DNA from: Bdellovibrionota bacterium | Lineage (GTDB): Bacteria; Bdellovibrionota; Bdellovibrionia; Bdellovibrionales; Bdellovibrionaceae | Assembly: GCA_963170155.1 (NCBI GenBank) | Contig: CAUJGP010000031.1 | Coordinates: 1-64,000, forward strand | DNA: 64,000 nt | Direction of reading: 5' to 3' | Shown here: piece by piece, positions 1 through 64,000 of the stretch | Numbering within the stretch: position 1 is the stretch's first letter | Layout of the letters: the number at the start of each line of letters is the position of its first letter | Position numbers and translations under genes: made by a program | The notes under the pieces: generated by a model | What the model saw: the letters and a program-made list of their open reading frames with translations, nothing else | Told to the model about the DNA's origin: nothing | Database searches by the model: none

Positions 1-45
1 GATGTTAAACAAAAATAGTAGCACTAAGCTAGATCAACCAGGAAG

Positions 46-89
46 TTATCCACAGATACTCGGTAAAAATAAATAAATCCTGTGGACAG
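46..89. promoter_or_regulatory. Putative pair of DnaA boxes
   Basis: Positions 46-54 read TTATCCACA, the exact DnaA-box consensus. Positions 81-89 read TGTGGACAG, whose complement CTGTCCACA is a weaker box in the opposite orientation. The 26 bases between them are largely A/T, and AT-rich sequence follows. This may be the edge of a replication origin or a DnaA-regulated promoter. No dnaA, gidA or rpmH gene lies nearby, so the assignment rests on the 9-mers alone. Confidence 0.3.
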
Positions 90-239
90 CTCAAGAAAAT
101 GAACTGATTTTCAAATTAAATCTCCGAACTGACTCTAATTAGTCGCAATAAATTATGCTTCCAAATCGGTATTTTATTGAGTCGCTATCATAAATTGAAC
201 TTTTACAATGTTGCGCTAAATAAAGATGAAATACTCACA

Positions 240-284
240 GCTCAAATCAAACAACCGTTTTTTAAACAGATGTGAGATTTGAGC
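240..284. repeat. 9-bp perfect inverted repeat
   Basis: GCTCAAATC at 240-248 is repeated as its exact complement GATTTGAGC at 276-284, around a 27-base AT-rich spacer. It lies about 40 bases beyond the stop codon of the minus-strand chelatase gene. It could be that gene's transcription end or a protein-binding site. There is no clean T-run, so a simple Rho-independent terminator is not supported. Confidence 0.25.
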
Positions 285-324
285 AAATTAATAGCGTGTA
301 TTTCAATTGAGTGGTATGGGCTGG

Positions 325-1320
325 CTATTGAGCCAAACCTATCGACAGGCTTTCTTGAACAATCCAATCAATAAGAAGAGAATCAGGGGCGAGCATTTTA
401 TGAGATATCGTATACTCAAGCCCTTGAAGTCGTTCTTTAAGACCCTTTTCAATTCCACCAGGAGCTAGTAAGACAGGCACAATCAAAGCTTTTCGATTAT
501 CTTCTAATGCCTTTTTAACAAGATCTTGAAGTTCCTTCGTTTTTCTATTTCGAATTTCATCAGGAGCATCATCTCTTAACGTAAGGACATCGATTTTGTG
601 AAAAGATCCCTTAATTTTACTTGCATGAGTTGATAGATCCTGGATCCATAAAGCATCATCCTCATCTCCATTGGGGCCATGAGCAACAAGAATTAAATTT
701 TCTTGTTCTGGTTTTTGACTGATGGCCTGAGCTCGGTTGGAGATGATTTCGCTAAGATAAGGGTGATCATTTAATGCTGTTTTAAAAACAACATTTTGAA
801 TTGTTGAGGGGATTTTCACTCGTCCTGGATCAAAAGGAAGAGGGTTTTCTTCTGAGATATGAAATTGGTATTTTTGAGCACGAATAACTTCGCTGTGATC
901 ACTGACGAAAAGAGGAACAATAACGAGTTCGCAAATAGATTCACTAGCAAGAATGTTTACGCCTTCCTGAAAGCTTTTTTGATCCCACATGCCAAAGGCT
1001 ACTTCTAGAGGGTATGGAATTTGAGGAGAAGCTTCCCCCACCATCTCTAAAATAGTGTTGTCCCATTCATTAAATGAAGTTGTGAGGTTTAGCATGTCGT
1101 TGTTTAAATCAGAGTGTGGGGGGCGGTGGCGATGTGGATTGGATGCGGGATCTCCATGGTCATGATTGGAGTTCCCATGGGCTAAAATCAAGATTCCTTT
1201 GTTTTCGTGACAGGCCTCTTGGAGTTCTTTGGTTGTATTTGCCGGAGATGAATGAGCAAAATTGAAAAATAGAAAACTACTGAAACTCATGATAAGAGTT
1301 GTAAAAAAATTTAATTTCAT
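325..1320 (-). CDS. Secreted CbiX/sirohydrochlorin-chelatase-like protein
   Basis: A 331-residue protein with an N-terminal signal peptide (about residues 1-24, ending HSS-PA). It is built from two CbiX-like halves. The first carries ILILAHG with His48, the second LILVAHG with His214. The family inserts Co, Ni or Fe into sirohydrochlorin through such histidines, but most members are cytoplasmic. Just after the first motif is a His-rich stretch (about 52-69) that could bind metal. No cobalamin or siroheme genes are nearby, so the substrate is unknown. A periplasmic metal-binding or metallochaperone role is as plausible as chelatase activity. The fold assignment is fairly secure; the function is inferred. 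Confidence 0.7.
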   Translation of the reverse strand: MKLNFFTTLIMSFSSFLFFNFAHSSPANTTKELQEACHENKGILILAHGNSNHDHGDPASNPHRHRPPHSDLNNDMLNLTTSFNEWDNTILEMVGEASPQIPYPLEVAFGMWDQKSFQEGVNILASESICELVIVPLFVSDHSEVIRAQKYQFHISEENPLPFDPGRVKIPSTIQNVVFKTALNDHPYLSEIISNRAQAISQKPEQENLILVAHGPNGDEDDALWIQDLSTHASKIKGSFHKIDVLTLRDDAPDEIRNRKTKELQDLVKKALEDNRKALIVPVLLAPGGIEKGLKERLQGLEYTISHKMLAPDSLLIDWIVQESLSIGLAQ

Positions 1321-1530
1321 ATTTAAACCATCCCATTCTTTGGCAAAAAGGAATTTTCATTTCAAAAAATCTCATCATAGTCGATGATTCGGACTAAAGT
1401 ATGTATAAAGAGAGCTGTTTGCAAATGAATTATTCATCAAATTTTTAATTGAGAAGGAATTGAAAAAATCAAAGTCGAGTTCAAGAGAGAGCCCCTAGAC
1501 ATCCACTGAGGAGGTCCTTAAAATAAAAAA

Positions 1531-2700
1531 ATGAGTCGTACACAGTGTCGTCACTTTAATGGTTATAAACCGTGCTTAAAAAGTTATGATTGTGATACTG
1601 ACTGCCAGCATTTTGAAAGACCGGATACTTCCATATTGATTGTTCATTTAGGGGCCATGGGATCGGTTTTAAGAAGCACTTCATTACTAGCATCCATTAA
1701 GAGAAAATATCCCAAAAGTTTGATAACCTGGCTTACTGAAGATTATTCTAAGCCGCTTTTAGTCAATAATTCTTTGATCGATAGAATATTAGGGTTAACG
1801 ACAAGAGATCTTTTAGTGCTGTCAGGTTTAAAGTTTGATGTCGGATTCTTTATTGATAAGTCACCAGAAATGGGTGGTCTTATAAAAATGACTCAACCAA
1901 GCCAATGTTTTGGTTTTACTAATAGCGCTGTGAATGGAGCGATTCTTCCCTTAAATTTTTCAGGGCAAGAATTATGGGAAATAGGTTTAAATAATCAAAA
2001 GAAATTTTTTGAAAATAAAAAAACAGAAATTCAATTAGTGGCAGAGATGTTGGAGCTTCCTTATCAGAGGGATGAATATATTGTTAACCTTAGTCCTGAA
2101 GAGATGATTCTTTCTGAAAAGAGGCGAAAACAGTGGTCTGAAAACGGTAAGAAAATCATCATTGGCCTTAATACGGGAACCAGTGGTGTTATCCCTCATA
2201 AAACAATGAGTACAGTGGCTTGGGGTGATTTGATAAGGATAATATTCGCTCGTTTCACTCAAAATAATTTTCAATTTCAAATAGTTCTTCTTGGTGGTGG
2301 AAAAGAAGATCATGAAAGAAACTTAGGGATAGCTCGACAGTGTTTGGGGAAACCCATAGTCGTGAGCCCAGCGCTTGCAGGATTGAGAGATGGATTAGCG
2401 AGTATTGAGGCTACAGATACGGTGATCACGGCCGATAGCCTAGGGATGCACATGGCAATTGCTTTGAAAAAATATGTTATTGCTTGGTTTGGTCCTACGT
2501 GCGCGCATGAAATAGATTTGTATGATCGGGGCGTTAAGATCGAGAGCGTTTTTGCCTGTAGCCCTTGTTGGAATCGGGAATGCTCTGTTGTGAAACCATG
2601 TAATCAATTGATTGAAATAGATCAAATCATTGATTCTCTCCTCAATTTTTTCGCGACAATACGCTCTTATCCACTGTATCAAGGTGAAGAACTCCGATAA
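1531..2700 (+). CDS. Glycosyltransferase family 9 (heptosyltransferase-like) with Cys-rich N-terminus
   Basis: A 389-residue protein. After a short N-terminal extension it has the GT9 N-domain (ILIVHLGAMGSVLRSTSLL) and the C-domain nucleotide-sugar site region (IGLNTGTSG, VLLGGGKE, ITADSLGMHMAIAL, WFGPT). The family moves ADP-heptose or similar sugars onto lipopolysaccharide core at the inner membrane. The extension holds four cysteines (6, 15, 21, 25) around the motif NGYKPC. A second cluster (CSPCWNRECSVVKPC) lies near the C-terminus, suggesting metal or Fe-S binding or paired disulfides. The start is preceded by GAGGAGGTCC. It stands alone, with no other LPS genes adjacent, so the acceptor is unknown. 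Confidence 0.8.
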   Translation: MSRTQCRHFNGYKPCLKSYDCDTDCQHFERPDTSILIVHLGAMGSVLRSTSLLASIKRKYPKSLITWLTEDYSKPLLVNNSLIDRILGLTTRDLLVLSGLKFDVGFFIDKSPEMGGLIKMTQPSQCFGFTNSAVNGAILPLNFSGQELWEIGLNNQKKFFENKKTEIQLVAEMLELPYQRDEYIVNLSPEEMILSEKRRKQWSENGKKIIIGLNTGTSGVIPHKTMSTVAWGDLIRIIFARFTQNNFQFQIVLLGGGKEDHERNLGIARQCLGKPIVVSPALAGLRDGLASIEATDTVITADSLGMHMAIALKKYVIAWFGPTCAHEIDLYDRGVKIESVFACSPCWNRECSVVKPCNQLIEIDQIIDSLLNFFATIRSYPLYQGEELR

Positions 2701-3047
2701 ATACGTTGATGTTGAGAAAGTAAAAATAAATTTTATTTTTTTATTTGAATTCAAATCTCGACCAAAGAGATAAGGACTCTATTTTTCTCAATCTGAGTCG
2801 TCTCTCGTTTTTTCAACTTTAAGACTCAGAAAGACTATGAATAAAGAATAAAATGGAAGGTGTTCTTTGAGAAATTGTTACTTGTAGTAAGAGAATATTA
2901 AGATGAAGAAATGATCTCATTTTGAGGCGAGGAGAGTCTGGTTTTTTTGCTTTCGTAGCACTGTTATTGAAGTTATGTAAAAATAAGTATTGTAACCACA
3001 GAAGATAAATGGATCTAAAAAGTTTAAAGTTGCGAAGAGCTTTTTAG
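2701..3047. other. Intergenic region, no gene seen
   Basis: About 350 AT-rich bases between the glycosyltransferase and the subtilase. I see no credible reading frame, RNA gene or strong terminator. It probably carries the promoter of the subtilase operon, but no single -35/-10 pair stands out. Confidence 0.4.
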
Positions 3048-4742
3048 ATGCAAACTCTTAGAGATTTTTGCCATCAATGGAGGTTCTTTTTGACTTTTCA
3101 ATCTCGAAGATATGGAATTCTTTTTCTTCTGTTTTTAATTGTCCTCGTGGAGGGGCAGGGTTGCAGTTATAAAAAATTTAGATCGCTCCCCACTGACGCA
3201 TCTGGAGGTGATGCGTCATTAGGAACAGGAGATCCTGACCCGTATTATGAGTACCAATGGTATCTAGGAGGTAAGACCGTTTCTTCAACAGTGACCTTCG
3301 GTGTTCCTGAGGTTTGGTACCAAAAAAATTTAGGGCAAGAAGCTCAAATTGCAATTGTTGATCCCAGTTCCATATATTTAAATCATCCTGATATTACTGA
3401 TAACAAGGAGTTAACCAAAAGTTTTAATTTTTTATCGCCAGCACGGGGAACGGATACAACTTTTTCAGGAGGTTCTAGTCATGGTTCATGTGTTGCGGGA
3501 GTGATTGGTGCCCGAGAATTAAACGGGAAAGGGATTATCGGTGTTTCACCAAGGGCTAAGATATCGGCTCGTACTACAACAGGTATTGATACTGATATTT
3601 ATGATGCCATCACCTATAAATTTGCAGAAACTGACGTTATTTCAAATAGCTATGGCCCTCCAGACAATGTTGTGGAATTGAATCAATTATATAATCAAGA
3701 TTTATTTAAACAAGGGATCAATTTGGGAATTAATAGTGGTCGAGGTGGACTTGGTACGGTGTATGTTTGGGCTGCAGGAAATGGCAGGCAGAATTCAGAT
3801 CGCAGCAACTATGACGGTTATGCTTCTCATCATGGGGTTATGAGTATTTGCTCCATTGGAATGAGTGGCTCGGTGAGTTTTTTTTCTGAGCCGGGTGCTA
3901 ATTTGTGGGTTTGCGCTCCGGGAGAAAAAGTAGTCACAACAGATTATCAAGGTTTCAATTGTTCTGATAACAGTAATAGTCCTTTAAAAGATCTACCTAA
4001 TCCAGAATACACTCAAAATTTTACAGGAACTTCGGCCGCAACGCCCTTTGTTTCTGGAGTGGTAGGGTTGCTTCTCACAAGAGCGAAGCAACTCAATAAA
4101 TCTTTGGGTTGGCGCGATGTTAAAATGATCATCGCTGAATCGGCAAGCAAACCCTCGAATATTCAATGGCAAGGGACACGAATCAAATTTAATGATGATA
4201 TTGGCTTTGGAATTATCAATGCTTTTCAAGCATTAGAGTTGTTAAAAACCTGGGTGCCTGTGGGCAATTCTCCGTGGATAGCGAGTGTCCTGGGCTCTGG
4301 ATTTTTAGGTCCAGAGTTTTCTGGATCGTTGGATGATTCTGGTGGTGGATACTTAAATATGAAAAATTTTGTCATTAATAATTCAGTTCCTCAAGATGGG
4401 ATCAGTCTCTTTCATTCTTCCATTAATTATATTGAACATGTTATCTTAGAGGTAAGATTGACTCACTCAGATCCTGGTGATCTCGAGATCAATCTTGAAA
4501 AATCAGGGATCTCTGGAGGCGGAAATCCAGTAATTAGTAAAATAACGACAGCGCATAATTGTATTGATGGTGATCAATATACGTCTTGTTCTTCGGCCTC
4601 TAACTACACTTATGAATTTGGTGTGAGTAATTTTTTAGGTGAATCTGCACAAGGAATTTGGGCTTTAAAAATTCGTGATGCACGATCTAATGGAAAAACA
4701 GGAAGTGTAGTGGGTTGGAGGTTAAAGATTTATGGACATTAA
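3048..4742 (+). CDS. Subtilisin-like (S8) serine protease with C-terminal P domain, lacking a cis prodomain
   Basis: A 564-residue exported protease. A hydrophobic segment (about 23-36) is followed by Cys39; the lipobox-like EGQGC is imperfect, so lipid anchoring is uncertain. The S8 triad is complete: Asp105 in IAIVD (followed by PSS where TGV is usual), His145 in SSHGSCVAG and Ser329 in FTGTSAATPFVSG. The oxyanion Asn245 is in WAAGN. Residues about 435-564 resemble the P/proprotein-convertase domain, ending WALKIRDARSNGKTGSVVGW. Only about 60 residues separate Cys39 from the catalytic Asp, and they look like the start of a mature subtilase (YYEYQWYLGG). The usual propeptide is therefore missing. 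The next gene, overlapping by 11 bases, appears to encode it. Confidence 0.88.
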   Translation: MQTLRDFCHQWRFFLTFQSRRYGILFLLFLIVLVEGQGCSYKKFRSLPTDASGGDASLGTGDPDPYYEYQWYLGGKTVSSTVTFGVPEVWYQKNLGQEAQIAIVDPSSIYLNHPDITDNKELTKSFNFLSPARGTDTTFSGGSSHGSCVAGVIGARELNGKGIIGVSPRAKISARTTTGIDTDIYDAITYKFAETDVISNSYGPPDNVVELNQLYNQDLFKQGINLGINSGRGGLGTVYVWAAGNGRQNSDRSNYDGYASHHGVMSICSIGMSGSVSFFSEPGANLWVCAPGEKVVTTDYQGFNCSDNSNSPLKDLPNPEYTQNFTGTSAATPFVSGVVGLLLTRAKQLNKSLGWRDVKMIIAESASKPSNIQWQGTRIKFNDDIGFGIINAFQALELLKTWVPVGNSPWIASVLGSGFLGPEFSGSLDDSGGGYLNMKNFVINNSVPQDGISLFHSSINYIEHVILEVRLTHSDPGDLEINLEKSGISGGGNPVISKITTAHNCIDGDQYTSCSSASNYTYEFGVSNFLGESAQGIWALKIRDARSNGKTGSVVGWRLKIYGH

Positions 4743-5373
4743 GCTTATTGCAGCTCGATTCTGTCTTACTCAATTAATCTGGATTGCTTGTTGGGTTATT
4801 TTGAGCCCTTTAGAAGCACGATCTCAAAGCTCTTCCTCGGATTACCACTGGTATCATGAAGGAACACAAGTGAAGCTACAAATTATTCCGAATCAAATAG
4901 TTTCTTTTGATGATCATTCTTCAAATAATGAGGATATGATCCGTTCCTTGAAACCCCAGAAAATAAAAAAACTTACTGGTGGAGCACAATTGATGGAGTT
5001 GAGTGCCAAATCTTTTTCAAATTATTTAGCAGATGGCAGTCAGTTCTTAAAGAAGGGGTCTCCTCTTTTTAAGGAAGGTGGCTTTATTAAAGCTTTACCG
5101 GGAGGGATCATTGTTAATTTCAAAAAAGGCGTGACAGAAGCAGAGGTACAACAACTCTGTGATCGTCTTGGTCTTAAAATTAAAAAGCAATATTCTCAGG
5201 GTTGGGACTCCCCCATGTGGCTGTTAGAATCCCCGCCAGGCTTGGAGAGTTTGAGATTAGCCAATACGCTTGTAGAAAATCATGGAATTATTATATTAAA
5301 AGCAAGGCCTAATTTTTGGCAACCCATTAATACTAAAGAATTGAAATCTAGTGATCAAATTCGATCAAATTAA
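4732..5373 (+). CDS. Secreted protein resembling a detached subtilase prodomain
   Basis: A 213-residue protein with a signal peptide (about 1-31, ending EARS). Its start overlaps the 3' end of the subtilase gene by 11 bases, which points to translational coupling. The C-terminal half (about 120-202) has the pattern of N-terminal prodomains of S8 proteases. It contains a strand LPGGIIVNFKKGV, a helix TEAEVQQLCDRLGL, a strand WLLESPPG, a helix ESLRLANTLVE and a final strand ending KARPNFW, where cis prodomains usually read AEPN. I infer that it folds or inhibits the upstream protease in trans in the periplasm. Pattern recognition only; no alignment was run. Alternatively it is an unrelated inhibitor of the same protease. 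Confidence 0.6.
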   Translation: MDIKLIAARFCLTQLIWIACWVILSPLEARSQSSSSDYHWYHEGTQVKLQIIPNQIVSFDDHSSNNEDMIRSLKPQKIKKLTGGAQLMELSAKSFSNYLADGSQFLKKGSPLFKEGGFIKALPGGIIVNFKKGVTEAEVQQLCDRLGLKIKKQYSQGWDSPMWLLESPPGLESLRLANTLVENHGIIILKARPNFWQPINTKELKSSDQIRSN

Positions 5374-5433
5374 ATGGACTCTTCATCTTTGATTGGATTT
5401 TTTTCAAAGACTCTTATTCATTCCGTATAAGAT

Positions 5434-7035
5434 TTAGAACTTACTATCCATAATCATTTTGAGGGTTTTTGCTCCGGGGGTTTGTGATTGCGCGAGTTTG
5501 TTTGATTGGAGATGTAAAAAGTTTTTTGCGTTAGAAGTGGCCTGAGCAATATTATTTCTGTGTAGATAAAGAAAAAAACCATTACGAACAGCTAAGATAG
5601 AATTTTCTCCCATGGCTAAAAGATATAAAGCTATTTTAGCTTCAGACTCTTCTATTTTTCTCTGTAAAGCCGCTGATTCCTCTGGATTGTTCGTGTTTTT
5701 TTGTGCCTTTGACTTTAATTGAGAAAGGTGAGGGACTTCTTTCAATATGGTGTATGCTTCTTCTGCTAAACTATAGGAGATCATTGCCAAAGAGGCTAAC
5801 ACCACGCCATCAATTGCAACACCAAGGGTTGTCGGAAACAGCCTCAGAGTGGCTCCAGAGGCGCAGGCCAACAAATAATCTATTTTAGTCGCCGATTCAG
5901 GAGCATGAGGAATGACCACTTTTTTTGTTGAAGAGGTTTCTTTTGTTTTCATTGCTTCACCCAATTCGCAGGCAAAACTTGTTTTATTGAGTAGTGAAGA
6001 GTAGAGGGCACGACTCATATTAAGGTAAGATGTATTAACGGATTCTAAAGTGAATTTAGCAGTGAGCCCCACACCACACCCAATAGCAGCTTGCAAAGAA
6101 ATCGCCCATAAGGCATTTGTGGTATTAATAAGATGAGAAGCGCTTGTCGCTGCGGCCGTTGTCATCGCTGAAGTCAGTGCAACCCTTACCATAGCAGCTA
6201 ATCCCGCTGAGGCTGTTGCTGTATTGACGGTAAAATCAATTAAAGCATTATTAGCCATGGTTTCCATGCGATTTTCTTGATTACGGTTCAGAAGCTGGGC
6301 CCAAATAATTTCAATAGAGCCGAGCATTTGAGCCTTTGTCGTTTCAGTTTGAATATATTGATTGGCTTTTTCTACTAAATCAGAGTTCATATTAGGTTTT
6401 GTTTTTTTGGATAAACTTGAAAAAATCAAAGGGGATTCTTCTTTAAAAAGATTCAAAATGGGTTGTTGGCGTTCTTGAAAGTATTTAACGATTTCAACTT
6501 CTAAATTTCTTTTGGCTAAAGTAAATTCCAAATCATTGACAAAGCCTAAATGATCCATGGCCCGGTGATAAAGTATTAAATCAGCAAAAACAGTAAATTT
6601 TTTGTACGATAGATTTTGAATTCCGATGGTTTTAAAAATAAGTTTTCTCAGATAGAGTTCAGCTATGAGGCCATGGAGATGACTGGGGAGGGGTTCCGTT
6701 TTAAATGATGGCGAATATTTGCTTAAAACAAGGTTTAACTTGGTATTAAATTCTGTTTCTTTAAGTTCGAGAGAGATAGATTCTAAAGCATAACGCGTAT
6801 CAGAGATAAGCTGTCTGTTTTTGGAGCTAAGGGCTTTATAGTTCATACAGACAGGTTCTTTTCGATCACTATGAGGAGTTGCAGGGGAGGGGTTCATCGC
6901 AGTCTTCATTGATGCCGTCTCATTTTTTGCGGTGGAGGCTTTGGTCATCGGAGAGATAGGAGATGAAAAAACTAAAGAAATAATTGAGAGATGAATGGCC
7001 AAAAAAATGGAAATTGATTTTTTAAAACTTTTCAC
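5434..7035 (-). CDS. Large secreted or membrane protein of unknown function
   Basis: A 533-residue protein I do not recognise. It begins at GTG, eight bases after AAAGGA. A signal peptide (about 1-25) is followed by a Ser/Thr/Ala-rich stretch and a mainly helical region. Two Ala/Thr-rich hydrophobic blocks (about 265-325 and 385-425) could be membrane segments or buried helices. Residues about 440-475 look like a short coiled coil. No catalytic motif is apparent. It is convergent with the prodomain-like gene, with about 60 bases between them. Confidence 0.6.
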   Translation of the reverse strand: MKSFKKSISIFLAIHLSIISLVFSSPISPMTKASTAKNETASMKTAMNPSPATPHSDRKEPVCMNYKALSSKNRQLISDTRYALESISLELKETEFNTKLNLVLSKYSPSFKTEPLPSHLHGLIAELYLRKLIFKTIGIQNLSYKKFTVFADLILYHRAMDHLGFVNDLEFTLAKRNLEVEIVKYFQERQQPILNLFKEESPLIFSSLSKKTKPNMNSDLVEKANQYIQTETTKAQMLGSIEIIWAQLLNRNQENRMETMANNALIDFTVNTATASAGLAAMVRVALTSAMTTAAATSASHLINTTNALWAISLQAAIGCGVGLTAKFTLESVNTSYLNMSRALYSSLLNKTSFACELGEAMKTKETSSTKKVVIPHAPESATKIDYLLACASGATLRLFPTTLGVAIDGVVLASLAMISYSLAEEAYTILKEVPHLSQLKSKAQKNTNNPEESAALQRKIEESEAKIALYLLAMGENSILAVRNGFFLYLHRNNIAQATSNAKNFLHLQSNKLAQSQTPGAKTLKMIMDSKF

Positions 7036-7266
7036 CGGAATTTTCCTTTAATCTTAAACGAAATTTATAAATAAATCCGGATTAGGGCCTAACATTATAT
7101 TTGATTTCTAACAATAGTGTTTGTAAGTCTTCCACTAAAAAAACTAACTTTTATTTATTTAATGTAAAACTTTTCTTGAGATTGCACTTTATGACTCTTT
7201 AGAATCATCGAGAAAGATTTCATCGGGTCAAAGATGAGAATTAATTCATTTAAAAGACCAAGATTG

Positions 7267-8040
7267 TCACCGTCTTTTTTGTAAAGCTTTCACAATCTTA
7301 CGAGTTACAAAGCGGGGAATGAATCGCGCGATCTGCACGAGCATCTGATTCTTAAAACCATGAATTGCCACAACACTTTCTTTCATCATGGAATCATAAC
7401 CATATTCTGCGACTTCTTTTGATGTGGGTTGTTTCATCATTTTGAGAATGGCAAGATTAGAAAAATTGGCTGCTTTTTGAAAGCCAGAGAGGGTAGGGCC
7501 TGGGCAGAGAGTTGTGACAGACACTCCAGAGCCTTGTAATTCTTCAGAAAGCGCTTCAGAAAAGTTTAAGACATAGGCTTTTGTCGCGTAATAAACAGAC
7601 ATGAAGGGTCCTGGTTGAAAAGCCGCGGTGCTTGCCACATTTAATATTTTTCCATTTCTTCTTTGAATCATCGAAGATAGAAAAAAGTGGGTTAATTCCG
7701 TTAAAGAGGTAATATTGAGTTGGATCATGTGTGTTTGCTTTTCCAGTGAAGAGTGCGTGAAGAATCCATGATCACCAAAGCCTGCATTATTGATGAGAAT
7801 TTGAACTTCCCATCCTTGTTCGTTGATATGTTGATAAAGCTGTTTTGCAGAACCGACGATGCCGAGATCTTGAGGAATAACCTCTACGTGCACTTTGTTT
7901 TGATTTCGTATTTCATGAGCGAGGTGATGAAGAGCTTCTTCAGAGCGCGCCGTTAAAATAAGATTATGTCCGTGTTGAGCACATACTTTCGCTAGTTCAT
8001 ATCCTATACCACTGCTGGCCCCTGTAATTAAAGTGTACAT
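7267..8040 (-). CDS. Short-chain dehydrogenase/reductase
   Basis: A 257-residue classical SDR enzyme using NAD(P)H. The cofactor motif TGASSGIG is at residues 7-14, the NNAG structural motif is near 85, and the catalytic Ser and YxxxK are in the central region (NVASTAAF, then YYATKAY). The C-terminus is basic (RFVTRKIVKALQKRR), as in membrane-associated members acting on lipids or ketones. The substrate cannot be read from sequence. AAGGAAG lies five bases before the ATG. The TPR gene upstream ends 11 bases before this start, so the two are probably co-transcribed. Confidence 0.88.
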   Translation of the reverse strand: MYTLITGASSGIGYELAKVCAQHGHNLILTARSEEALHHLAHEIRNQNKVHVEVIPQDLGIVGSAKQLYQHINEQGWEVQILINNAGFGDHGFFTHSSLEKQTHMIQLNITSLTELTHFFLSSMIQRRNGKILNVASTAAFQPGPFMSVYYATKAYVLNFSEALSEELQGSGVSVTTLCPGPTLSGFQKAANFSNLAILKMMKQPTSKEVAEYGYDSMMKESVVAIHGFKNQMLVQIARFIPRFVTRKIVKALQKRR

Positions 8041-8051
8041 ATGAGCTTCCT

Positions 8052-9251
8052 TTATAATCCTAATTTGATGTTTTTATTTTTAGAATACAGGGCAAAGGCT
8101 GACCTAAACTCTTCTTTGAGTGCTGAAAGTGATGCGGGAGAGCGAGAAAGCTCTTTTGAGGGGAGACATTTGGATGTTATTTGAGAATATTTAGTTTCCA
8201 GTGAGTTTTCTTTCCTATGGCGTAGGAGATCTGTCGCTCTTTTAAGGTGCTTGAGTGTTTGATGGGGATTCACTTTACAGGCATTCTTATAGGCGTTAAG
8301 CGCTGATTCATAGTGTTTGAGTTCAAAGTTAACAAGCGCGAGTCCAATGTGAGCTCGAAAAGAGTTAGAATCGCCTTGAGTGGCTTGAAGAAAAAGCGTT
8401 GCAGCCTTGGGAAGATTTTTTTGCTGAATCAAAAAATCAGCGTAATTGGAGGCCGCAATTTCAGATCGCGGAAATTCAGTTGTTATTTTCTTGAGTAGAG
8501 CTTCTGCTTTTAAAGTTTGTCCTTCATTATTTTCAACGAGTGACAAGTAAATATAATTTTCGGGGTTATCACCATCCATATTGATCGCTTCCGTACAGAG
8601 TTTTCGTGCATTCACGAAATAACCATCGATAGTATTTCTTCGGCAAAGGTTAGCAAGTATTTCATTTGATTTTCCAAATCGTTTGAGCATATCTCCTAGA
8701 AGAATTCTTAGTTCATAAAAATTATGGTATTTTTCATAGGCAGCAAGAAGCCCATCATAGGCTGGTCTATGGTTGGAGTTAATCTCGATGGCATTTTTAT
8801 AAGCCGCTAGAGTATTGGCCGATAGGCGAGGATCACTTTTTTCGAGGGACTTTTTAAAATAAAACTGGCCCAACATGACAAAGCCTTGAGGGTATTTGGG
8901 ATAATTAGAAGTGAGTTGTTCTAGAAATTTTAACTCATTTGTTTGATCATCAAGCTTATGATAAGTTTTTGCGAGCAACGCCAGGCTTTCTTGTGGAAGC
9001 TTTTCTGCTTTGGTTTTCAATACATCAACGGTTTGTTCATATTTTTTATTATCAAAGTATTTTTGAGCTAAAGTGTGTCTCGCTTTGAGATTTTCAGGAT
9101 TGGATTCCAACTCTATCTTAAGAACTTCAACTTCGTTTGTTTCAGTATTTGCTAGGGATTTTAATGTGATACAAAAAACAAGAAGCATGATCATCGGGCT
9201 GCCTAAAAAAGGGTTTAAGAAATAGAAATATAATTTTTTAAATGAACTCAT
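8052..9251 (-). CDS. Exported tetratricopeptide-repeat protein
   Basis: About 399 residues from the ATG at 9251. I chose this start because it begins MSSFKKLYFYF and leads into a hydrophobic signal segment ending SLANTE. A longer frame up to 9338 adds 29 residues with no signal character. The rest is a tandem array of TPR-like helical pairs (for example KARHTLAQKYFDNKKYEQ, AHIGLALVNFELKHYESALNAY), a scaffold for protein-protein contacts. It was probably in the periplasm. It is divergent from the pilin-like gene, with about 120 bases between them, and is followed closely by the SDR gene. The partner is unknown. Confidence 0.8.
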   Translation of the reverse strand: MSSFKKLYFYFLNPFLGSPMIMLLVFCITLKSLANTETNEVEVLKIELESNPENLKARHTLAQKYFDNKKYEQTVDVLKTKAEKLPQESLALLAKTYHKLDDQTNELKFLEQLTSNYPKYPQGFVMLGQFYFKKSLEKSDPRLSANTLAAYKNAIEINSNHRPAYDGLLAAYEKYHNFYELRILLGDMLKRFGKSNEILANLCRRNTIDGYFVNARKLCTEAINMDGDNPENYIYLSLVENNEGQTLKAEALLKKITTEFPRSEIAASNYADFLIQQKNLPKAATLFLQATQGDSNSFRAHIGLALVNFELKHYESALNAYKNACKVNPHQTLKHLKRATDLLRHRKENSLETKYSQITSKCLPSKELSRSPASLSALKEEFRSAFALYSKNKNIKLGL

Positions 9252-9371
9252 ACTAAATGTTCTATTGTCGATAGTTGTTAAGGTGGCTGACGTCCAATTT
9301 TCACTATTTTCAAAACTAAACTTAGTTGAAAATAACATTTTACCCCCATTATATGCTAAACTCTAAAATGA

Positions 9372-10316
9372 ATGATGGATCTTAGGATTATTAAATCATA
9401 TTTAAAACCTCTTTGTGAAATCGAAATTTTACGTTTATTTTGTAAACAAGTGATAAGTCTTCAACTCTGTAGAAGTCAGGATTCACAGAGGGATCGTCGT
9501 TGTCATGACGCTCAGAGGGGACAGGCCTTGGTTGAGTATGTTTTGTTGTTAGTGATCGTTGTAACACTCTTTTATGGTCTTTCCAAAACTTTCTTTGAAC
9601 CCCTACAAAGGTATGGAACCGGTGTTTTTACAAATACAATTGCTTGTTCCTTTGAATATGGGCAACTTCCTTCTGAAATTATTTCAGAAGATGGTTGTGA
9701 ATCACGCTATCAAGGAAGTGTTGCCACGAATAACTCTTCCTCTCAAAGTAGGGGAAATAATTCACAAAGCAAATCACAAGACACTCAAAAGTCAGAGCAG
9801 ACTCAGGATTCAACGTCATCCTCATCAGGGAGTTCGGGTGGTGGAGAAAGTAGTAGAAGTGGACGAGGAGCCACGACCATTCGATCGAGAGGAGAGACCC
9901 TCCAATTGGGTCGAAATTCTGGGGCAGAAGCTCGAAGTACAACTCGTCTTCAATCTGAAGACAGTGAGGTCGCAGGACCATTGAGCTTTGATCCGAGTGA
10001 TTCTAGTTATCGGGGAAGACGGTTGAGAAGACCTATGGTGAAGCCCATTCGTGGGGAACTGGAGACAATTGTTTTAAATAAGAAAAAAGCAGGAGAGGTG
10101 ACTCGAAGTATTGCCAGTACAGTCGATGGATCTGAGAAAAAAGTGAAAAAATTCACCGTAAACACGAAAGCAACCGATAAACAACAAGATGCAGCATCCG
10201 ATGCGCCCTGGGATATTTATAAAATATTGCGGATCATTCTTATTATTTTAATGATCTTAGCGATTCTTTTATTTGTCTTTTTTCAACTTTCTCAAATTCG
10301 AAAGAGCAGCGCTTAG
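9372..10316 (+). CDS. Flp/TadE-like type IVb prepilin protein with Ser-rich stalk and C-terminal membrane helix
   Basis: A 314-residue protein. Residues 49-70 read RGQALVEYVLLLVIVVTLFY, the class IVb prepilin signature. A basic leader ends in Gly50, Glu55 and Tyr56 fall at +5/+6 after the predicted cut, and a hydrophobic helix follows. Unlike short Flp pilins it continues into a Ser/Gln-rich linker (about 120-165) and an Arg-rich region. It ends in a second strongly hydrophobic helix (about 285-307). No tad/rcp export genes or prepilin peptidase are in the window. It may be a minor pilin, a pseudopilin or an envelope-spanning tether. No strong ribosome-binding site precedes the ATG, so the start is uncertain. 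Confidence 0.6.
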   Translation: MMDLRIIKSYLKPLCEIEILRLFCKQVISLQLCRSQDSQRDRRCHDAQRGQALVEYVLLLVIVVTLFYGLSKTFFEPLQRYGTGVFTNTIACSFEYGQLPSEIISEDGCESRYQGSVATNNSSSQSRGNNSQSKSQDTQKSEQTQDSTSSSSGSSGGGESSRSGRGATTIRSRGETLQLGRNSGAEARSTTRLQSEDSEVAGPLSFDPSDSSYRGRRLRRPMVKPIRGELETIVLNKKKAGEVTRSIASTVDGSEKKVKKFTVNTKATDKQQDAASDAPWDIYKILRIILIILMILAILLFVFFQLSQIRKSSA

Positions 10317-10566
10317 TCGACCTCAAAATCCTTTTAAATTATGCTCTTTGGAAGCTCTCTAGAAAAGCGAGATTTATGGATTTCAGGAGCTTTGGCTTTG
10401 GAGTGCGGAGAAAAAGCCATACTTAGAATGAACATGTAATTTTTTTAAAATAACCAGAGGATAATATTTTGTTAAGAGTATAAAAAAATCACGTTTGAAA
10501 AAAAGAACTAGCTTTGACAAAAATAGTCTGTTACCTCGTTTTTTCACATTGTTTCGAGGGGTTATA

Positions 10567-10941
10567 GTGGGGAATGTATTTGAGTTTAATAGACAAGTGA
10601 CGTTCGATCTCGAATCAGCTAGGCAAATGTTGCAACTGGTATATCGAATTACTTCTGAGGTTGACCAGCAATTTCAGGATTTATCGAGTCGAATTACAAT
10701 GGCTCAAAGTGCTGCCAACCAGGAGCTAGTCCTTGAATTAGAAGGTCAGGTTCAGTCTTTGATTCAGCGATGGGAAGGGAAAATGATCAAGCTAGGGCTT
10801 GAACCAAAAGGTTTATGGCTTGTTGATTTTAATACTGGAAGTGGATTTTACTGCTGGAAGTACCCAGAGCTAGACATTAAATTTTGGCATGCTTACAAGG
10901 ATGGCTTTACCGGCCGTAAGCCTATTGATGCAGATTTATAA
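10567..10941 (+). CDS. DUF2203-family protein
   Basis: About 124 residues. The GTG start at 10567 follows GAGGGG by about five bases and gives the usual family length and N-terminus (VTFDLESARQML). A longer TTG start at 10495 adds an atypical basic leader. The C-terminal block is characteristic: GLWLVDFN, YCWKYPELDIKFWHAYKDGFTGRKPI. The family is small, cytoplasmic and uncharacterised. The conserved Trp, His and Asp/Glu residues hint at ligand or metal binding, but no function is established. Confidence 0.82.
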   Translation: MGNVFEFNRQVTFDLESARQMLQLVYRITSEVDQQFQDLSSRITMAQSAANQELVLELEGQVQSLIQRWEGKMIKLGLEPKGLWLVDFNTGSGFYCWKYPELDIKFWHAYKDGFTGRKPIDADL

Positions 10942-11312
10942 CCAGTTAAACAATATCGCTCATGAGCTTTTGCTAGACTGAATCCCACGACCTCTTCTTC
11001 ACCACACCCACACCCCACCCCACGCTCTTATTTATGGGCGTGGCCAACCTCGTCTTTATTTTTGAACTCATAAAACTCTGGTATTATATCTTTCGTTGTT
11101 AAGTGGATAGATGAATCCAATCCACGAAAAAAGTTCTACTTCTGTCAAAGTTTTGAACATAATTAAAATATATTTATATTTCAGCTACTTACCGTTTTCC
11201 TTCTTTTGGCACGATTTTCGATAGAAAGAAGTTGAAGGTGACTCTTTTAGAGCAAAAGAGCTTATGAAGGGAGTCCAACACAGAGCTTTCATGAAAAGTT
11301 CTCGGAGGATTT
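10942..11312. other. Intergenic region with a GC-rich hairpin
   Basis: About 370 bases without a credible gene. An unusually C-rich run (10980-11020) leads into a hairpin with 6-bp GC-rich arms, CCACGC (11020-11025) and GCGTGG (11038-11043), around a 12-base AT loop. It is not followed by a clean T-run. It may end transcription of the DUF2203 gene or be a regulatory element. The remainder is AT-rich and probably contains the promoter of the next gene. Confidence 0.35.
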
Positions 11313-13187
11313 ATGAGACGGTGGAAAACAAAAAGCGAAAAAATTTTAATGGGAGGATTACTCTTGCTACTTGTTGCTAGCTCCTTACCATGGAGTGAAC
11401 AGGCAACGAATAATGGCTTTTCTACTATTTCTGGTCATGAAAGTTTAAGAGGAGAAAGTGAAGGGATGATCGTTGGAGAATCGGTTGCCCATCTTTCAGC
11501 ACAAGAGCGCCCTCATCCTGGTCCAAAAAGTGATTCTAAGAACAAAGAAAAATTACCACCGCCGCAACAAGAAAAAAAGACCCCTGAGCGTAAGGGTGAT
11601 GTCGATAAAGATAATGATAAATTTATAGGAATTGTCCTTGGCCCAGAAGGTAAGTCTTATAGTGTTGAGGCTGACTGTAGTAGCAATAAAGATAATCAAT
11701 CCTGTGAATTTACAGCTCGTGAAACACAGACGGAGGCAACAAGTTGTGATAACTGCACTTATAACGCTATTACCGGACATTATTCGACTGCTGGCGCTGT
11801 GAACCGACAGGCCATGTTACATCACATTGGTAAAGAAATAGAGGCGATCTATAAGAATCAAGGAAAAGATAAAAAAGACATCGTTACAAAAGGATCTTCA
11901 AAGAAGCCACAAAAAAGAGATCGTCGTGATGATGATTACGACGACGAGGATGCCATTGAAAAAATTTGTTCCAAAAAAGGGTATAAAAATAAAAAAAGTG
12001 AACATTATACTTCTTGCGCTGTTAAAGAGATGATGCGTTTGGCGACCTTATCTGACAAAGATGAGCGTCCTACGGGAGATGAGATGACAGATCTTATAAA
12101 AGATCATGTTTATGAAACTTTTTTAACTCAGATGAAAGAAGGATCAGGTCCGGAAGCTTCTCGTGAAGAGAAATCGCAAATGAGAAAGGCTGATAGGGAT
12201 ATTGAGCGCTTAATCGAAAAATTGGGTGGTAGTCGTTATAGAGAAGCACGCGAAACTTTATCTGAGATTAAACGATTTGCTTTGGATGAACGAGCAAAAA
12301 ATACAGCTAAGATTTTAAGTGAAGCAAACTCTTTGGCTGCTATGGGTGATTATGTGAACGCGGCATTATTATTGAATGAATTTCAAAAAGAACGAACTTC
12401 TATGACAGGTTTATTAAATGCAGATCTTTCTGATATGCAAACAGTTTATTCCAATATGATTAAAGAGAACGGGTTTTCTCGCTCCAATGCAATGAGCGAA
12501 TTCAAGACGCTTTATTACCAGCCCTACAATAATGTTAATAGTAGGTTGTGGAGCAGTAACCCAACTTGGGATTACAGTTCTACTACGAATAGATCTCTAA
12601 GATCTGGCGGATTTGTCGCCCCCGGACAACAATCGCCTCCGATATCTGGAATTCGAGGTGGTACCTCAGGAAATTACAATGGGCGAGGAGGAGTCTCTAA
12701 TCCCAATGGCCCCCCTGTCGCCGGACAACAAGGGCATCTTGGACCTCATGGAGTTGCTCCAATCACGGGGTCGTCACAACAGTACCCTGTTAACAACCCT
12801 TCAGCCAACAACGGGAATTATGGGAGAAATTTTGTTCCAGGACAACAATCATCGCTCTACAGTCCTGCAGGTGCGTCCTACAACAACGGAACTTCTATCT
12901 ATTGGCCAAACAATGTCAATACTTGGGGAAGAACGCCACAGCAGCAGACATGGATTCCAGGGACACCTTCACCAGCAACGCCAGGTATTGCTGGTAACCC
13001 CTATGCTTCCTCCTACCCCTCTTATTACACAGGCTACACCAACCACCTTTACAACAGTGGGACCTCGCCTTACCCCACAGCAGGCTGGGGAACAACAACA
13101 ATACCAGGTGGTGCCTCCTCATTTGCTCCAATGCAGCCAGGTCTTTATGGACAGCAGCAAGGTTCTGTAGCAAGACCTCGTTTTTAA
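11313..13187 (+). CDS. Large secreted protein with disordered, Gly/Asn/Gln/Pro/Tyr-rich C-terminus
   Basis: A 624-residue protein of unknown function. A signal peptide (about 1-31) precedes a charged, disordered region (about 60-100). There follow a Cys-containing segment with two close cysteines (SCDNC), an acidic patch (DRRDDDYDDED) and a helical domain (about 215-370) with coiled-coil-like heptads. From about 425 to the end it is low complexity, with spaced APGQQ, VAGQQ and VPGQQ units and many Tyr, Asn and Ser residues. This resembles adhesive or matrix-forming proteins. It stands alone. A surface or matrix role is a guess from composition. Confidence 0.65.
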   Translation: MRRWKTKSEKILMGGLLLLLVASSLPWSEQATNNGFSTISGHESLRGESEGMIVGESVAHLSAQERPHPGPKSDSKNKEKLPPPQQEKKTPERKGDVDKDNDKFIGIVLGPEGKSYSVEADCSSNKDNQSCEFTARETQTEATSCDNCTYNAITGHYSTAGAVNRQAMLHHIGKEIEAIYKNQGKDKKDIVTKGSSKKPQKRDRRDDDYDDEDAIEKICSKKGYKNKKSEHYTSCAVKEMMRLATLSDKDERPTGDEMTDLIKDHVYETFLTQMKEGSGPEASREEKSQMRKADRDIERLIEKLGGSRYREARETLSEIKRFALDERAKNTAKILSEANSLAAMGDYVNAALLLNEFQKERTSMTGLLNADLSDMQTVYSNMIKENGFSRSNAMSEFKTLYYQPYNNVNSRLWSSNPTWDYSSTTNRSLRSGGFVAPGQQSPPISGIRGGTSGNYNGRGGVSNPNGPPVAGQQGHLGPHGVAPITGSSQQYPVNNPSANNGNYGRNFVPGQQSSLYSPAGASYNNGTSIYWPNNVNTWGRTPQQQTWIPGTPSPATPGIAGNPYASSYPSYYTGYTNHLYNSGTSPYPTAGWGTTTIPGGASSFAPMQPGLYGQQQGSVARPRF

Positions 13188-13199
13188 TATAAAACGAGG
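13176..13199 (+). terminator. Hairpin spanning the stop codon
   Basis: CCTCGTTTT (13176-13184) and AAAACGAGG (13191-13199) form a perfect 9-bp stem whose loop contains the TAA stop codon of the large secreted protein. The T's lie in the stem and only a short T-stretch follows, so it is a weak intrinsic terminator at best. It could also protect the 3' end of the mRNA. Confidence 0.35.
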
Positions 13200-13238
13200 C
13201 TTTCATGTAAGGCTTGCTCTTTTATTGTTTCTTGATTG

Positions 13239-13955
13239 TTAGAGGCTCATTGAAAATGATAAGAGTTCTTTCGAGGTTTTAATTTCGGCAGTTTTTCCGG
13301 AAACGATTCTCCAGTAAATCCGTTGCGATTGAAAAAGGATCCCTTTATAAGGAGCTTTAGAGCCAATCCAAAGCTCTAAGTAGTCTTTTGCTAGAGGATT
13401 TTGGTTTTGGGATAAATCATAAAGCTCATGATCAACCTCGTAATCTTCACCATTCAGCGCGATAACACCTTTTTGTTTGTTCTTTGGTTCTATACCTGAG
13501 GGCCGGTCAGTATAAATAAACTGATATCCTTTTGAGCAGAGATTTATAAAGGTTTCTTTTTTCATCGTATGGTGGGAAATACTTTCCCCCTCTTCGGGAG
13601 CGAGCATTTTCACGGTTTTTTTCCATTGAAGATGAGCTCCTGTATTTTCTTTAATTTGTTTTTCAGTAATGGATTGAGATAAAACAGTTGTTTCATTTTG
13701 AATATCCATTGTTTGAGACTCTTGATAGATGGTCTCTAAGTCTTTGGGGGACATCGAAAGCACCTCTTTCCATCTGTTTTCACAAGTTAGGCTTGGTTTC
13801 GTTTTTCCGTCTTTGGAGCCATCATCTTGAGTCGGCTGGGCGGGAGCTTGCTGAGCCGATCTCAGTTTTGATTTTTCACAAGCCGAAAAAATGATCAGGA
13901 AACAAGAAACCATGAATATAAAAGAAAAATTGATTTTCATCCCTTTGGGTTTCAT
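13239..13955 (-). CDS. Lipoprotein of unknown function
   Basis: A 238-residue protein with a type II signal peptide ending in the lipobox FSAC (Cys26). AAGGAC sits five bases before the chosen ATG. The mature part is hydrophilic, starts with a Ser/Gln/Pro-rich linker and has no motif I recognise. It is on the same strand as the secreted protein and zinc-peptidase lipoprotein upstream, with a gap of about 180 bases, so it may have its own promoter. Confidence 0.65.
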   Translation of the reverse strand: MKPKGMKINFSFIFMVSCFLIIFSACEKSKLRSAQQAPAQPTQDDGSKDGKTKPSLTCENRWKEVLSMSPKDLETIYQESQTMDIQNETTVLSQSITEKQIKENTGAHLQWKKTVKMLAPEEGESISHHTMKKETFINLCSKGYQFIYTDRPSGIEPKNKQKGVIALNGEDYEVDHELYDLSQNQNPLAKDYLELWIGSKAPYKGILFQSQRIYWRIVSGKTAEIKTSKELLSFSMSL

Positions 13956-14137
13956 TTTAAGTCCTTCTCTAGATCTTACTCGATCTCTGTCTTCATATGG
14001 TCTTTATAAAAGGGTGTCTTTGAAAAAGGTGTGTAGTCAAGATTTATAAAGTCCAAAATTGAAGAGAGACATGGTTCTTCCACATGGGAGTGATTTTTGA
14101 TTGAACCAATGAAGCAATGGAATCCTTGGATAGGCTT

Positions 14138-14629
14138 TTACTCAACAAGAGTTAAGACATAGATAAAAGCTTCATCAGAAAGGGGGATTTCAAGGTGAAG
14201 TCGATCCTTCAATCTACGAACGGGTGTGATTTGAATTCTATCTTTGATCATGTCGGGATCTTTTTGACATCCAATAGCGTTCTCGGGATTAACCCATATA
14301 ATTTTATCGGTCAGATGAGTCCCGTTATAAGAATACTCGCCTTTTCTTTCGCAGAAGCCCTTTTCATTGAGGTAGGACCATCGAAGGATATCATTGCCGT
14401 CTTTTAAAAACTCAAAGGTCAGTATCAAATTAGGATTAGGTCGTTTTTGAAAATGTCCTTTATAAATAAAACCAATATATTTCCACTTTCCCCATAAGAG
14501 AGATTCTGAACCACCTGAAGGGGAGGATTGGTGAGCTTTGGTATATTGGGTTGGTAAGAGAAAAAAAGCAGTAAGAACACTTATCATAATATGGGAGAAG
14601 TTGAAGACACTCAATTTTCTAAAATCCAT
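14138..14629 (-). CDS. Small secreted protein of unknown function
   Basis: About 163 residues from the ATG at 14629, which follows a strong GGAGG by six bases; an upstream ATG at 14662 lacks a site. A signal peptide ends near YTKA-HQ. The mature part (LLWGKWKYIGFIYKG, ILTFEFLKDGNDILRWSY) reads like a small beta-rich, lipocalin-like ligand-binding domain, but I cannot name a family. It begins about 65 bases after the zinc-peptidase lipoprotein and is probably in its operon. Confidence 0.65.
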   Translation of the reverse strand: MDFRKLSVFNFSHIMISVLTAFFLLPTQYTKAHQSSPSGGSESLLWGKWKYIGFIYKGHFQKRPNPNLILTFEFLKDGNDILRWSYLNEKGFCERKGEYSYNGTHLTDKIIWVNPENAIGCQKDPDMIKDRIQITPVRRLKDRLHLEIPLSDEAFIYVLTLVE

Positions 14630-14695
14630 CAAAGGCCTCCGGGAAGGACTTGAAGCTATCATGCTCCTTTGATGAGAACAATGGATTTGAAAGGC

Positions 14696-16081
14696 TTATT
14701 CTACAGGCCAAGCTCTTTTAATAAAGATCTTTTTAATGAGAAGTATTTCATTATCTGAAAAATTGGCTGATTGGGCGGCGTCAACGACAGAATGGTAAAT
14801 ATCGATAAAGTGTGGTTGGGATCCTAATCTCGCAATTGTTTTTAGAGCTAACTGCTGGGTTTTTGAAGTACCTAGTTGTTTTTCTAACTCCCAGAATGTA
14901 CCGCTAAGAATCCCACTGTCGTGGTAAGTCCCTCCATTTTTTTCGGTGTAAAGAGTCGGGATTTCTACAGTGCGTGTAAAGGGTCTTTTAAGAAAGGCTG
15001 TGTGACCCAGCTCTGGAATTCCCCACAGCGAGGCTGTGAGATAATCAGCAAAGCCTTCATTGAGCGCTGCCGTTTCACCCTCTGATCCCATTCCACTGAT
15101 GGCGTCTATAATGGCGTGGATAATCTCATGGGTCACAATAGAAGGATCCCTGGGAATGTTTTTATAACTGATATTCCCATCACCCAATCGAATCAGCCGT
15201 CTATGATAATACATCAGGTCCGACTTTTCAGGGTAACCAGCATTCAGTTCAATTTTTAATGGAAAGGGAAGAATAAAGCCCCATTGCGATTCTGCATAGC
15301 TCAATGTTTTTTGAGCAAAGAAAAATGCTTGGACGTGGTCAAAGCGAGGATCATCGGGAGAAAAAACAAACTCTCCATTTTCTGCACTGACTTTGCTGCC
15401 ATTGATGCTGCTCACATTGACTCTAGGATTGGAAAGAAAGCCGTCACCCATTAAAGGTGTTAAGAAAGTTTCAATCAATTCACTGAAGCGAGGACCTGTT
15501 GGAAAGACGAATGAGCGACTTTCTTGAAAGCATTTTTCCACGCGCTTGATGGATTCAATCGCATAAGAGGGACTTACCCTCATAGAGTAAATGCCATTTC
15601 CATTTTGTGGGATATATTCGAATTGAAAAAAAAACTTTGGATGAGAGGCATCACCATTAAGATACACCTCTGGTTCAAAAATGTGATTTGCATTTTTTAG
15701 GGCTAGGTGTTTTCGCTTCATGACCTCAAGAGCTGCAAATCTCACATCATGAAGTTTTTCAGCTTGTGACTGAATTTTATCGAAAGAATCTGATTCAAAC
15801 TGCGCTTTAAGAAATTGAAGAGATCCTTGTTTTGAAGATATTTTTTGAAGATAGGAAGTGTCAACAATAGCTCCTCCCACACGTTGCTTATAGTGTTCGA
15901 CAATTTCATCGTAAAGTAAAATTGTCGAGTTTGGAGTAGCGAAAACACCTGATTGCAACAGTGCTTTGGGCTGGGCTTTGGACTGAGATTCTTTGGAGGA
16001 CCATCTATAATGGTTGAGAGATGCTTTTTTATGACAAGCAGAAAGGCAAAGCACACTTAAGGCAAAAAGAAACCTTTTCAT
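14696..16081 (-). CDS. Lipoprotein zinc metallopeptidase (gluzincin-like)
   Basis: A 461-residue protein with a type II signal peptide (LSAC, Cys16), so membrane-anchored on the periplasmic or outer-membrane side. The zinc site HEIIH is at 318-322 and the third-ligand motif NEGFADYL at 341-348, as in thermolysin-like gluzincins. A downstream HDSGILSGTFWEL resembles the active-site HxSGI region of M4/M36 peptidases. The N-terminal 250 residues may be a prodomain. GAGGGGATTA precedes the ATG. It is likely co-transcribed with the small secreted protein. A second lipoprotein at 25863 has the same overall design. The substrate is unknown. Confidence 0.8.
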   Translation of the reverse strand: MKRFLFALSVLCLSACHKKASLNHYRWSSKESQSKAQPKALLQSGVFATPNSTILLYDEIVEHYKQRVGGAIVDTSYLQKISSKQGSLQFLKAQFESDSFDKIQSQAEKLHDVRFAALEVMKRKHLALKNANHIFEPEVYLNGDASHPKFFFQFEYIPQNGNGIYSMRVSPSYAIESIKRVEKCFQESRSFVFPTGPRFSELIETFLTPLMGDGFLSNPRVNVSSINGSKVSAENGEFVFSPDDPRFDHVQAFFFAQKTLSYAESQWGFILPFPLKIELNAGYPEKSDLMYYHRRLIRLGDGNISYKNIPRDPSIVTHEIIHAIIDAISGMGSEGETAALNEGFADYLTASLWGIPELGHTAFLKRPFTRTVEIPTLYTEKNGGTYHDSGILSGTFWELEKQLGTSKTQQLALKTIARLGSQPHFIDIYHSVVDAAQSANFSDNEILLIKKIFIKRAWPVE

Positions 16082-16293
16082 TAATCCCCTCTATTTTTCT
16101 ACTCATTTGGGAATCAGCAACCCTTCTTAACTCTCCCAAACGATTTTCTGAATCGGCACCTACTTATCTTTACAAGAACCCACAGTTCTTTTTACATGAA
16201 GGGAGCCCTCCCCAGAGTTCCCTTCAAACTTGTTTTAGAGTTAAAAACTATTTTTGTAGAATAGTCTTAATTTAACAAATAACGATTCAGTGA

Positions 16294-16698
16294 TTACTCT
16301 TCGATGGTTAGTTGCTTTTCAATATAAGTGCCATCACCATTCATAAGTTTAACAGAGTGAGTTCCCACAGACAACTTGCCAAGGCGAATTTCTTTGGTAA
16401 AGGGCACCAAGACCATTAAGCACATTCCTTGACTTACGGATGCAGAAGCACGAATTTCATGCGCCACATCACTCGCGTGTTTCACTGTGGCTTCTTTCCA
16501 CCTGTAGCAGCTGTTAGGGAAAATACCACTCGCTACAACATAGGTCTCACTGTTGCTATCAAAACCACTTGGTATATAAGCGTCATTAAATCCCACTTGG
16601 ATTTCTTTTTCCAGCCTCCCTTCAGCTCCAGCATAAACCGACTGAGAGATCAACATTGCACCAACTAAAGATAACGCCATACTAAAAACTGTTTTCAT
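16294..16698 (-). CDS. Small secreted protein of unknown function
   Basis: About 134 residues from the ATG at 16698, which is preceded by GGGGAGGAAATC, a strong ribosome-binding site that also decides against the longer frame to 16722. A signal peptide ends near SVYA-GA. Two cysteines in the mature part could form a disulfide. The compact beta-rich sequence ends GDGTYIEKQLTIEE. I recognise no family. Confidence 0.65.
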   Translation of the reverse strand: MKTVFSMALSLVGAMLISQSVYAGAEGRLEKEIQVGFNDAYIPSGFDSNSETYVVASGIFPNSCYRWKEATVKHASDVAHEIRASASVSQGMCLMVLVPFTKEIRLGKLSVGTHSVKLMNGDGTYIEKQLTIEE

Positions 16699-16966
16699 GA
16701 TTTCCTCCCCTGTATTTGGCAAGCCTCTGAGATCTATTTCTCCGGCTTCATTTAAGAGCTACACGCCCTGCCTAATGGGAGCAACCGAGAACTCCACGAC
16801 AGATTGAGTCACTAGGCTCCTTTTATTTTTATGTGACAAATAACCCCTTTTTCTTTAATTTTCGAGACAAAGAGGCCCAAATGTAAAGTTTTTCATAAAG
16901 AGATATCAGATTCTTTGACTTTATTACCGAAGCTCAAGAGCACACCAATCTGTCAAAGTCGATTCT

Positions 16967-17674
16967 TTATGTTTTACATGTTTTTGTTTTTACCAATCGA
17001 CAAACATTAATGGGGATTCCTTTTTTCAAGAATATTTTTTCAAAGGCAGTAACGAAATTATTTTCTTTATAAGGCGACTGATGGAGGTCGAGCGTTTGAT
17101 AAACGATTTTGTAAGGTGTCTTTGCGATTTCATCCAAGGCCCATAGAAAATAACTACGAGAGTCCGTTTTAAATTCAACGAACGAGTCCCATTGTTGAAG
17201 TTCGAATAGCCTTTTCAAAAAAGTTTCGCAGACAATACGGTTTTTGAATTTCTTTGGCCTCTCCCAAGGGTCCGGAAAGTGAATATAAACATTATTTATT
17301 TCATTAGGCGCAAAGGCTAAATCGGCATTGTGAGCGTGATAACGCAGAATTCTGGCATTTTGAGCCCCGCCATGGAGAGCTCTGCGAATGCTTTGAATTA
17401 AAGGTTTATATTTTAATTCGAATCCAACAAGACAACGATGGGGATTCGAAAGTGCGTGATGAGAAAAATGATAACCGTTTCCGGTTCCAAACTCTAAATC
17501 AATAGGAGTTAAGGGGTTAACCTTAAAAACATCGCTACGCCAGAGCCCCTTAAAAAGAGCTGCTCGCTCCTCGTTAAATGCATACTTGCCATATTCATGG
17601 TCGATCGCTGAGATATAGTAAGTGGGCTTGGGGATTGTTCTAGTAAGACTGAGTCGAGGACGATTTTCAGACAT
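16967..17674 (-). CDS. trmB: tRNA (guanine-N7-)-methyltransferase
   Basis: About 235 residues from the ATG at 17674; a GTG at 17689 would add five residues. It methylates G46 in the tRNA variable loop using SAM. The SAM site is DLEFGTGNGYHF. The family hallmark IHFPDPWERPKKFKNRIV, with the PDPW and basic residues that contact substrate, is followed by FKTDSRSYFLWAL. It is slightly divergent but of normal length. It overlaps the 3' end of the CDF transporter gene by 8 bases, so the two are probably co-transcribed. Confidence 0.88.
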   Translation of the reverse strand: MSENRPRLSLTRTIPKPTYYISAIDHEYGKYAFNEERAALFKGLWRSDVFKVNPLTPIDLEFGTGNGYHFSHHALSNPHRCLVGFELKYKPLIQSIRRALHGGAQNARILRYHAHNADLAFAPNEINNVYIHFPDPWERPKKFKNRIVCETFLKRLFELQQWDSFVEFKTDSRSYFLWALDEIAKTPYKIVYQTLDLHQSPYKENNFVTAFEKIFLKKGIPINVCRLVKTKTCKT

Positions 17675-18710
17675 AAGATTTAATTCCACTGTTAGGTGTA
17701 AGATCGGGGATCAGTGACTTTCTGACGAGAGTGTGAGCGGTAACGATTTCTCTTTTTGTAAACTTGTGCATGCGTACAGGACAATGTTCAAGGTCGCATT
17801 GACTGCAATAGAGCTTGAAGCAAGGGTCTAGGTGAAAGGCGATTTCGCCTTCAAGGGGATAGCTGGCAACCACATTATTTTCAAACTCATTAATATTGGG
17901 ATTGGCTTCTCCAATTTTCCAAAACTCTGGAACGACTAAGTGAGCATCAATGTGATGAAAGCGGCCTGCTCGAATCATCCGAGTCTGGTGGATATCGATA
18001 ATGCCAGGAACTCTATTTTTTTCAATAGCATCAGCCAATAGTTTTAAAGAGCTTTCATCGTATTCATCAAGAAGACCACCGAAAGCAAGCCGAACCACCT
18101 TGTAACCCGCATAGAGCAAGTAAAAGGCCATCAATATGGCAACAGTTGCATCCACCCAGAGAAAGCCTGTGAGCCAAACAAAACCGAGGCCAATAAAAGA
18201 GCCAGCGGTGGTCCAAAGATCTGATAACACATGAGTTCCGCTGGAGCTCATCGCTGCGGAATGATATTTTTTGCCAATAAACCTAAGATAAAGACCCAGG
18301 GATAAGTTCATCAAACTAGCTAAAGTGGAGAGTAAGAATCCAGATTCAAAATTTTCTATAGGCTGTTTCAAGATCATGGCTTGAATGGATTTTACAATGA
18401 TCATGATCGCTGCAAAACAAATCAAGCCTCCTTCAAAAGCAGCGGAAAAATACTCGAGCTTTCCATGTCCATAAGGATGTTGATCATCAGCTGGAACTGA
18501 ACTTTCATGAATAATCCACACCGCTACCAGACTGGCGACCACATTGACGGTGCTTTCGAGTGCATCTGAGAAAATAGCTTGAGAATGAGTTTGAAGATAA
18601 GCCAGGCTTTTGAAAGCTAATACAAATAGACTCACTAAAACAGAGAGCCAAGAAGCCCATTTTAAGGATCGCTCAGCATTTTGATTGCGAAAAAAAGAAG
18701 TTTTTGCCAT
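17667..18710 (-). CDS. Cation diffusion facilitator (CDF) metal transporter
   Basis: About 347 residues from the ATG at 18710; a TTG at 18746 is less likely. CDF proteins export divalent metals (Zn, Fe, Co, Mn) by proton exchange. There are six hydrophobic segments in the first 215 residues and a cytoplasmic C-terminal domain. The helix-5 metal site HVLSD is intact. In helix 2 the usual D-A-x-H-S-x-S-D reads DALESTVN, so H and D are replaced by E and N. The loop motif HPYGHGKLEYF is conserved. The C-terminus adds a Cys/His-rich tail (CxxxxCxxCxxxxC, HKF) that may bind metal. Co-transcribed with trmB. Confidence 0.87.
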   Translation of the reverse strand: MAKTSFFRNQNAERSLKWASWLSVLVSLFVLAFKSLAYLQTHSQAIFSDALESTVNVVASLVAVWIIHESSVPADDQHPYGHGKLEYFSAAFEGGLICFAAIMIIVKSIQAMILKQPIENFESGFLLSTLASLMNLSLGLYLRFIGKKYHSAAMSSSGTHVLSDLWTTAGSFIGLGFVWLTGFLWVDATVAILMAFYLLYAGYKVVRLAFGGLLDEYDESSLKLLADAIEKNRVPGIIDIHQTRMIRAGRFHHIDAHLVVPEFWKIGEANPNINEFENNVVASYPLEGEIAFHLDPCFKLYCSQCDLEHCPVRMHKFTKREIVTAHTLVRKSLIPDLTPNSGIKSYV

Positions 18711-18782
18711 GGAAGCTCTTCTAACAGCACACCTAGAGACTGACAAATAAGTTTTTAAAAAGCTGTATTTTTTTGAGGGAGA

Positions 18783-19763
18783 TTATTCTGCTTTTTTAAC
18801 AGGTTGTCGCATGAATTCAGGGTGTTTCGAGAGATCATAGTAGCAGACATTATTGCGCCCTGATTTTTTAGCCTCGTAGAGTGCCCAATCAGCCACTCTG
18901 ACCAGTTGTTTTGCATCAATGTTAGGGGAATTAGGGTCTGTAATCGCAAACCCGATACTTGTGGTCAGGTGAATTTCATCGGGACCACTTTGAAATCGAT
19001 AAGACTCTATTTTTTGACGAAGACGTTCGCAAAAAGAGTAAGCGACGTCACGATCAATTTCTGTAAGCACGATGAGAAATTCATCTCCTCCGTAGCGGGC
19101 TGCAATATCCAGCCCACGAATGGAAGCTTTGATCAGTTTGCCCACTTCTGTGAGAACAAAGCTACCAAAAAGATGATCATGACCATCGTTAACGCTTTTA
19201 AAATCATCCATATCCATCATGACCACACAAACAGTTCGATTGTATCGTTTGCCTCGAGCGAGTTCATATTCAAGTCGAGAGTAAAGAGATCTCATGTTGA
19301 GTAAGCCTGTTAGATCATCAGTGTCGACCAGCTCTTTAAGTCTTGCATTGGCTCTCATCAAACGATCATTGAGGTCTTTAATTCGAAATTGCGCCCTAAT
19401 TCTAGCGAGGAGCTCCTTGGGCTCAAAGGGTTTTGTGATATAATCATCTGCCCCTGCATCAAGGCCAGCAATAATTTCATCCGCGTTATGGTTTCCGGAG
19501 ATTAAAATAATTGAAAAATATTCGCGATGGGATCTAAATTTTTTCAAAGCTTCAATGCCGTTCAAATTTGGCATATTAACATCCAGAATGATTAAGCTTG
19601 GTAGCCAAGATGTCATGATTTCAAAGGCTTCCGAGGCGGAATAAGCTGAGCGTACTTGATAACCGTAGATGTCCAATTCGAGTTGAATGAGATCAACCAA
19701 TTCAGAATCATCATCGACTATCAATATCCGTCTATGGCTTTTAATTTCAGCTGATTGGAGCAT
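18783..19763 (-). CDS. Response regulator-diguanylate cyclase (REC-GGDEF)
   Basis: A 326-residue protein. The REC domain (about 11-125) has the acidic pocket DDD at 17-19, phospho-acceptor Asp61 (ILDVNMP) and Lys111 (ITKPF). A short helical linker leads to a GGDEF domain (about 145-315) with an intact catalytic motif YGGDEF (224-229). An RxxD inhibitory I-site (RGLD, 216-219) sits exactly five residues before it. It should therefore make c-di-GMP on phosphorylation and be product-inhibited. No cognate kinase is adjacent. c-di-GMP could link it to the flagellar cluster in this window, but that is inference. Confidence 0.93.
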   Translation of the reverse strand: MLQSAEIKSHRRILIVDDDSELVDLIQLELDIYGYQVRSAYSASEAFEIMTSWLPSLIILDVNMPNLNGIEALKKFRSHREYFSIILISGNHNADEIIAGLDAGADDYITKPFEPKELLARIRAQFRIKDLNDRLMRANARLKELVDTDDLTGLLNMRSLYSRLEYELARGKRYNRTVCVVMMDMDDFKSVNDGHDHLFGSFVLTEVGKLIKASIRGLDIAARYGGDEFLIVLTEIDRDVAYSFCERLRQKIESYRFQSGPDEIHLTTSIGFAITDPNSPNIDAKQLVRVADWALYEAKKSGRNNVCYYDLSKHPEFMRQPVKKAE

Positions 19764-19979
19764 AAATTTATTCTCTCAGAAAATAGACAAAAAAGAGAGC
19801 ACAAAAACGTCTTGGGGAGGTTAGTCTGGGATTGACTCAAAAAGTGAATTTGTTTTTAAAAAGAACACAGAAAGAGGCATTCTTAAATTATTTAAAAAAT
19901 TCATCTTTTATCTTTACAAGAATTTTAAATTAGTGCACTCCAATGTGTTCTAATTTGAATCATAGGGGGGTGAACCAAA

Positions 19980-21893
19980 ATGGGAAAAGAGTGGACGACA
20001 GAAAATAGCGCCGAGTTGTATGGAATCAACCAGTGGGGACAAGGTTATTTCCGTATTAATGAAAAAGGCAATGTGGCTATTTATCCACTTCAAAACTCTC
20101 AACGACAAATCGATCTTTTTGAATTAACAGAAGATTTAAAGGATCGAGGGATTCGAGTTCCCATCATGATTCGGTTCACAGATATTATTCGAGCGCGCAT
20201 TGAGCTCATCAATCAGTGTTTTTTGAAAGCAATGCAAGACCATGGCTACAATGGCCTATATAGAGGCGTTTATCCCATTAAGGTGAATCAACAACATCAA
20301 CTGGTAGAAGAATTGGTACGCTATGGTCGCAACTATGGTCTTGGTCTTGAGTGTGGAAGCAAGCCTGAGTTATTAGTTGTTTTGGCGATGGCGACGGCTC
20401 CAGATGCATTAATTATTTGTAATGGGTTTAAAGATGCTGAGTACATAGAGACTGCCATGTTATCGCAAAAGTTGGGGCGGAACACGATCATTGTAGTGGA
20501 TCGTTTTGATGAATTAAAGATGATTATCACAGCCGCTAAAAAGTTACAGACCCGACCAAAAATTGGTTTTCGATCTAAATTAAATACTCAGGGAGCTGGT
20601 AAATGGGTTGATTCTTCGGGAGCCCGTTCAAAATTTGGGCTTACATCGATCGAAATTGTCGAAGGCGTTGAGCTGCTTCAAAAAGAAGGTCTTTTAGATT
20701 GTTTGGAGCTTATGCATTTTCATATTGGTTCACAAATTCCCTCCATTCAGGCGATCAAGTCTTCTTTAAAAGAAGGTGGTAGATTCTACACCGAGCTTTA
20801 TCGTACGGGTGCAACAGGTCTTAAATATATTGATGTGGGTGGCGGGCTCGGAGTGGATTACGATGGTACGGGCAGTAGTGACAGCTCTATGAACTATAGT
20901 GAGCAAGAGTATGCCAACGATATTGTTTCAGTTTTACAGTCTCTCTGTGATGAGAATAAAATTCCTCATCCCACGATTGTTACGGAATCAGGTCGTTTCT
21001 TGGTGGCCCATCATTCTGTTTTGGTTTTTAATGTTACAGGCGTAAACGACTTGCATCGTTATGATTTACCTCGTCCCATCAAAAAAGATGATCCTCAGCT
21101 CTTACAGGATTTACAATACATTTATGAAAAGGTGAATAGTGAAAATTTAAACGAGTGTTTTAACGATTTAGTGCAAATTAAGCAAGAAGCCTTACAACTT
21201 TTTGTTTACGGTGTTTTAAGTTTAAAACACCGCGCTGAAGCGGAAGCCATGTCCTGGGCTATCGCCACTAAAATGATTGCCATAGCAAAAACCAACCCTC
21301 ATGAATTTGAGGATATCTATAAAGATTTAGAGCAGGAAATTTGTGATACTTATTTTTGTAATTTTTCTGTATTTCAATCCGTTCCTGATTCTTGGGCTGT
21401 GGGGCAGCTATTCCCAGTGATGCCCCTTCATTACTTGAATGAAAAACCAGAGCGTTCAGCGACTTTGGCAGATTTGACTTGTGATTCAGATGGAAAGATT
21501 GAAAAGTTTATCGATACCGAATCTGGTGGGTATCGCAAAACTTTAAGTATGCATTCGCTCAATGGAAAATCAAATTATTATGTGGGTGTTTTTATGACGG
21601 GTGCTTACCAAGAAATTTTAGGAGATCTTCATAACTTATTTGGTGATACGGATGCTGTGCATGTCTCTCTTACTGATGCAGGTTATACAATCGATCAATA
21701 TGTTCCTGGCGATACGGTGACGGAGGTTTTGAGCTATGTTCAATACTCTCGAAGCAATCTTATCGAACAAGTCCGGCAAGCAACAGAGCAGAGTATTTTA
21801 AAAGGGACGCTGACTAAGCAAGAAGCAAAGCTTTTAATGAAGCACTACGAAGAAGGTTTGTCTGGTTACACTTACCTTGAAGAAGCTGAGTAA
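19980..21893 (+). CDS. speA: Biosynthetic arginine decarboxylase
   Basis: A 637-residue PLP enzyme of the normal SpeA length that converts arginine to agmatine, the first step of putrescine and spermidine synthesis. Features seen are the N-terminal YGINQWGQGYF, the PLP lysine region YPIKVNQQ, the substrate-binding LGLECGSKPEL, IGFRSKLN, HFHIGSQ and the Gly-rich phosphate-binding loop VGGGLGVDYDG. The C-terminal part has QSVPDSWA and DLTCDSDG, conserved in this family. GGGGGGTG lies upstream of the ATG. No agmatinase or speB is adjacent. Confidence 0.96.
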   Translation: MGKEWTTENSAELYGINQWGQGYFRINEKGNVAIYPLQNSQRQIDLFELTEDLKDRGIRVPIMIRFTDIIRARIELINQCFLKAMQDHGYNGLYRGVYPIKVNQQHQLVEELVRYGRNYGLGLECGSKPELLVVLAMATAPDALIICNGFKDAEYIETAMLSQKLGRNTIIVVDRFDELKMIITAAKKLQTRPKIGFRSKLNTQGAGKWVDSSGARSKFGLTSIEIVEGVELLQKEGLLDCLELMHFHIGSQIPSIQAIKSSLKEGGRFYTELYRTGATGLKYIDVGGGLGVDYDGTGSSDSSMNYSEQEYANDIVSVLQSLCDENKIPHPTIVTESGRFLVAHHSVLVFNVTGVNDLHRYDLPRPIKKDDPQLLQDLQYIYEKVNSENLNECFNDLVQIKQEALQLFVYGVLSLKHRAEAEAMSWAIATKMIAIAKTNPHEFEDIYKDLEQEICDTYFCNFSVFQSVPDSWAVGQLFPVMPLHYLNEKPERSATLADLTCDSDGKIEKFIDTESGGYRKTLSMHSLNGKSNYYVGVFMTGAYQEILGDLHNLFGDTDAVHVSLTDAGYTIDQYVPGDTVTEVLSYVQYSRSNLIEQVRQATEQSILKGTLTKQEAKLLMKHYEEGLSGYTYLEEAE

Positions 21894-22090
21894 ATTGAGC
21901 TTCTCTTGGTTTTCAATTTTTCCTACGATTAAAACTTGAAGCTTTTGTAATCTATGGTTTTGATCTCAAAGAAATAATCGAAAAATGGATGATCCTTTCA
22001 TTGATATTTTTAATATTAAAATAAATAGTCCCAAATCTCTGTTTTATTAGCTAGAAGTACAAAAGTTTTGTAGCTTAGTTCATATATAGT

Positions 22091-22105
22091 GCGGTTGTTA
22101 ACCGC
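22091..22105. repeat. Perfect inverted repeat before the O-methyltransferase gene
   Basis: GCGGTT-GTT-AACCGC lies about 30 bases before the start codon at 22134 and just downstream of a TATATA-like -10 sequence. Its position fits an operator or a 5' hairpin in the mRNA. Confidence 0.3.
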
Positions 22106-22133
22106 CTCTAAATTAGCAAAGGAGACCTATAAG

Positions 22134-22784
22134 ATGAGCTTTATCGATCCTAAAATTGAGTCTTATTCCATTGAAATGTCGACGCGTCCCAGTTCCGTTT
22201 GTGAGGCTCTTGAGGTTCACACTCGAAAAAATGAAGAAATGAGTCAGATGTTAATTGGTCCACTTGAAGCTTCTTTTCTTGGTCTTTTGTTACGTAGCTT
22301 GAGAGCTAAAAGAGTGTTGGAGCTAGGTACTTTTACAGGCTATTCTGCTTTAGCAATGGCAGAGAATTTAGAAGAAGACGGCGAGATTCATACCATTGAT
22401 CTTCATAAGAAGGATTATACGGAGCGCTTTTGGTTGGAGTCAGGCCATTCTAAAAAAATTCATTCTCATCTGGGGCCGGCGCTGGATGTTCTTCCAAAGT
22501 TAGCAGGAACTTTCGATCTTGTTTTTATTGATGCTGATAAAGAAAATTATATTAAATATTTTCATTTAGCAGAGCAAAAATTGAGTCCTCATGGAGTGAT
22601 TGTCGTTGATAATGTTTTATGGAGTGGGAAAGTTCTTAAATCAGACGTAGAATTGCAAGATGATTCGAGTTCTTTAGCTGTGAAGCGTTTCAACGAAATG
22701 ATTCAAAAACGTACGGACCTTCATAAAACACTCCTGCCTATTCGTGATGGAATTTTTCTTATTAGCCGTAAAGTTAATAAGTGA
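22134..22784 (+). CDS. Class I SAM-dependent O-methyltransferase
   Basis: About 216 residues. The ATG at 22134 has AAAGGAG nine bases upstream and gives the usual family N-terminus, so I prefer it to a GTG at 22089. The sequence matches the caffeoyl-CoA/catechol O-methyltransferase-like family: VLELGTFTGYSALAMAE (SAM site), the acidic metal-binding segment FIDADKENYIKYF, GVIVVDNVLWSGKV and the C-terminal LPIRDGIFLI. Members methylate catechol-type hydroxyls with a divalent metal; the bacterial substrate is usually unknown. Confidence 0.9.
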   Translation: MSFIDPKIESYSIEMSTRPSSVCEALEVHTRKNEEMSQMLIGPLEASFLGLLLRSLRAKRVLELGTFTGYSALAMAENLEEDGEIHTIDLHKKDYTERFWLESGHSKKIHSHLGPALDVLPKLAGTFDLVFIDADKENYIKYFHLAEQKLSPHGVIVVDNVLWSGKVLKSDVELQDDSSSLAVKRFNEMIQKRTDLHKTLLPIRDGIFLISRKVNK

Positions 22785-22878
22785 TTTTCTGTGGCCGTAA
22801 CGGGAATGAACTCTTTATCACAAGGATCAATTCACATTTCAAAAGAATGAAGAAATAATTTTACTGTTGATCTGGATC

Positions 22879-23175
22879 TTACCAATAGGGCGTATCAATG
22901 GTAATATCACCTTGAATTAAAGTGGTGCAGCTTAAGCGTTCTTGGGGAGAAATTTGTTTTTCGTTGGATTTTCTTAAGTGAAGCTCTTCATCATTAGCCG
23001 GAGATAGGTTTTTTTGACCTTCAATAATTTTGATCCAACATTTGGAGCAGACGGCATCACCAGCGCAGGAGGATGCTACAGGAACATGATGATCCAGTAA
23101 ACTCTGCCGTAAGTTAGCTCCGCTTTCAACCTCGAACGAAGGTCTATTTTTTTTAAAAAAATTAATATGGGGAAT
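22879..23175 (-). CDS. [2Fe-2S] ferredoxin, apparently starting at AUU
   Basis: An intact 98-codon frame encodes a ferredoxin with Cys37, Cys43, Cys46 (SCAGDAVCSKC) and Cys83 (LSC). The C-terminal GDITIDTPYW is typical of the adrenodoxin-like group. No ATG, GTG or TTG lies between the upstream in-frame stop and the cysteine cluster. The best start is ATT at 23175, giving x-PHINFFKKNRPSFEVE, the normal N-terminus. AGGAG sits eight bases before it. AUU is a rare authentic start (as in infC), or the codon is a sequencing error for ATG. It acts as a small electron carrier; the partner is unknown. The gene follows the helicase gene on the same strand after about 190 bases. Confidence 0.85.
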   Translation of the reverse strand: MPHINFFKKNRPSFEVESGANLRQSLLDHHVPVASSCAGDAVCSKCWIKIIEGQKNLSPANDEELHLRKSNEKQISPQERLSCTTLIQGDITIDTPYW

Positions 23176-23272
23176 AAATCGAGCTCCTATTTTTTTATTT
23201 TTACTATTTTAATCTCAAAGAGGAAAAACTTCAATGCCATTCATTTTTCTGATGAAGGCCATAGATCTCCAA

Positions 23273-23295
23273 GCAGAGTGGGTTTTACCCACTGC
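23273..23295. repeat. Hairpin between helicase and ferredoxin genes
   Basis: AGTGGGT-TTT-ACCCACT is a perfect 7-bp inverted repeat, extended by outer GC pairs with a 2-base bulge. It lies in the gap between the helicase stop (23362) and the ferredoxin start. With no T-run it is not a standard terminator. It may be an mRNA processing or attenuation element ahead of the ferredoxin. Confidence 0.3.
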
Positions 23296-23361
23296 AAGTG
23301 GCAGCTCCAGCGAGGAATGTGGGAATGAAATGCTGGCAAACAAAAGTGCATTGTAGGGAGT

Positions 23362-25635
23362 CTATGATAGAGGCTGAAGCTTGGCATATTTGGCAACAAA
23401 TTTTTTAACCGTGTGATCTGGAAAAACCACACTGACTTTCAAATTTTCTCCATGTCCTTCGACTTCGTAGATTTGTCCCACACCGAAATTAGGATGAAGG
23501 ACTTTTTTCCCTTTGGTATAAAAAAGAGATTCTGGCGATGTTACTGTATTGAACGAATCTTCATCTGGAAATCTTTGAACATCATCCCAGGAGTTTGATT
23601 CAGCCTGAGTGTGCGAGGAAGAAGAGAGATTGTTAAACAAAGATTTGGAGGTCAGGAAGCTTGGCTTCTTTGAAAGCTCTTTTTTCCATTGGATCAAATG
23701 AGAGGGGAGTTCTTTTAAAAACCGACTCGGAGAATTAGATTTCTCTTGTCCCCAAACTCGACGTGCAAGAGCGTGAGTGAGATGGAGATTTTCTCGAGCA
23801 CGTGTCATGCCCACATAAGCTAACCGACGTTCTTCTTCAACAGAGGTTGGGTCGGAATCAAAAGCAGATTTAGCGCTGGGGAAAAGCCCTTCTTCTAAGC
23901 CTACAATGAAGACCACAGGAAACTCCAAGCCTTTTGAAATATGAAGTGTCATGAGAGTGACAGCATTGCTGTTTTCTTTCATTTCATCAGTATCACTTAC
24001 CAGAGACATCTCTTCTAAAAAATGGACCAAAGAGGCTTCTTGTCCCCGCTCTTTTTCAAATTCAGCAATGGCATTGCTGAGGGCTTCAATATTCTCAATT
24101 CTCGAGAGAGCTTCAGGAGAACCATCGGATCTGAGTCTTTCTATATATTCTGTTTTCTCGACAGTGAAAGCGTAAAATTCCCCCAGAGGCAAGGTCGCTG
24201 ATGCTTTTTTGAGGTTCTCAATAAGCTCGATGAATCGTCTTAACTTTTGTGTGATGCCAGCGGCAAATTCTCTTTGATCCACGGCATGGAGAAGGGCTTC
24301 CCACAAAGTCAACTGACGAAATTGCGCAATGTCTTCGAGGCGTTGGATCGTAGTTTTACCAATGCCTCGTGTAGGAGTATTGATTATGCGCTTGAAAGCC
24401 AAATCATCGTTGGTGTTGAGGGTCATGCGCATATAACATAAAAGATCTTTGATTTCCATTCGCTCGTAGAATTTCATTCCCCCAATGATTCGATAGGGAA
24501 TAGAATTCATGCGAAATTGTTCTTCCAAGACCCTTGTTTGAGCATTAGTTCTATAAAATACAGCACATTCGGACCATTGATGCTGACCACTATCTACATA
24601 GTTCATGAGGGTTTTTACTACAAATCGAGCTTCGTCGTATTCATTCATGACTTCTCGGATAAAGACAGGGCTCCCTGAGGGATTATTTGTGTAAAGTGTT
24701 TTGCCTTTTCTTTCGAGATTGTTTTGGATCAGGTGGCTGGCGGCGGCAACAATATTTTGAGTAGAACGGTAGTTCTCTTCTAATTTTATAACTTTAGTTT
24801 CAGGAAAATCTTTTTCAAAGTTGAGGATATTTGAAATATCAGCTCCACGCCAACTATAAATAGATTGATCTTCATCTCCGACGACACATAAGTTGCGATG
24901 TTCTTGCGAGAGAATTTTGATGAGTAAATACTGAATATGATTTGTGTCCTGATACTCATCAACCATAATGTACTTGAATTTATTTTGATAAGCAGTCAGC
25001 AGATCAGGATACATTCGAAACAAGTCATAGGTTTTTAAAAGGAGATCTCCAAAATCTAGCGAATTGGCCTTTTTCATTTGAGCTTCATACTCTTTATAAA
25101 CACTTATAGTTTGTTCATCAAAAGAGGATTTGGCGTGGGAAGAGGCTTGCTCTGGGTTTAGGGCCAGCATCTTTGCGGCATTAATGCGTGATTGAAAGTT
25201 TTTAGCAGGAAAAACGTCATCATTAATATTTTTTTGTACGAGTACGCGTTTGATAAGTTGCAGTTGGTCTTGGCTATCGTAAATATTAAAATGAGTTCCA
25301 TAATTAAGTAATGCGATGTTTTTCCGCAAAAATCGTGAACAAAAGCTGTGGAATGTTGTAACCCAGAGAGGTTCAACAAGGGTTACATCGAGTTGAGATA
25401 AAATTTGATAAATCCGATGTTCCATTTCTGCAGCGGCTTTATTGGTAAATGTAACGGCAAGAATTTCTTCAGGGGCAGCATAACCTTCAGCAATGATTTT
25501 AGCCATGCGGTGAGTGAGGACTCTGGTTTTACCCGACCCCGCGCCAGCCAGTATCAAGAGAGGGCCTTGTAATGTTTCCACGGCTTGTTTCTGGTGTGAA
25601 TTTAAGTTTTTAACAAGAATTTCCACAGCTTGCAT
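23362..25635 (-). CDS. pcrA: UvrD/PcrA-type 3'-5' DNA helicase
   Basis: About 757 residues from the ATG at 25635; a TTG at 25653 adds six. A superfamily 1A helicase acting in repair, replication restart and RecA removal. Motifs in order: Q-motif region LNSHQKQAVE, Walker A GAGSGKT, VTFTNKAAAEM (Ia), DEYQDTN (II), VVGDEDQSIYSWRGA (III), LEENYRST (IV), LMTLHISKGLEF (V), and RRLAYVGMTRARENL (VI). The C-terminus ends with a PcrA/UvrD-like module (GKKVLHPNFGVGQI, KKFVAKYAKLQPL) that in PcrA contacts RNA polymerase. Whether it is called pcrA or uvrD is a naming choice. Confidence 0.94.
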   Translation of the reverse strand: MQAVEILVKNLNSHQKQAVETLQGPLLILAGAGSGKTRVLTHRMAKIIAEGYAAPEEILAVTFTNKAAAEMEHRIYQILSQLDVTLVEPLWVTTFHSFCSRFLRKNIALLNYGTHFNIYDSQDQLQLIKRVLVQKNINDDVFPAKNFQSRINAAKMLALNPEQASSHAKSSFDEQTISVYKEYEAQMKKANSLDFGDLLLKTYDLFRMYPDLLTAYQNKFKYIMVDEYQDTNHIQYLLIKILSQEHRNLCVVGDEDQSIYSWRGADISNILNFEKDFPETKVIKLEENYRSTQNIVAAASHLIQNNLERKGKTLYTNNPSGSPVFIREVMNEYDEARFVVKTLMNYVDSGQHQWSECAVFYRTNAQTRVLEEQFRMNSIPYRIIGGMKFYERMEIKDLLCYMRMTLNTNDDLAFKRIINTPTRGIGKTTIQRLEDIAQFRQLTLWEALLHAVDQREFAAGITQKLRRFIELIENLKKASATLPLGEFYAFTVEKTEYIERLRSDGSPEALSRIENIEALSNAIAEFEKERGQEASLVHFLEEMSLVSDTDEMKENSNAVTLMTLHISKGLEFPVVFIVGLEEGLFPSAKSAFDSDPTSVEEERRLAYVGMTRARENLHLTHALARRVWGQEKSNSPSRFLKELPSHLIQWKKELSKKPSFLTSKSLFNNLSSSSHTQAESNSWDDVQRFPDEDSFNTVTSPESLFYTKGKKVLHPNFGVGQIYEVEGHGENLKVSVVFPDHTVKKFVAKYAKLQPLS

Positions 25636-25862
25636 ATTTTTAGAGCCTCTCAATTTACATTTTCTATGATGCTTTTCAAAGCTGTTTTCATCAGAATCAC
25701 TGGTGAAAACGAGAAAACTTTAGTATACTCCCCCATCTTGGAAAGCAAAGATGCCAATGAAATCATGAGTGAAGTTGAGGGCTCAAGCTAAAGTAAAAAC
25801 AAAGTAAAATCAAAATAAAAATCCCAAGTGAAAAGAGCGAGGACTTAAATCAGGAGTTCCAT

Positions 25863-27446
25863 TTGAATAAAAACACGATGATCAGTTGCAACAAAAGGCT
25901 TGAAAAGGAACAAAAGAGTTTGTTGAGTTCATCTTTTTTATTATTTTTATTCATTGCTTGTATCGCCTCGTGTTCTTTAAAGACAGAGCATCAACAGGTG
26001 AGCGATCAAGTATGGGTTCCTTGGCCTGATTCTAACGGTGAATATCAAGTTCAGAAAGTCATGGTTGATACTGTAACTCAGTGGTCTCCTCTTCGTGGGT
26101 CAGCAGCGAATATTCGGAGTCACTTTATACCCATCAGCAATGATCGAGCTACAGCCACTGAGGTTGAAGTGAGCTATTCTCTGGATTCATCTGGAGCGGT
26201 GATTCCTATGACTCCGTTTTCCATTGAAATAGCCTCTCTTTATGTCAATTTTGAGCGATTGCAAAAGTTAGATCAAAAACTGGGAATTGTTGAAGCCAAC
26301 AAAACGCGGAATGTTTATGTAAAGCTGAAAAGCCAAAAAGAAGATGGGAGTTTAGAGAGTAATAACGCTTTTTACAATTTATTAACAGACTCCTTTTATG
26401 TTCTTCCGTATGTTGATTCCTTGCTTCCTCTGACGGTTAACGGTGCGGTGCTGGCTCATGAGCATTTTCACTCTATTTTTGGTCGCTTGCTTCAAAGACC
26501 TCTCTATGATTATGGTCTGTCTAAAAATATTGATTTATTCGAGGATTATAGTCATCACCACAGTGCTACGTACGAGGAGGAGTTTCAAGAGCTTTTCACT
26601 CACTCTCAAGGTTCTCGTGGAGCCATAAATTCTACGGCTCTCTTTGATGACCATCAACGTGGGGATCGTTTGCAAGTGAAGACAACTTCGTCTTTTCATG
26701 AAAAGCTCATCAATAACCCAGATGCCTTTCTTCATTTTCACCTTAATAAAATTTTTTTAATGGCTCTGAATGAAGGACTTGCTGATGTTTGGGCTTGGTT
26801 TTATAGCCATAACCCTTGCTTTATTTCAAATTCTTTTAATATGAGTCGATTGGCTAAGATGCCTTCTGATTTGTGGGGACGTTTGGATGGTTGGGGATTT
26901 GAAGCAGAAGGTCGAATATCATCACGTTCGTCCTTTCCAGAGACTCGCTTGTTGGCAGATCATGATAACAGATGCCTCAGTTTTCCAAAAAACAAAATTT
27001 TTCAACAAGCCACACGCACGCTGATTAATCGGAATAAGTTGATTTCTGTACATGAAAAAATGAAAAATAATTCAAAGGGCTTGTTTGAAATAGAGAAAAA
27101 AATTCGAAATGTGATGGGTTATCGCCTGGGAACGAATCTAGCGCGATTGTTTTATCAGCGTCTAGCAGAGCAAGGGGCTCTTTACGACAGAGAGGTGCAG
27201 GAATTGTGGGCCAAGCACATTATAACCACTTTATCTCAACTTTTGCCGAAAATGAAAGAAGTGTATATCGATCATTCGCAAATTAATGAGATCTTTCCTT
27301 GGGAAGAAACAATGGATCTCCTTTTGTTTGGAGAGGGATCATCGGATCTTTCCAAAGAAAACTGCTCATCATGGGCTAATATTTTAGGTGAAAATGCTTC
27401 TCTTAAAAATTTTAAAAAGAAATGTGCGATGGAGTTGGGGATCTGA
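25863..27446 (+). CDS. Lipoprotein zinc metallopeptidase (gluzincin-like), second copy of the design
   Basis: A 527-residue protein starting at TTG, six bases after AGGAG; an ATG five codons later is an alternative. The type II signal peptide ends IASC (Cys37). A HEHFH zinc motif is at 199-203. A glutamate motif NEGLADVWAW begins at 303, after an unusually long His-rich insert of about 100 residues. The downstream YRLGTNLARLFYQRL resembles the segment after the zinc ligands in the lipoprotein at 14696. I infer a membrane-anchored extracytoplasmic peptidase. It is followed after 21 bases by a beta-barrel-like gene and may act with it. Confidence 0.72.
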   Translation: MNKNTMISCNKRLEKEQKSLLSSSFLLFLFIACIASCSLKTEHQQVSDQVWVPWPDSNGEYQVQKVMVDTVTQWSPLRGSAANIRSHFIPISNDRATATEVEVSYSLDSSGAVIPMTPFSIEIASLYVNFERLQKLDQKLGIVEANKTRNVYVKLKSQKEDGSLESNNAFYNLLTDSFYVLPYVDSLLPLTVNGAVLAHEHFHSIFGRLLQRPLYDYGLSKNIDLFEDYSHHHSATYEEEFQELFTHSQGSRGAINSTALFDDHQRGDRLQVKTTSSFHEKLINNPDAFLHFHLNKIFLMALNEGLADVWAWFYSHNPCFISNSFNMSRLAKMPSDLWGRLDGWGFEAEGRISSRSSFPETRLLADHDNRCLSFPKNKIFQQATRTLINRNKLISVHEKMKNNSKGLFEIEKKIRNVMGYRLGTNLARLFYQRLAEQGALYDREVQELWAKHIITTLSQLLPKMKEVYIDHSQINEIFPWEETMDLLLFGEGSSDLSKENCSSWANILGENASLKNFKKKCAMELGI

Positions 27447-27467
27447 ACATTAAAAAATGGAAAAGAA

Positions 27468-28190
27468 ATGAATTCAGCTATAATTAAAAAATATTTATTT
27501 CAGATTGCTGGTCTATTGAGTTTCTTATTCATGACAGGGAGAAGCTTAGAGGCGCACGCAAATAAGCTTACTTCCTCACAACAGTGGGTACAAACCGAAT
27601 CGAAGACAGGTTTTCTTGAACATTCAGATTCCCAGGCAAATAAAAAGGGATTCTTTCAATCTTATAAACAGAAGTTTAAAACAGATCTTGGTGTTTATAT
27701 GGCGGGAGGTCGCTTTTTAGAAACTTCCGATGAATCCTCTGTGGGATATGCGGAATCAGGTTTTGCAATTGATATTGGTGACAGACTCTCCCCTTATAGC
27801 TTGCGATTGGATTTTAATCATAAGTTCAGAGAGGCTAGTGCGGGAGCCCTGAGTGTGAAAAACAATTTTTACGAGTACAGGGCTTTTGTAAAACGTGTTT
27901 TTCCCGTCAATCTCCCAATCTTTTCCGCTGATAACGCCACGAATGTTCACTTTTCATGGTATTTGGCTCTTGGCTTGGGAGCTTTGGTTCCGCAAACAGA
28001 AATCAAAGTACTCCATGCTTCCAAAAACATCGTGAGTGCCGCTTATTTATTGGAAGCCGCGCGAGCAGGTGTTCGCTGGGACTTTGATTCAGGAGTTTTT
28101 TTTGATTTATTAGCTCAGGCGTCTTTTTCTCCGCCTTATCCTAGAGGTGGTGTGGCCTCTCTTGGTTTAGAGGTTGGAACTCGTTTTTAA
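27468..28190 (+). CDS. Probable outer-membrane beta-barrel protein
   Basis: A 240-residue protein with a signal peptide (about 1-31). Residues from about 70 show alternating hydrophobic/polar strands (SLRLDFNHKF, YEYRAFVKRVF, FSWYLALGLGAL), and it ends in Phe, the usual recognition signal for barrel insertion. About eight strands would fit. It starts 21 bases after the zinc-peptidase gene and is probably co-translated with it. No specific family is recognised. Confidence 0.6.
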   Translation: MNSAIIKKYLFQIAGLLSFLFMTGRSLEAHANKLTSSQQWVQTESKTGFLEHSDSQANKKGFFQSYKQKFKTDLGVYMAGGRFLETSDESSVGYAESGFAIDIGDRLSPYSLRLDFNHKFREASAGALSVKNNFYEYRAFVKRVFPVNLPIFSADNATNVHFSWYLALGLGALVPQTEIKVLHASKNIVSAAYLLEAARAGVRWDFDSGVFFDLLAQASFSPPYPRGGVASLGLEVGTRF

Positions 28191-28241
28191 TCCAAAGAAA
28201 TTAAGTCGTCTCATTGAGAGAAAAACTTAAGAACTGTCGTG

Positions 28242-28295
28242 GTGTCTAAAAGAAACACGCCTTGAGGGAGTCTTAGACACAGAATAATCTTTTTT
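28242..28295 (+). terminator. Possible terminator after the barrel gene
   Basis: GTGTCTAA (28242-28249) pairs exactly with TTAGACAC (28273-28280), followed seven bases later by TCTTTTTT. The loop of 23 bases is long, so efficiency is uncertain, but position and polarity fit the end of the peptidase-barrel operon. Confidence 0.45.
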
Positions 28296-28468
28296 CTCAA
28301 AATCTCTAAAAATAAATAATTTATAGTTATTTCGAATGGTTAGTTTCATTTAGGTGTTTTGGTACATTTTTAGCATGGAACAAAGGTGAGGAGTTACGAT
28401 TTTCGCTTTTAATGATGTGAATATAATAATGTATCAATAACATACATTATAAATGAATGAGGATAGGT

Positions 28469-29242
28469 ATGAGGCTTTTTTATAAACATACATTATTTAT
28501 TTTTGCGGCTGCTGCTTTGATATTAAGTGGCTGTGGCTCCAAATATAAAAGTGAGCCCCAAACAACAGATTCTCTTCCGCCTTCGGACGAAGTGATTGAT
28601 GGGATTATTCCTGGAACTCCTGGTCACTCTTCCGTTATCGATCCAGCTGATGGTATCTGGAGTTCTGGAGGATCAGCTCTCTTTAAGCCCGCCAGCTATG
28701 AGTTATTTAATCAATGGGTGAGCGCTCACCCTGTAGAACCTCAGCAAGCTTTAATTAATGTGAATTTGGTAAAAGCAAGTGACAAAAACACTTATTATGG
28801 AGAAGTAAAAATCCGTTATCAACATAATGCAAGTACCTACGAAGCCACTTTAAGATCCGGTACGAGTAGTTATGATGGTGTTGATTTTTATAAGTATAAC
28901 TATTGGTTCAAAAGCCAAAATCAAACCGTTTTTTCTGGTTTTTTTGAAGACAAAGTTGGAGCCATCGTTTTAGTCGTCAACCGTACTTTGGATCTTGGTG
29001 ACGGTGGTGGATCAAGTCAGATTGGTGGAGAGGTTTGGTTTAAGAACTTTACCGCGAGCTGGGCTGCTTATGACCAAGGCGGAGCCTGGTCTGTGGTTCT
29101 ACCTTGTTGGTTTAGAAGTATTGGACCTTATGATTGTCGAAGTAATTCAGTCATGAATAAATCAAATTTGTATCCCACCAACGGATATCAAAAGTTGGGG
29201 ACTTTTTCTAATATGAATAAATTGAAAGCATTTAATGAATAG
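28469..29242 (+). CDS. Lipoprotein of unknown function
   Basis: About 257 residues. I prefer the ATG at 28469 because GAGG lies six bases upstream; an in-frame ATG at 28457 adds four residues. The type II signal peptide ends LSGC. The mature part starts with a Pro/Ser/Thr linker and continues as a Tyr-rich, beta-like domain (TYYGEVKIRYQHN, IVLVVNRTLDLGDGGGSSQ). Two Cys residues near the C-terminus (PCWFRSIGPYDC) may form a disulfide. The family is not recognised. It is followed by another lipoprotein after 27 bases. Confidence 0.65.
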   Translation: MRLFYKHTLFIFAAAALILSGCGSKYKSEPQTTDSLPPSDEVIDGIIPGTPGHSSVIDPADGIWSSGGSALFKPASYELFNQWVSAHPVEPQQALINVNLVKASDKNTYYGEVKIRYQHNASTYEATLRSGTSSYDGVDFYKYNYWFKSQNQTVFSGFFEDKVGAIVLVVNRTLDLGDGGGSSQIGGEVWFKNFTASWAAYDQGGAWSVVLPCWFRSIGPYDCRSNSVMNKSNLYPTNGYQKLGTFSNMNKLKAFNE

Positions 29243-29269
29243 TAAATTAAGAGATTTTAGGAGAGTTTT

Positions 29270-29950
29270 ATGAATCGACACGAAAATACAATAACCTATA
29301 AAAAAGAGACCTTTAGATTGTTAAAATCTCTCATGTTAGTTGTCGCTGTTGTTCTTGTGGGAGCTTGTGAAAATAAAAAAAAGAATTCGAATACGGTACC
29401 CCTTCTCCCTCCCGGTGGTTACTATGGGGGTAATTATGGAGGGGCTCTTTGTCCTTCTTGTAACATGAATGCAGCATGGACGATTTTTGCAGGAACGGAT
29501 TCTCAAAATGCTTCGGGAGCTGTGTCTTTAGGGTTGGATTTTTATGGTGATCCTAATTTAGGTTATCCTTTCTCAGATCCGAGGATTCCAATGATGTATT
29601 CAGGACCAGTGGTTGTTCGTGGTTTATTAACGGTGAATAGAGTAGACCCTTTAATTTGTTCAATTCCTATAGGGCAGTACCAAGTTATTTCTTTGAGTGC
29701 AGGCCAGTGGCAGGGCGGAGTGGTAACGTCTGGTCAATCAGGTTATGGACCCACAGCGCTTTATATGCAGGCACAGAATCTTCAGTATGGAAATATTGTG
29801 GTTATGCAATTAGCAAAAGCGGTCATTTATAATCCGAATGGAACAAGTAGTTTGTACCCTAATAAATTAGGCGGAACTCTTGTATTTACTCACCGAGACA
29901 ATATGCCTTGCTACTCATACAGTGGTGCTACTTACACGGAACTCTACTAA
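29270..29950 (+). CDS. Lipoprotein of unknown function with Gly/Tyr-rich linker
   Basis: A 226-residue protein with a type II signal peptide ending VGAC. A charged stretch and a PPGGYYGGNYGG linker follow, then a CPSC pair and a beta-rich C-terminal region. GGAG precedes the start. It is probably in one operon with the preceding lipoprotein. No motif identifies a role. Confidence 0.65.
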   Translation: MNRHENTITYKKETFRLLKSLMLVVAVVLVGACENKKKNSNTVPLLPPGGYYGGNYGGALCPSCNMNAAWTIFAGTDSQNASGAVSLGLDFYGDPNLGYPFSDPRIPMMYSGPVVVRGLLTVNRVDPLICSIPIGQYQVISLSAGQWQGGVVTSGQSGYGPTALYMQAQNLQYGNIVVMQLAKAVIYNPNGTSSLYPNKLGGTLVFTHRDNMPCYSYSGATYTELY

Positions 29951-30072
29951 AAAACAAAGAAAGTCTCATTTATTTATCAAACATCTATTTAGGTCTGGTG
30001 TGATCGTTTCGCGTCAACTTTAGTGGGTCGAAAACAGTGATTCTTGCCCAAATGAGTGGTGAGCTTATCTTT

Positions 30073-30438
30073 TTATGATGAAACAGCTTTGGTGTGAGAG
30101 AAAGATTCCAGATTTTCATAAAAGCATATTAATTGCTGTTCTAAAGTTTTCAATGTCTCAGGAGCTAGGTCGAAAGATAAATTACGTCCCATTTTTTCTA
30201 GTTCAAAGGCAAGGTTTGTTAGAGGAGCATATTGGTAAATCCCTAAGGAGCCTTTAAGGGTATGAGCAGAGATCTCCAGATTTTTGGCATTTTTCTCTTT
30301 TATGGCAAGATGGATTTTTTCAACGTGCTGTGGGATGAGTTTCAGAGAAAGCTCTACAGTGCTTATTAAGAGCTCCAGATCATCGCCGAAGTTTTGTAAG
30401 ACTAAATTAAAATTGATGACAAAAGGGGTTTCAGGCAT
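30073..30438 (-). CDS. Stand-alone histidine phosphotransfer (Hpt) protein
   Basis: A 121-residue helical protein. The motif SAHTLKGSLGIY places the phospho-accepting His at position 59, with the Lys and Gly typical of Hpt domains. It would pass phosphate between a hybrid kinase and a response regulator. No kinase is adjacent, so its partners are elsewhere. The REC-GGDEF protein at 18783 is a possible target, by inference only. Confidence 0.85.
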   Translation of the reverse strand: MPETPFVINFNLVLQNFGDDLELLISTVELSLKLIPQHVEKIHLAIKEKNAKNLEISAHTLKGSLGIYQYAPLTNLAFELEKMGRNLSFDLAPETLKTLEQQLICFYENLESFSHTKAVSS

Positions 30439-30561
30439 AATTTTATTTTATGCTTTCTAAGGTCTGTTTAACAAGTGATTTAGAGGGTTAACGCAATCTG
30501 AAACAATTGAAGATTCCTTCATTGCAAAGTCGAAGCAGACTACGATAAAATCAAATTCATC

Positions 30562-31239
30562 ATGAGCTACTTTATGAAAGTGTTTTTAAATATTTTCTAC
30601 TTGTTTATTTTCATTCTCATCATAATTGTGACGAGAATTTATCTTGCTTCTTACAAGAGCCCTAGCTCTTCAGTCCATTTTATTAGTCCAGCTCCCTATT
30701 TAGAGCATTTCACTTTCGGGTATAAAGATTTAATTGCGGATTTACTTTGGTTGCGCACGATTCAGGATCTCGATCATTGCGAGCGTCCATTATCAAAAGA
30801 CGAAGTTTGCTCAAACTCCTGGGTTTACAACATGGTCGATAAAATTACGGATTTATCACCTCACTTCAGAATTATTTATGCAACAGTTCCTCTTCTTTTA
30901 AGTATGACCGTTGGAGATTCTAACGGAGCTATTCTTTTGTTAGATAAAGGATTGCAATACTTTCCTAACGATTGGCCCATTTTGTACAGGGGCGGTTATC
31001 TTTATCTTTTTGAGGAAGGGAATAAGGTGAAGGCGGCAGAGTATTTTACGAGAGCTCAAAAAAACGGAGCCCCTGATTGGTTGGCTTCTTATGCCGCCCG
31101 ACTCTATTCAGAATCGGGTCGTCACGAAATGGCGGAGCAACTGATTAAAGATTATGAGAAAAGTGGTTTACCGGAAGATCTTTTAGAAAGAATGAAGGAT
31201 CATTTGAAGAACGCAAATAAGCTAATCAAAGAGCAGTGA
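30562..31239 (+). CDS. Membrane-anchored TPR-like protein
   Basis: A 225-residue protein with one N-terminal membrane helix (about 5-27). Then comes a region beginning FTFGYKDLIADLLWLRTIQDLD and TPR-like helical pairs (AILLLDKGLQYFPNDWPILY, VKAAEYFTRAQKNGAPDWLA, ARLYSESGRHEMAEQLI). The remainder is probably periplasmic. The function is unknown; scaffold proteins with this layout are common in related bacteria. Confidence 0.65.
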   Translation: MSYFMKVFLNIFYLFIFILIIIVTRIYLASYKSPSSSVHFISPAPYLEHFTFGYKDLIADLLWLRTIQDLDHCERPLSKDEVCSNSWVYNMVDKITDLSPHFRIIYATVPLLLSMTVGDSNGAILLLDKGLQYFPNDWPILYRGGYLYLFEEGNKVKAAEYFTRAQKNGAPDWLASYAARLYSESGRHEMAEQLIKDYEKSGLPEDLLERMKDHLKNANKLIKEQ

Positions 31240-31314
31240 GAGCTTAGAATAAAAGCAAGCTTCTCTAAAGTCAGTTTCTGAGGTGATGACAAAGCTAAAT
31301 AGTCGTGACTTCTG

Positions 31315-31342
31315 TTGACAAAATTCCCAGCGACCTCATAAT
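31315..31342 (+). promoter_or_regulatory. Sigma-70-type promoter upstream of dnaJ
   Basis: TTGACA (31315-31320) is separated by 16 bases from CATAAT (31337-31342), matching the -35 exactly and the -10 at five of six positions. It lies about 140 bases before dnaJ. I see no CIRCE repeat and no clear sigma-32-like sequence, so heat-shock control is not evident from sequence. Confidence 0.5.
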
Positions 31343-31479
31343 GATCCTGATCGCCTGGACGCTAGTGTCTTGGTTTTATCTTAATTTTGCGATCCATATA
31401 AAAAAGGCTGTGTCACAGAACTGTAGAGTCAGGGACACTGATCAAAATAAATCATTCTTAGATTGAAGGAGTGTGGGGA

Positions 31480-32595
31480 ATGTCCCATCAGCGTGATTTT
31501 TACGAAATTTTAGGTGTGTCCAGAGATGCTGATCAAGACGTCATAAAGAAATCTTACCGTAAAATTGCAATGCAGTTTCATCCAGATAAGAATCCAGGGA
31601 ATAAAGAGGCTGAGGAGAAATTTAAGGAAGCTGCGGCGGCTTATGAAGTGTTAAGCGATACCGAAAAGCGCGCCAAGTATGATCGCTTTGGTCATCAGGC
31701 TTTTTCTGGTGGCGGTGGTGGTCATAATTTTCATGATGTGGAAGATATTTTTGCTCAATTTGGAGATATTTTTGGAGACTTTTTTGGAATGGGAGGAGGC
31801 GCTCGGAGACGTCGAGATCCGAACCAGCCCAGAAAAGGAGCTGATTTAAGATATGTAATGGAAATTAGCTTAGAGGATGTAGTTCAAGGGATTGAGCGAG
31901 AGATTGAATATGATTGTGATGAATCTTGTAAGGAATGCCATGGCTCTGGAGCTGAAAAAGGAAGTTCTATTGATACTTGTTCCACTTGTGGTGGGCAAGG
32001 ACAAGTCATTCGGGCTCAAGGTTTTTTTCAAATGGCAACCACCTGCCCAAGCTGCCAGGGCCAAGGTAAAGTCATTAAGCACAAATGTAAGACTTGTCGT
32101 GGTCGAGGACGAACTCCTCGGCATCGAAAAATTCGGGTTACAATTCCTGCTGGAGTCGATTCAGGAACTCGCCTGAGAGTTTCAGGAGAAGGAGAGGGAG
32201 GCCATAAAGGAGGGCCTGCTGGAGATCTTTATGTGGAAATTCAAGTTAAAGATCATGATCATCACTTTGAGCGCCGAGACACTGACCTTATTACCGAATT
32301 CAGGATTTCTTATCTAAAAGCCATTCTGGGAGGAGAGACAGAAGTTCCAACAGTGATGGGTAAAGAAACGGTCTCCATTCCAAAGGGAACTCAGGTGGGA
32401 GATCTTATTAAATTATCGGGCCATGGAATTCCTACATTGCGAGGAGGACGGCGTGGCGATATTTATTACCAGATTAATATTGAAATCCCTAAAAAGTTGG
32501 ATTCCGAAGAAGAAAAAATGCTTCGAAAAATTGCAGAATTAAGGGATGAAAAAACGTCTTCTTCAAATGGAGGGTTTTTTGGCAGAAAAAAGTGA
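31480..32595 (+). CDS. dnaJ: Chaperone DnaJ
   Basis: About 371 residues from the ATG at 31480, with AAGGAG eight bases upstream; a GTG at 31471 overlaps that site. Co-chaperone that delivers unfolded protein to DnaK and stimulates its ATPase. The J domain carries the essential HPD (QFHPDKNPG). A Gly/Phe-rich linker ([17 protein letters not shown]) follows, then a zinc domain with four CxxCxGxG-type repeats ([32 protein letters not shown]). The C-terminal substrate-binding domain is of normal length. dnaK follows after about 125 bases. Confidence 0.97.
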
Positions 32596-32721
32596 TTCAA
32601 ATTGAGAAGACACCTTGACGGCTTGGTTTAGAATAACACATTACACGTAAAAGGGGATTTGAGAGCTTCACGGTGTAGAAGTTAACTCCATCCGCCTCAA
32701 AGAAAAAGTAGGGAGTGAATT

Positions 32722-34650
32722 ATGGGTAAAATTATTGGTATTGATTTAGGGACAACCAATTCAGTGGTGTCTATTATGGAAGGTGGAGAGGCCAAAGTAT
32801 TGGTCAATGAAGAAGGAGCTCGAACAACCCCTTCTGTTGTTGCTTTTACAAAAGATGGACAGCGATTGGTAGGTCAGATTGCAAAGCGCCAGGCTGTGAC
32901 GAATCCAGAAAATACAATTTATTCGGCGAAGAGATTCATCGGTCGTCGTTTTGAAGAGATTCAAGAAGAAGTGAAACTGGTTCCTTACAATGTCGTGGCA
33001 AAAGGCAACGATTGCGCTTTTGACGTTCAAGGAAAAAAAGTATCTCCAGAGGAAATTGGAGCTGCTGTTTTAGCTAAATTAAAGAAAGTAGCTGAAGATT
33101 ATTTAGGGGAAGAAGTGAAAGAAGCTGTGATCACGGTCCCTGCTTATTTCAACGATTCCCAGAGACAAGCAACAAAAGATGCAGGTCGAGTGGCTGGGTT
33201 GGATGTGAAAAGAATTATCAATGAACCAACAGCAGCTGCACTTGCTTATGGACTTGATAAAAAGAAAGATGAAAAAATTGTTATTTATGATTTCGGAGGA
33301 GGAACTTTTGACATCTCCGTTCTTGAAGTGGGTGATGGCGTCGTTGAAGTACAATCAACCAATGGTGATACTCACCTTGGTGGCGATAACTTTGACCACC
33401 GTATTTTAGAATGGCTCATTGCCGAGTTTAAGAAAGAAAGTGGTATTGATTTAAAAAATGATAAAATGGCTTTGCAACGTTTGAAAGAGGCCGCAGAGAA
33501 GGCTAAAATTGAACTTTCAACAGCTCAAGAATCAGATATTAATCTTCCGTTCATTACAGCTGATCAATCCGGTCCAAAACATTTACAGATGAAGTTGACG
33601 CGATCTAAATTTGAACAAATGACAGAGGATTTAGTAAAGCGTTCCGTAGAGTCCTGTCGTAAGGCTTTGGAGGATGCAGGATTAAAAGCATCACAAATTG
33701 ATGAAATCGTGCTTGTGGGAGGATCAACCCGTGTTCCTGCGATTCAAAAAGCCGTAAAAGATTTCTTTGGTAAGGAACCTAATCGTACTGTGAATCCAGA
33801 TGAAGTTGTGGCCATTGGCGCTGCTATTCAGGGAGGGGTTCTTTCTGGTGATGTGAAAGAAGTCCTTTTATTGGATGTAACACCACTGTCTCTTGGAATT
33901 GAGACTTTGGGTGGCGTGATGACACCTCTTATTGAGAGAAACACAGCTATTCCAACGAAGAAGACTCAAGTGTTTTCTACCGCTGCTGATAATCAGCCGG
34001 GTGTAGAAATTCATGTGCTTCAGGGTGAAAGAAAAATGGCGACTGATAATAAAACTTTAGGGCGCTTTGAGTTAGCAGGAATTCCACCAGCGCCACGAGG
34101 GGTTCCTCAGGTTGAAGTGATTTTTGATATTGATGCCAATGGAATTTTGAATGTGTCTGCCATGGATAAAGGAACTGGTAAACAGCAGACTATTAAAATT
34201 ACAGCGCAATCTGGCTTGAGTGAGGACGATATCAAACGAGCTGTTCGTGAGGCTGAAGAGCATGCGACAGAAGATAAAGAGCGTCAAGAAATGGCAACTC
34301 AAGTGAACTCTTTAGATAATTTAATTTATCAAACCGAAAAGTTGGTGAAAGAAAATTCGGCTAATCTTCCCGCTGGAGATGTCAAAGCTGCTGAGGATGC
34401 TATTTCTAAAGCTAAAAAGGCTATTGAATCTAAGTCTGGCTTGGCAGCTCTTAAAACGGCTCATGATGAACTTATGACAGCAAGTCAGAAGCTTTCTTCT
34501 GAGCTTTATAAAAAAGCTGGAGCCGCAGATCAATCTTCAGGAGAAGCTCCTCCGCAGGAGGATGCTAATTCAGCTCACGCAGGCGCTAACTCTGGTGCTA
34601 AGAGTGGTAGTGATGATGTGATTGATGCTGACTTCAAAGATGTAAACTAA
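32722..34650 (+). CDS. dnaK: Chaperone DnaK (Hsp70)
   Basis: A 642-residue Hsp70, normal length. The ATPase domain has [12 protein letters not shown], the phosphate-2 loop [20 protein letters not shown] and the adenosine motif [13 protein letters not shown]. The linker [15 protein letters not shown] leads to the peptide-binding domain, and the tail ends [11 protein letters not shown], the usual EEVD-like terminus. It lies downstream of dnaJ, the reverse of the common dnaK-dnaJ order. grpE and hrcA are absent from the window. A strong terminator follows. Confidence 0.98.
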
Positions 34651-34683
34651 AAAGTTATTGAGAAATTTCTCATTTAATAAAAA

Positions 34684-34706
34684 AGCCCGAGAGATCGGGC
34701 TTTTTT
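34684..34706 (+). terminator. Rho-independent terminator after dnaK
   Basis: AGCCCGA-GAGA-TCGGGCT forms a perfect 7-bp stem followed by TTTTTT, about 30 bases after the dnaK stop codon. A-residues on the left side could let it work in both directions. Confidence 0.9.
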
Positions 34707-34798
34707 ATTACTATGGGCTTTGATCAGAGACACTCTTGTGAAAAATTGGTTGGTTGGAGTGAAAAAGAAGAGTACGATGAAATCCAAGGTGGATTTTT

Positions 34799-35365
34799 AT
34801 GGTTCGAATCAGTATCATGCCAATTAAAGAGGCGCTTCAGTCTCTCAAAATCAAAGAGGTTTTGGGAGTTATTGGTCTTTTAATCTTTTCAAGAATCATT
34901 CCTCATTGGCCTAATTTTACAGCACTGGGGGCGACAGCAATTTTAGCTCCGTTATGGCTGAGTCACAGTCGTTTGAGTTTAATTGTACCAGTTTTAGCGC
35001 TTTTTATTTCTGATTTAGTGATAGGGTTTTATCCTGCCATGGCATTGACGTACATCCCTGTTTTTCTGGTGAGTGTTTTATCGTGGAGATCAAAAAAGAA
35101 AAATCTTTCAGGTGGATTTGATCTTTTAAAGTGGGGTGTGGGGTCTAGCTTTGTATTTTTTCTTTTCTCTAATTTGGGTTCCTGGCTCGTTTTGGATATT
35201 TACCAGAAGAATTTGTCAGGTTTGATTTTAAGCTATTGGAATGGAATCCCCTTTATGTTCAATGATTTTCTGGGGACAATCGTTTATCTTACTGCAGCTC
35301 TTTATTTAAGAAAAAGGGTTGGAGCTTTTTGGAGTCATTCTGATCAGCGCCTCCACCAAAGATAA
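34799..35365 (+). CDS. Integral membrane protein, DUF6580-like
   Basis: A 188-residue protein with about five membrane helices. The pattern RIIPHWPNFTALGATAILAP, LFISDLVIGFYPA and a conserved small-residue C-terminal helix resemble the DUF6580 family of putative substrate-specific transport components; this is from memory, not a search. AAGGTGG is six bases before the ATG. It stands alone between terminators. The substrate is unknown. Confidence 0.6.
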   Translation: MVRISIMPIKEALQSLKIKEVLGVIGLLIFSRIIPHWPNFTALGATAILAPLWLSHSRLSLIVPVLALFISDLVIGFYPAMALTYIPVFLVSVLSWRSKKKNLSGGFDLLKWGVGSSFVFFLFSNLGSWLVLDIYQKNLSGLILSYWNGIPFMFNDFLGTIVYLTAALYLRKRVGAFWSHSDQRLHQR

Positions 35366-35820
35366 ATGAAGGGAAGTTTTTTCATAAAAAGAAATGGAGT
35401 TCTTCTCCATCATTCAGCTTATTTGTGAATATGTTTCGTTAAGAATCCTTATTTTTATTGATTTAATTAGATAAGATAAGATATCGTAATTGCTTATTAA
35501 TTTAATGATTTGTATTTGCTTAGCCACTCTTTTCAAAGAGAGTTTCAAGGTCTATTTTTGTAAATATCACAAGCCCATAAATCACCAAAGGTGAGGCCCT
35601 TTTGATCCTAAAGGAGTTCTTTTTTCAAAAAGTCGGAGTTGATACAAAGTTGGTGAAGGGAAGGCTTTTGAATCGGGGTGCTTTTCAAACATACTTCAAG
35701 AGAGGAGAAAAAACTTGCTTTTTAGAAGTGAGAATATTAGCTTGGCTTTTCGACTGTTTAAGTGGCCAAATCAAGAGAGATACATAGCGTGTTTCCGCCC
35801 TTTTAGTCTAGGAGCTATCA
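35366..35820 (+). promoter_or_regulatory. Long leader region before rpmI-rplT
   Basis: About 455 bases without a convincing gene. In many bacteria infC occupies this place and the leader carries an L20-binding autoregulatory structure. Here no IF-3 sequence is present in any frame I could read. Several short frames exist but have neither good ribosome-binding sites nor recognisable content. A regulatory RNA is likely by analogy, but I did not establish a fold. Confidence 0.4.
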
Positions 35821-36006
35821 ATGAAGACTCATTCTGGAGCAAAAAAACGCCTCCAATTATTGAAGAGTGGAAAGGTGAAACGAAAGCAAACTCGCCTTCG
35901 ACACTTAAATTCCCACATGAAATCAAAAACCAAGAGACATTTAGGTCAAACTGCTTATGTTCATGATGCTAATATGTTACAAATCCAGCGCTGCTTGGTA
36001 TTTTAG
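35821..36006 (+). CDS. rpmI: 50S ribosomal protein L35
   Basis: A 61-residue, very basic protein with the L35 signature MKTHSGAKKRLQLLKSGKVKR and a second conserved basic block (MKSKTKRHLGQ). It binds 23S rRNA. AGGAG lies six bases before the ATG. The start lacks the usual MPK leader. rplT follows after 16 bases. Confidence 0.95.
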   Translation: MKTHSGAKKRLQLLKSGKVKRKQTRLRHLNSHMKSKTKRHLGQTAYVHDANMLQIQRCLVF

Positions 36007-36022
36007 AGGGAAGAGGTAGAAT

Positions 36023-36370
36023 ATGGCTCGTGTTAAAGGTGGATTTACCAATCGTCGTCGTCATAAAAAAGTTTTAAAAAGAGCATCAGGGTTTTATTCA
36101 GCGAATAGCCGCTGTTACACTCATGCTGTGGAAAAAGTGGATCGCGCTCTGAGTTATGCTTATCGAGATCGTAAAGCAAAAAAACGAACCTTTCGTCGTT
36201 TATGGACTCAAAGAATCAATGCAGCAGCTCGTTTGAATGGGACAACTTATTCTGTTCTTATTGGAGCTATGGCGAAAAAAGGTTTTGCGATTGACCGCAA
36301 AATTCTAGCAGACTTGGCTATTTCAGATGCGGCTGGTTTTGCTGCTATTGTAAAGCAAGCGATCGCTTAA
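36023..36370 (+). CDS. rplT: 50S ribosomal protein L20
   Basis: A 115-residue protein of normal length, with MARVKGGFTNRRRHKKVLKRASGFY, then RDRKAKKRTFRRLWTQRINAAAR, then NGTTYSVLIGAMAKKG. An early large-subunit assembly protein that in many bacteria also represses its own operon through the leader. GAAGAGG lies upstream of the ATG. A terminator follows. Confidence 0.97.
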   Translation: MARVKGGFTNRRRHKKVLKRASGFYSANSRCYTHAVEKVDRALSYAYRDRKAKKRTFRRLWTQRINAAARLNGTTYSVLIGAMAKKGFAIDRKILADLAISDAAGFAAIVKQAIA

Positions 36371-36396
36371 TTATTGCAGAGTTTTTATTATTCACA

Positions 36397-36424
36397 AAAG
36401 GGCTTCATCTGAAGCCCTTTTTTA
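36397..36424 (+). terminator. Rho-independent terminator after rplT
   Basis: GGGCTTC-ATCT-GAAGCCC is a perfect 7-bp stem followed by a run of T's, about 30 bases after the rplT stop. It separates the ribosomal genes from the mevalonate operon. Confidence 0.92.
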
Positions 36425-36629
36425 TTTTAATCTGATTTAGACTTTGATTCCTGAGGTTCCCTCAAGTAAGTTTCGGGAAATTGAAGATCTGAGAAGCAAT
36501 TTAAAAAGTTATTTTATCATAGAGGCAAAGCGGGTTTATTTTACTTGAGGTGAACTGATTCTAAAGAAGTAAGAAGCTGAAATCTTGAGTTATAAGATTA
36601 AAAATCTCTATGAGGGAAGCTAGTTCTAA

Positions 36630-37715
36630 ATGCAAACTTTGAAAGAAGACAGTTTTGAAATAAGAAAACAAGATCATATTCGTTATGCCCTTAGCGAAGA
36701 TTCTCAGTCGTTGGTTCATGAGGATTGGGAGCGCATTTTTTTAATTCCAGAGGCCCTTCCTGAGATTAATTTTGAAGAAGTTGAATTAGGAGTGAATTCT
36801 TTAGGGCGAGAATGGAAAACTCCTTTTTTTGTAAGTTCTATGACAGGTGGCCATTCTGAATCTTTTAAAATCAATTCTATTTTGGCAGAAGCCTGTGAGG
36901 CTAAAGAATGGTTGTTGGGGGTAGGGTCCCAGAGAAGAGAAATTGATGATTTGCAGGCCAGCCAAGAGTGGTATCAGCTCCGGAAAAAATATCCCAAGGT
37001 ATTATTGGCCTCCAACATTGGATTATCACAGTTAATACAAGCACCTTTAGAAAAAATTCAAAAATTAGTAGAGCATACGGAGGCTAAGGCCTTATTTGTG
37101 CATACCAATCCCCTTCAAGAATGCCTTCAGATGGAAGGAACCCCTCACTTCAAGGGAGGATTCAAGGCCCTTGAATCCATCGTGAAAAAAATGGAAGTCC
37201 CTATTGTTATCAAAGAGGTTGGTTCAGGAATATCAACAACTACGATTCAACGCTTAAGCAATATTGGTATTTCAGCTGTAGATGTGAGCGGTCGAGGAGG
37301 AACTCATTGGGGGCGAGTTGAAGGATTGCGTTCTCCCCAGAAAAGCCTCAAAGCTCAAGCCGCTGTTACTTTCAAGGATTGGGGACTTTCAACGCCAAAA
37401 GCTTTATATTTATGGGCTCAAGAGGCGCGGCTTTTTGAAAATATTCATTCCTCCTCGCAAAACGTTTCAAATATAGAAGTATGGGCTTCAGGAGGAGTCC
37501 GAAATGGTTTACAGGCAGCAAAGAGCTTGGCTTTAGGGGCACAGAGAGTTGGGTTAGCTCGGCCTTTTTTGGAGGCGGCTCTGGTAGGTCCAGAGGCGGT
37601 TATGGAATTAATAGATTTATTAGAATATGAATTGAAAATCAGTTTGTTTTGTTTAGGTATAAAAAAGATCAGTGAGATGAAGCAGCGAAAGGTTTGGTTA
37701 TGGGAGAAGGTATGA
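36630..37715 (+). CDS. fni: Type 2 isopentenyl-diphosphate isomerase
   Basis: A 361-residue FMN/NADPH-dependent enzyme interconverting IPP and DMAPP. Family motifs: RKQDHIRYAL near the N-terminus, FFVSSMTGGH, LLGVGSQR, VIKEVGSGI and the FMN/phosphate region VDVSGRGGTHWGRVE, then ASGGVRNG. Length is normal. It is the first gene of a tightly packed mevalonate operon; its stop overlaps the start of the HMG-CoA reductase gene as ATGA. Confidence 0.95.
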   Translation: MQTLKEDSFEIRKQDHIRYALSEDSQSLVHEDWERIFLIPEALPEINFEEVELGVNSLGREWKTPFFVSSMTGGHSESFKINSILAEACEAKEWLLGVGSQRREIDDLQASQEWYQLRKKYPKVLLASNIGLSQLIQAPLEKIQKLVEHTEAKALFVHTNPLQECLQMEGTPHFKGGFKALESIVKKMEVPIVIKEVGSGISTTTIQRLSNIGISAVDVSGRGGTHWGRVEGLRSPQKSLKAQAAVTFKDWGLSTPKALYLWAQEARLFENIHSSSQNVSNIEVWASGGVRNGLQAAKSLALGAQRVGLARPFLEAALVGPEAVMELIDLLEYELKISLFCLGIKKISEMKQRKVWLWEKV

Positions 37716-39016
37716 ATGAACCCTTTCAAGGATTTTCAAAACTCACCAGACAAGAGCGTTATCAAAAGCTATTGAGTACAGGTGTGTTGAGTCGAGAAGA
37801 AGTGGAATACCTAGAGCATGGGGGTCTTAAAGACCTTTCTCTTGGAGAGAAATTTATAGAAAATGTGATTGGGTATTTTCAGCTTCCTTTGGGGGTTGCG
37901 ACTCATTTTCGCATTGATGGAAAAGATATTTTGATTCCTATGGCCGTGGAAGAAACCTCCATTGTGGCGGCGGCTAGTAAAACTGCAAAATGGATTCGCG
38001 AATCGGGTTTTATCCAAACTCGAGTGGATGGCCATGAAATTATCGGTCAAATTCAGATTGCGGTTTTACATAAATATGATTTGTTTTCAAAAGTCATATT
38101 AGAGCACAAACTTCGCTTGATAGAAATGGCAAATCGAGAAGTTGCGTTTGGTTTAGTCAAAAGAGGGGGCGGGGTGACGGATATCAACGTCCGTGTTTTA
38201 GACCGCCCTGATGGTTTAAAAATGGGAATTGTACATGTAATGGTCAATTCCTGTGATGCTATGGGTGCGAATGTTATTAATCAAGTTTGTGAGTTTTTAA
38301 AAGAGCCCATAGAGAGTTTGACCGGAGAGAAAGTAACGATGTGTATTCTCTCTAACCTTGTCACCAGTAAAATCACAAAGGCAGAAGTGGTATTGGAAAA
38401 AGTGGACCCGGAGTTGGCCGCAAAAATAGAAGAGGCGTCTCTGTTTGCTGAAATCGATCCCTATCGGGCCGCCACAAACAATAAGGGTGTGCTGAATGGC
38501 ATTGATCCGATTCTCATTGCGACCGGAAACGATTGGCGAGCTGTTGAGGCTGGAGTGCATGCTTATGCTGCTCGTAAGGGAGCCTACTCTTCATTGACTC
38601 GTTGGTTTCGGGAGGGCAGCCGTTTAGTGGGTCGATTTGAAGCGCCCCTCATTGTCGGCACGGTAGGAGGAGTGACCACTCTCCATCCCACTGCGAAAAT
38701 GGCCATGAAGATTTTGCAGGTTGAGTCTGCCAATGAGCTTTCTCGCATTATTGCTGCGGTGGGGTTGGTTCAAAACTTAGGGGCCCTAAAGGCTCTAACA
38801 ACAGTGGGTATAATTGAAGGTCACATGAAATTACATATTAAAAATTTAACTTTGGGAGCCGGAGCTGAAGAAAAAGAAATACCTTATGTGCAGAAACGCT
38901 TAGAAGAAATTTTAGCATTGAGAAAAAGAATCTCTTTGAGTAATGCCATTGAGGTTTTGCGAGAGTTGAGACTTCAGCGTTCCTCTAAACCAGATCATGA
39001 GACTCACCATGTTTGA
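37712..39016 (+). CDS. mvaA: Hydroxymethylglutaryl-CoA reductase (class II type)
   Basis: About 434 residues from the ATG at 37712, which overlaps the fni stop as ATGA; an upstream ATG at 37694 is possible. It makes mevalonate from HMG-CoA. Motifs include ENVIGYFQLPLGVA, the active-site Glu region AVEETSIVAA, VNSCDAMGANVINQVCE and GRFEAPLIVGTVGG. The length and absence of a membrane domain fit the bacterial class II enzyme. No HMG-CoA synthase gene is in the window, so its substrate must come from elsewhere. Confidence 0.94.
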   Translation: MNEPFQGFSKLTRQERYQKLLSTGVLSREEVEYLEHGGLKDLSLGEKFIENVIGYFQLPLGVATHFRIDGKDILIPMAVEETSIVAAASKTAKWIRESGFIQTRVDGHEIIGQIQIAVLHKYDLFSKVILEHKLRLIEMANREVAFGLVKRGGGVTDINVRVLDRPDGLKMGIVHVMVNSCDAMGANVINQVCEFLKEPIESLTGEKVTMCILSNLVTSKITKAEVVLEKVDPELAAKIEEASLFAEIDPYRAATNNKGVLNGIDPILIATGNDWRAVEAGVHAYAARKGAYSSLTRWFREGSRLVGRFEAPLIVGTVGGVTTLHPTAKMAMKILQVESANELSRIIAAVGLVQNLGALKALTTVGIIEGHMKLHIKNLTLGAGAEEKEIPYVQKRLEEILALRKRISLSNAIEVLRELRLQRSSKPDHETHHV

Positions 39017-39968
39017 GTTATCTCTTGGATCCAAAGTTTTTTTATTGGGTGAGTACCAGGTTCTCCAAGAAGGCACGGCTTTTCTTGCCATTCTTGAGCC
39101 GCGTTTTAAATTAGTGGTAAAAGAAGGCATTGGAAGGCTCGGAGGAATTCCTACAGAGAGTCCGGCTTCAAAGTATCATCAGCAAAATCAGGAATTTTTT
39201 AAAGAATGGGATTTAGATTTTTTGGACCCTCATCAAGGAGCTGGGGGATTTGGGGCTTCAACAGCTCAGATAGGACTTTTGCAGGGTTTGAAGGAAGGTT
39301 ATGAGGCCATTCGAACTCATTCTCAAGTGGAATTCGATTTAAAAAAAATTCATCGCAAGTATTTGGAGCTTGTTCAGCCGGAGCAAGGGCCTTCTCCCAG
39401 CGGAGCTGATTTATTGAGTCAATTTCAAGGAGGATTGATTGAACTTAATATTCAATCGGGTCGAATACAAAAACAAGCATGGCCTTTTGCGGATATCCAG
39501 GTTTATTTTTTTAGAACTGGAAAAAAACAAGCCACTCATGAGCATTTAAAAAAGATCAAAATAAAAAATAAACATTATTTATCTGAAGAAAGTTCGAATC
39601 AATCTCATCTGGAGGATCCTGGTCAGAGTGTGGATGATTTGGTGATGGTTTATAATAAGGCTATAGAGAGCTTTCACCATTGTGATAGGGATTTATTCAC
39701 TCAATCCATCCAAGATTACCACAAAGAACTTGATAAAAGAGGCTGGGTAGCTCCAGAAACGATGGATTGGCTGAGCAAAGTTCAGAAATTGAATGGGGTT
39801 TTGGCGGCTAAAGGTTGTGGAGCGATGGGTGCTGATGTCATTGCGGTAGTGGCAAAAAAAGATTGTGCCGATGATGTGATTCTTGGCGGAGAGTCTTTGG
39901 GATTGCAGTTTGTTGGTAACCTCGATCAAAGAACAGAAGGCTTTACTTATCGATGGGAGGAGTTGTGA
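39009..39968 (+). CDS. mvaK2: GHMP kinase, probable phosphomevalonate kinase
   Basis: About 319 residues from the ATG at 39009, which gives the family N-terminus MFELSLGSKVFLLGEYQVL; an ATG at 38997 adds four residues. The ATP-binding GHMP loop is GAGGFGASTAQIG. PSPSGADLLSQFQGGLI resembles the phosphomevalonate kinase SGxD region, and the C-terminal Gly motif is AAKGCGAMGADV. It is assigned as phosphomevalonate kinase because the other GHMP kinase of the operon looks more like mevalonate kinase. The two could be exchanged. Starts within the end of mvaA. Confidence 0.8.
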   Translation: MFELSLGSKVFLLGEYQVLQEGTAFLAILEPRFKLVVKEGIGRLGGIPTESPASKYHQQNQEFFKEWDLDFLDPHQGAGGFGASTAQIGLLQGLKEGYEAIRTHSQVEFDLKKIHRKYLELVQPEQGPSPSGADLLSQFQGGLIELNIQSGRIQKQAWPFADIQVYFFRTGKKQATHEHLKKIKIKNKHYLSEESSNQSHLEDPGQSVDDLVMVYNKAIESFHHCDRDLFTQSIQDYHKELDKRGWVAPETMDWLSKVQKLNGVLAAKGCGAMGADVIAVVAKKDCADDVILGGESLGLQFVGNLDQRTEGFTYRWEEL

Positions 39969-40954
39969 GCTTAAATTTGAAAGTTGCCGTTGAAGCGCCA
40001 TCGAACATTGCTCTGATTAAGTATATGGGAAAAGAAGATCATCAGAGGAATGTTGCTTCAAACCCTTCTATTTCCTATACGTTGCCTCATTTGAAAACAA
40101 AAGTTTCTATTGCAGTCACTCAGGCTAAGGATGTTGTATGGAAACCTGATGAGAAGGCTTCTTATCCTCTTGAATTGAGTGAATCAGGAAAGAATAAATT
40201 TATTGCGCATTGGGACCGCTGTCGCCAAAGAATGGCTCCTCGGTTTCAACAGGGCGTTGTGATTGAATCGGGGAATAATTTTCCTTCTGATTGTGGTTTG
40301 GCTTCTTCGGCTTCCAGTTTTGCGGCCTTAACGATGGCCGCGCATCGATTATTTTCTGAGTTGGATGTGTTGGATAAAGAATGGAGCCAGGAAGAGTTAG
40401 CTCAATTGAGTCGAGAAGGATCGGGTAGCAGTGGTCGCTCTTTTTTTGAGCCATGGGTTTTGTGGTCAGGAGATGTCGTTCAACCGCTTGAAACTCCCTT
40501 ATGGACAGAGTTGCTTCATACTGCTGTCGTGGTTGACCATGGTAAAAAGAAAATTTCTTCCAGTGACGCTCACCGAAGAATTATAACCAGCGCTTTATTT
40601 GAAGGAAGGCGGAAACGAGCGACAGACAGAAGTGAGAAACTGCAAAAGCTGTTAAAGCAGAACCAATCTTGGAGCTTGATGTATGAATGTGTTTGGAGCG
40701 AATTTTGGGATATGCATGTTTTATTTGAAACAAGTTCCCCACCTTTTCATTACATCACGCCGAAAAGTCTCTTAGCGCTTCGTTTTTTTCAGGAGGACTG
40801 GGAAAAACGAGGAGATGGACCCCTTGTTACCATGGATGCTGGGCCGAATATCCATTTATTGTACCGTAAAGAGCAGGAGGGTTTACAGCGCGAGCACATC
40901 CAAAAACTTGAGGCAATGGACTTCTTTGTGATTTCTCCAGGCTCTTCATGGTAA
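39953..40954 (+). CDS. mvaD: Diphosphomevalonate decarboxylase
   Basis: A 333-residue GHMP-superfamily enzyme that converts diphosphomevalonate to IPP with ATP. Evidence: VEAPSNIALIKYMGKED, the phosphate loop SDCGLASSASSFAAL, the SREGSGSSGRSFF segment holding the catalytic Arg, and MDAGPNIHLLY with the catalytic Asp. The start overlaps the upstream gene. A GTG at 39965 forming a GTGA overlap, with GGAGG just before it, is a good alternative start. Its stop overlaps the next gene by 7 bases. Confidence 0.95.
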   Translation: MGGVVSLNLKVAVEAPSNIALIKYMGKEDHQRNVASNPSISYTLPHLKTKVSIAVTQAKDVVWKPDEKASYPLELSESGKNKFIAHWDRCRQRMAPRFQQGVVIESGNNFPSDCGLASSASSFAALTMAAHRLFSELDVLDKEWSQEELAQLSREGSGSSGRSFFEPWVLWSGDVVQPLETPLWTELLHTAVVVDHGKKKISSSDAHRRIITSALFEGRRKRATDRSEKLQKLLKQNQSWSLMYECVWSEFWDMHVLFETSSPPFHYITPKSLLALRFFQEDWEKRGDGPLVTMDAGPNIHLLYRKEQEGLQREHIQKLEAMDFFVISPGSSW

Positions 40955-41841
40955 AAGCTTATACTACAACTGGAAAGTGGATTCTTGCAGGAGAGCATTC
41001 CGTGCTTCGCGGAAGCCGTGCTTTGGTTTTTCCATTGCCCTCAATGCAAATAAAATTAATTTATGATGACACCACTGATGATTTCGTTGCGCGCTTTCAA
41101 GGACCTTCTGGTAATGATTATCAAATGCTTTTTTATGGCTTGGTGGATCGAGCGTTGGAGTTGCTGGGACGCTCACGTAATTTGTTAAAAGGATCTGTGA
41201 TTTTAGAAAGCCACATTCCTCTTGGGAATGGTTTGGGGGCTTCAGCAGCGCTTTGTTCAGCCGTTGGGCTTTGGTTTGCGGATCGGGGCTGGATTGATCG
41301 TCCTCAATTAGAATCATTTAGCCGTGAGCTTGAAAATTTATTTCATGGTGAAAGTAGTGGTGTTGATATTGCTGTGGTGCTATCAGCCCAGCCTTTGTGG
41401 TATTCGCGTTTTGCGCCATCAGAATCGCTATTTATTCAGTGGAAACCTTTTTTGTACTTAAGTCCTTCTGGTCAGAAGGGACTCACGCATCATTGTATTT
41501 TAAAGGTGAAAGAGTTTCTGCAAAATCATCCCACTCTTGGACAAAAAATGGATGAAGAAATGGGCATGGCTGTCGATATCATGAAGCAGTTGTTACTTGT
41601 TTCTCCACAGGATGAAGCAAAAGCTTTAGCCGAGATGTCTTTAGCAATTCAAAAAGCTCGATCTTGTTTTGAAACTTGGGGGTTAACAGAAGGAGCGGTA
41701 GCACGTGAAATGCAGCAGATGATGGATTTAGGAGCCTTGGCAGTGAAGCCTACAGGTTCTGGTGGAGGTGGTTATATTTTGAGCCTGTGGGCACAGGAAC
41801 CGCCGTTAAGTCTTCGTTCTCGTTTGATTTCATGTTGGTAA
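40948..41841 (+). CDS. mvaK1: GHMP kinase, probable mevalonate kinase
   Basis: A 297-residue enzyme. N-terminal GKWILAGEHSVLRG, ATP loop IPLGNGLGASAALCSAVG, HGESSGVDIAVVL matching the mevalonate kinase HGxxSGxD motif, and the C-terminal KPTGSGGGGYIL. It phosphorylates mevalonate, the first ATP step of the pathway. It overlaps mvaD by 7 bases and precedes guaA by about 57 bases, so the operon probably continues. Confidence 0.83.
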   Translation: MVKAYTTTGKWILAGEHSVLRGSRALVFPLPSMQIKLIYDDTTDDFVARFQGPSGNDYQMLFYGLVDRALELLGRSRNLLKGSVILESHIPLGNGLGASAALCSAVGLWFADRGWIDRPQLESFSRELENLFHGESSGVDIAVVLSAQPLWYSRFAPSESLFIQWKPFLYLSPSGQKGLTHHCILKVKEFLQNHPTLGQKMDEEMGMAVDIMKQLLLVSPQDEAKALAEMSLAIQKARSCFETWGLTEGAVAREMQQMMDLGALAVKPTGSGGGGYILSLWAQEPPLSLRSRLISCW

Positions 41842-41898
41842 CATGACAAATTTATGACTGTAATGGGATCTTGAAAATCCAGGAGAGGAGCTTTGAGT

Positions 41899-43443
41899 AT
41901 GAGGAAAGGTTTTTTGATTATTGATTTTGGATCGCAATTCACTCAACTCATTGCCAGGCGTTTTCGTGAGTTGGGTTTTTATAGCGAAATTCTTTCTTAT
42001 AAAACTTCTGTTGAAGAAATCCGAAATAAAAATCCTTATGGAATTGTGTTAAGCGGAGGACCCAATAGTGTTTATGAAGAGTCCTCACCAAGGCGATCCG
42101 TGCGGGAATTGGTAGAGATTGCTCCCGTGCTAGGGGTTTGTTATGGAATGCAATTATTAGCATACGATTTAGGTGGAGTGGTGGAAAAATCCAGCCATCG
42201 AGAATATGGTTTAATGACCGTGAATTGGAAGAGTCAGTGGGGCCTTGTTGTTCAGGGCATGGATTTGCATCAACAACAGTGTTGGATGTCTCACGGAGAT
42301 ATCGTGAAAGAGGTGCCTCCAGGATTTAAAGTCGCTGCACTATCGGCCACAGGTCACATTGCTGCGATGGAAAGTGAGCGTGTGTGGGCGGTGCAGTTTC
42401 ATCCTGAAGTCAGCCATACCGAACACGGAATACAGATCCTGAAAAGTTTTGCTGAGAGAGTTTGTCAAGCGAGGGCGGATTGGAATGCTCCTCAGATGTT
42501 AGAGCATTTACAAAAAGAAGTGAGAGAAAAGGTCGGACCTCAAGGGCAAGTGCTGTGTGCACTGAGTGGAGGGGTGGATTCCACCGTGGTCGCCACTCTG
42601 CTGACTCAAGCTCTGGGCAAGGAGCGTGTTCACTGTGTGTTTGTTGATAATGGGCTTTTGAGGAAAAATGAATACGAAACTGTCTTGAAAAACTATCACC
42701 ACTTGGGTTTGGACGTTCATGGTGTCAACGCTGTGGATGATTTTATGAAAGCCTTGAAAGGGGTCTATGACCCAGAACAAAAACGTAAAATCATTGGCCG
42801 TCTTTTTATTGAAGTTTTTGAAAAGAGTCTTAAGACTTTAAAACTACCACCTATTCAATTTTTAGCTCAAGGAACGCTTTACCCTGATGTGATTGAAAGT
42901 GTCTCGTCGATTGGTGGGTCTGTAACAATTAAGTCCCATCACAATGTGGGCGGACTTCCTGAGAAAATGAATCTTCAGTTAGTTGAACCGGTGCGAGAGC
43001 TTTTTAAAGATGAGGTAAGAAAGTTAGGAGCACAGTTGGGAATTCCACAGCATTTGCTTTGGAGACATCCTTTTCCCGGGCCAGGTTTAGCCATTCGGAT
43101 CATTGGTGAGGTTAACCGTGAAAATCTCGCACTTCTTCAAGAGGCCGATGACATCTACATTCAGTATCTCCATGAGAAAAAACTTTATGAGAAAATCTGG
43201 CAGGCTTTTTGTGTGCTTTTGCCCGTCAACTCTGTGGGAGTGCAAGGAGATGCTCGTACTTATGATAAGGTCCTTGCGTTGAGAGCTGTCACCTCTCAGG
43301 ATGGAATGACAGCCGATTGGTATCCTTTTGCTTTTGAAGATCTTCGAGACATTTCAAGTCGTATCACAAATCAGGTCAAAGGAATCAATCGTGTGGTTTA
43401 TGATGTGACCAGTAAACCTCCAGCAACGATTGAGTGGGAATAA
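41899..43443 (+). CDS. guaA: GMP synthase (glutamine-hydrolysing)
   Basis: About 514 residues from the ATG at 41899, eight bases after the second of two AGGAG sequences; TTG at 41893 is too close to it. It aminates XMP to GMP. The class I amidotransferase domain has FGSQFTQLIARR, nucleophile Cys in GVCYGMQ, and the His/Glu pair in VQFHPEVSHTEHG. The synthetase domain has the PP-loop SGGVDSTV and the C-terminal dimer domain ends KPPATIEWE. dnaE starts two bases after its stop. Confidence 0.97.
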   Translation: MRKGFLIIDFGSQFTQLIARRFRELGFYSEILSYKTSVEEIRNKNPYGIVLSGGPNSVYEESSPRRSVRELVEIAPVLGVCYGMQLLAYDLGGVVEKSSHREYGLMTVNWKSQWGLVVQGMDLHQQQCWMSHGDIVKEVPPGFKVAALSATGHIAAMESERVWAVQFHPEVSHTEHGIQILKSFAERVCQARADWNAPQMLEHLQKEVREKVGPQGQVLCALSGGVDSTVVATLLTQALGKERVHCVFVDNGLLRKNEYETVLKNYHHLGLDVHGVNAVDDFMKALKGVYDPEQKRKIIGRLFIEVFEKSLKTLKLPPIQFLAQGTLYPDVIESVSSIGGSVTIKSHHNVGGLPEKMNLQLVEPVRELFKDEVRKLGAQLGIPQHLLWRHPFPGPGLAIRIIGEVNRENLALLQEADDIYIQYLHEKKLYEKIWQAFCVLLPVNSVGVQGDARTYDKVLALRAVTSQDGMTADWYPFAFEDLRDISSRITNQVKGINRVVYDVTSKPPATIEWE

Positions 43444-43445
43444 GA

Positions 43446-46400
43446 ATGTCGTTTGTTCACTTGCATGTTCATAGTGAATATTCGCTCCTTGAGGCTAGCA
43501 TTAAAGTAAAGTCTCTCGTTAAGAAAGCGGCGCACTTTCAGATGCCAGCGGTAGCACTGACTGATCATGGGAATATGTTTGGAGCTATTGAGTTTTATTT
43601 TGCTGCGAAGGATGCTGGATTGAATCCGCTCTTGGGTTGTGAAGTTTATTTGGCTCCAGGCAGTCGTCATCAAAAATCACAGGACCGGGAAGGTGCAAAG
43701 TTTCCTCTGCGGCGTCTCGTTTTATTGGCGCAAAATGAAAATGGTTATCGTAATCTTTGTCAGATTAGTACGGTTGGATATCAGCAAGGTTTTTATTATA
43801 AACCTCGAATCGACTATGAAGTGCTTGCTGAATACAGTTCTGATATTCTCTGTCTTACTGGTGGCTTGATGGGAGAGATTCCTCAAGCGTTTTTGCATGA
43901 GAGCGGTGAAGTGGCTCTCGAAAAAATCCGTAAATTAAAAGAAATTTTTTCTGATCGCCTTTATTTAGAAACTAATAGAACAGGTTTAAGGGAGTGGTTG
44001 CAGATCAATCCTTTTCTGACAGAGGCTTCTAAGATCACAGGAGTCCCATTGGTGGCGGCCAATGATGTTCACTACTTGGTGAAAGAGGATCAAATGGCTC
44101 AGGAAGTGATGGTGTGTATTGGCACCAACAGAACCATTCAAGATGATACTCGCCAGCGTCTGGGCAGTGATCAGTTTTATTTAAAAAGCTCTGAAGAAAT
44201 GCGAAGTCTTTATCAAGATCAGATGGAATTGTGTGATCGCACTCTGGAAATCGCAGATCGTTGCAAGGTGAGTTTTAAACTCAAAGATGCACAAGGAAAA
44301 CCTATTTATCATTTGCCAAGCTTTCCCACGTTGGGAGGTGTTTCTCTGAGTGAGGAAATTCGGCGTTTGTCTTATGAAGGACTGGATCTGAGAGCCAAAG
44401 AAGCCGAGGCGAGAAGAGAGCCTATTCCAGAGAAAGAGATTCCCGCTTATCACGCCCGTTTGGATTATGAACTGCAAATTATTGATCGCATGGGCTTCAA
44501 TGGGTATTTTTTAATTGTACAGGATTTTATCAATTGGGCAAAATCTCAAGAAATTCCTGTGGGGCCGGGTAGGGGCTCTGGAGCTGGAAGTCTTGTTGCC
44601 TTTTGTTTGCGGATCACAGATTTGGATCCCCTCATGCATAAACTGCTTTTTGAAAGATTTTTGAATCCAGAGCGGATTTCTATGCCTGATTTTGACATTG
44701 ATTTTTGTCAGGATCGTCGGGGAGAAGTGATTCAATATGTGATTCAAAAATACAGTTTTGAGAGCGTGAGTCAAATCATCACTTATGGAAAACTACAAGC
44801 GCGTGCGGCTCTTCGAGATGTCGGACGTGTATTAGGGATGACATTCTCTGAGGTTGATGTTGTTGCGAAGTTAATGCCGGATAAATTAGGGATTACTTTG
44901 AAAGAAGCGCTTGAGCTAGAGCCTCGATTGCGCGAAATGATGGAGATGAACCCACAGGTTGCAACGATGATGGATCTTGCCCAACGCATAGAAGGCTTAG
45001 CTCGTCATGCGGGAATCCATGCCGCAGGGGTGATCATTGCCGATGGGAAGCTTGTTGCCCACGCCCCGCTTTATCGAGGTGCTGATGGAGAAAACGTTGT
45101 TCAGTATGATATGAAGCATGCTGAAAAAATTGGTCTTATTAAATTTGATTTTCTAGGTTTAAAGACCCTCACACACATCCATAATGCATTAACAATGATT
45201 GAACAAAATCATGGTAAAAAAATCCGACCTCAGGATATTCCTCTGAGTGATTCAGGAATTTACTCCATTATGTCCAAAGGCGACACGGCTGGTATTTTCC
45301 AGTTTGAAGGTGAGGGGATTAGTGATGCCATTCGGCAAATTCGTCCGACGAGTTTTGGAGATATAACAGCGATCAACGCTCTTTATCGACCTGGGCCGAT
45401 GGCCATGATTCCTGAATTTGCTAAGAGAAAAAATGGAGAAGCTCCTGTCGAATATCTCTTTCAAGAACTTCGAGAGGTTTTGGAAGAGACTTATGGAATT
45501 ATTGTTTATCAAGAACAAGTGATGGCCATTGCCTCCATTATTGCGGGATACAGTCTCGGAGAAGCTGATATGCTTCGTCGAGCTATGGGGAAAAAAATCA
45601 AAGAGGAGATGGACAAGCAAAGAGAGCGCTTTCTGCGAGGGGCAAAGGATCGGGGCCATGACGAGAAAAAATCAGATGAACTCTTTGATTTAATGTATAA
45701 ATTTGCTGACTATGGTTTTAACAAATCTCATGCGGCGGCCTATTGTGTGGTGGCGGCTCATACCGCTTGGTTGAAAAACTATTATCCGGCAGAGTTTTTT
45801 GCGGCTCTTCTTTCGACGGAAATGGGTGATACTGATAAGGTCGTGAAATATTCAAAGGATGCCCAACGTCACGGTATCGAAGTGGTTCCTCCTCATGTGA
45901 ATTACTCTAATTATCAGTTCGCTGTTCATGAAAATAAAATTTATTTTGGTTTGGGAGCGATTAAAGGTGTCGGCCAAGCTGCGGTGGAGTCTATTTTGGA
46001 AACTCGGGCTCTCAAATCCAATAGAAAATTTGAAACTCTTGAGGATTTTTTTGAATCCGTGGACTTGAGAAGAATTAATAAAAAAGTGATTGAGTGTCTG
46101 GTTAAAGCGGGGGCACTGGATCACTTTGGCCCTCACCGAGCGCAGCTCTTCACTCAGTACACAAAATTTATGGAACATGTAGAAAGAAAAAAACGTGAAT
46201 CCGAATTTGGTCAATTAAGTTTATTTGAAATCATGGATGAAGAGGACCAAGATCATACTGTTGCTTTAGATCCGGTGAAACCATGGGGTCGCCTGGGCCG
46301 TTTGGCCCTTGAAAAAGAAGTTTTAGGTTTTTACTTATCTGATCATCCGCTTCAGGGAACATCATCATTAAGCTCTGTTTGGAAAACCTGCGATATCTCT

Positions 46401-46985
46401 GAACTTTTGGGTTATTGGACTCAACGAGGAGAAAAATTACCACCATCCTTACAAGAAAATGTGCGGCAAAAAGACCAGGGTAAACCCCGAGTGATGCTGG
46501 TTGGAATCATTAGCGAGTTTCGTGATTTAATTACTAAAAAAGGAACCCGTATGGCCTTTGGTCGTTTGGAAGATTTGACGGGCAATGTGGAGCTCGTTAT
46601 TTTTCCGGATGTTTTTTCTAAAACAGAGCCTCTTTTTAAGGGAGAAAGACCTCTGTTAGTGGGTGGCTTCTTGGAAGTCGATCATCAGGTTCCTAAAATT
46701 ATTGTGGACACAGTGACGACGTTGGAAGAGATGCTTGTACAGATTCGCACAATGATTCTTCGCTTAAAGGATTGGTCTGAGGAAGATATGCTCCATCTCC
46801 ATAAGATATTGATGGAAAATCCAGGCTCGACCGAAGTCCTGTTTCAGATTGATTTACCGGAAATGAATAAAACGATTACCTTAAATACAGGTGACTCTTT
46901 AAAGGTTAAACTGGATAATGAGTTCATAGAAGGGCTGCGCCAACAGTTTGGGCGAACCGATTTTATTGAACTCAAAGGACGGTGA
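43446..46985 (+). CDS. dnaE: DNA polymerase III alpha subunit
   Basis: About 1179 residues from the ATG at 43446, the normal size for DnaE1. The replicative polymerase catalytic subunit. The N-terminal PHP domain begins FVHLHVHSEYSLLEAS. The polymerase core has GPGRGSGAGSLVAF, the catalytic aspartates in MPDFDIDFC, ARHAGIHAAGVII, and NKSHAAAYCVVAAHTAWLK. A helix-hairpin-helix region and an OB-fold (VMLVGIISEFRDLITKKGTRMAFGRLED, written in two halves) close the protein. It sits directly after guaA and two bases before the next gene. Confidence 0.97.
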   Translation: MSFVHLHVHSEYSLLEASIKVKSLVKKAAHFQMPAVALTDHGNMFGAIEFYFAAKDAGLNPLLGCEVYLAPGSRHQKSQDREGAKFPLRRLVLLAQNENGYRNLCQISTVGYQQGFYYKPRIDYEVLAEYSSDILCLTGGLMGEIPQAFLHESGEVALEKIRKLKEIFSDRLYLETNRTGLREWLQINPFLTEASKITGVPLVAANDVHYLVKEDQMAQEVMVCIGTNRTIQDDTRQRLGSDQFYLKSSEEMRSLYQDQMELCDRTLEIADRCKVSFKLKDAQGKPIYHLPSFPTLGGVSLSEEIRRLSYEGLDLRAKEAEARREPIPEKEIPAYHARLDYELQIIDRMGFNGYFLIVQDFINWAKSQEIPVGPGRGSGAGSLVAFCLRITDLDPLMHKLLFERFLNPERISMPDFDIDFCQDRRGEVIQYVIQKYSFESVSQIITYGKLQARAALRDVGRVLGMTFSEVDVVAKLMPDKLGITLKEALELEPRLREMMEMNPQVATMMDLAQRIEGLARHAGIHAAGVIIADGKLVAHAPLYRGADGENVVQYDMKHAEKIGLIKFDFLGLKTLTHIHNALTMIEQNHGKKIRPQDIPLSDSGIYSIMSKGDTAGIFQFEGEGISDAIRQIRPTSFGDITAINALYRPGPMAMIPEFAKRKNGEAPVEYLFQELREVLEETYGIIVYQEQVMAIASIIAGYSLGEADMLRRAMGKKIKEEMDKQRERFLRGAKDRGHDEKKSDELFDLMYKFADYGFNKSHAAAYCVVAAHTAWLKNYYPAEFFAALLSTEMGDTDKVVKYSKDAQRHGIEVVPPHVNYSNYQFAVHENKIYFGLGAIKGVGQAAVESILETRALKSNRKFETLEDFFESVDLRRINKKVIECLVKAGALDHFGPHRAQLFTQYTKFMEHVERKKRESEFGQLSLFEIMDEEDQDHTVALDPVKPWGRLGRLALEKEVLGFYLSDHPLQGTSSLSSVWKTCDISELLGYWTQRGEKLPPSLQENVRQKDQGKPRVMLVGIISEFRDLITKKGTRMAFGRLEDLTGNVELVIFPDVFSKTEPLFKGERPLLVGGFLEVDHQVPKIIVDTVTTLEEMLVQIRTMILRLKDWSEEDMLHLHKILMENPGSTEVLFQIDLPEMNKTITLNTGDSLKVKLDNEFIEGLRQQFGRTDFIELKGR

Positions 46986-46987
46986 GA

Positions 46988-48382
46988 ATGCGCAATTTTA
47001 TTCAAAACTATTTTTTTTCGGGTTCTGGAGTTATCGTATTCTGTCATGTGCTGGCTTTAAGTCTTGGTGTTGGAGCGAAAGAAAAAACAAATCTTATTGC
47101 TTTAAATGAGTTTTCTCAGGAAGAAGATGCCCGATTGTTAGATACTTTTTCAGAGGACGACGAAGAGAGTACTGTGCGAAGACCGTCGTCTTTGTCTTCT
47201 CAAGATGAGGATTTACGGTCTCCGGATGCTCTTCCCAGTGCCTCCTGGAATCAAAACAAGAGTGTGATGCTACCGGCGGGAGTGGAAGAAAAAACATATG
47301 AAGGAGTTTCAAAAGCTGAAAGTCCAAGTCTTGCTCGTAAAAAATTGATTGAAGAGGCGACTACTAAAATTTCAGAAGAAGCTGTTCAGTCCATTATTGG
47401 GGAGGCGCGATTCAAGAAAAACAAATCAATTATCAATGATAAAATTTTAAAGCAGTCCAGTCGTTATATTCCAGTGATAAAGACTGGGGATTTAATAAAA
47501 TTAACGGAAGGACATAAACTGGCGGTGACATTGCAAGTGAACTCCAAGGTTCTTGAGTTGATGTTGCAGGAGCAAGGTTTGCTTTATGATAATGAGACAT
47601 CTCCAATGATGATACCTTTTGTCGTTATTGAGGATCAGATTTCAGGAGATAGTTTTCGGTGGTGGCGGTCCAAGAACAGCTCGCGCATGCAGGCGATGAA
47701 TGATTATCTTGAAAAACAGATTCAAAATTCATTTTTCAGCTCTGGTTTTTTTGTGCAAAAGCCAATGGCTTCTCAGATGCAGTTGATGATTCCAAGCGCT
47801 TTTCAGCAGGAGTCATTAGCTCCAGATCAAATACAGTCTTTAGCTAAAAGGTGGAATATTCCCATTACGCTTGTTGGCGATCTTTCAATCAAAAAGGCTG
47901 AGAGATCTACAGACACAGCAGTCATTGAGCTGCGCTTGATGTTAACACAGGTGAGCTCAGGTCGCATTCTTGCTCAGTTGAACCGTCAGAGCAAATTAGC
48001 GAAAAATGAAACGGTAGAGCTTGCGAATTTACGAAAACAACTAGGATTTGTAACTCAGGCTTTAAAAGATTTGAGCCTTCAATTGCAAGAAGCTTGGCAA
48101 AAGGGGGCTTTATCATCCACTTTAGTGCAGCTTGAAGTTCAAGGTCCTTTGGGGTTAGGTAAATATGAATTGTTTAAAAACTCATTAAAGGCGACAAATC
48201 GATCAATTCGCCAAGTAAAAGAACGTTTGATTACGGGTCAGAGTGTTTTCTTTGAATTAGAAATTAATGGTTCGGTTCAGGATCTTGTCTCAGGATTTAA
48301 GCCGGTGAATGCTGGGGATCAAATCTATAAATTCAAAGGCGTTGATGCGGCTAATGGAAAATTGCTCTTAGCTCCTGAGTGA
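46988..48382 (+). CDS. Secreted protein of unknown function, FlgT/LPP20-like N-terminal half (tentative)
   Basis: About 464 residues from the ATG at 46988, with AAGGA seven bases upstream. A signal peptide (about 1-29) is followed by an acidic, Ser-rich region. Then comes a segment YEGVSKAESPSLARKKL, EEATTKISEEAVQSIIGE, KQSSRYIPVIKTGDL. The pattern of Ala-rich helix then Tyr-rich strand recalls FlgT or LPP20-type periplasmic domains; this is a weak resemblance. A second domain (about 230-360) looks like a TolB-N-like alpha/beta fold. It starts two bases after dnaE and probably ends the operon, facing the FecR-like gene with only 23 bases between. Confidence 0.6.
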   Translation: MRNFIQNYFFSGSGVIVFCHVLALSLGVGAKEKTNLIALNEFSQEEDARLLDTFSEDDEESTVRRPSSLSSQDEDLRSPDALPSASWNQNKSVMLPAGVEEKTYEGVSKAESPSLARKKLIEEATTKISEEAVQSIIGEARFKKNKSIINDKILKQSSRYIPVIKTGDLIKLTEGHKLAVTLQVNSKVLELMLQEQGLLYDNETSPMMIPFVVIEDQISGDSFRWWRSKNSSRMQAMNDYLEKQIQNSFFSSGFFVQKPMASQMQLMIPSAFQQESLAPDQIQSLAKRWNIPITLVGDLSIKKAERSTDTAVIELRLMLTQVSSGRILAQLNRQSKLAKNETVELANLRKQLGFVTQALKDLSLQLQEAWQKGALSSTLVQLEVQGPLGLGKYELFKNSLKATNRSIRQVKERLITGQSVFFELEINGSVQDLVSGFKPVNAGDQIYKFKGVDAANGKLLLAPE

Positions 48383-48405
48383 GGGAAAGCTTTTAAGTTC
48401 AAATT

Positions 48406-49350
48406 TCATTCTAAATTTTTATCAAAACGAAGAGGAAGAAGTGTAGAGACCTTGGGCCCCTGAAAAGGTTGAAAATCCGTTCTTTTAATTACTTGGGTCA
48501 CGCAATTGTGAAATTTTTGGTCTTTAATTTCTGAATCAAGAATCATGAGATCTTCAACTTTTCCATAATTATTCACTGTGAAATGGATGCTGATTTTTCC
48601 TTGTGAGATTTCTGTATTGTCATTCTTTTTTTGAATCAAGGAAGAGTAACAACGGAACAGATGATTCTTTTGTCGCGAGACGCGATCGGAGATCATGGAT
48701 CGAATTTGAACCTTAAAACTTTTAACTTGTTTTTCAGACAAGGATGCAAGGGGATCTTGAGATAAACGAAGAGGAGTTGAAGATGCAGGCGCTGGTGGTA
48801 ATGAAGAAGCCGGAGCGGTTACATCTCCTTCAAAGCCAGTTATTACAGGATGTTGATTTGGAACAGGCATGACAGATTTTATGGTATCAAGAGATTGAGG
48901 ATCAATCCAAATAGTATCTTCGCGATTTAGTCCCACATATCCCTGAAGGGATTTATCTTGTCCTCCTTGTGAAATCAAAACAGAATTAGGTTCTCCCTCT
49001 CTAAGGACTTCAATTTCACCTTTTCGAAGAGTTATAAGTGTTGCATTCGCTTTACGGATAAAAGTCACAAAAGTGCTAGGTTGCAGGCGAATTTCAGCTC
49101 CACGCTTAAATCTCACGATCATTTCACCATCAGTTCCAGTGGCTAGTGATTCATTGATTCTGAGGGGTTGAAGTTTTTTTGGTGTTTTATTCTCGGAAAG
49201 AGATTTTTTAGAAATCCATTCGCCACTCCCTTTACTTGAACGTACTGTCGCTAAGATATCAGCTTGTCTTGCCTTTAAGAGCCCTAAATACTGAGGCCAA
49301 TAAAGCGCCAATCCAAGCATTAAAAAACTACTAAGCAAAAAGTACTTCAT
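48406..49350 (-). CDS. FecR-domain protein with AgmX/PglI-type C-terminal domain
   Basis: A 314-residue protein with one N-terminal membrane helix or signal anchor. Residues about 60-140 match the FecR sensor fold (LQPLRINESLATGTDGEMIVRFKRGAEIRLQPST, shown in two parts as LATGTDGEMIVRF and GAEIRLQPSTFVTF). After a Pro/Ala/Ser linker, residues about 220-314 match the TonB-like AgmX/PglI C-terminal domain: LFRCYSSLIQKK, GKISIHFTVNNYGKVEDLMILDS, CVTQVIKRTDFQPFQGP. Such proteins act at the envelope in myxobacteria and relatives, with unclear roles. It is convergent with the dnaE operon. Confidence 0.75.
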   Translation of the reverse strand: MKYFLLSSFLMLGLALYWPQYLGLLKARQADILATVRSSKGSGEWISKKSLSENKTPKKLQPLRINESLATGTDGEMIVRFKRGAEIRLQPSTFVTFIRKANATLITLRKGEIEVLREGEPNSVLISQGGQDKSLQGYVGLNREDTIWIDPQSLDTIKSVMPVPNQHPVITGFEGDVTAPASSLPPAPASSTPLRLSQDPLASLSEKQVKSFKVQIRSMISDRVSRQKNHLFRCYSSLIQKKNDNTEISQGKISIHFTVNNYGKVEDLMILDSEIKDQKFHNCVTQVIKRTDFQPFQGPKVSTLLPLRFDKNLE

Positions 49351-49540
49351 ATTTAGATTATGAATCAGATTTTATAGGGCTGTCACGAACCCTATTCTTT
49401 AGAAGGAGACTCCTCATCGGAAGTCTTGCTTTCAGAGAAATTAAAAAAATAACACTAAAGAACCAACCTTTAATGAATATGTCGCTCTTGAGAAGCTGAC
49501 GAATTATGAACTCAAAAGATTTTTCTTTGGTCTAATGGAC

Positions 49541-49903
49541 TTATTTGGTGGGTTGCTCTTGGGGAGGTTGAGTAGTTTCTGCTCCTGGTGCCATAGATTC
49601 AGCGGGAGGAGCCGTTTCTGGACTCATTTGAGTTGGAGCTTGGACAGGCATTCCATCAACTACAGATTTTGTAGATCGTCCGGTTATCATGGACAGACCA
49701 ATACAGGTTATTGCAAAGGCAATGGCAAACCATTTTGTCAGTTTAGCGGCTAAGCTTGTTGCACCTGCGGCTCCTAAAACAGAACTGGAGTTTCCACCAC
49801 CACCAAAAACACCCATGCCACCACCTTTAGAATCTTGAACAAGAACCAAAGCGATTAGAGAAATTGTTATAATAATGTGCAGTATTGTAAGAAAAGTAAC
49901 CAT
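49541..49903 (-). CDS. secG: Preprotein translocase subunit SecG
   Basis: About 120 residues; I chose the ATG at 49903 (MVTFLTILHIIITISLIALVLVQ), after GGAGG. An ATG at 49912 is too close to that site, and a frame to 49936 is also open. Two membrane helices surround the conserved DSKGGGMGVFGGGG loop, and the tail is Pro/Ala/Gln-rich and cytoplasmic or disordered. SecG assists SecYE in protein export, consistent with the many exported proteins here. It follows the aspartate kinase gene on the same strand. Confidence 0.93.
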   Translation of the reverse strand: MVTFLTILHIIITISLIALVLVQDSKGGGMGVFGGGGNSSSVLGAAGATSLAAKLTKWFAIAFAITCIGLSMITGRSTKSVVDGMPVQAPTQMSPETAPPAESMAPGAETTQPPQEQPTK

Positions 49904-50012
49904 CGAATTCATGCCTCCAAACAGCAGTTCAATCAACCTTAATAGACTAGACTAGTCAATGGTTTAATTCGCTAGTTTCGCAAAATAGGAAGAATATCTT
50001 AGGAGATTTTCT

Positions 50013-51218
50013 TTATTTAATCAGTTGATGGAGTTTTTGAAGGGCGAATTCTCTTTGATTTTCAAGCAGTAAAAGAGTGCAGCTCATCCCAGAAAGCCAA
50101 AGACGGAGGGGTTGAATATTGATATCGACCAGGCTCTGCAAAATTTGATGAGCTGTTTCTGGAGTTGAGGCTCCCGTGCAGGTGGCTGTGACTGTGCAAT
50201 AGTGTTCACCGATAACAGAGAATTCTTGAAGGTCTCTTCTAATGGATTGCAGCACCTCTTGAGGACCAGTGAGATAGAGATGAGATATTTTTGAGGTAGA
50301 AGGATTGGTCTCTGTCGTTAAAAGCTGAGGAAAGGGGATTTCTTTGGCATTCAACTCTTGTTTTAATTTTTCAAGGTCCTCAGAAAGAGAGGAGCCTGTG
50401 AGCTCTAATTTTAAAACATCAGAATGAGAATTCAGGGAAAGAATTTGAGTGCTTTCAAACATAAAGGTCTCCTCGGGCTGATCGTGATAATGGGTGATCC
50501 AGGTTCCCAATTGAACATCATGAGCAGGTCCAATATAAAGTGGAACACTTCGTTGGTAAGCCAATTCCACAGAGCGATAGTGCAAAACCTTAGCTCCCCA
50601 AAATGTCATTTCTAATAACTGTTGATAAGTGAGTTGATGCAAAGGCTTTGCTTGTGAATATAGTTTAGGGTCTGTCGTGAATACTCCTGGGACTTCTTTA
50701 AGAATTTCACAGTGATTGGCTTGAAGTGCAGCGGCAAGAGCCACGGCAGTGGTGTCGGTACCTCCGCGTCCAAGGGTTGTGACTTCTTTGGTTTTAGGAG
50801 AAACTCCCTGAAAACCAGCAACAATAACCACTTGATTTTGTTTAATGGCTTCTCTCACTCGAGGGCATTGAATGTCGGTAATGAGGGCATTGGAGTGAGA
50901 ATCATTTGTTAATACTCCAGCTTGAGATCCTGTAAAGCTAATTGCGGGACAGTTAAGATCGTTCAGTGCAAGACTGAGGAGCGCCATGCTGATGCGTTCC
51001 CCTGTAGATAGAAGCATATCAAGCTCTCGGCGTTTTGGCTTAGAACTGACTTGTTGAGCGAGATGAATAAGATCATTCGTTGTTTGCCCCATTGCACTGA
51101 CGCTTACAATAAGTTTATCACCCCGCTGATGACTTTTATAAAGACTTTGAGCCACTTGCTTTATTTTTTCGGGAGTTGTGAGAGTGGCTCCACCATATTT
51201 TTTAACAATTGTTTTCAT
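50013..51218 (-). CDS. lysC: Aspartate kinase
   Basis: A 401-residue enzyme phosphorylating aspartate at the entry to Lys, Thr, Met and DAP synthesis. Kinase motifs: KYGGATL (usually KFGGTS), the STGERIS helix, VAGFQGVS, LGRGGTDTTAVALAAAL, and LKEVPGVFTTDPK (usually DVDGVYTADPR). The C-terminal 130 residues are a diverged pair of ACT domains that would bind an amino-acid effector. The altered motifs mark a sub-branch of the family rather than loss of activity. It starts just after the transglycosylase gene (3 bases). Confidence 0.92.
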   Translation of the reverse strand: MKTIVKKYGGATLTTPEKIKQVAQSLYKSHQRGDKLIVSVSAMGQTTNDLIHLAQQVSSKPKRRELDMLLSTGERISMALLSLALNDLNCPAISFTGSQAGVLTNDSHSNALITDIQCPRVREAIKQNQVVIVAGFQGVSPKTKEVTTLGRGGTDTTAVALAAALQANHCEILKEVPGVFTTDPKLYSQAKPLHQLTYQQLLEMTFWGAKVLHYRSVELAYQRSVPLYIGPAHDVQLGTWITHYHDQPEETFMFESTQILSLNSHSDVLKLELTGSSLSEDLEKLKQELNAKEIPFPQLLTTETNPSTSKISHLYLTGPQEVLQSIRRDLQEFSVIGEHYCTVTATCTGASTPETAHQILQSLVDINIQPLRLWLSGMSCTLLLLENQREFALQKLHQLIK

Positions 51219-51221
51219 TAT

Positions 51222-52142
51222 TTAGTCCATTGCCACATTTTTTGCTGATTGTGCAATGAATTGTTTTGCTAAAGTAAGAGAACCATAAGGAACATGGATG
51301 GGGTGATTCAAGGCTTCTTTGGGAATAAAACCTACTTTTAACTCTGTATTGAGATCTCTCAAGGATTGTCGTGTTACATTGAGAAAATCCGCAAGATCAT
51401 CTAGCTTTGTACCGCCAGGAACATTGATGACTTGGTACTGTAAAGGTTCAAGGGCTTGGATGGAGCGGAAACCATAGAGGGTGGGGGCTTTAGCTACAAG
51501 CATGGCCGCTAATAACTTAGGAACATATTCGGCTGTTTCAGAGGGGAGCGCTTTGAGTTCAATAAGCTTCCAATAGTCCTTGGTACGATGTTTTTGAATC
51601 AGTCTTCGAAGGCCATTTTCTCCCATATTATAACTAGCAGCCACGAGGTACCAAGAGTCGAACTCATTGTATAAATCACTCACGTAACGAATTGCCGCTC
51701 GAGTGCTTTTCTTAAAATCTCGTCGTTCATCAAGCCACCATAGGGTTCTTAAACCATAGCGATTCCCTGTTGATTCGATGAACTGCCAAGGACCCACAGC
51801 TTCTGCTGAACTGGTGGCATGAGGGGCGAAGCCACTTTCTATCATCACCATGTAGGCTAAATCTTTGGGAAGTTTATTTCGTTCGAGTTCTCGTTGGATC
51901 ATTGGAAAAAATTTGTAGGATCGTTCTAACCATTTCTTGAAAGTTCTTTGTCCATTGGTTTGGTAATACTTAATCCAGCGAGCTACCTGGGGATTATAAG
52001 TAACGGGGATATCAAAAATAGGAGAGGGAGGAGTTGTGTGAAGGGCTTCTGAAAGTATTGGTTTTTCAATAGTGAGAGACTTAGGAATCGGAGCTGCCAG
52101 AGAGAGAGAGCTAAAAAACAATAAAAAAGCAGTGAACTTCAT
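51222..52142 (-). CDS. MltD-like membrane-bound lytic murein transglycosylase
   Basis: About 306 residues from the ATG at 52142, chosen because it opens directly with a signal peptide (MKFTAFLLFFSSLSLAAP); a frame to 52166 is also open. The SLT domain contains the catalytic Glu in MVMIESGFAPHATSSAEAVGPWQFIESTGNRYGL (cited in parts: IESGF, SAEAVGPWQF, AASYNMGENGL). A LysM-like segment (VPGGTKLDDLADFLNVTRQSLRDLN) binds peptidoglycan. It cleaves glycan strands in the periplasm. It is divergent from the flagellar cluster, whose FlgJ has no muramidase, so a role in rod assembly is possible but not shown. Confidence 0.88.
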   Translation of the reverse strand: MKFTAFLLFFSSLSLAAPIPKSLTIEKPILSEALHTTPPSPIFDIPVTYNPQVARWIKYYQTNGQRTFKKWLERSYKFFPMIQRELERNKLPKDLAYMVMIESGFAPHATSSAEAVGPWQFIESTGNRYGLRTLWWLDERRDFKKSTRAAIRYVSDLYNEFDSWYLVAASYNMGENGLRRLIQKHRTKDYWKLIELKALPSETAEYVPKLLAAMLVAKAPTLYGFRSIQALEPLQYQVINVPGGTKLDDLADFLNVTRQSLRDLNTELKVGFIPKEALNHPIHVPYGSLTLAKQFIAQSAKNVAMD

Positions 52143-52399
52143 AAAACAAGTATTAGTGATAAGCATAGAGGGGTCGAGGGAATTGTTTTATTTTGATAAA
52201 TCGTAGACTAAGGGCCACCAGACTTTAGAAGGGAGAGCGGCCACCTTTTTGACATGGGTGAGATTGAAAATTGACGTTGCAAGGGCCAAGAGGCTGGATC
52301 AAGATCTTGTGCTTTCGATTTTTTTATTTCATGGAGCTGATCAATACAATGGGTTTCTTTCAACCAGTACCGTCACACTTTACGTATGAATCAATCAAA

Positions 52400-52466
52400 G
52401 CATTGCATGTCAGCAACTTTGAATTGTGGCATTAAAGTTGCTTTATTTATATGTGGCATACAATGC
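52400..52466. repeat. Nested inverted repeat around the flgF promoter
   Basis: AGCAACTTT (52412-52420) and AAAGTTGCT (52434-52442) are perfect 9-bp arms around 13 bases. Outside them GCATTGCATGTCA (from 52400) and the complement of TGGCATACAATGC (to 52466) match at 11 of 13 positions. The right inner arm overlaps the -12 element of the sigma-54 site. It may bind a regulator or form a cruciform. Confidence 0.55.
52427..52442 (+). promoter_or_regulatory. Sigma-54 (RpoN) promoter upstream of flgF
   Basis: TGGCAT-TAAAG-TTGCT matches the -24/-12 consensus TGGCAY-N5-TTGCW at every position, with GG and GC separated by ten bases. It lies about 225 bases upstream of flgF and points at the flagellar cluster. 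Sigma-54 control of rod and ring genes is common, through an enhancer-binding activator; none is encoded here. The rest of 52167-52667 contains no gene I can support. Confidence 0.7.
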
Positions 52467-52667
52467 TATTTGTTTTGGTCAGATCAAGATTGTGCACTTT
52501 GAGCCTGTTGAAGATGATCGTGCATTTCTACGGTAATCCCAATCAGTGATGAGGGGGGAGAGCAGAATTTGCAAAAGCAAACGGCAGAGAATGGATAGAA
52601 CTTGAGTCTATGGAGCAGATAAAGAGTGTGGAAGCAGTTTTGCTAACTCTTATTAAAGGATTGAGGC

Positions 52668-53486
52668 ATGAGTATTAAAGGGTTGTACACAGCCGTGAGT
52701 GGTTCTATGGCGCAAAACTTGAGACTAGAGACGACGGCGAACAATTTAAGTAATGTGAATACGCCTGGCTTTAAAAAAGACTCTCAGGTTTTTCGCGAGT
52801 ACCTGACCGCTAATGAAAAACCACCTGATGTGATACAAGTTCCAAAGGTCCCAGCATCGATTGAGAGTTTTTATGATATGCAAGGCACGGATAAAAGTTA
52901 CGTCGACACGCTGGGAACTTATTCTGATTTTTCACAAGGTGGTTTAAAGCAAACTGGGAACAAACTTGATTTGGCCATTGATGGTTCTGGTTTTTTTGAA
53001 GTGGCGACGCCAAAAGGGGTTCGATTTACTCGCAATGGTTCCTTTAGCCTCGATGGGCAAGGGCAGCTCGTTACAAAAGAAGGATGGCCTGTCTTAAGAA
53101 AAGCGGACGCAGGTATTCCTCCCGAACAAAGAACCATAAAGTTATTGGAGGGAGTGGCGAGTGGATCACTGGCAATTTCAGAGTTTGGTGAGGTCAGTAT
53201 TGATGGAGAGAGTTTAGGACAGATTTCTTTGGTTGAATTTGCCGATAGAAATGTTCTGACCAAAGAAGGATCTTCTGTTTATGGCCTTAAACCTAATCAT
53301 AATCAACAGTTTACGAGCGTGGAAAGGCCAAGCCTCAAACAAGGGTTTATTGAAACAAGTAATGTGAATATTATTCAAGAAATGACGGATATGATCAGTG
53401 CCACTCGTTTATTCGATAGCACTCAAAAAGCGATTCAGGCTTATGATTCAATGGCAGATAAGCTAGTGAACGTAGTTCCTAAATAA
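52668..53486 (+). CDS. flgF: Flagellar basal-body rod protein FlgF
   Basis: A 272-residue proximal rod protein. It has the N-terminal rod/hook signature GLYTAVSGSMAQNLRLETTANNLSNVNTPGFK (seen at residues 5-36; core TANNLSNVNTPGFKK), the central LDLAIDGSGFFEV and RNGSFSLDGQGQLV, and the C-terminal helix VNIIQEMTDMISATRLFDSTQKAIQAYD. It is assembled through the flagellar export apparatus. AAAGGA precedes the ATG. flgG follows after 53 bases. Confidence 0.94.
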   Translation: MSIKGLYTAVSGSMAQNLRLETTANNLSNVNTPGFKKDSQVFREYLTANEKPPDVIQVPKVPASIESFYDMQGTDKSYVDTLGTYSDFSQGGLKQTGNKLDLAIDGSGFFEVATPKGVRFTRNGSFSLDGQGQLVTKEGWPVLRKADAGIPPEQRTIKLLEGVASGSLAISEFGEVSIDGESLGQISLVEFADRNVLTKEGSSVYGLKPNHNQQFTSVERPSLKQGFIETSNVNIIQEMTDMISATRLFDSTQKAIQAYDSMADKLVNVVPK

Positions 53487-53539
53487 AATGAATTTGAATC
53501 AATTTTAAAGGGCGGTTTCTTTAACATGGAGAGTGAAAA

Positions 53540-54325
53540 ATGCTAAAAAGTCTGAATACAGCAGCAACAGGAATGCAAGCACAGCAAAATAATTTGGATG
53601 TCATTGCCAATAATCTAGCGAATGTGAACACTTCAGGCTTTAAAAAATCACGAGCTGAATTTGAGGATCTTATGTATCATACAGTGAAAGAACCGGGAGC
53701 TGCGACAGGACTAACATCGGTCTCTCCTACGGGAGTTCAAACGGGCCTAGGAGTAAGAACGGCGGCAATTCAAAAAGATTTTGATCAAGGATCTGCTTTG
53801 GTAACAAAGAATCCTTTAGATTTACAGATCGAAGGAAGTGGTTTTTTTCAAATTATGACAGAAGATGGTCAGGTGGCTTATACCCGGGATGGCGCATTTA
53901 AAAAAGATCCCACTGGAAGAATGGTGGATAAAAATGGCAACACTCTGCAGCCTGAAATAACCATTCCACCCAATGCGCAAGCTGTGGAGATTTCATCGTC
54001 GGGAGAAGTAAGTGTGACTTTGAATCAGCAAAGTGTTCCTCAACAGATTGGCCAAATTGATATTGTCACTTTTATTAATCCTTCAGGGTTGAAATCAATC
54101 GGTAAAAATTTGTTCACTCAAACGGGCGCGAGTGGTGTTCCTACTACGGTAAGGCCTGGGTTGAATGGTTCAGGCTATCTTGCTCAAGGGCAATTAGAAG
54201 GAAGCAATGTCAATATTGTGGATGAAATGGTGAATATGATCACGGCGCAAAGGGCTTACGAGACCAATTCCAAGGTGATCCAATCAGCGGATCAGATGCT
54301 TCAATCTGTCAATAGCTTAAGGTAA
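53540..54325 (+). CDS. flgG: Flagellar distal rod protein FlgG
   Basis: A 261-residue protein of the usual FlgG length. It opens MLKSLNTAATGMQAQQNNLDV, followed by IANNLANVNTSGFKKSRAEF. DLQIEGSGFFQI and YTRDGAFKKD are in the middle, and the C-terminus GSNVNIVDEMVNMITAQRAYETNSKVI is strongly conserved. It forms the drive-shaft rod crossing peptidoglycan and the L and P rings. flgA begins six bases after its stop. Confidence 0.97.
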   Translation: MLKSLNTAATGMQAQQNNLDVIANNLANVNTSGFKKSRAEFEDLMYHTVKEPGAATGLTSVSPTGVQTGLGVRTAAIQKDFDQGSALVTKNPLDLQIEGSGFFQIMTEDGQVAYTRDGAFKKDPTGRMVDKNGNTLQPEITIPPNAQAVEISSSGEVSVTLNQQSVPQQIGQIDIVTFINPSGLKSIGKNLFTQTGASGVPTTVRPGLNGSGYLAQGQLEGSNVNIVDEMVNMITAQRAYETNSKVIQSADQMLQSVNSLR

Positions 54326-54331
54326 GTACTT

Positions 54332-55276
54332 ATGATTTTTCTTTTTCTTTTTCATACTATGATGGCTTGGTCTAAAGAAGTGCGCTCAATCTCTTTTGTG
54401 GATAAGGACGTAAAAGTTTGCGGACAGCAGATCCCATGGGTGAATCTTTTACCCGCATTGACTCCAGCCGAAGCCGATTGTTTGGATGCCAATGAAAGTT
54501 TAGAGGTTCATAGTTTAATGGGAGCAACAGAAAGCGCTTCTGATGCGGGCTTGCGTCCTCAGATTTTTTCTATTCCAAGAGAAAAATTAGTGAAAGCCTT
54601 GAAAAAAGTGAAAGGAACATGTCTGGAAAAGGTTGAATTAAAAATTCCAGCGAATTTGCGAATCAGCCTTATCTCACAATTAAACTCGGATCTTTTTCAA
54701 CCTTGGTTAGAGTCAGAAATTCAAAAAAATATTTTGGATAAAAAAATAACTCTCACACAAGTTAGCCTCCCTAAATTGGATTGTGCTCCTATTCGTAGGG
54801 TTAAGTGGGGCTCATTTCGTTTGGAATCTAAAAACGGTTTTCGATTTTTACTGATGGTGGATGATAAAAACTTTGGCGTGAGCGGTGAGTTCCGCATTTT
54901 TCAAAAGATTCCTGTCGCTAAGAGGAACATCAATTTTATGGAAAAACTAACGATGAGTGATTTTGAAGTCCAAGAAAAAGATGTCACTCATTCGCCGGGC
55001 TATGCATCTTCTTTGGAGGAGTTGGCAGGGCGAACCATTATCAAACCAATCCCTCAAGGTGCTCCTGTGGAATTAAAGTTTCTCAAACAAGAATTTCAAG
55101 TCGAAAAAGGTCAATTGATTCAGGTTCAATTTCGTGGCCCCAATTTTATTGTTTCTGCAACGGCTGTTGCTGAGCAGAATGGAATTCAAGGCGAATTAAT
55201 CAAATTAAAAAATACGGAAACACAAAAAATAATTTCTGGAATAGTTCTCAAAAAAGGTGTCGTGGAGGTGCAATAA
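54332..55276 (+). CDS. flgA: Flagellar P-ring assembly chaperone FlgA
   Basis: A 314-residue periplasmic protein with a short signal peptide (about 1-14). The N-terminal part is diverged. The C-terminal SAF-like region is recognisable: VPVAKRNINFMEKLTMSDFEVQEKDV (core NINFMEKLTMSDFE), LAGRTIIKPIPQGAPVE and KGQLIQVQFRGPNFIVSATAVAEQNG. It helps FlgI form the P ring. Between flgG and flgH, overlapping the latter by one base, so co-translated. Confidence 0.88.
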   Translation: MIFLFLFHTMMAWSKEVRSISFVDKDVKVCGQQIPWVNLLPALTPAEADCLDANESLEVHSLMGATESASDAGLRPQIFSIPREKLVKALKKVKGTCLEKVELKIPANLRISLISQLNSDLFQPWLESEIQKNILDKKITLTQVSLPKLDCAPIRRVKWGSFRLESKNGFRFLLMVDDKNFGVSGEFRIFQKIPVAKRNINFMEKLTMSDFEVQEKDVTHSPGYASSLEELAGRTIIKPIPQGAPVELKFLKQEFQVEKGQLIQVQFRGPNFIVSATAVAEQNGIQGELIKLKNTETQKIISGIVLKKGVVEVQ

Positions 55277-56190
55277 TGGGAGTAAAGTTTTATGGCCACT
55301 GCGGCTTGCCAATCAATCAAGTCAGAACTCTAAATTATCCTTCCGTCGCTCTTGTAATCAGTTTATTAACCCTTAGTTTTTGTGCGGGCTGTGCCTTTTT
55401 AGGCTTAAAATCAGAAAATAAAAAAGATTTAGATTCTCAATCGCTTGCTTCGGACGCAGGAGCTTCTTCATTGGATGAGACGATTCGCTTTTCTGAAAAT
55501 CCTAACATTGGCGTGTTTAATGATCGGCGTTATAAGAGGAGTACGCGGAGAACATTGGAAGATGAAAGTGATTTGGACAGCCGTGCGGGCTCATTGTGGA
55601 ATACGGAGGGACCATCATCTTATTTGTTTGCTCAAAATAAACTACGAAGAGAGGGTGATTTACTCAATTTGAAGTTAGAAGGACACGCCAAAACTCAAAT
55701 GGAGACAAAAATTCAGGTGATAAAAAAACTATTGGCGCGTTTGGAAATTGTTCCTAGTCGTTCTCCAGAATCACCCTCTGGCAGTTCTCCTTTAGCGGAA
55801 AATCAAAACGAGGGTGGGCGATCGCCAGCGGCGATTCCAGCAACGAGTGAGAATTCCTCTGCAAAAACAGGAGCTTCATTGACGCCATCTCCTGTGGGAG
55901 CGAATTCTGCTTTAGGGTCTCAGGCTAACAAAGTTAACTCTGAAGCGTCTTCGACGGAAGGGGATGCTCCTATTCAAGTAGAGTCCATTCCAACGCGAGT
56001 GACAGAGCGGATGGTCGATGGAAATTACCGCGTTAAAGGACAGCAATCATTTATGATTGGAAAAAAAGAATTCAAAGTGATTATCACGGGGTTAGTAAGG
56101 CCGGAGGATTTCACGGACGAGGGTATGGGCTCAGATAAGTTGTTAGATCCTCAATTGGATATTGTCAGTTTAAGAAGGAGTTTGCAGTGA
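55276..56190 (+). CDS. flgH: Flagellar L-ring protein FlgH, with a long disordered insert
   Basis: A 304-residue protein. A hydrophobic segment ends FCAGC (Cys39), a plausible though imperfect lipobox. FlgH features: RAGSLWNTEGPSSYLFAQNKL, REGDLLNLKLEGHAKTQME, and near the end YRVKGQQSFMIGKKEFKVIITGLVRPEDF, aligning with the GxKxIxVNxxxExIxxxGxVRPxDI pattern. Residues 161-234 are a Ser/Pro/Ala/Asn-rich linker that ordinary FlgH lacks. It forms the outer-membrane bushing of the flagellum. Overlaps flgI by four bases. Confidence 0.85.
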   Translation: MGVKFYGHCGLPINQVRTLNYPSVALVISLLTLSFCAGCAFLGLKSENKKDLDSQSLASDAGASSLDETIRFSENPNIGVFNDRRYKRSTRRTLEDESDLDSRAGSLWNTEGPSSYLFAQNKLRREGDLLNLKLEGHAKTQMETKIQVIKKLLARLEIVPSRSPESPSGSSPLAENQNEGGRSPAAIPATSENSSAKTGASLTPSPVGANSALGSQANKVNSEASSTEGDAPIQVESIPTRVTERMVDGNYRVKGQQSFMIGKKEFKVIITGLVRPEDFTDEGMGSDKLLDPQLDIVSLRRSLQ

Positions 56191-57206
56191 AAAGAACAAT
56201 CCTATTCTTTTTTGCATTTATAAGTTTTTATCTATCAATAGATTATGTTTATGCATCACGTCTTAAAGATATTGCTAACATTCGCGGAGTGAGAGAAAAT
56301 CAGCTCATCGGATATGGCTTGGTGATTGGACTCAAGGGAACTGGCGATACGAAAGATGAATTCACTAAAAAAAGCTTTGTTCGAATGCTAGATAAATTGG
56401 GGATGAAGTTAGACAACCAGGATCTTGAGAGTAAGAATATTGCAGCAGTTGTTGTTACGGCTACTTTGCCGGCCTTTGGCAAGGCAGGCAATACCATTGA
56501 TGTCATGGTGAACTCGATAGGGAGCTCAACAAGTCTTGTTGGTGGAACTTTAGTGATGACGCCTTTGCGAGCTGCCAATGAGGAAGTTTATGGTGTTGCT
56601 CAAGGGCCTGTTTTTATTGGTGGCGAAAAGGACGCTCATACGACTGTCGGGCGTATCCCTAATGGAGCTATGATTGAAAAAGATATTAGCGGTGATTTTA
56701 ACGCAAAAAAAATGTTTCGTTTGACTTTGCATAATCCAGATTTCACAACGGCGGCTCGAGCTGTGATCACTATTAATAAAGAACTTGGTGGTTTGTATGC
56801 TTCTGCAAAAGATCCAGCAACGATTGACATTATTGTTCCTCCGGCTTTTGAAGGCCGGGGCGTTGATTTTTTAGCAACGATCGAGACTATTGAGGTCAAT
56901 CCTGACATGCAAGCCAAGGTTGTTATCAATGAAAAGACAGGAACCGTTGTAATCGGAGATAAAGTGAGGATTTCAAAGGTTATTTTAAGTCATGGTTCTA
57001 TTTCTATTAAGGTTCCTGGAAGCGGAGACGGAAAAAAAGATAAATCGATGAGAGAAGAAAAAATAGCAATTGTGGGCGGTGTTGCCAATGTGGGGGAGTT
57101 GGTCCAGGGTTTAAACAAACTTGGAATCTCTCCTAAAGACCTGATAACTATACTTCAGTCCATAAAATCAGCTGGAGCTTTGCACGGGGAACTACAAATT
57201 TTATAA
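56187..57206 (+). CDS. flgI: Flagellar P-ring protein FlgI
   Basis: A 339-residue secreted protein with a signal peptide ending VYA-SR, then the hallmark LKDIANIRGVRENQLIGYGLVIGLKGTGD (core RLKDIANIRGVREN). MVNSIGSSTSLVGGTLVMTPL and VYGVAQGPV follow, and the C-terminus VGELVQGLNKLGISPKDLITILQSIKSAGALHGEL is typical. It builds the ring in the peptidoglycan layer around the rod. Normal length. The 3' gap to flgJ is unusually long (368 bases) and structured. Confidence 0.97.
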   Translation: MKRTILFFFAFISFYLSIDYVYASRLKDIANIRGVRENQLIGYGLVIGLKGTGDTKDEFTKKSFVRMLDKLGMKLDNQDLESKNIAAVVVTATLPAFGKAGNTIDVMVNSIGSSTSLVGGTLVMTPLRAANEEVYGVAQGPVFIGGEKDAHTTVGRIPNGAMIEKDISGDFNAKKMFRLTLHNPDFTTAARAVITINKELGGLYASAKDPATIDIIVPPAFEGRGVDFLATIETIEVNPDMQAKVVINEKTGTVVIGDKVRISKVILSHGSISIKVPGSGDGKKDKSMREEKIAIVGGVANVGELVQGLNKLGISPKDLITILQSIKSAGALHGELQIL

Positions 57207-57222
57207 AAAGTTGTACAGGATT

Positions 57223-57468
57223 TTGACATTATTCTTTACACTTAAAATGTAATGTTACTTTTACCTTGAACACATGGATGTGTTTAAGGTTCGGGGAGGG
57301 TGAGTAAGAATCACAAACCATGGAAGGTTAGAGCAAAAAGTTTCTTTGCAGGAAACAAAGGCATAAGGTCAGCACATCAAGGATTGGTGATAATAGGCTG
57401 AAGCTAGAGAGTCAGTGCAGGATGCACGAGATTTAAACCTTAACCTCCCCACTTTTTTCTTTTTTTGG
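57223..57468 (+). ncRNA. Candidate structured RNA between flgI and flgJ
   Basis: A gene-free stretch with signs of its own transcription unit. TTGACA lies at 57223-57228, with a TAAAAT at 57243 (short spacing). CCTTGAACACAT/ATGTGTTTAAGG (57264-57289) is a near-perfect 12-bp palindrome. GGGGAGG (57293-57299) can pair with CCTCCCC (57444-57450), which is followed by TTTTTTCTTTTTTT as at a terminator. Inside are further hairpins, such as GTGCA-GGA-TGCAC near 57415-57427. In order, CAAACC (57314), GCAAAA (57333), AAGGTC and TAGGCTGAAGC recall the c-di-GMP riboswitch (GEMM) layout, but the match is weak. Confidence 0.45.
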
Positions 57469-57574
57469 ATCATTCATTTGTTCGAATTTTTTAGCGGTTA
57501 CGACTCTTTTGTGTGAGCAGAAAATTAATAACACAGTTCATTGTAAGATTCATTTCGATCGATGAGGAAATATC

Positions 57575-58336
57575 GTGGACGTTAAAAGTAAACAAAATAA
57601 AGTGAGTATTTCTTCTCCTCAAGGCGTTGTAAATCCTGAATCCCAATTGAAAAATGTTGCAGCACTTTATGAAAAGCAATTTTTGCGTGAAATGGTCAAG
57701 CAAATGAGATCAACAGTGAGTGAAAGCTCCATTATCCCCACTAGTTTTGCAGAAAAGTATTACCGAGAGCAATTAGACCATCAATATGTGGAGGCCTGGG
57801 GCGATCAAGGAGGTATCGGTCTTGGTAAAGTCATTTATGATCAATTGGTTTCAAGATATGGAGAGCAATTAGGCATTAAAGTCCCGCAAAATCGCCCCAA
57901 GGGCCCTATTCCATTGGGTCAAAAAGAATTGTGGGATGCTCGCTTTGAATCCAAAGACAAATCAATTTTATTTTCTAAAAAAAATGATTCCAATATTCAA
58001 AATCAAAATTTGAAACCAGAGCTTCATGCAGATAAAAATCATCATTCCGTTTTGGATTCTGCCTCTTTACCAAGAGACGCTTCTGATTTATCATTGTCGG
58101 CAGGGTCTAGATTAGAGAATCCTTGGGCAGGAAAATGGTTAGGGAGTTTTGAGCTTGAAAATGGGTTAAAGGTTGCTAAAATCCAACATGAGGGATTTCA
58201 GTCTGTTTTTGTTGGAAAATTTCAAACACCTGCTTTTGAAGTAGGAAAGGCTCTTCAGGAAGGCGAATTTATTGGCGCTCTCAAGCCAGAGAGCCAACAA
58301 CTCCATTGGAAATTGATTAAAGATATAAGTGAATAA
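57575..58336 (+). CDS. flgJ: FlgJ-like rod-binding protein without muramidase domain
   Basis: A 253-residue protein starting at GTG. Residues about 25-105 form the rod-binding domain: LKNVAALYEKQFLREMVKQMRSTV, then FAEKYYREQLDHQYVEAWGDQGGIGLGKVIYDQL (shown: GGIGLGKVIYDQL). The GH73 glucosaminidase domain of enteric FlgJ is absent. Instead about 140 residues of unrelated, mostly disordered sequence end in a compact WLGSFELENGLKVAKIQHEG segment. It caps the growing rod. It may need a separate peptidoglycan hydrolase; the transglycosylase at 51222 is a candidate. Confidence 0.82.
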   Translation: MDVKSKQNKVSISSPQGVVNPESQLKNVAALYEKQFLREMVKQMRSTVSESSIIPTSFAEKYYREQLDHQYVEAWGDQGGIGLGKVIYDQLVSRYGEQLGIKVPQNRPKGPIPLGQKELWDARFESKDKSILFSKKNDSNIQNQNLKPELHADKNHHSVLDSASLPRDASDLSLSAGSRLENPWAGKWLGSFELENGLKVAKIQHEGFQSVFVGKFQTPAFEVGKALQEGEFIGALKPESQQLHWKLIKDISE

Positions 58337-58404
58337 AGAAGATCAAAAAGATCGAAAATTGAGAAGACAACATTAAAAAAGTAAGATTCATAGAGGAGAT
58401 TAGA

Positions 58405-58908
58405 ATGATAATTTTAACAAAAATCAAAGCAAAACAAGTATTGGTTATTTTCAGTCTTTTAGTGGTTTTTACCTCTTTACCAAATTCTTTTGCGTTTGCT
58501 CGAGGTTGGTCTTGGGGTGTTGGTTATCATAATCCTCCTAATGCAACGATAGGTTTAAACTTTATGCATCTTTGGAATCAGTGGGCTTTTGAATTTGGAT
58601 TGGGTTACATTAATTCGACTGAAAAAGAATTTTCGAACTCATCTTCAAATTCTAATGATGTCAATTTATCAGTGGCAGGGGATCTCAATTTGAAATATTT
58701 ATTTGGATCAGGCCGGTTCAGGCCTTACGTTCAGGGAGGAACCTACGCGGGGGTTGCCGCGCAGACAGGAAACTCGTCTGGTGCTAATGCTTCTTTAAGC
58801 AGTGGGTTTGCTGGGGCTGGGTTTTTTATTTTAGGAAGCAGTTTTGATTTTTATATTTCTTACGTCACAGCTGGAAATGGATCTTTGCAATTGGGTTTCA
58901 ACTTCTAA
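58405..58908 (+). CDS. Small outer-membrane beta-barrel protein
   Basis: A 167-residue protein with a signal peptide (about 1-32, ending AFA-RG). Strand-like segments follow: WSWGVGYHN, ATIGLNFMHLW, WAFEFGLGYINS, NLSVAGDLNLKYLFG, FRPYVQGGTYAGV, SLQLGFNF. The terminal Phe and repeated outer-strand pattern fit an eight-stranded OmpW/OmpA-like barrel. GAGGAG precedes the ATG. It follows flgJ after about 68 bases; whether it belongs to the flagellar operon is unclear. Confidence 0.72.
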   Translation: MIILTKIKAKQVLVIFSLLVVFTSLPNSFAFARGWSWGVGYHNPPNATIGLNFMHLWNQWAFEFGLGYINSTEKEFSNSSSNSNDVNLSVAGDLNLKYLFGSGRFRPYVQGGTYAGVAAQTGNSSGANASLSSGFAGAGFFILGSSFDFYISYVTAGNGSLQLGFNF

Positions 58909-59091
58909 TATCACTGTAAGTTTGAATCACTTTCTTGATGTAGGGAATTTAATTCATGGCGGTAACCCTGATAATCCCATTTTTTGAAAGAATGAGATGA
59001 TCAGGGCCGGTGACGTTGGTTTGAGCGATTAACAAAACAAAATTGAACAGTTAAAAATACCACTCATCTTCTTTTTGACCTTTGATCAGCA

Positions 59092-60171
59092 TCAGTAAAT
59101 GTGAGTGGAGTTCAACTCTTTAAAAGCCTGTTCTAATCGTTCAATCATAGATGTTTGGGCTACGCGCACCCACGCCCGAGGGTCATAATATTTTTTATTA
59201 GGTTTGGATTCTCCTTCTGGATTTCCAATTTGCCCTTGTAAATAGGATTGATTTTTCAAATAATATTGGCGAATTCCATTCCATGTAGCCCATTGAGTGT
59301 CAGTGTCAATGTTCATTTTAACCACGCCATAGCGAATGGACTCGGTGATTTCCGCAGGGCTAGACCCAGATCCTCCGTGGAAAACAAAATTAATTGAATT
59401 TTTAGGAAGATTGAATTTATCAGAAACATATTTTTGGGAATTATCCAGGATTTTAGGAGTGAGCTTTACGTTTCCAGGAGAATAGACACCATGAACATTT
59501 CCAAAGGACGCGGCGATTGTAAACTGAGGGCTGATTTGGCTTAAAACTTTATAAGCGTACCCAACATCTTCAGGTTGTGTGTAGAGAGCAGAGTGATCTT
59601 TTCCGGAGTTATCAACCCCGTCTTCTTCTCCTCCCGTGCAACCTAATTCAATTTCGAGTGTCATGCCTAATTTTGACATTCTTTTTAAATATTGAGCGCA
59701 AATATCTATGTTTTCTTCCAGGGATTCTTCGGAGAGATCCAGCATATGAGAGCTAAAAAGCGGGGTCCCAGTTTGTTCAAAGTGTTTCTCCCCGTGTTCT
59801 AACATACCATCAACCCAGGGAAGAAGGTTTTTAGCAGCATGATCGGTATGAATGATGACAGGAATCCCATAGTACTTCGCCAACTGATGAATATGCTGAG
59901 CGCCACTGACAGCACCTAAAACAGAAGCTTCTTGACCGTTTAGTTTTAATCCTTTTCCGGCGAAAAACTGAGCTCCACCATTTGAAAATTGAATAATAAC
60001 GGGAGAGCGAGCCTTAGCCGCGGCCTCCATGACCGAGTTGATAGAGTCAGAGCTGATGACATTAACAGCAGGCAGAGCACAATGATGATCTTTGCAAAAA
60101 GAAAAGATTTTTTGAAGATTATCACCAGTGACGACTCCAGGTTTTATTATTTCAGATAATTTTTTTTGCAT
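59092..60171 (-). CDS. fbaA: Class II fructose-bisphosphate aldolase
   Basis: About 359 residues from the ATG at 60171, chosen because AAGGAAA lies just upstream and it gives the E. coli FbaA length. It cleaves fructose 1,6-bisphosphate in glycolysis and joins trioses in gluconeogenesis. Zinc ligands and active-site motifs seen: PVIIHTDHAAKN, LEIELGCTGGEEDGVDN, FGNVHGVY, VFHGGSGSS and MNIDTDTQWATW. No neighbouring glycolytic gene is present, and the acyl-CoA dehydrogenase gene lies upstream on the same strand. Confidence 0.96.
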   Translation of the reverse strand: MQKKLSEIIKPGVVTGDNLQKIFSFCKDHHCALPAVNVISSDSINSVMEAAAKARSPVIIQFSNGGAQFFAGKGLKLNGQEASVLGAVSGAQHIHQLAKYYGIPVIIHTDHAAKNLLPWVDGMLEHGEKHFEQTGTPLFSSHMLDLSEESLEENIDICAQYLKRMSKLGMTLEIELGCTGGEEDGVDNSGKDHSALYTQPEDVGYAYKVLSQISPQFTIAASFGNVHGVYSPGNVKLTPKILDNSQKYVSDKFNLPKNSINFVFHGGSGSSPAEITESIRYGVVKMNIDTDTQWATWNGIRQYYLKNQSYLQGQIGNPEGESKPNKKYYDPRAWVRVAQTSMIERLEQAFKELNSTHIY

Positions 60172-60249
60172 TGCAATTTCCTTTCTTTTTCTATTGATTG
60201 AAATCAAGGGTAAGGTGCTTTGTTTCGTAGTCTCTATCCAGCTCTGGAT

Positions 60250-61437
60250 TTAACGATAGGCCGGAATTCCCGTGATAAATTCGCCGAGGATCAGGCGATG
60301 AATATCTTCTGTGCCTTCGTAAGTATTCACACTTTCTAAGTTCATCATGTGGCGTCCACACTGGTATTCGTGAGTGATGCCTGAAGCTCCAAGAATATCT
60401 CGAGTCATTCGAGCTATTTTAAGGGCGTTGGAAACATTATTCATCTTCGCCATGGAAACTTGTTGAGGAAAATCCAATCCTTGATCTTTTAATCGACCCA
60501 ATTGCAAGCTTAAAAGTTGGTCTTTTGTTATATCCGTGAACATTTCTACCAATTTAGCTTGTACAAGTTGAAAGGAAGCAATGGGTTTATCAAATTGGAT
60601 TCGAGTTTTCGCATAATTAAGAGCTTCATCATAACAAGCCATTGCTGCCCCGGTGGAGCCCCAAGCAATTCCGTAGCGTGCTTGGTTCAAACAAGAGAAA
60701 GGACCTTTCAATCCCCTGATTTGTAGTTTTTGTTTGGCTGGCACTCGGCAAGAATCAAATAATAACTCTGAAGTGACAGAAGCTCTAAGGCTAAATTTTT
60801 TATGAATGTCTTTAATGTTAAAACCAGGAGTTTCTCGATCAACAATAAACCCAAGAACTTTATTGTCTTCTTGAGGACATTTGGCCCAAACTATAGCAAG
60901 ATCCGAAATACCACCATTGGTGATCCACATTTTTGTTCCATTCAGAATATAGTGGTCGCCATCTTTATCCGCTCTGGTGAGCATTCCATTGGGGTTGGAG
61001 CCAAAATCAGGTTCTGTGAGCCCAAAACAACCAATCAATTGGCCTTTAGCCATAGAAGGTAAATATTTTTTCTTTTGTTCTTCCGTCCCAAATTGTGCAA
61101 TAGGGTACATGCAAAGAGCGCCTTGAACACTGACAAAGCTCCTTAACCCACTATCGCCTCGTTCAAGCTCTTGCATGATGAGGCCATAGCTTGTGTAGTT
61201 CAGTCCAGCACATTCGTAGCCTTGAATTGTAGCCCCAAAAACTCCCAGGTTTGCTAGGGTAGGAATCCAGCTTTTAGGGAATTCATCTTTCATAAAACAG
61301 TCAGCAATCAGAGGCATAACTTCCGTTGAAACGAAATCTCTGACAGTTTGACGAACCAGTTTTTCTTCTGAATTTAAAAGAGTATCAATTTGATAAAAAT
61401 CGGGTGATTGAAAAGTTCTCATAATTTTGGCTAACAT
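60250..61437 (-). CDS. gcdH: Acyl-CoA dehydrogenase, glutaryl-CoA dehydrogenase-like
   Basis: A 395-residue FAD enzyme. The sequence follows glutaryl-CoA dehydrogenases closely: RSFVSVQGALCMYPIAQFGTEEQKKKYLP (in parts SVQGALCMYPI, FGTEEQKKKYLP), IGCFGLTEPDFGSNP, KMWITNGGISD, RYGIAWGSTGAAM and the C-terminal VNTYEGTEDIHRLILG holding the catalytic Glu. It would convert glutaryl-CoA to crotonyl-CoA in lysine or tryptophan breakdown and pass electrons to ETF. No ETF or catabolic partners are nearby. An ATG at 61422 is an alternative start. Confidence 0.88.
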   Translation of the reverse strand: MLAKIMRTFQSPDFYQIDTLLNSEEKLVRQTVRDFVSTEVMPLIADCFMKDEFPKSWIPTLANLGVFGATIQGYECAGLNYTSYGLIMQELERGDSGLRSFVSVQGALCMYPIAQFGTEEQKKKYLPSMAKGQLIGCFGLTEPDFGSNPNGMLTRADKDGDHYILNGTKMWITNGGISDLAIVWAKCPQEDNKVLGFIVDRETPGFNIKDIHKKFSLRASVTSELLFDSCRVPAKQKLQIRGLKGPFSCLNQARYGIAWGSTGAAMACYDEALNYAKTRIQFDKPIASFQLVQAKLVEMFTDITKDQLLSLQLGRLKDQGLDFPQQVSMAKMNNVSNALKIARMTRDILGASGITHEYQCGRHMMNLESVNTYEGTEDIHRLILGEFITGIPAYR

Positions 61438-61452
61438 GAAATTATAATAGTG

Positions 61453-61842
61453 TCAGGTACTTTTATTGCTTTGTAGCCAGAGTCTGATAGCAACATAGAT
61501 CAATAGTAAAGCAAAAGCTCGCGTAAGAATTTTCGTGGGAAGTACGATAGAAAGTTTTGAGCCAATCAACGCACCAAAAAAAATTCCAATGCTAACGAGA
61601 AGACCCATTTTAATATGACTTTGAGTTACAACTCCTGCCTTGTAATACTCCCAGACGCCTAAAAGGCCGACGGGAAGTAACATAGAAACTAATGAAGTGG
61701 CACTAGCGATTTTTTGTTCTAATTGAAAAAAGAAGGCGAGAAGAGGAACAATAATGATTCCACCTCCTATACCAAAAAGACCAGAAGCAATGCCGGCAAG
61801 GAGTCCTGTAAAGCAAAGTAAAGAAAATTCAACGGGTGTCAT
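61453..61842 (-). CDS. Half-size TSUP (TauE/SafE) family permease
   Basis: A 129-residue protein with about four membrane helices. The N-terminal LLAGIASGLFGIGGGIIIVPLL and the loop ATSLVSMLLPVGLLG are the TSUP signature. Most members have two such repeats (about 250 residues); this has one and would act as a dimer. Substrates in the family include sulfite and organosulfonates. It may be co-transcribed with the acyl-CoA dehydrogenase, which starts 16 bases after its stop. Confidence 0.85.
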   Translation of the reverse strand: MTPVEFSLLCFTGLLAGIASGLFGIGGGIIIVPLLAFFFQLEQKIASATSLVSMLLPVGLLGVWEYYKAGVVTQSHIKMGLLVSIGIFFGALIGSKLSIVLPTKILTRAFALLLIYVAIRLWLQSNKST

Positions 61843-61910
61843 TCCTTTGAGACTATGGACTTAGCTTTTGATGGTCAAGAGCATTAACAAAGATTTTTTG
61901 CGGCAAATAC

Positions 61911-61955
61911 AAAAAAGGGCGGAAGCAATCATATCGATCGCTTCCGCCCTTTTTT
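61911..61955. terminator. Bidirectional Rho-independent terminator
   Basis: GGGCGGAAGC (61917-61926) and GCTTCCGCCC (61940-61949) make a perfect 10-bp stem, flanked by six A's on the left and T's on the right, so it can act on either strand. It most clearly ends the vWA-lipoprotein gene on the minus strand. Confidence 0.9.
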
Positions 61956-61965
61956 CTCTTTTATT

Positions 61966-63279
61966 TTAGAATATGGGTTCGCCTGTAATATCATCAATCC
62001 CATCGTTATCATCATCAATGACGCCTGGAGGAAGATTGGGGTTAGGGTTAGGGTTAGGGTTCGTTGGAGGATTGGTAGGAGGATTAGGATTGTTAGGGTC
62101 CGGGTTTGAAGGAGGATTTTCTGGTGTTGGATTATGTGTGGATGGAGGGCGTTCACAGTAAAGAGCTTTAATAACGGAATTTTCAGTTCCTAATTCGCCT
62201 CCGAGTTTAATTTTACCATCAGTAATAGACGCTTCAACCAAGGCACCGTCAATCGTGACTTCTAAACTTTCTGGGTCAATGTTATCAGTGTGTTCTAAAT
62301 TGAATTCTGAGAGAAGGTGCAACCGTTTGGTCGCAAGGGAACCGACTTCTCTCAGGCCTTCATGATAGCGGCGGCCACTAAGATCAATGGCTAACCCATT
62401 GTTCAAACGAATGAGGTCAAGGTAGCCATAACCGACTTCATCTTCTCCTCTGTAGGTAGGAAGACCTGGTGTGGTGTAGAGAATACCGCTGATGAGTAGA
62501 GGGCGTCCATTCATGTGAGTTTTAAGCTTTTCATAAACAGATTCAGGTGTGATATTCGCACAATCGCGATTAAATGCGGGAGCTTCGAGTCTGTCGGGAT
62601 CTGGAACCCTTTGAATATGACTAGGATAGCGGTAGCAGATATCATTTTCATCTGCGATAAAAATAACGGCTAAAGCTGCATCGTCTCGCATGAACCCGTG
62701 GGCTTGCATAGCAGTTTTCATTCCATTGTCCAAGCTGCGAGAAAGAGAGTAGAGTCCTTCTTCTCCTCCGTCTGAGTAATAGTCATTGGCCATGTGGGTA
62801 AGGCTATTGATTAAGGAGCTGCTGATCGCATTGACCGACATTTCTCTCGATTTGAGAACGTAAGGTTCATTTCGATATTTATATAATTTACCAGCATGGC
62901 TTCCGCGACTACCATGGGCAGGAAGAATAGCCACCTGGTAGTCTACAGAACTAGGAATTTCATTGACGAAGGCACCAATTTCTGAGGCGATGACTCCTCT
63001 TTCTTCATTCAATGAAGCGGATGTATCAGTGACAAGAAGGATATCAATTTTTCTTACAATTTCAGCGTCAGGTTGTCTGAATTCTTGCGTGTAACACATT
63101 TTGCTTTCAAGTGGTAAAGGAGAGCCTGGCGAAGGAGTGTTGGTATTCGATGGAGAATTTCCAACGACTGTGTACAACGCTTCCTTTTCGTCATTAGTTA
63201 AGAGACAGCCCGTGATACTGAATTGCAAACCTAGCAGCATCAGTGTCATTAAACCTCTTGTAACGGATTGCTTGCCCAT
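61966..63279 (-). CDS. Lipoprotein with von Willebrand factor A-like domain and Asn-Pro repeat tail
   Basis: A 437-residue protein. The type II signal peptide ends ITGC (Cys25). A linker leads to a vWA-like domain (about 75-270) with an intact MIDAS core DTSAS at 85-89 after KIDILLV, for metal-dependent binding. The third quarter is beta-rich. The tail (about 385-420) is a Pro/Asn repeat (PNPNPNP, PTNPPTNP). It ends in GVIDDDNDGIDDITGEP, like a single calcium-binding thrombospondin type 3 or dockerin-like loop. It is probably surface or periplasmic; adhesion is a guess. It is followed by a strong terminator. Confidence 0.8.
   Translation of the reverse strand: MGKQSVTRGLMTLMLLGLQFSITGCLLTNDEKEALYTVVGNSPSNTNTPSPGSPLPLESKMCYTQEFRQPDAEIVRKIDILLVTDTSASLNEERGVIASEIGAFVNEIPSSVDYQVAILPAHGSRGSHAGKLYKYRNEPYVLKSREMSVNAISSSLINSLTHMANDYYSDGGEEGLYSLSRSLDNGMKTAMQAHGFMRDDAALAVIFIADENDICYRYPSHIQRVPDPDRLEAPAFNRDCANITPESVYEKLKTHMNGRPLLISGILYTTPGLPTYRGEDEVGYGYLDLIRLNNGLAIDLSGRRYHEGLREVGSLATKRLHLLSEFNLEHTDNIDPESLEVTIDGALVEASITDGKIKLGGELGTENSVIKALYCERPPSTHNPTPENPPSNPDPNNPNPPTNPPTNPNPNPNPNLPPGVIDDDNDGIDDITGEPIF
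62039..62061. repeat. GGGTTA hexanucleotide microsatellite in the vWA gene
   Basis: Three full GGGTTA units plus GGGTT lie in a row. On the coding strand they read AACCCT repeats and encode alternating Asn-Pro. The six-base unit keeps the frame, so slippage would change tail length only. The sequence is identical to the vertebrate telomere repeat, by chance of codon choice. Confidence 0.85.
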
Positions 63280-63671
63280 AGACCTTGCTCCTTTTTTAGA
63301 TCACTTCCTTGAATAATCTATTTGTTTGTTATATTTTTTATTAAAACAATTCTCAATCACAGCAGTTTAGCAGTGGGGATTTTTCATTAACGGGCCGTTC
63401 TATAATGTTAGTTTAGTGAGCAACTGTTCAAAGGTCTAGTCATCAGACGAAAATAAGACATAAAAAGAAAAATAAAAAATTAAAAAGTTATTTTTTGTTA
63501 AAAAGTTCCACAGATCTTAAGGGGAACTTTGATTTTTTGTAATGGCTGTCAAAAACTTCTGCGAAATAAGAGAAAGGCAATGCTCTAAAAAAATATATGA
63601 TAGCAACGATAAAGCCTATGTCTTCGCTGATTGATCGCCAAAATCTATTTGCGATGATGATTAGGGCTGAA

Positions 63672-63688
63672 CTCTCTCTCTCTCTCTC
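63672..63688. repeat. (CT)8 dinucleotide microsatellite
   Basis: Eight CT units plus a C, immediately upstream of the AGGAGG at 63692. Dinucleotide tracts of this kind can slip in replication. It precedes a possible small reading frame on the plus strand and lies in the first codons of a dubious minus-strand frame. Confidence 0.8.
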
Positions 63689-63705
63689 CATAGGAGGCAT
63701 TTTTA

Positions 63706-63777
63706 TTGAATTTTTTAATTATAATAAAAAGAGAGAATAAATTCATTAAGGGTAGTAATAAGAGAGTTTATTTATAA
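63706..63777 (+). CDS. Possible small peptide gene (23 residues)
   Basis: A perfect AGGAGG (63692-63697) stands eight bases before TTG, opening 23 codons: MNFLIIIKRENKFIKGSNK and a short tail RVYL. The peptide is basic after a short hydrophobic start. It could be a leader peptide for the lipoprotein gene about 110 bases downstream, or chance in AT-rich DNA. Only the ribosome-binding site supports it. Confidence 0.25.
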   Translation: MNFLIIIKRENKFIKGSNKRVYL

Positions 63778-63884
63778 GATTTTATTAAGATGATGCTTTA
63801 GCATTCTGTTTAGACAGATCTCATTTTTGAACATAAATAATTTTAATTTATAATGAAGGGGGTTTTAGTGATATACTCTGTTGT

Positions 63885-64000
63885 ATGAGTACGTTTATTA
63901 AAAAAATAAAATCTTTTAAATTCGTGGTTATCCCTCTCGTTGGTTTAATCGTCTCAGGTTGCCAGTTCGACATTACTGTGACCTCGTCATCAACGGATCA
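63885..64000 (+). CDS. Lipoprotein, 5' part only (cut by window end)
   Basis: An ATG opens a frame that runs off the window after 38 codons. A basic N-terminus (MSTFIKKIKSFKF), a hydrophobic core and the lipobox VSGC form a clear type II signal peptide. The mature part begins CQFDITVTSSSTD. No strong ribosome-binding site is close to the ATG, so the start may shift. The function cannot be judged from this fragment. Confidence 0.65.
   Translation, partial: MSTFIKKIKSFKFVVIPLVGLIVSGCQFDITVTSSSTD

Follow-up and report, generated by a model that had tools for sequence, protein, structure and literature searches.

The window, a 64,000-nucleotide stretch of Bdellovibrionota DNA, carries two overlapping genes on its forward strand between positions 3048 and 5373. 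The first (3048–4742) encodes a kexin/furin-like S8 protease of 564 amino acids with a P domain and no cis prodomain, as judged from the open reading frame, Pfam, sequence alignment and fold matching. Pfam places the S8 catalytic domain (Peptidase_S8, E = 9.5e-32) at residues 98–367 (3339–4148) and the P (proprotein convertase) domain (P_proprotein, PF01483, E = 9.9e-11) at residues 462–561 (4431–4730). In the alignment the catalytic triad is intact (D105 at 3360–3362, H145 at 3480–3482 and S329 at 4032–4034), as is the oxyanion residue N245 (3780–3782), and Pfam and alignment thus agree with the full triad and P domain described in an earlier, sequence-only reading of this DNA. After the catalytic Asp the protein reads VDPSS where VDDG is usual. 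Asp206 (3663–3665) and Asp256 (3813–3815) align with furin Asp258 and Asp306, which we take to be the S1-pocket residues that form an acidic pocket for a basic P1 residue, and by this alignment such a pocket appears to be present in the window protease. Furin and kexin were the closest solved sequences in a PDB sequence search, with Aeromonas sobria ASP lower in the list. By fold, the protease best matched Kex2, furin and ASP, the top match being Kex2 (2id4, TM-score 0.75 on the target).

An N-terminal cis propeptide, expected of S8B kexin/furin-like proteases, was absent from the window protease. The export segment (3048–3164) ends at Cys39 (VEGQGC), which may be lipidated within a probable non-canonical lipobox, and the S8 domain starts at residue 98, leaving the roughly 60 intervening residues that the earlier reading had pointed out. 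In nine other S8 proteins of the same genome that were scanned with Pfam, the S8 domain starts later, at residues 122–256, and three of the nine have a Fervidolysin_NPro match. The missing cis prodomain is therefore a trait of the window protease and not of the genome.

The second gene (4732–5373, forward strand) begins within the first, with an overlap of 11 bases (4732–4742), and encodes a putative trans-acting prodomain protein of 213 amino acids, an assignment that draws on the open reading frame, AlphaFold2, Foldseek and hhalign. Both reading frames and their overlap had been described correctly from the letters. The small protein has a signal peptide-like N-terminus at about residues 1–30 (4732–4821), with a predicted helix at residues 3–23, followed in its N-terminal half by a predicted module (4840–5076) and in its C-terminal half by a prodomain module at residues 118–193 (5083–5310). 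It then runs through a conserved end motif, PNFWQPINTK (5308–5337), in which Lys202 is the P1-like residue, into a tail of 11 further residues, ELKSSDQIRSN (5338–5370), that is missing in most relatives and may be trimmed off after Lys202. Beyond the pair, a convergent gene on the reverse strand (5434–7035) encodes an exported protein of 533 amino acids that matches no family in Pfam or NCBIfam above the cut-off.

The nature of the small protein was assessed from both predicted structure and sequence profiles. The AlphaFold2 model (pLDDT 82) shows a tandem of prodomain-type modules, and Foldseek matched it to the stand-alone propeptide-like inhibitor POIA1 with a probability of 1.00, although the E-values of the fold matches were weak (0.02), as is usual with small common folds. 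Because of these weak values, the prodomain assignment rests more on the sequence profile. In hhalign, the family profile aligned with the N-terminal cis prodomains of single-gene S8 proteases (97.9% probability, E = 3.2e-13) over a stretch running from SPVF to PNFW. The C-terminal module is, judging by this profile, a subtilase prodomain homologous to the cis prodomains of other S8 enzymes, which bears out the earlier view that this half of the protein is prodomain-like; a prediction lacking such a fold had been named as evidence against that view, and the prediction went the other way. Against Pfam, the small protein gave a sub-threshold match to PF22148 (Fervidolysin_NPro-like; E = 0.014, 16.2 bits against a gathering score of 21), and weak matches to the same Pfam family were seen in 4 of 13 relatives (best E = 0.00059). 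L046 scored 20.6 bits. The small protein would thus be a double prodomain-like protein whose N-terminal half is predicted to form a second module of the same topology. No significant alignment of the N-terminal module with cis prodomains was found by hhalign, and its proposed homology rests on the predicted fold together with a visible Y-W-Y-x-G segment. A PDB sequence search with the small protein and its profile returned chance matches only.

To place the pair in a wider context, relatives of the small gene were sought across the phylum and beyond. Thirteen family members were found in 12 of the 369 phylum genomes searched, all 13 directly after a kexin-like protease, so the pair that the sequence-only reading had proposed to look for does recur; it is rare and scattered across the phylum, and within the window's own family it was found in only one other searched genome. 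Scanning genome contigs and searching near the matches added members from Pseudomonadota, Nitrospinota and Myxococcota, giving 44 non-redundant relatives in these three phyla and Bdellovibrionota, many of them from metagenome-assembled genomes. Flanks could be read for 42 of the 44, and in 41 of these a kexin-like protease without a prodomain adjoins the small gene, which lies downstream of the protease in 40 cases and upstream in one (L134, genome G570). The 40 downstream members share the strand of the protease and 39 lie within about 150 bases of it, with L164 about 0.6 kb away; L153 is a long open frame whose matched part lies downstream. An identical 11-base overlap was seen in several relatives (e.g., L034, L035 and L039). 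The remaining readable case is L130 in genome G421, where the prodomain gene is unlinked and lies between YgfZ-like and NAD-synthetase-like genes, and two kexin-like proteases of the paired type are found on a different contig. Since this unlinked prodomain accompanies two proteases elsewhere in the genome, one trans-prodomain may be able to serve several enzymes. Among the partner proteases, 15 of the 18 that were read carry a Cys at the lipobox position, and for this reason the enzyme may be a lipoprotein and its prodomain soluble.

The C-terminal end of the small protein is conserved. Counting the P of the PNWW-like motif as position one, the tenth residue is a Lys or Arg in 42 of the 44 members. 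It is also the last residue in 38 of the 44, as in a propeptide bound as product; the window protein has Lys202 there and then continues for 11 residues. A cis propeptide would be cleaved at this site. Both S1 Asp residues are kept in 35 readable pairs, and in all 35 the small protein has the basic residue. Both are lost in four pairs, of which L028 and L046 lack the basic residue (the small protein of L046 ends in Leu) and L133 and L137 keep Arg. The association between basic residue and S1 Asp gave a Fisher p of 0.008, a value uncorrected for phylogeny or shared ancestry. In the first 18 pairs the P1/S1 coupling had looked perfect; L133 and L137, which came in with the larger set, depart from it, and the relation is now regarded as partial. 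Because the basic residue and the S1 Asp co-vary in part, placement of the small protein's C-terminus in the S1 pocket has partial support.

Phylogenetic analysis of the proteases separated paired and single-gene forms. Some S8 proteases encoded by a single gene (e.g., L139, L140 and L156–L159) carry this prodomain type in cis at their N-terminus, and these fall outside the kexin-like group in the tree. As the same prodomain type heads these single-gene enzymes, the small protein is by descent a detached prodomain, and the cis forms are not the direct ancestors of the pair. Single-gene fusions had been put forward as worth searching for, and relatives with a cis prodomain as evidence against a detached one; such forms do exist, but in distant S8 groups and not among the closest relatives. 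In a first tree, 38 paired proteases and the two of G421 formed one group (support 98), adjoined by a group of P-domain proteases from the phylum without such a neighbour (support 99). A second tree did not recover the paired proteases as a distinct, well-supported clade, so a single origin for them is no more than possible. Among the paired proteases, the one in the window sits on a very long branch (1.31), and with this branch, VDPSS in place of VDDG and the extended tail of its partner, it could be an altered form.

The second, sister group differs from the paired proteases in several respects. Its members have no cis prodomain and intact triads, and one S1 Asp is mostly lost. It includes a large clade of P-domain S8 lipoprotein-like proteases from the same phylum (L083–L122, e.g., L083, L085 and L088), mostly without a neighbouring prodomain gene, and ASP-like proteases lie in the same clade: L184 and L198, from two Gammaproteobacteria and with ASP as best PDB match, fall in the second group with support 100. 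A few members of this clade (L084, L093, L119 and L121) are followed by a small overlapping open reading frame of 206–228 amino acids with a different sequence, possibly an ORF2-like partner. The idea that all closest relatives need a partner of the kind seen in the window was rejected on account of this clade, which lacks a cis prodomain and mostly lacks such a neighbour; some relatives would then fold in another way.

The principle of a trans-acting prodomain is not new, being known for ASP and ORF2 of Aeromonas, the one arrangement of this type with a good earlier description. A 2022 survey of subtilases named ASP as the exception to the rule of folding by a cis propeptide (PMC9549277), and the final residue of ORF2 is a Lys positioned at the catalytic serine (PMC5638518). 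Like the window pair, the ASP/ORF2 system (PDB 3wqb; PMC5638518) consists of a kexin-like S8 protease with a P domain and no propeptide, a chaperone/inhibitor gene just downstream in an operon-like arrangement, and a basic (Lys) C-terminus on the partner, placed at the catalytic center in ORF2. The two systems differ in that the window protease lies outside the strongly supported clade holding the two ASP-like proteases (L184 and L198), and in that the window partner is predicted to be a double module. The small-protein profile gave no significant match to ORF2 in the PDB (3wqb_B), with a very distant relation possible, and 3wqb_B was absent from the top 50 fold matches of the small protein. 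The proteases L184 and L198 have small downstream genes of their own, and hhalign found no match between the small-protein profile and these partners. The partner of L198 ends in AAEPDVVQWEETK and so shares with the window family the ten-residue spacing that leads to a final Lys, with no significant match between the profiles. On the best reading, the pair works like ASP/ORF2 with a partner of a different family and with proteases outside the ASP-type clade. No description of this partner family was found in a literature search of open papers.

Other known systems share parts of this arrangement. The stand-alone inhibitors of MEROPS family I9 (POIA1, PBI2, SPI-1, TgMIC5 and SUB1-ProM; PMC6993865) resemble the small protein in being separate proteins with the subtilase propeptide fold, and trans action is theirs; however, they are single modules whose targets own a prodomain, and they have no operon partnership with a prodomain-less enzyme. 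Cis double prodomains (Fervidolysin_NPro-like, PF22148; L139, L156, L157 and L159) share the homologous C-terminal module and a similar N-terminal Y-W-Y-x-G segment, but are joined to the catalytic domain in one polypeptide, of which they are the N-terminus. By description, PopC/PopD of Myxococcus xanthus (PMC6434023) is alike in that a subtilisin-like protease is restrained by a separate partner protein, and differs in that PopC lacks a signal peptide and PopD controls secretion.

We consider it highly probable that the pair is a split proprotein convertase in which the small protein serves as an obligate trans-acting prodomain, both folding chaperone and product-like inhibitor. S8 propeptides are generally folding chaperones and inhibitors of their enzymes. 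The first gene would produce a kexin-like protease that lacks a propeptide and is anchored at the surface or in the envelope, and the second would supply that propeptide as a separate exported protein made up of two prodomain-like modules. Following export, the C-terminal module would pack on the catalytic domain and aid its folding, and the C-terminal Lys or Arg, as the sequence coupling suggests, would occupy the acidic S1 pocket as a product-like P1 residue and inhibit the enzyme until degradation or release of the small protein. For the window protein, the 11-residue tail after Lys202 would probably first be cut off by the protease itself. The chaperone and inhibitor roles are proposed by analogy with ORF2 and with S8 propeptides in general, and build on the established split, recurrence, cis-prodomain homology, end motif and partial S1 coupling. 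A single-chain AlphaFold2 fusion of protease and small protein, joined by reading through the stop codon (TAAG=G), had a pLDDT of 66.6 and gave no confident docking.

The small protein could alternatively be an inhibitor only, like POIA1, yeast PBI2, TgMIC5 or SUB1-ProM, guarding the cell against the protease, which would fold independently. Within the prodomain class POIA1 is the solved structure that fits it best, separate propeptide-like inhibitors with no chaperone role toward an enzyme lacking a prodomain have been described (PMC6993865), and the sister clade apparently does without a neighbour of this kind. Known inhibitor-only proteins, however, target proteases that keep their own prodomain, which all readable partners here lack, and a partner nearly always in the same operon fits a 1:1 need in folding, making this explanation unlikely. 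We give far less weight to the idea that the small protein serves chiefly as a convertase substrate, being a secreted proprotein in which the basic C-terminus is the mark of processing. The conserved Lys/Arg end would suit kexin-type cleavage, but the gene itself stops at this residue in 38 of the 44 members, so no processing is required for that end, and both the predicted fold and the homologues that occur in cis are those of prodomains. It is similarly very improbable that the 60 or so residues after the signal form a minimal cis prodomain and that the neighbouring gene has a different role; a short segment does precede the catalytic domain, but in relatives it is low-complexity or Ser/Gly-rich, differs in length, or gives way to other domains resembling fibronectin-type or RCC1-type repeats, with no conserved fold.

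A split proprotein convertase with a trans-acting prodomain is the preferred explanation. The sequence-only reading had proposed that a detached prodomain acts in trans on the product of the preceding protease gene, and that part is strongly supported by the adjacency of the genes, the cis homology, the C-terminal Lys/Arg and the partial S1 link. Its further suggestions, separate control of protease activity and a role in predation, were not supported. With overlapping reading frames in what appears to be a single operon, the two genes look co-translated, which suggests coupled synthesis and leaves separate control unsupported; many relatives belong to lineages that are not known to be predatory, and no finding points toward predation. 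A scan for promoters and terminators at the pair gave results at chance level, and positions 1–12000 of the window held no Rfam match.

More tentatively, a lineage of bacterial kexin-like proteases may have dropped its built-in propeptide and come to rely on a separately encoded, diffusible one. Because the ASP lineage is the sister group of this one and neither has a cis prodomain, the split could be ancestral to the two, the partners having since diverged past recognition or moved; we hold this scenario to be possible but somewhat doubtful. The family represents a second set of partners, unrelated in sequence to ORF2, beside kexin-like proteases in at least four phyla and with homologues in cis. 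It allows one to ask by what route and how frequently a prodomain becomes separated from its enzyme, and what sets the specificity of a trans-prodomain, given that the C-terminal Lys/Arg and the S1 pocket co-vary in part. As natural two-part proteases, such pairs could have their activity set by adding or withholding the partner.

Elsewhere in the window, a cluster on the forward strand (36630–41841) reads like genes of the mevalonate pathway, including a type 2 IPP isomerase, HMG-CoA reductase, kinases and a decarboxylase, as judged from the translations only.
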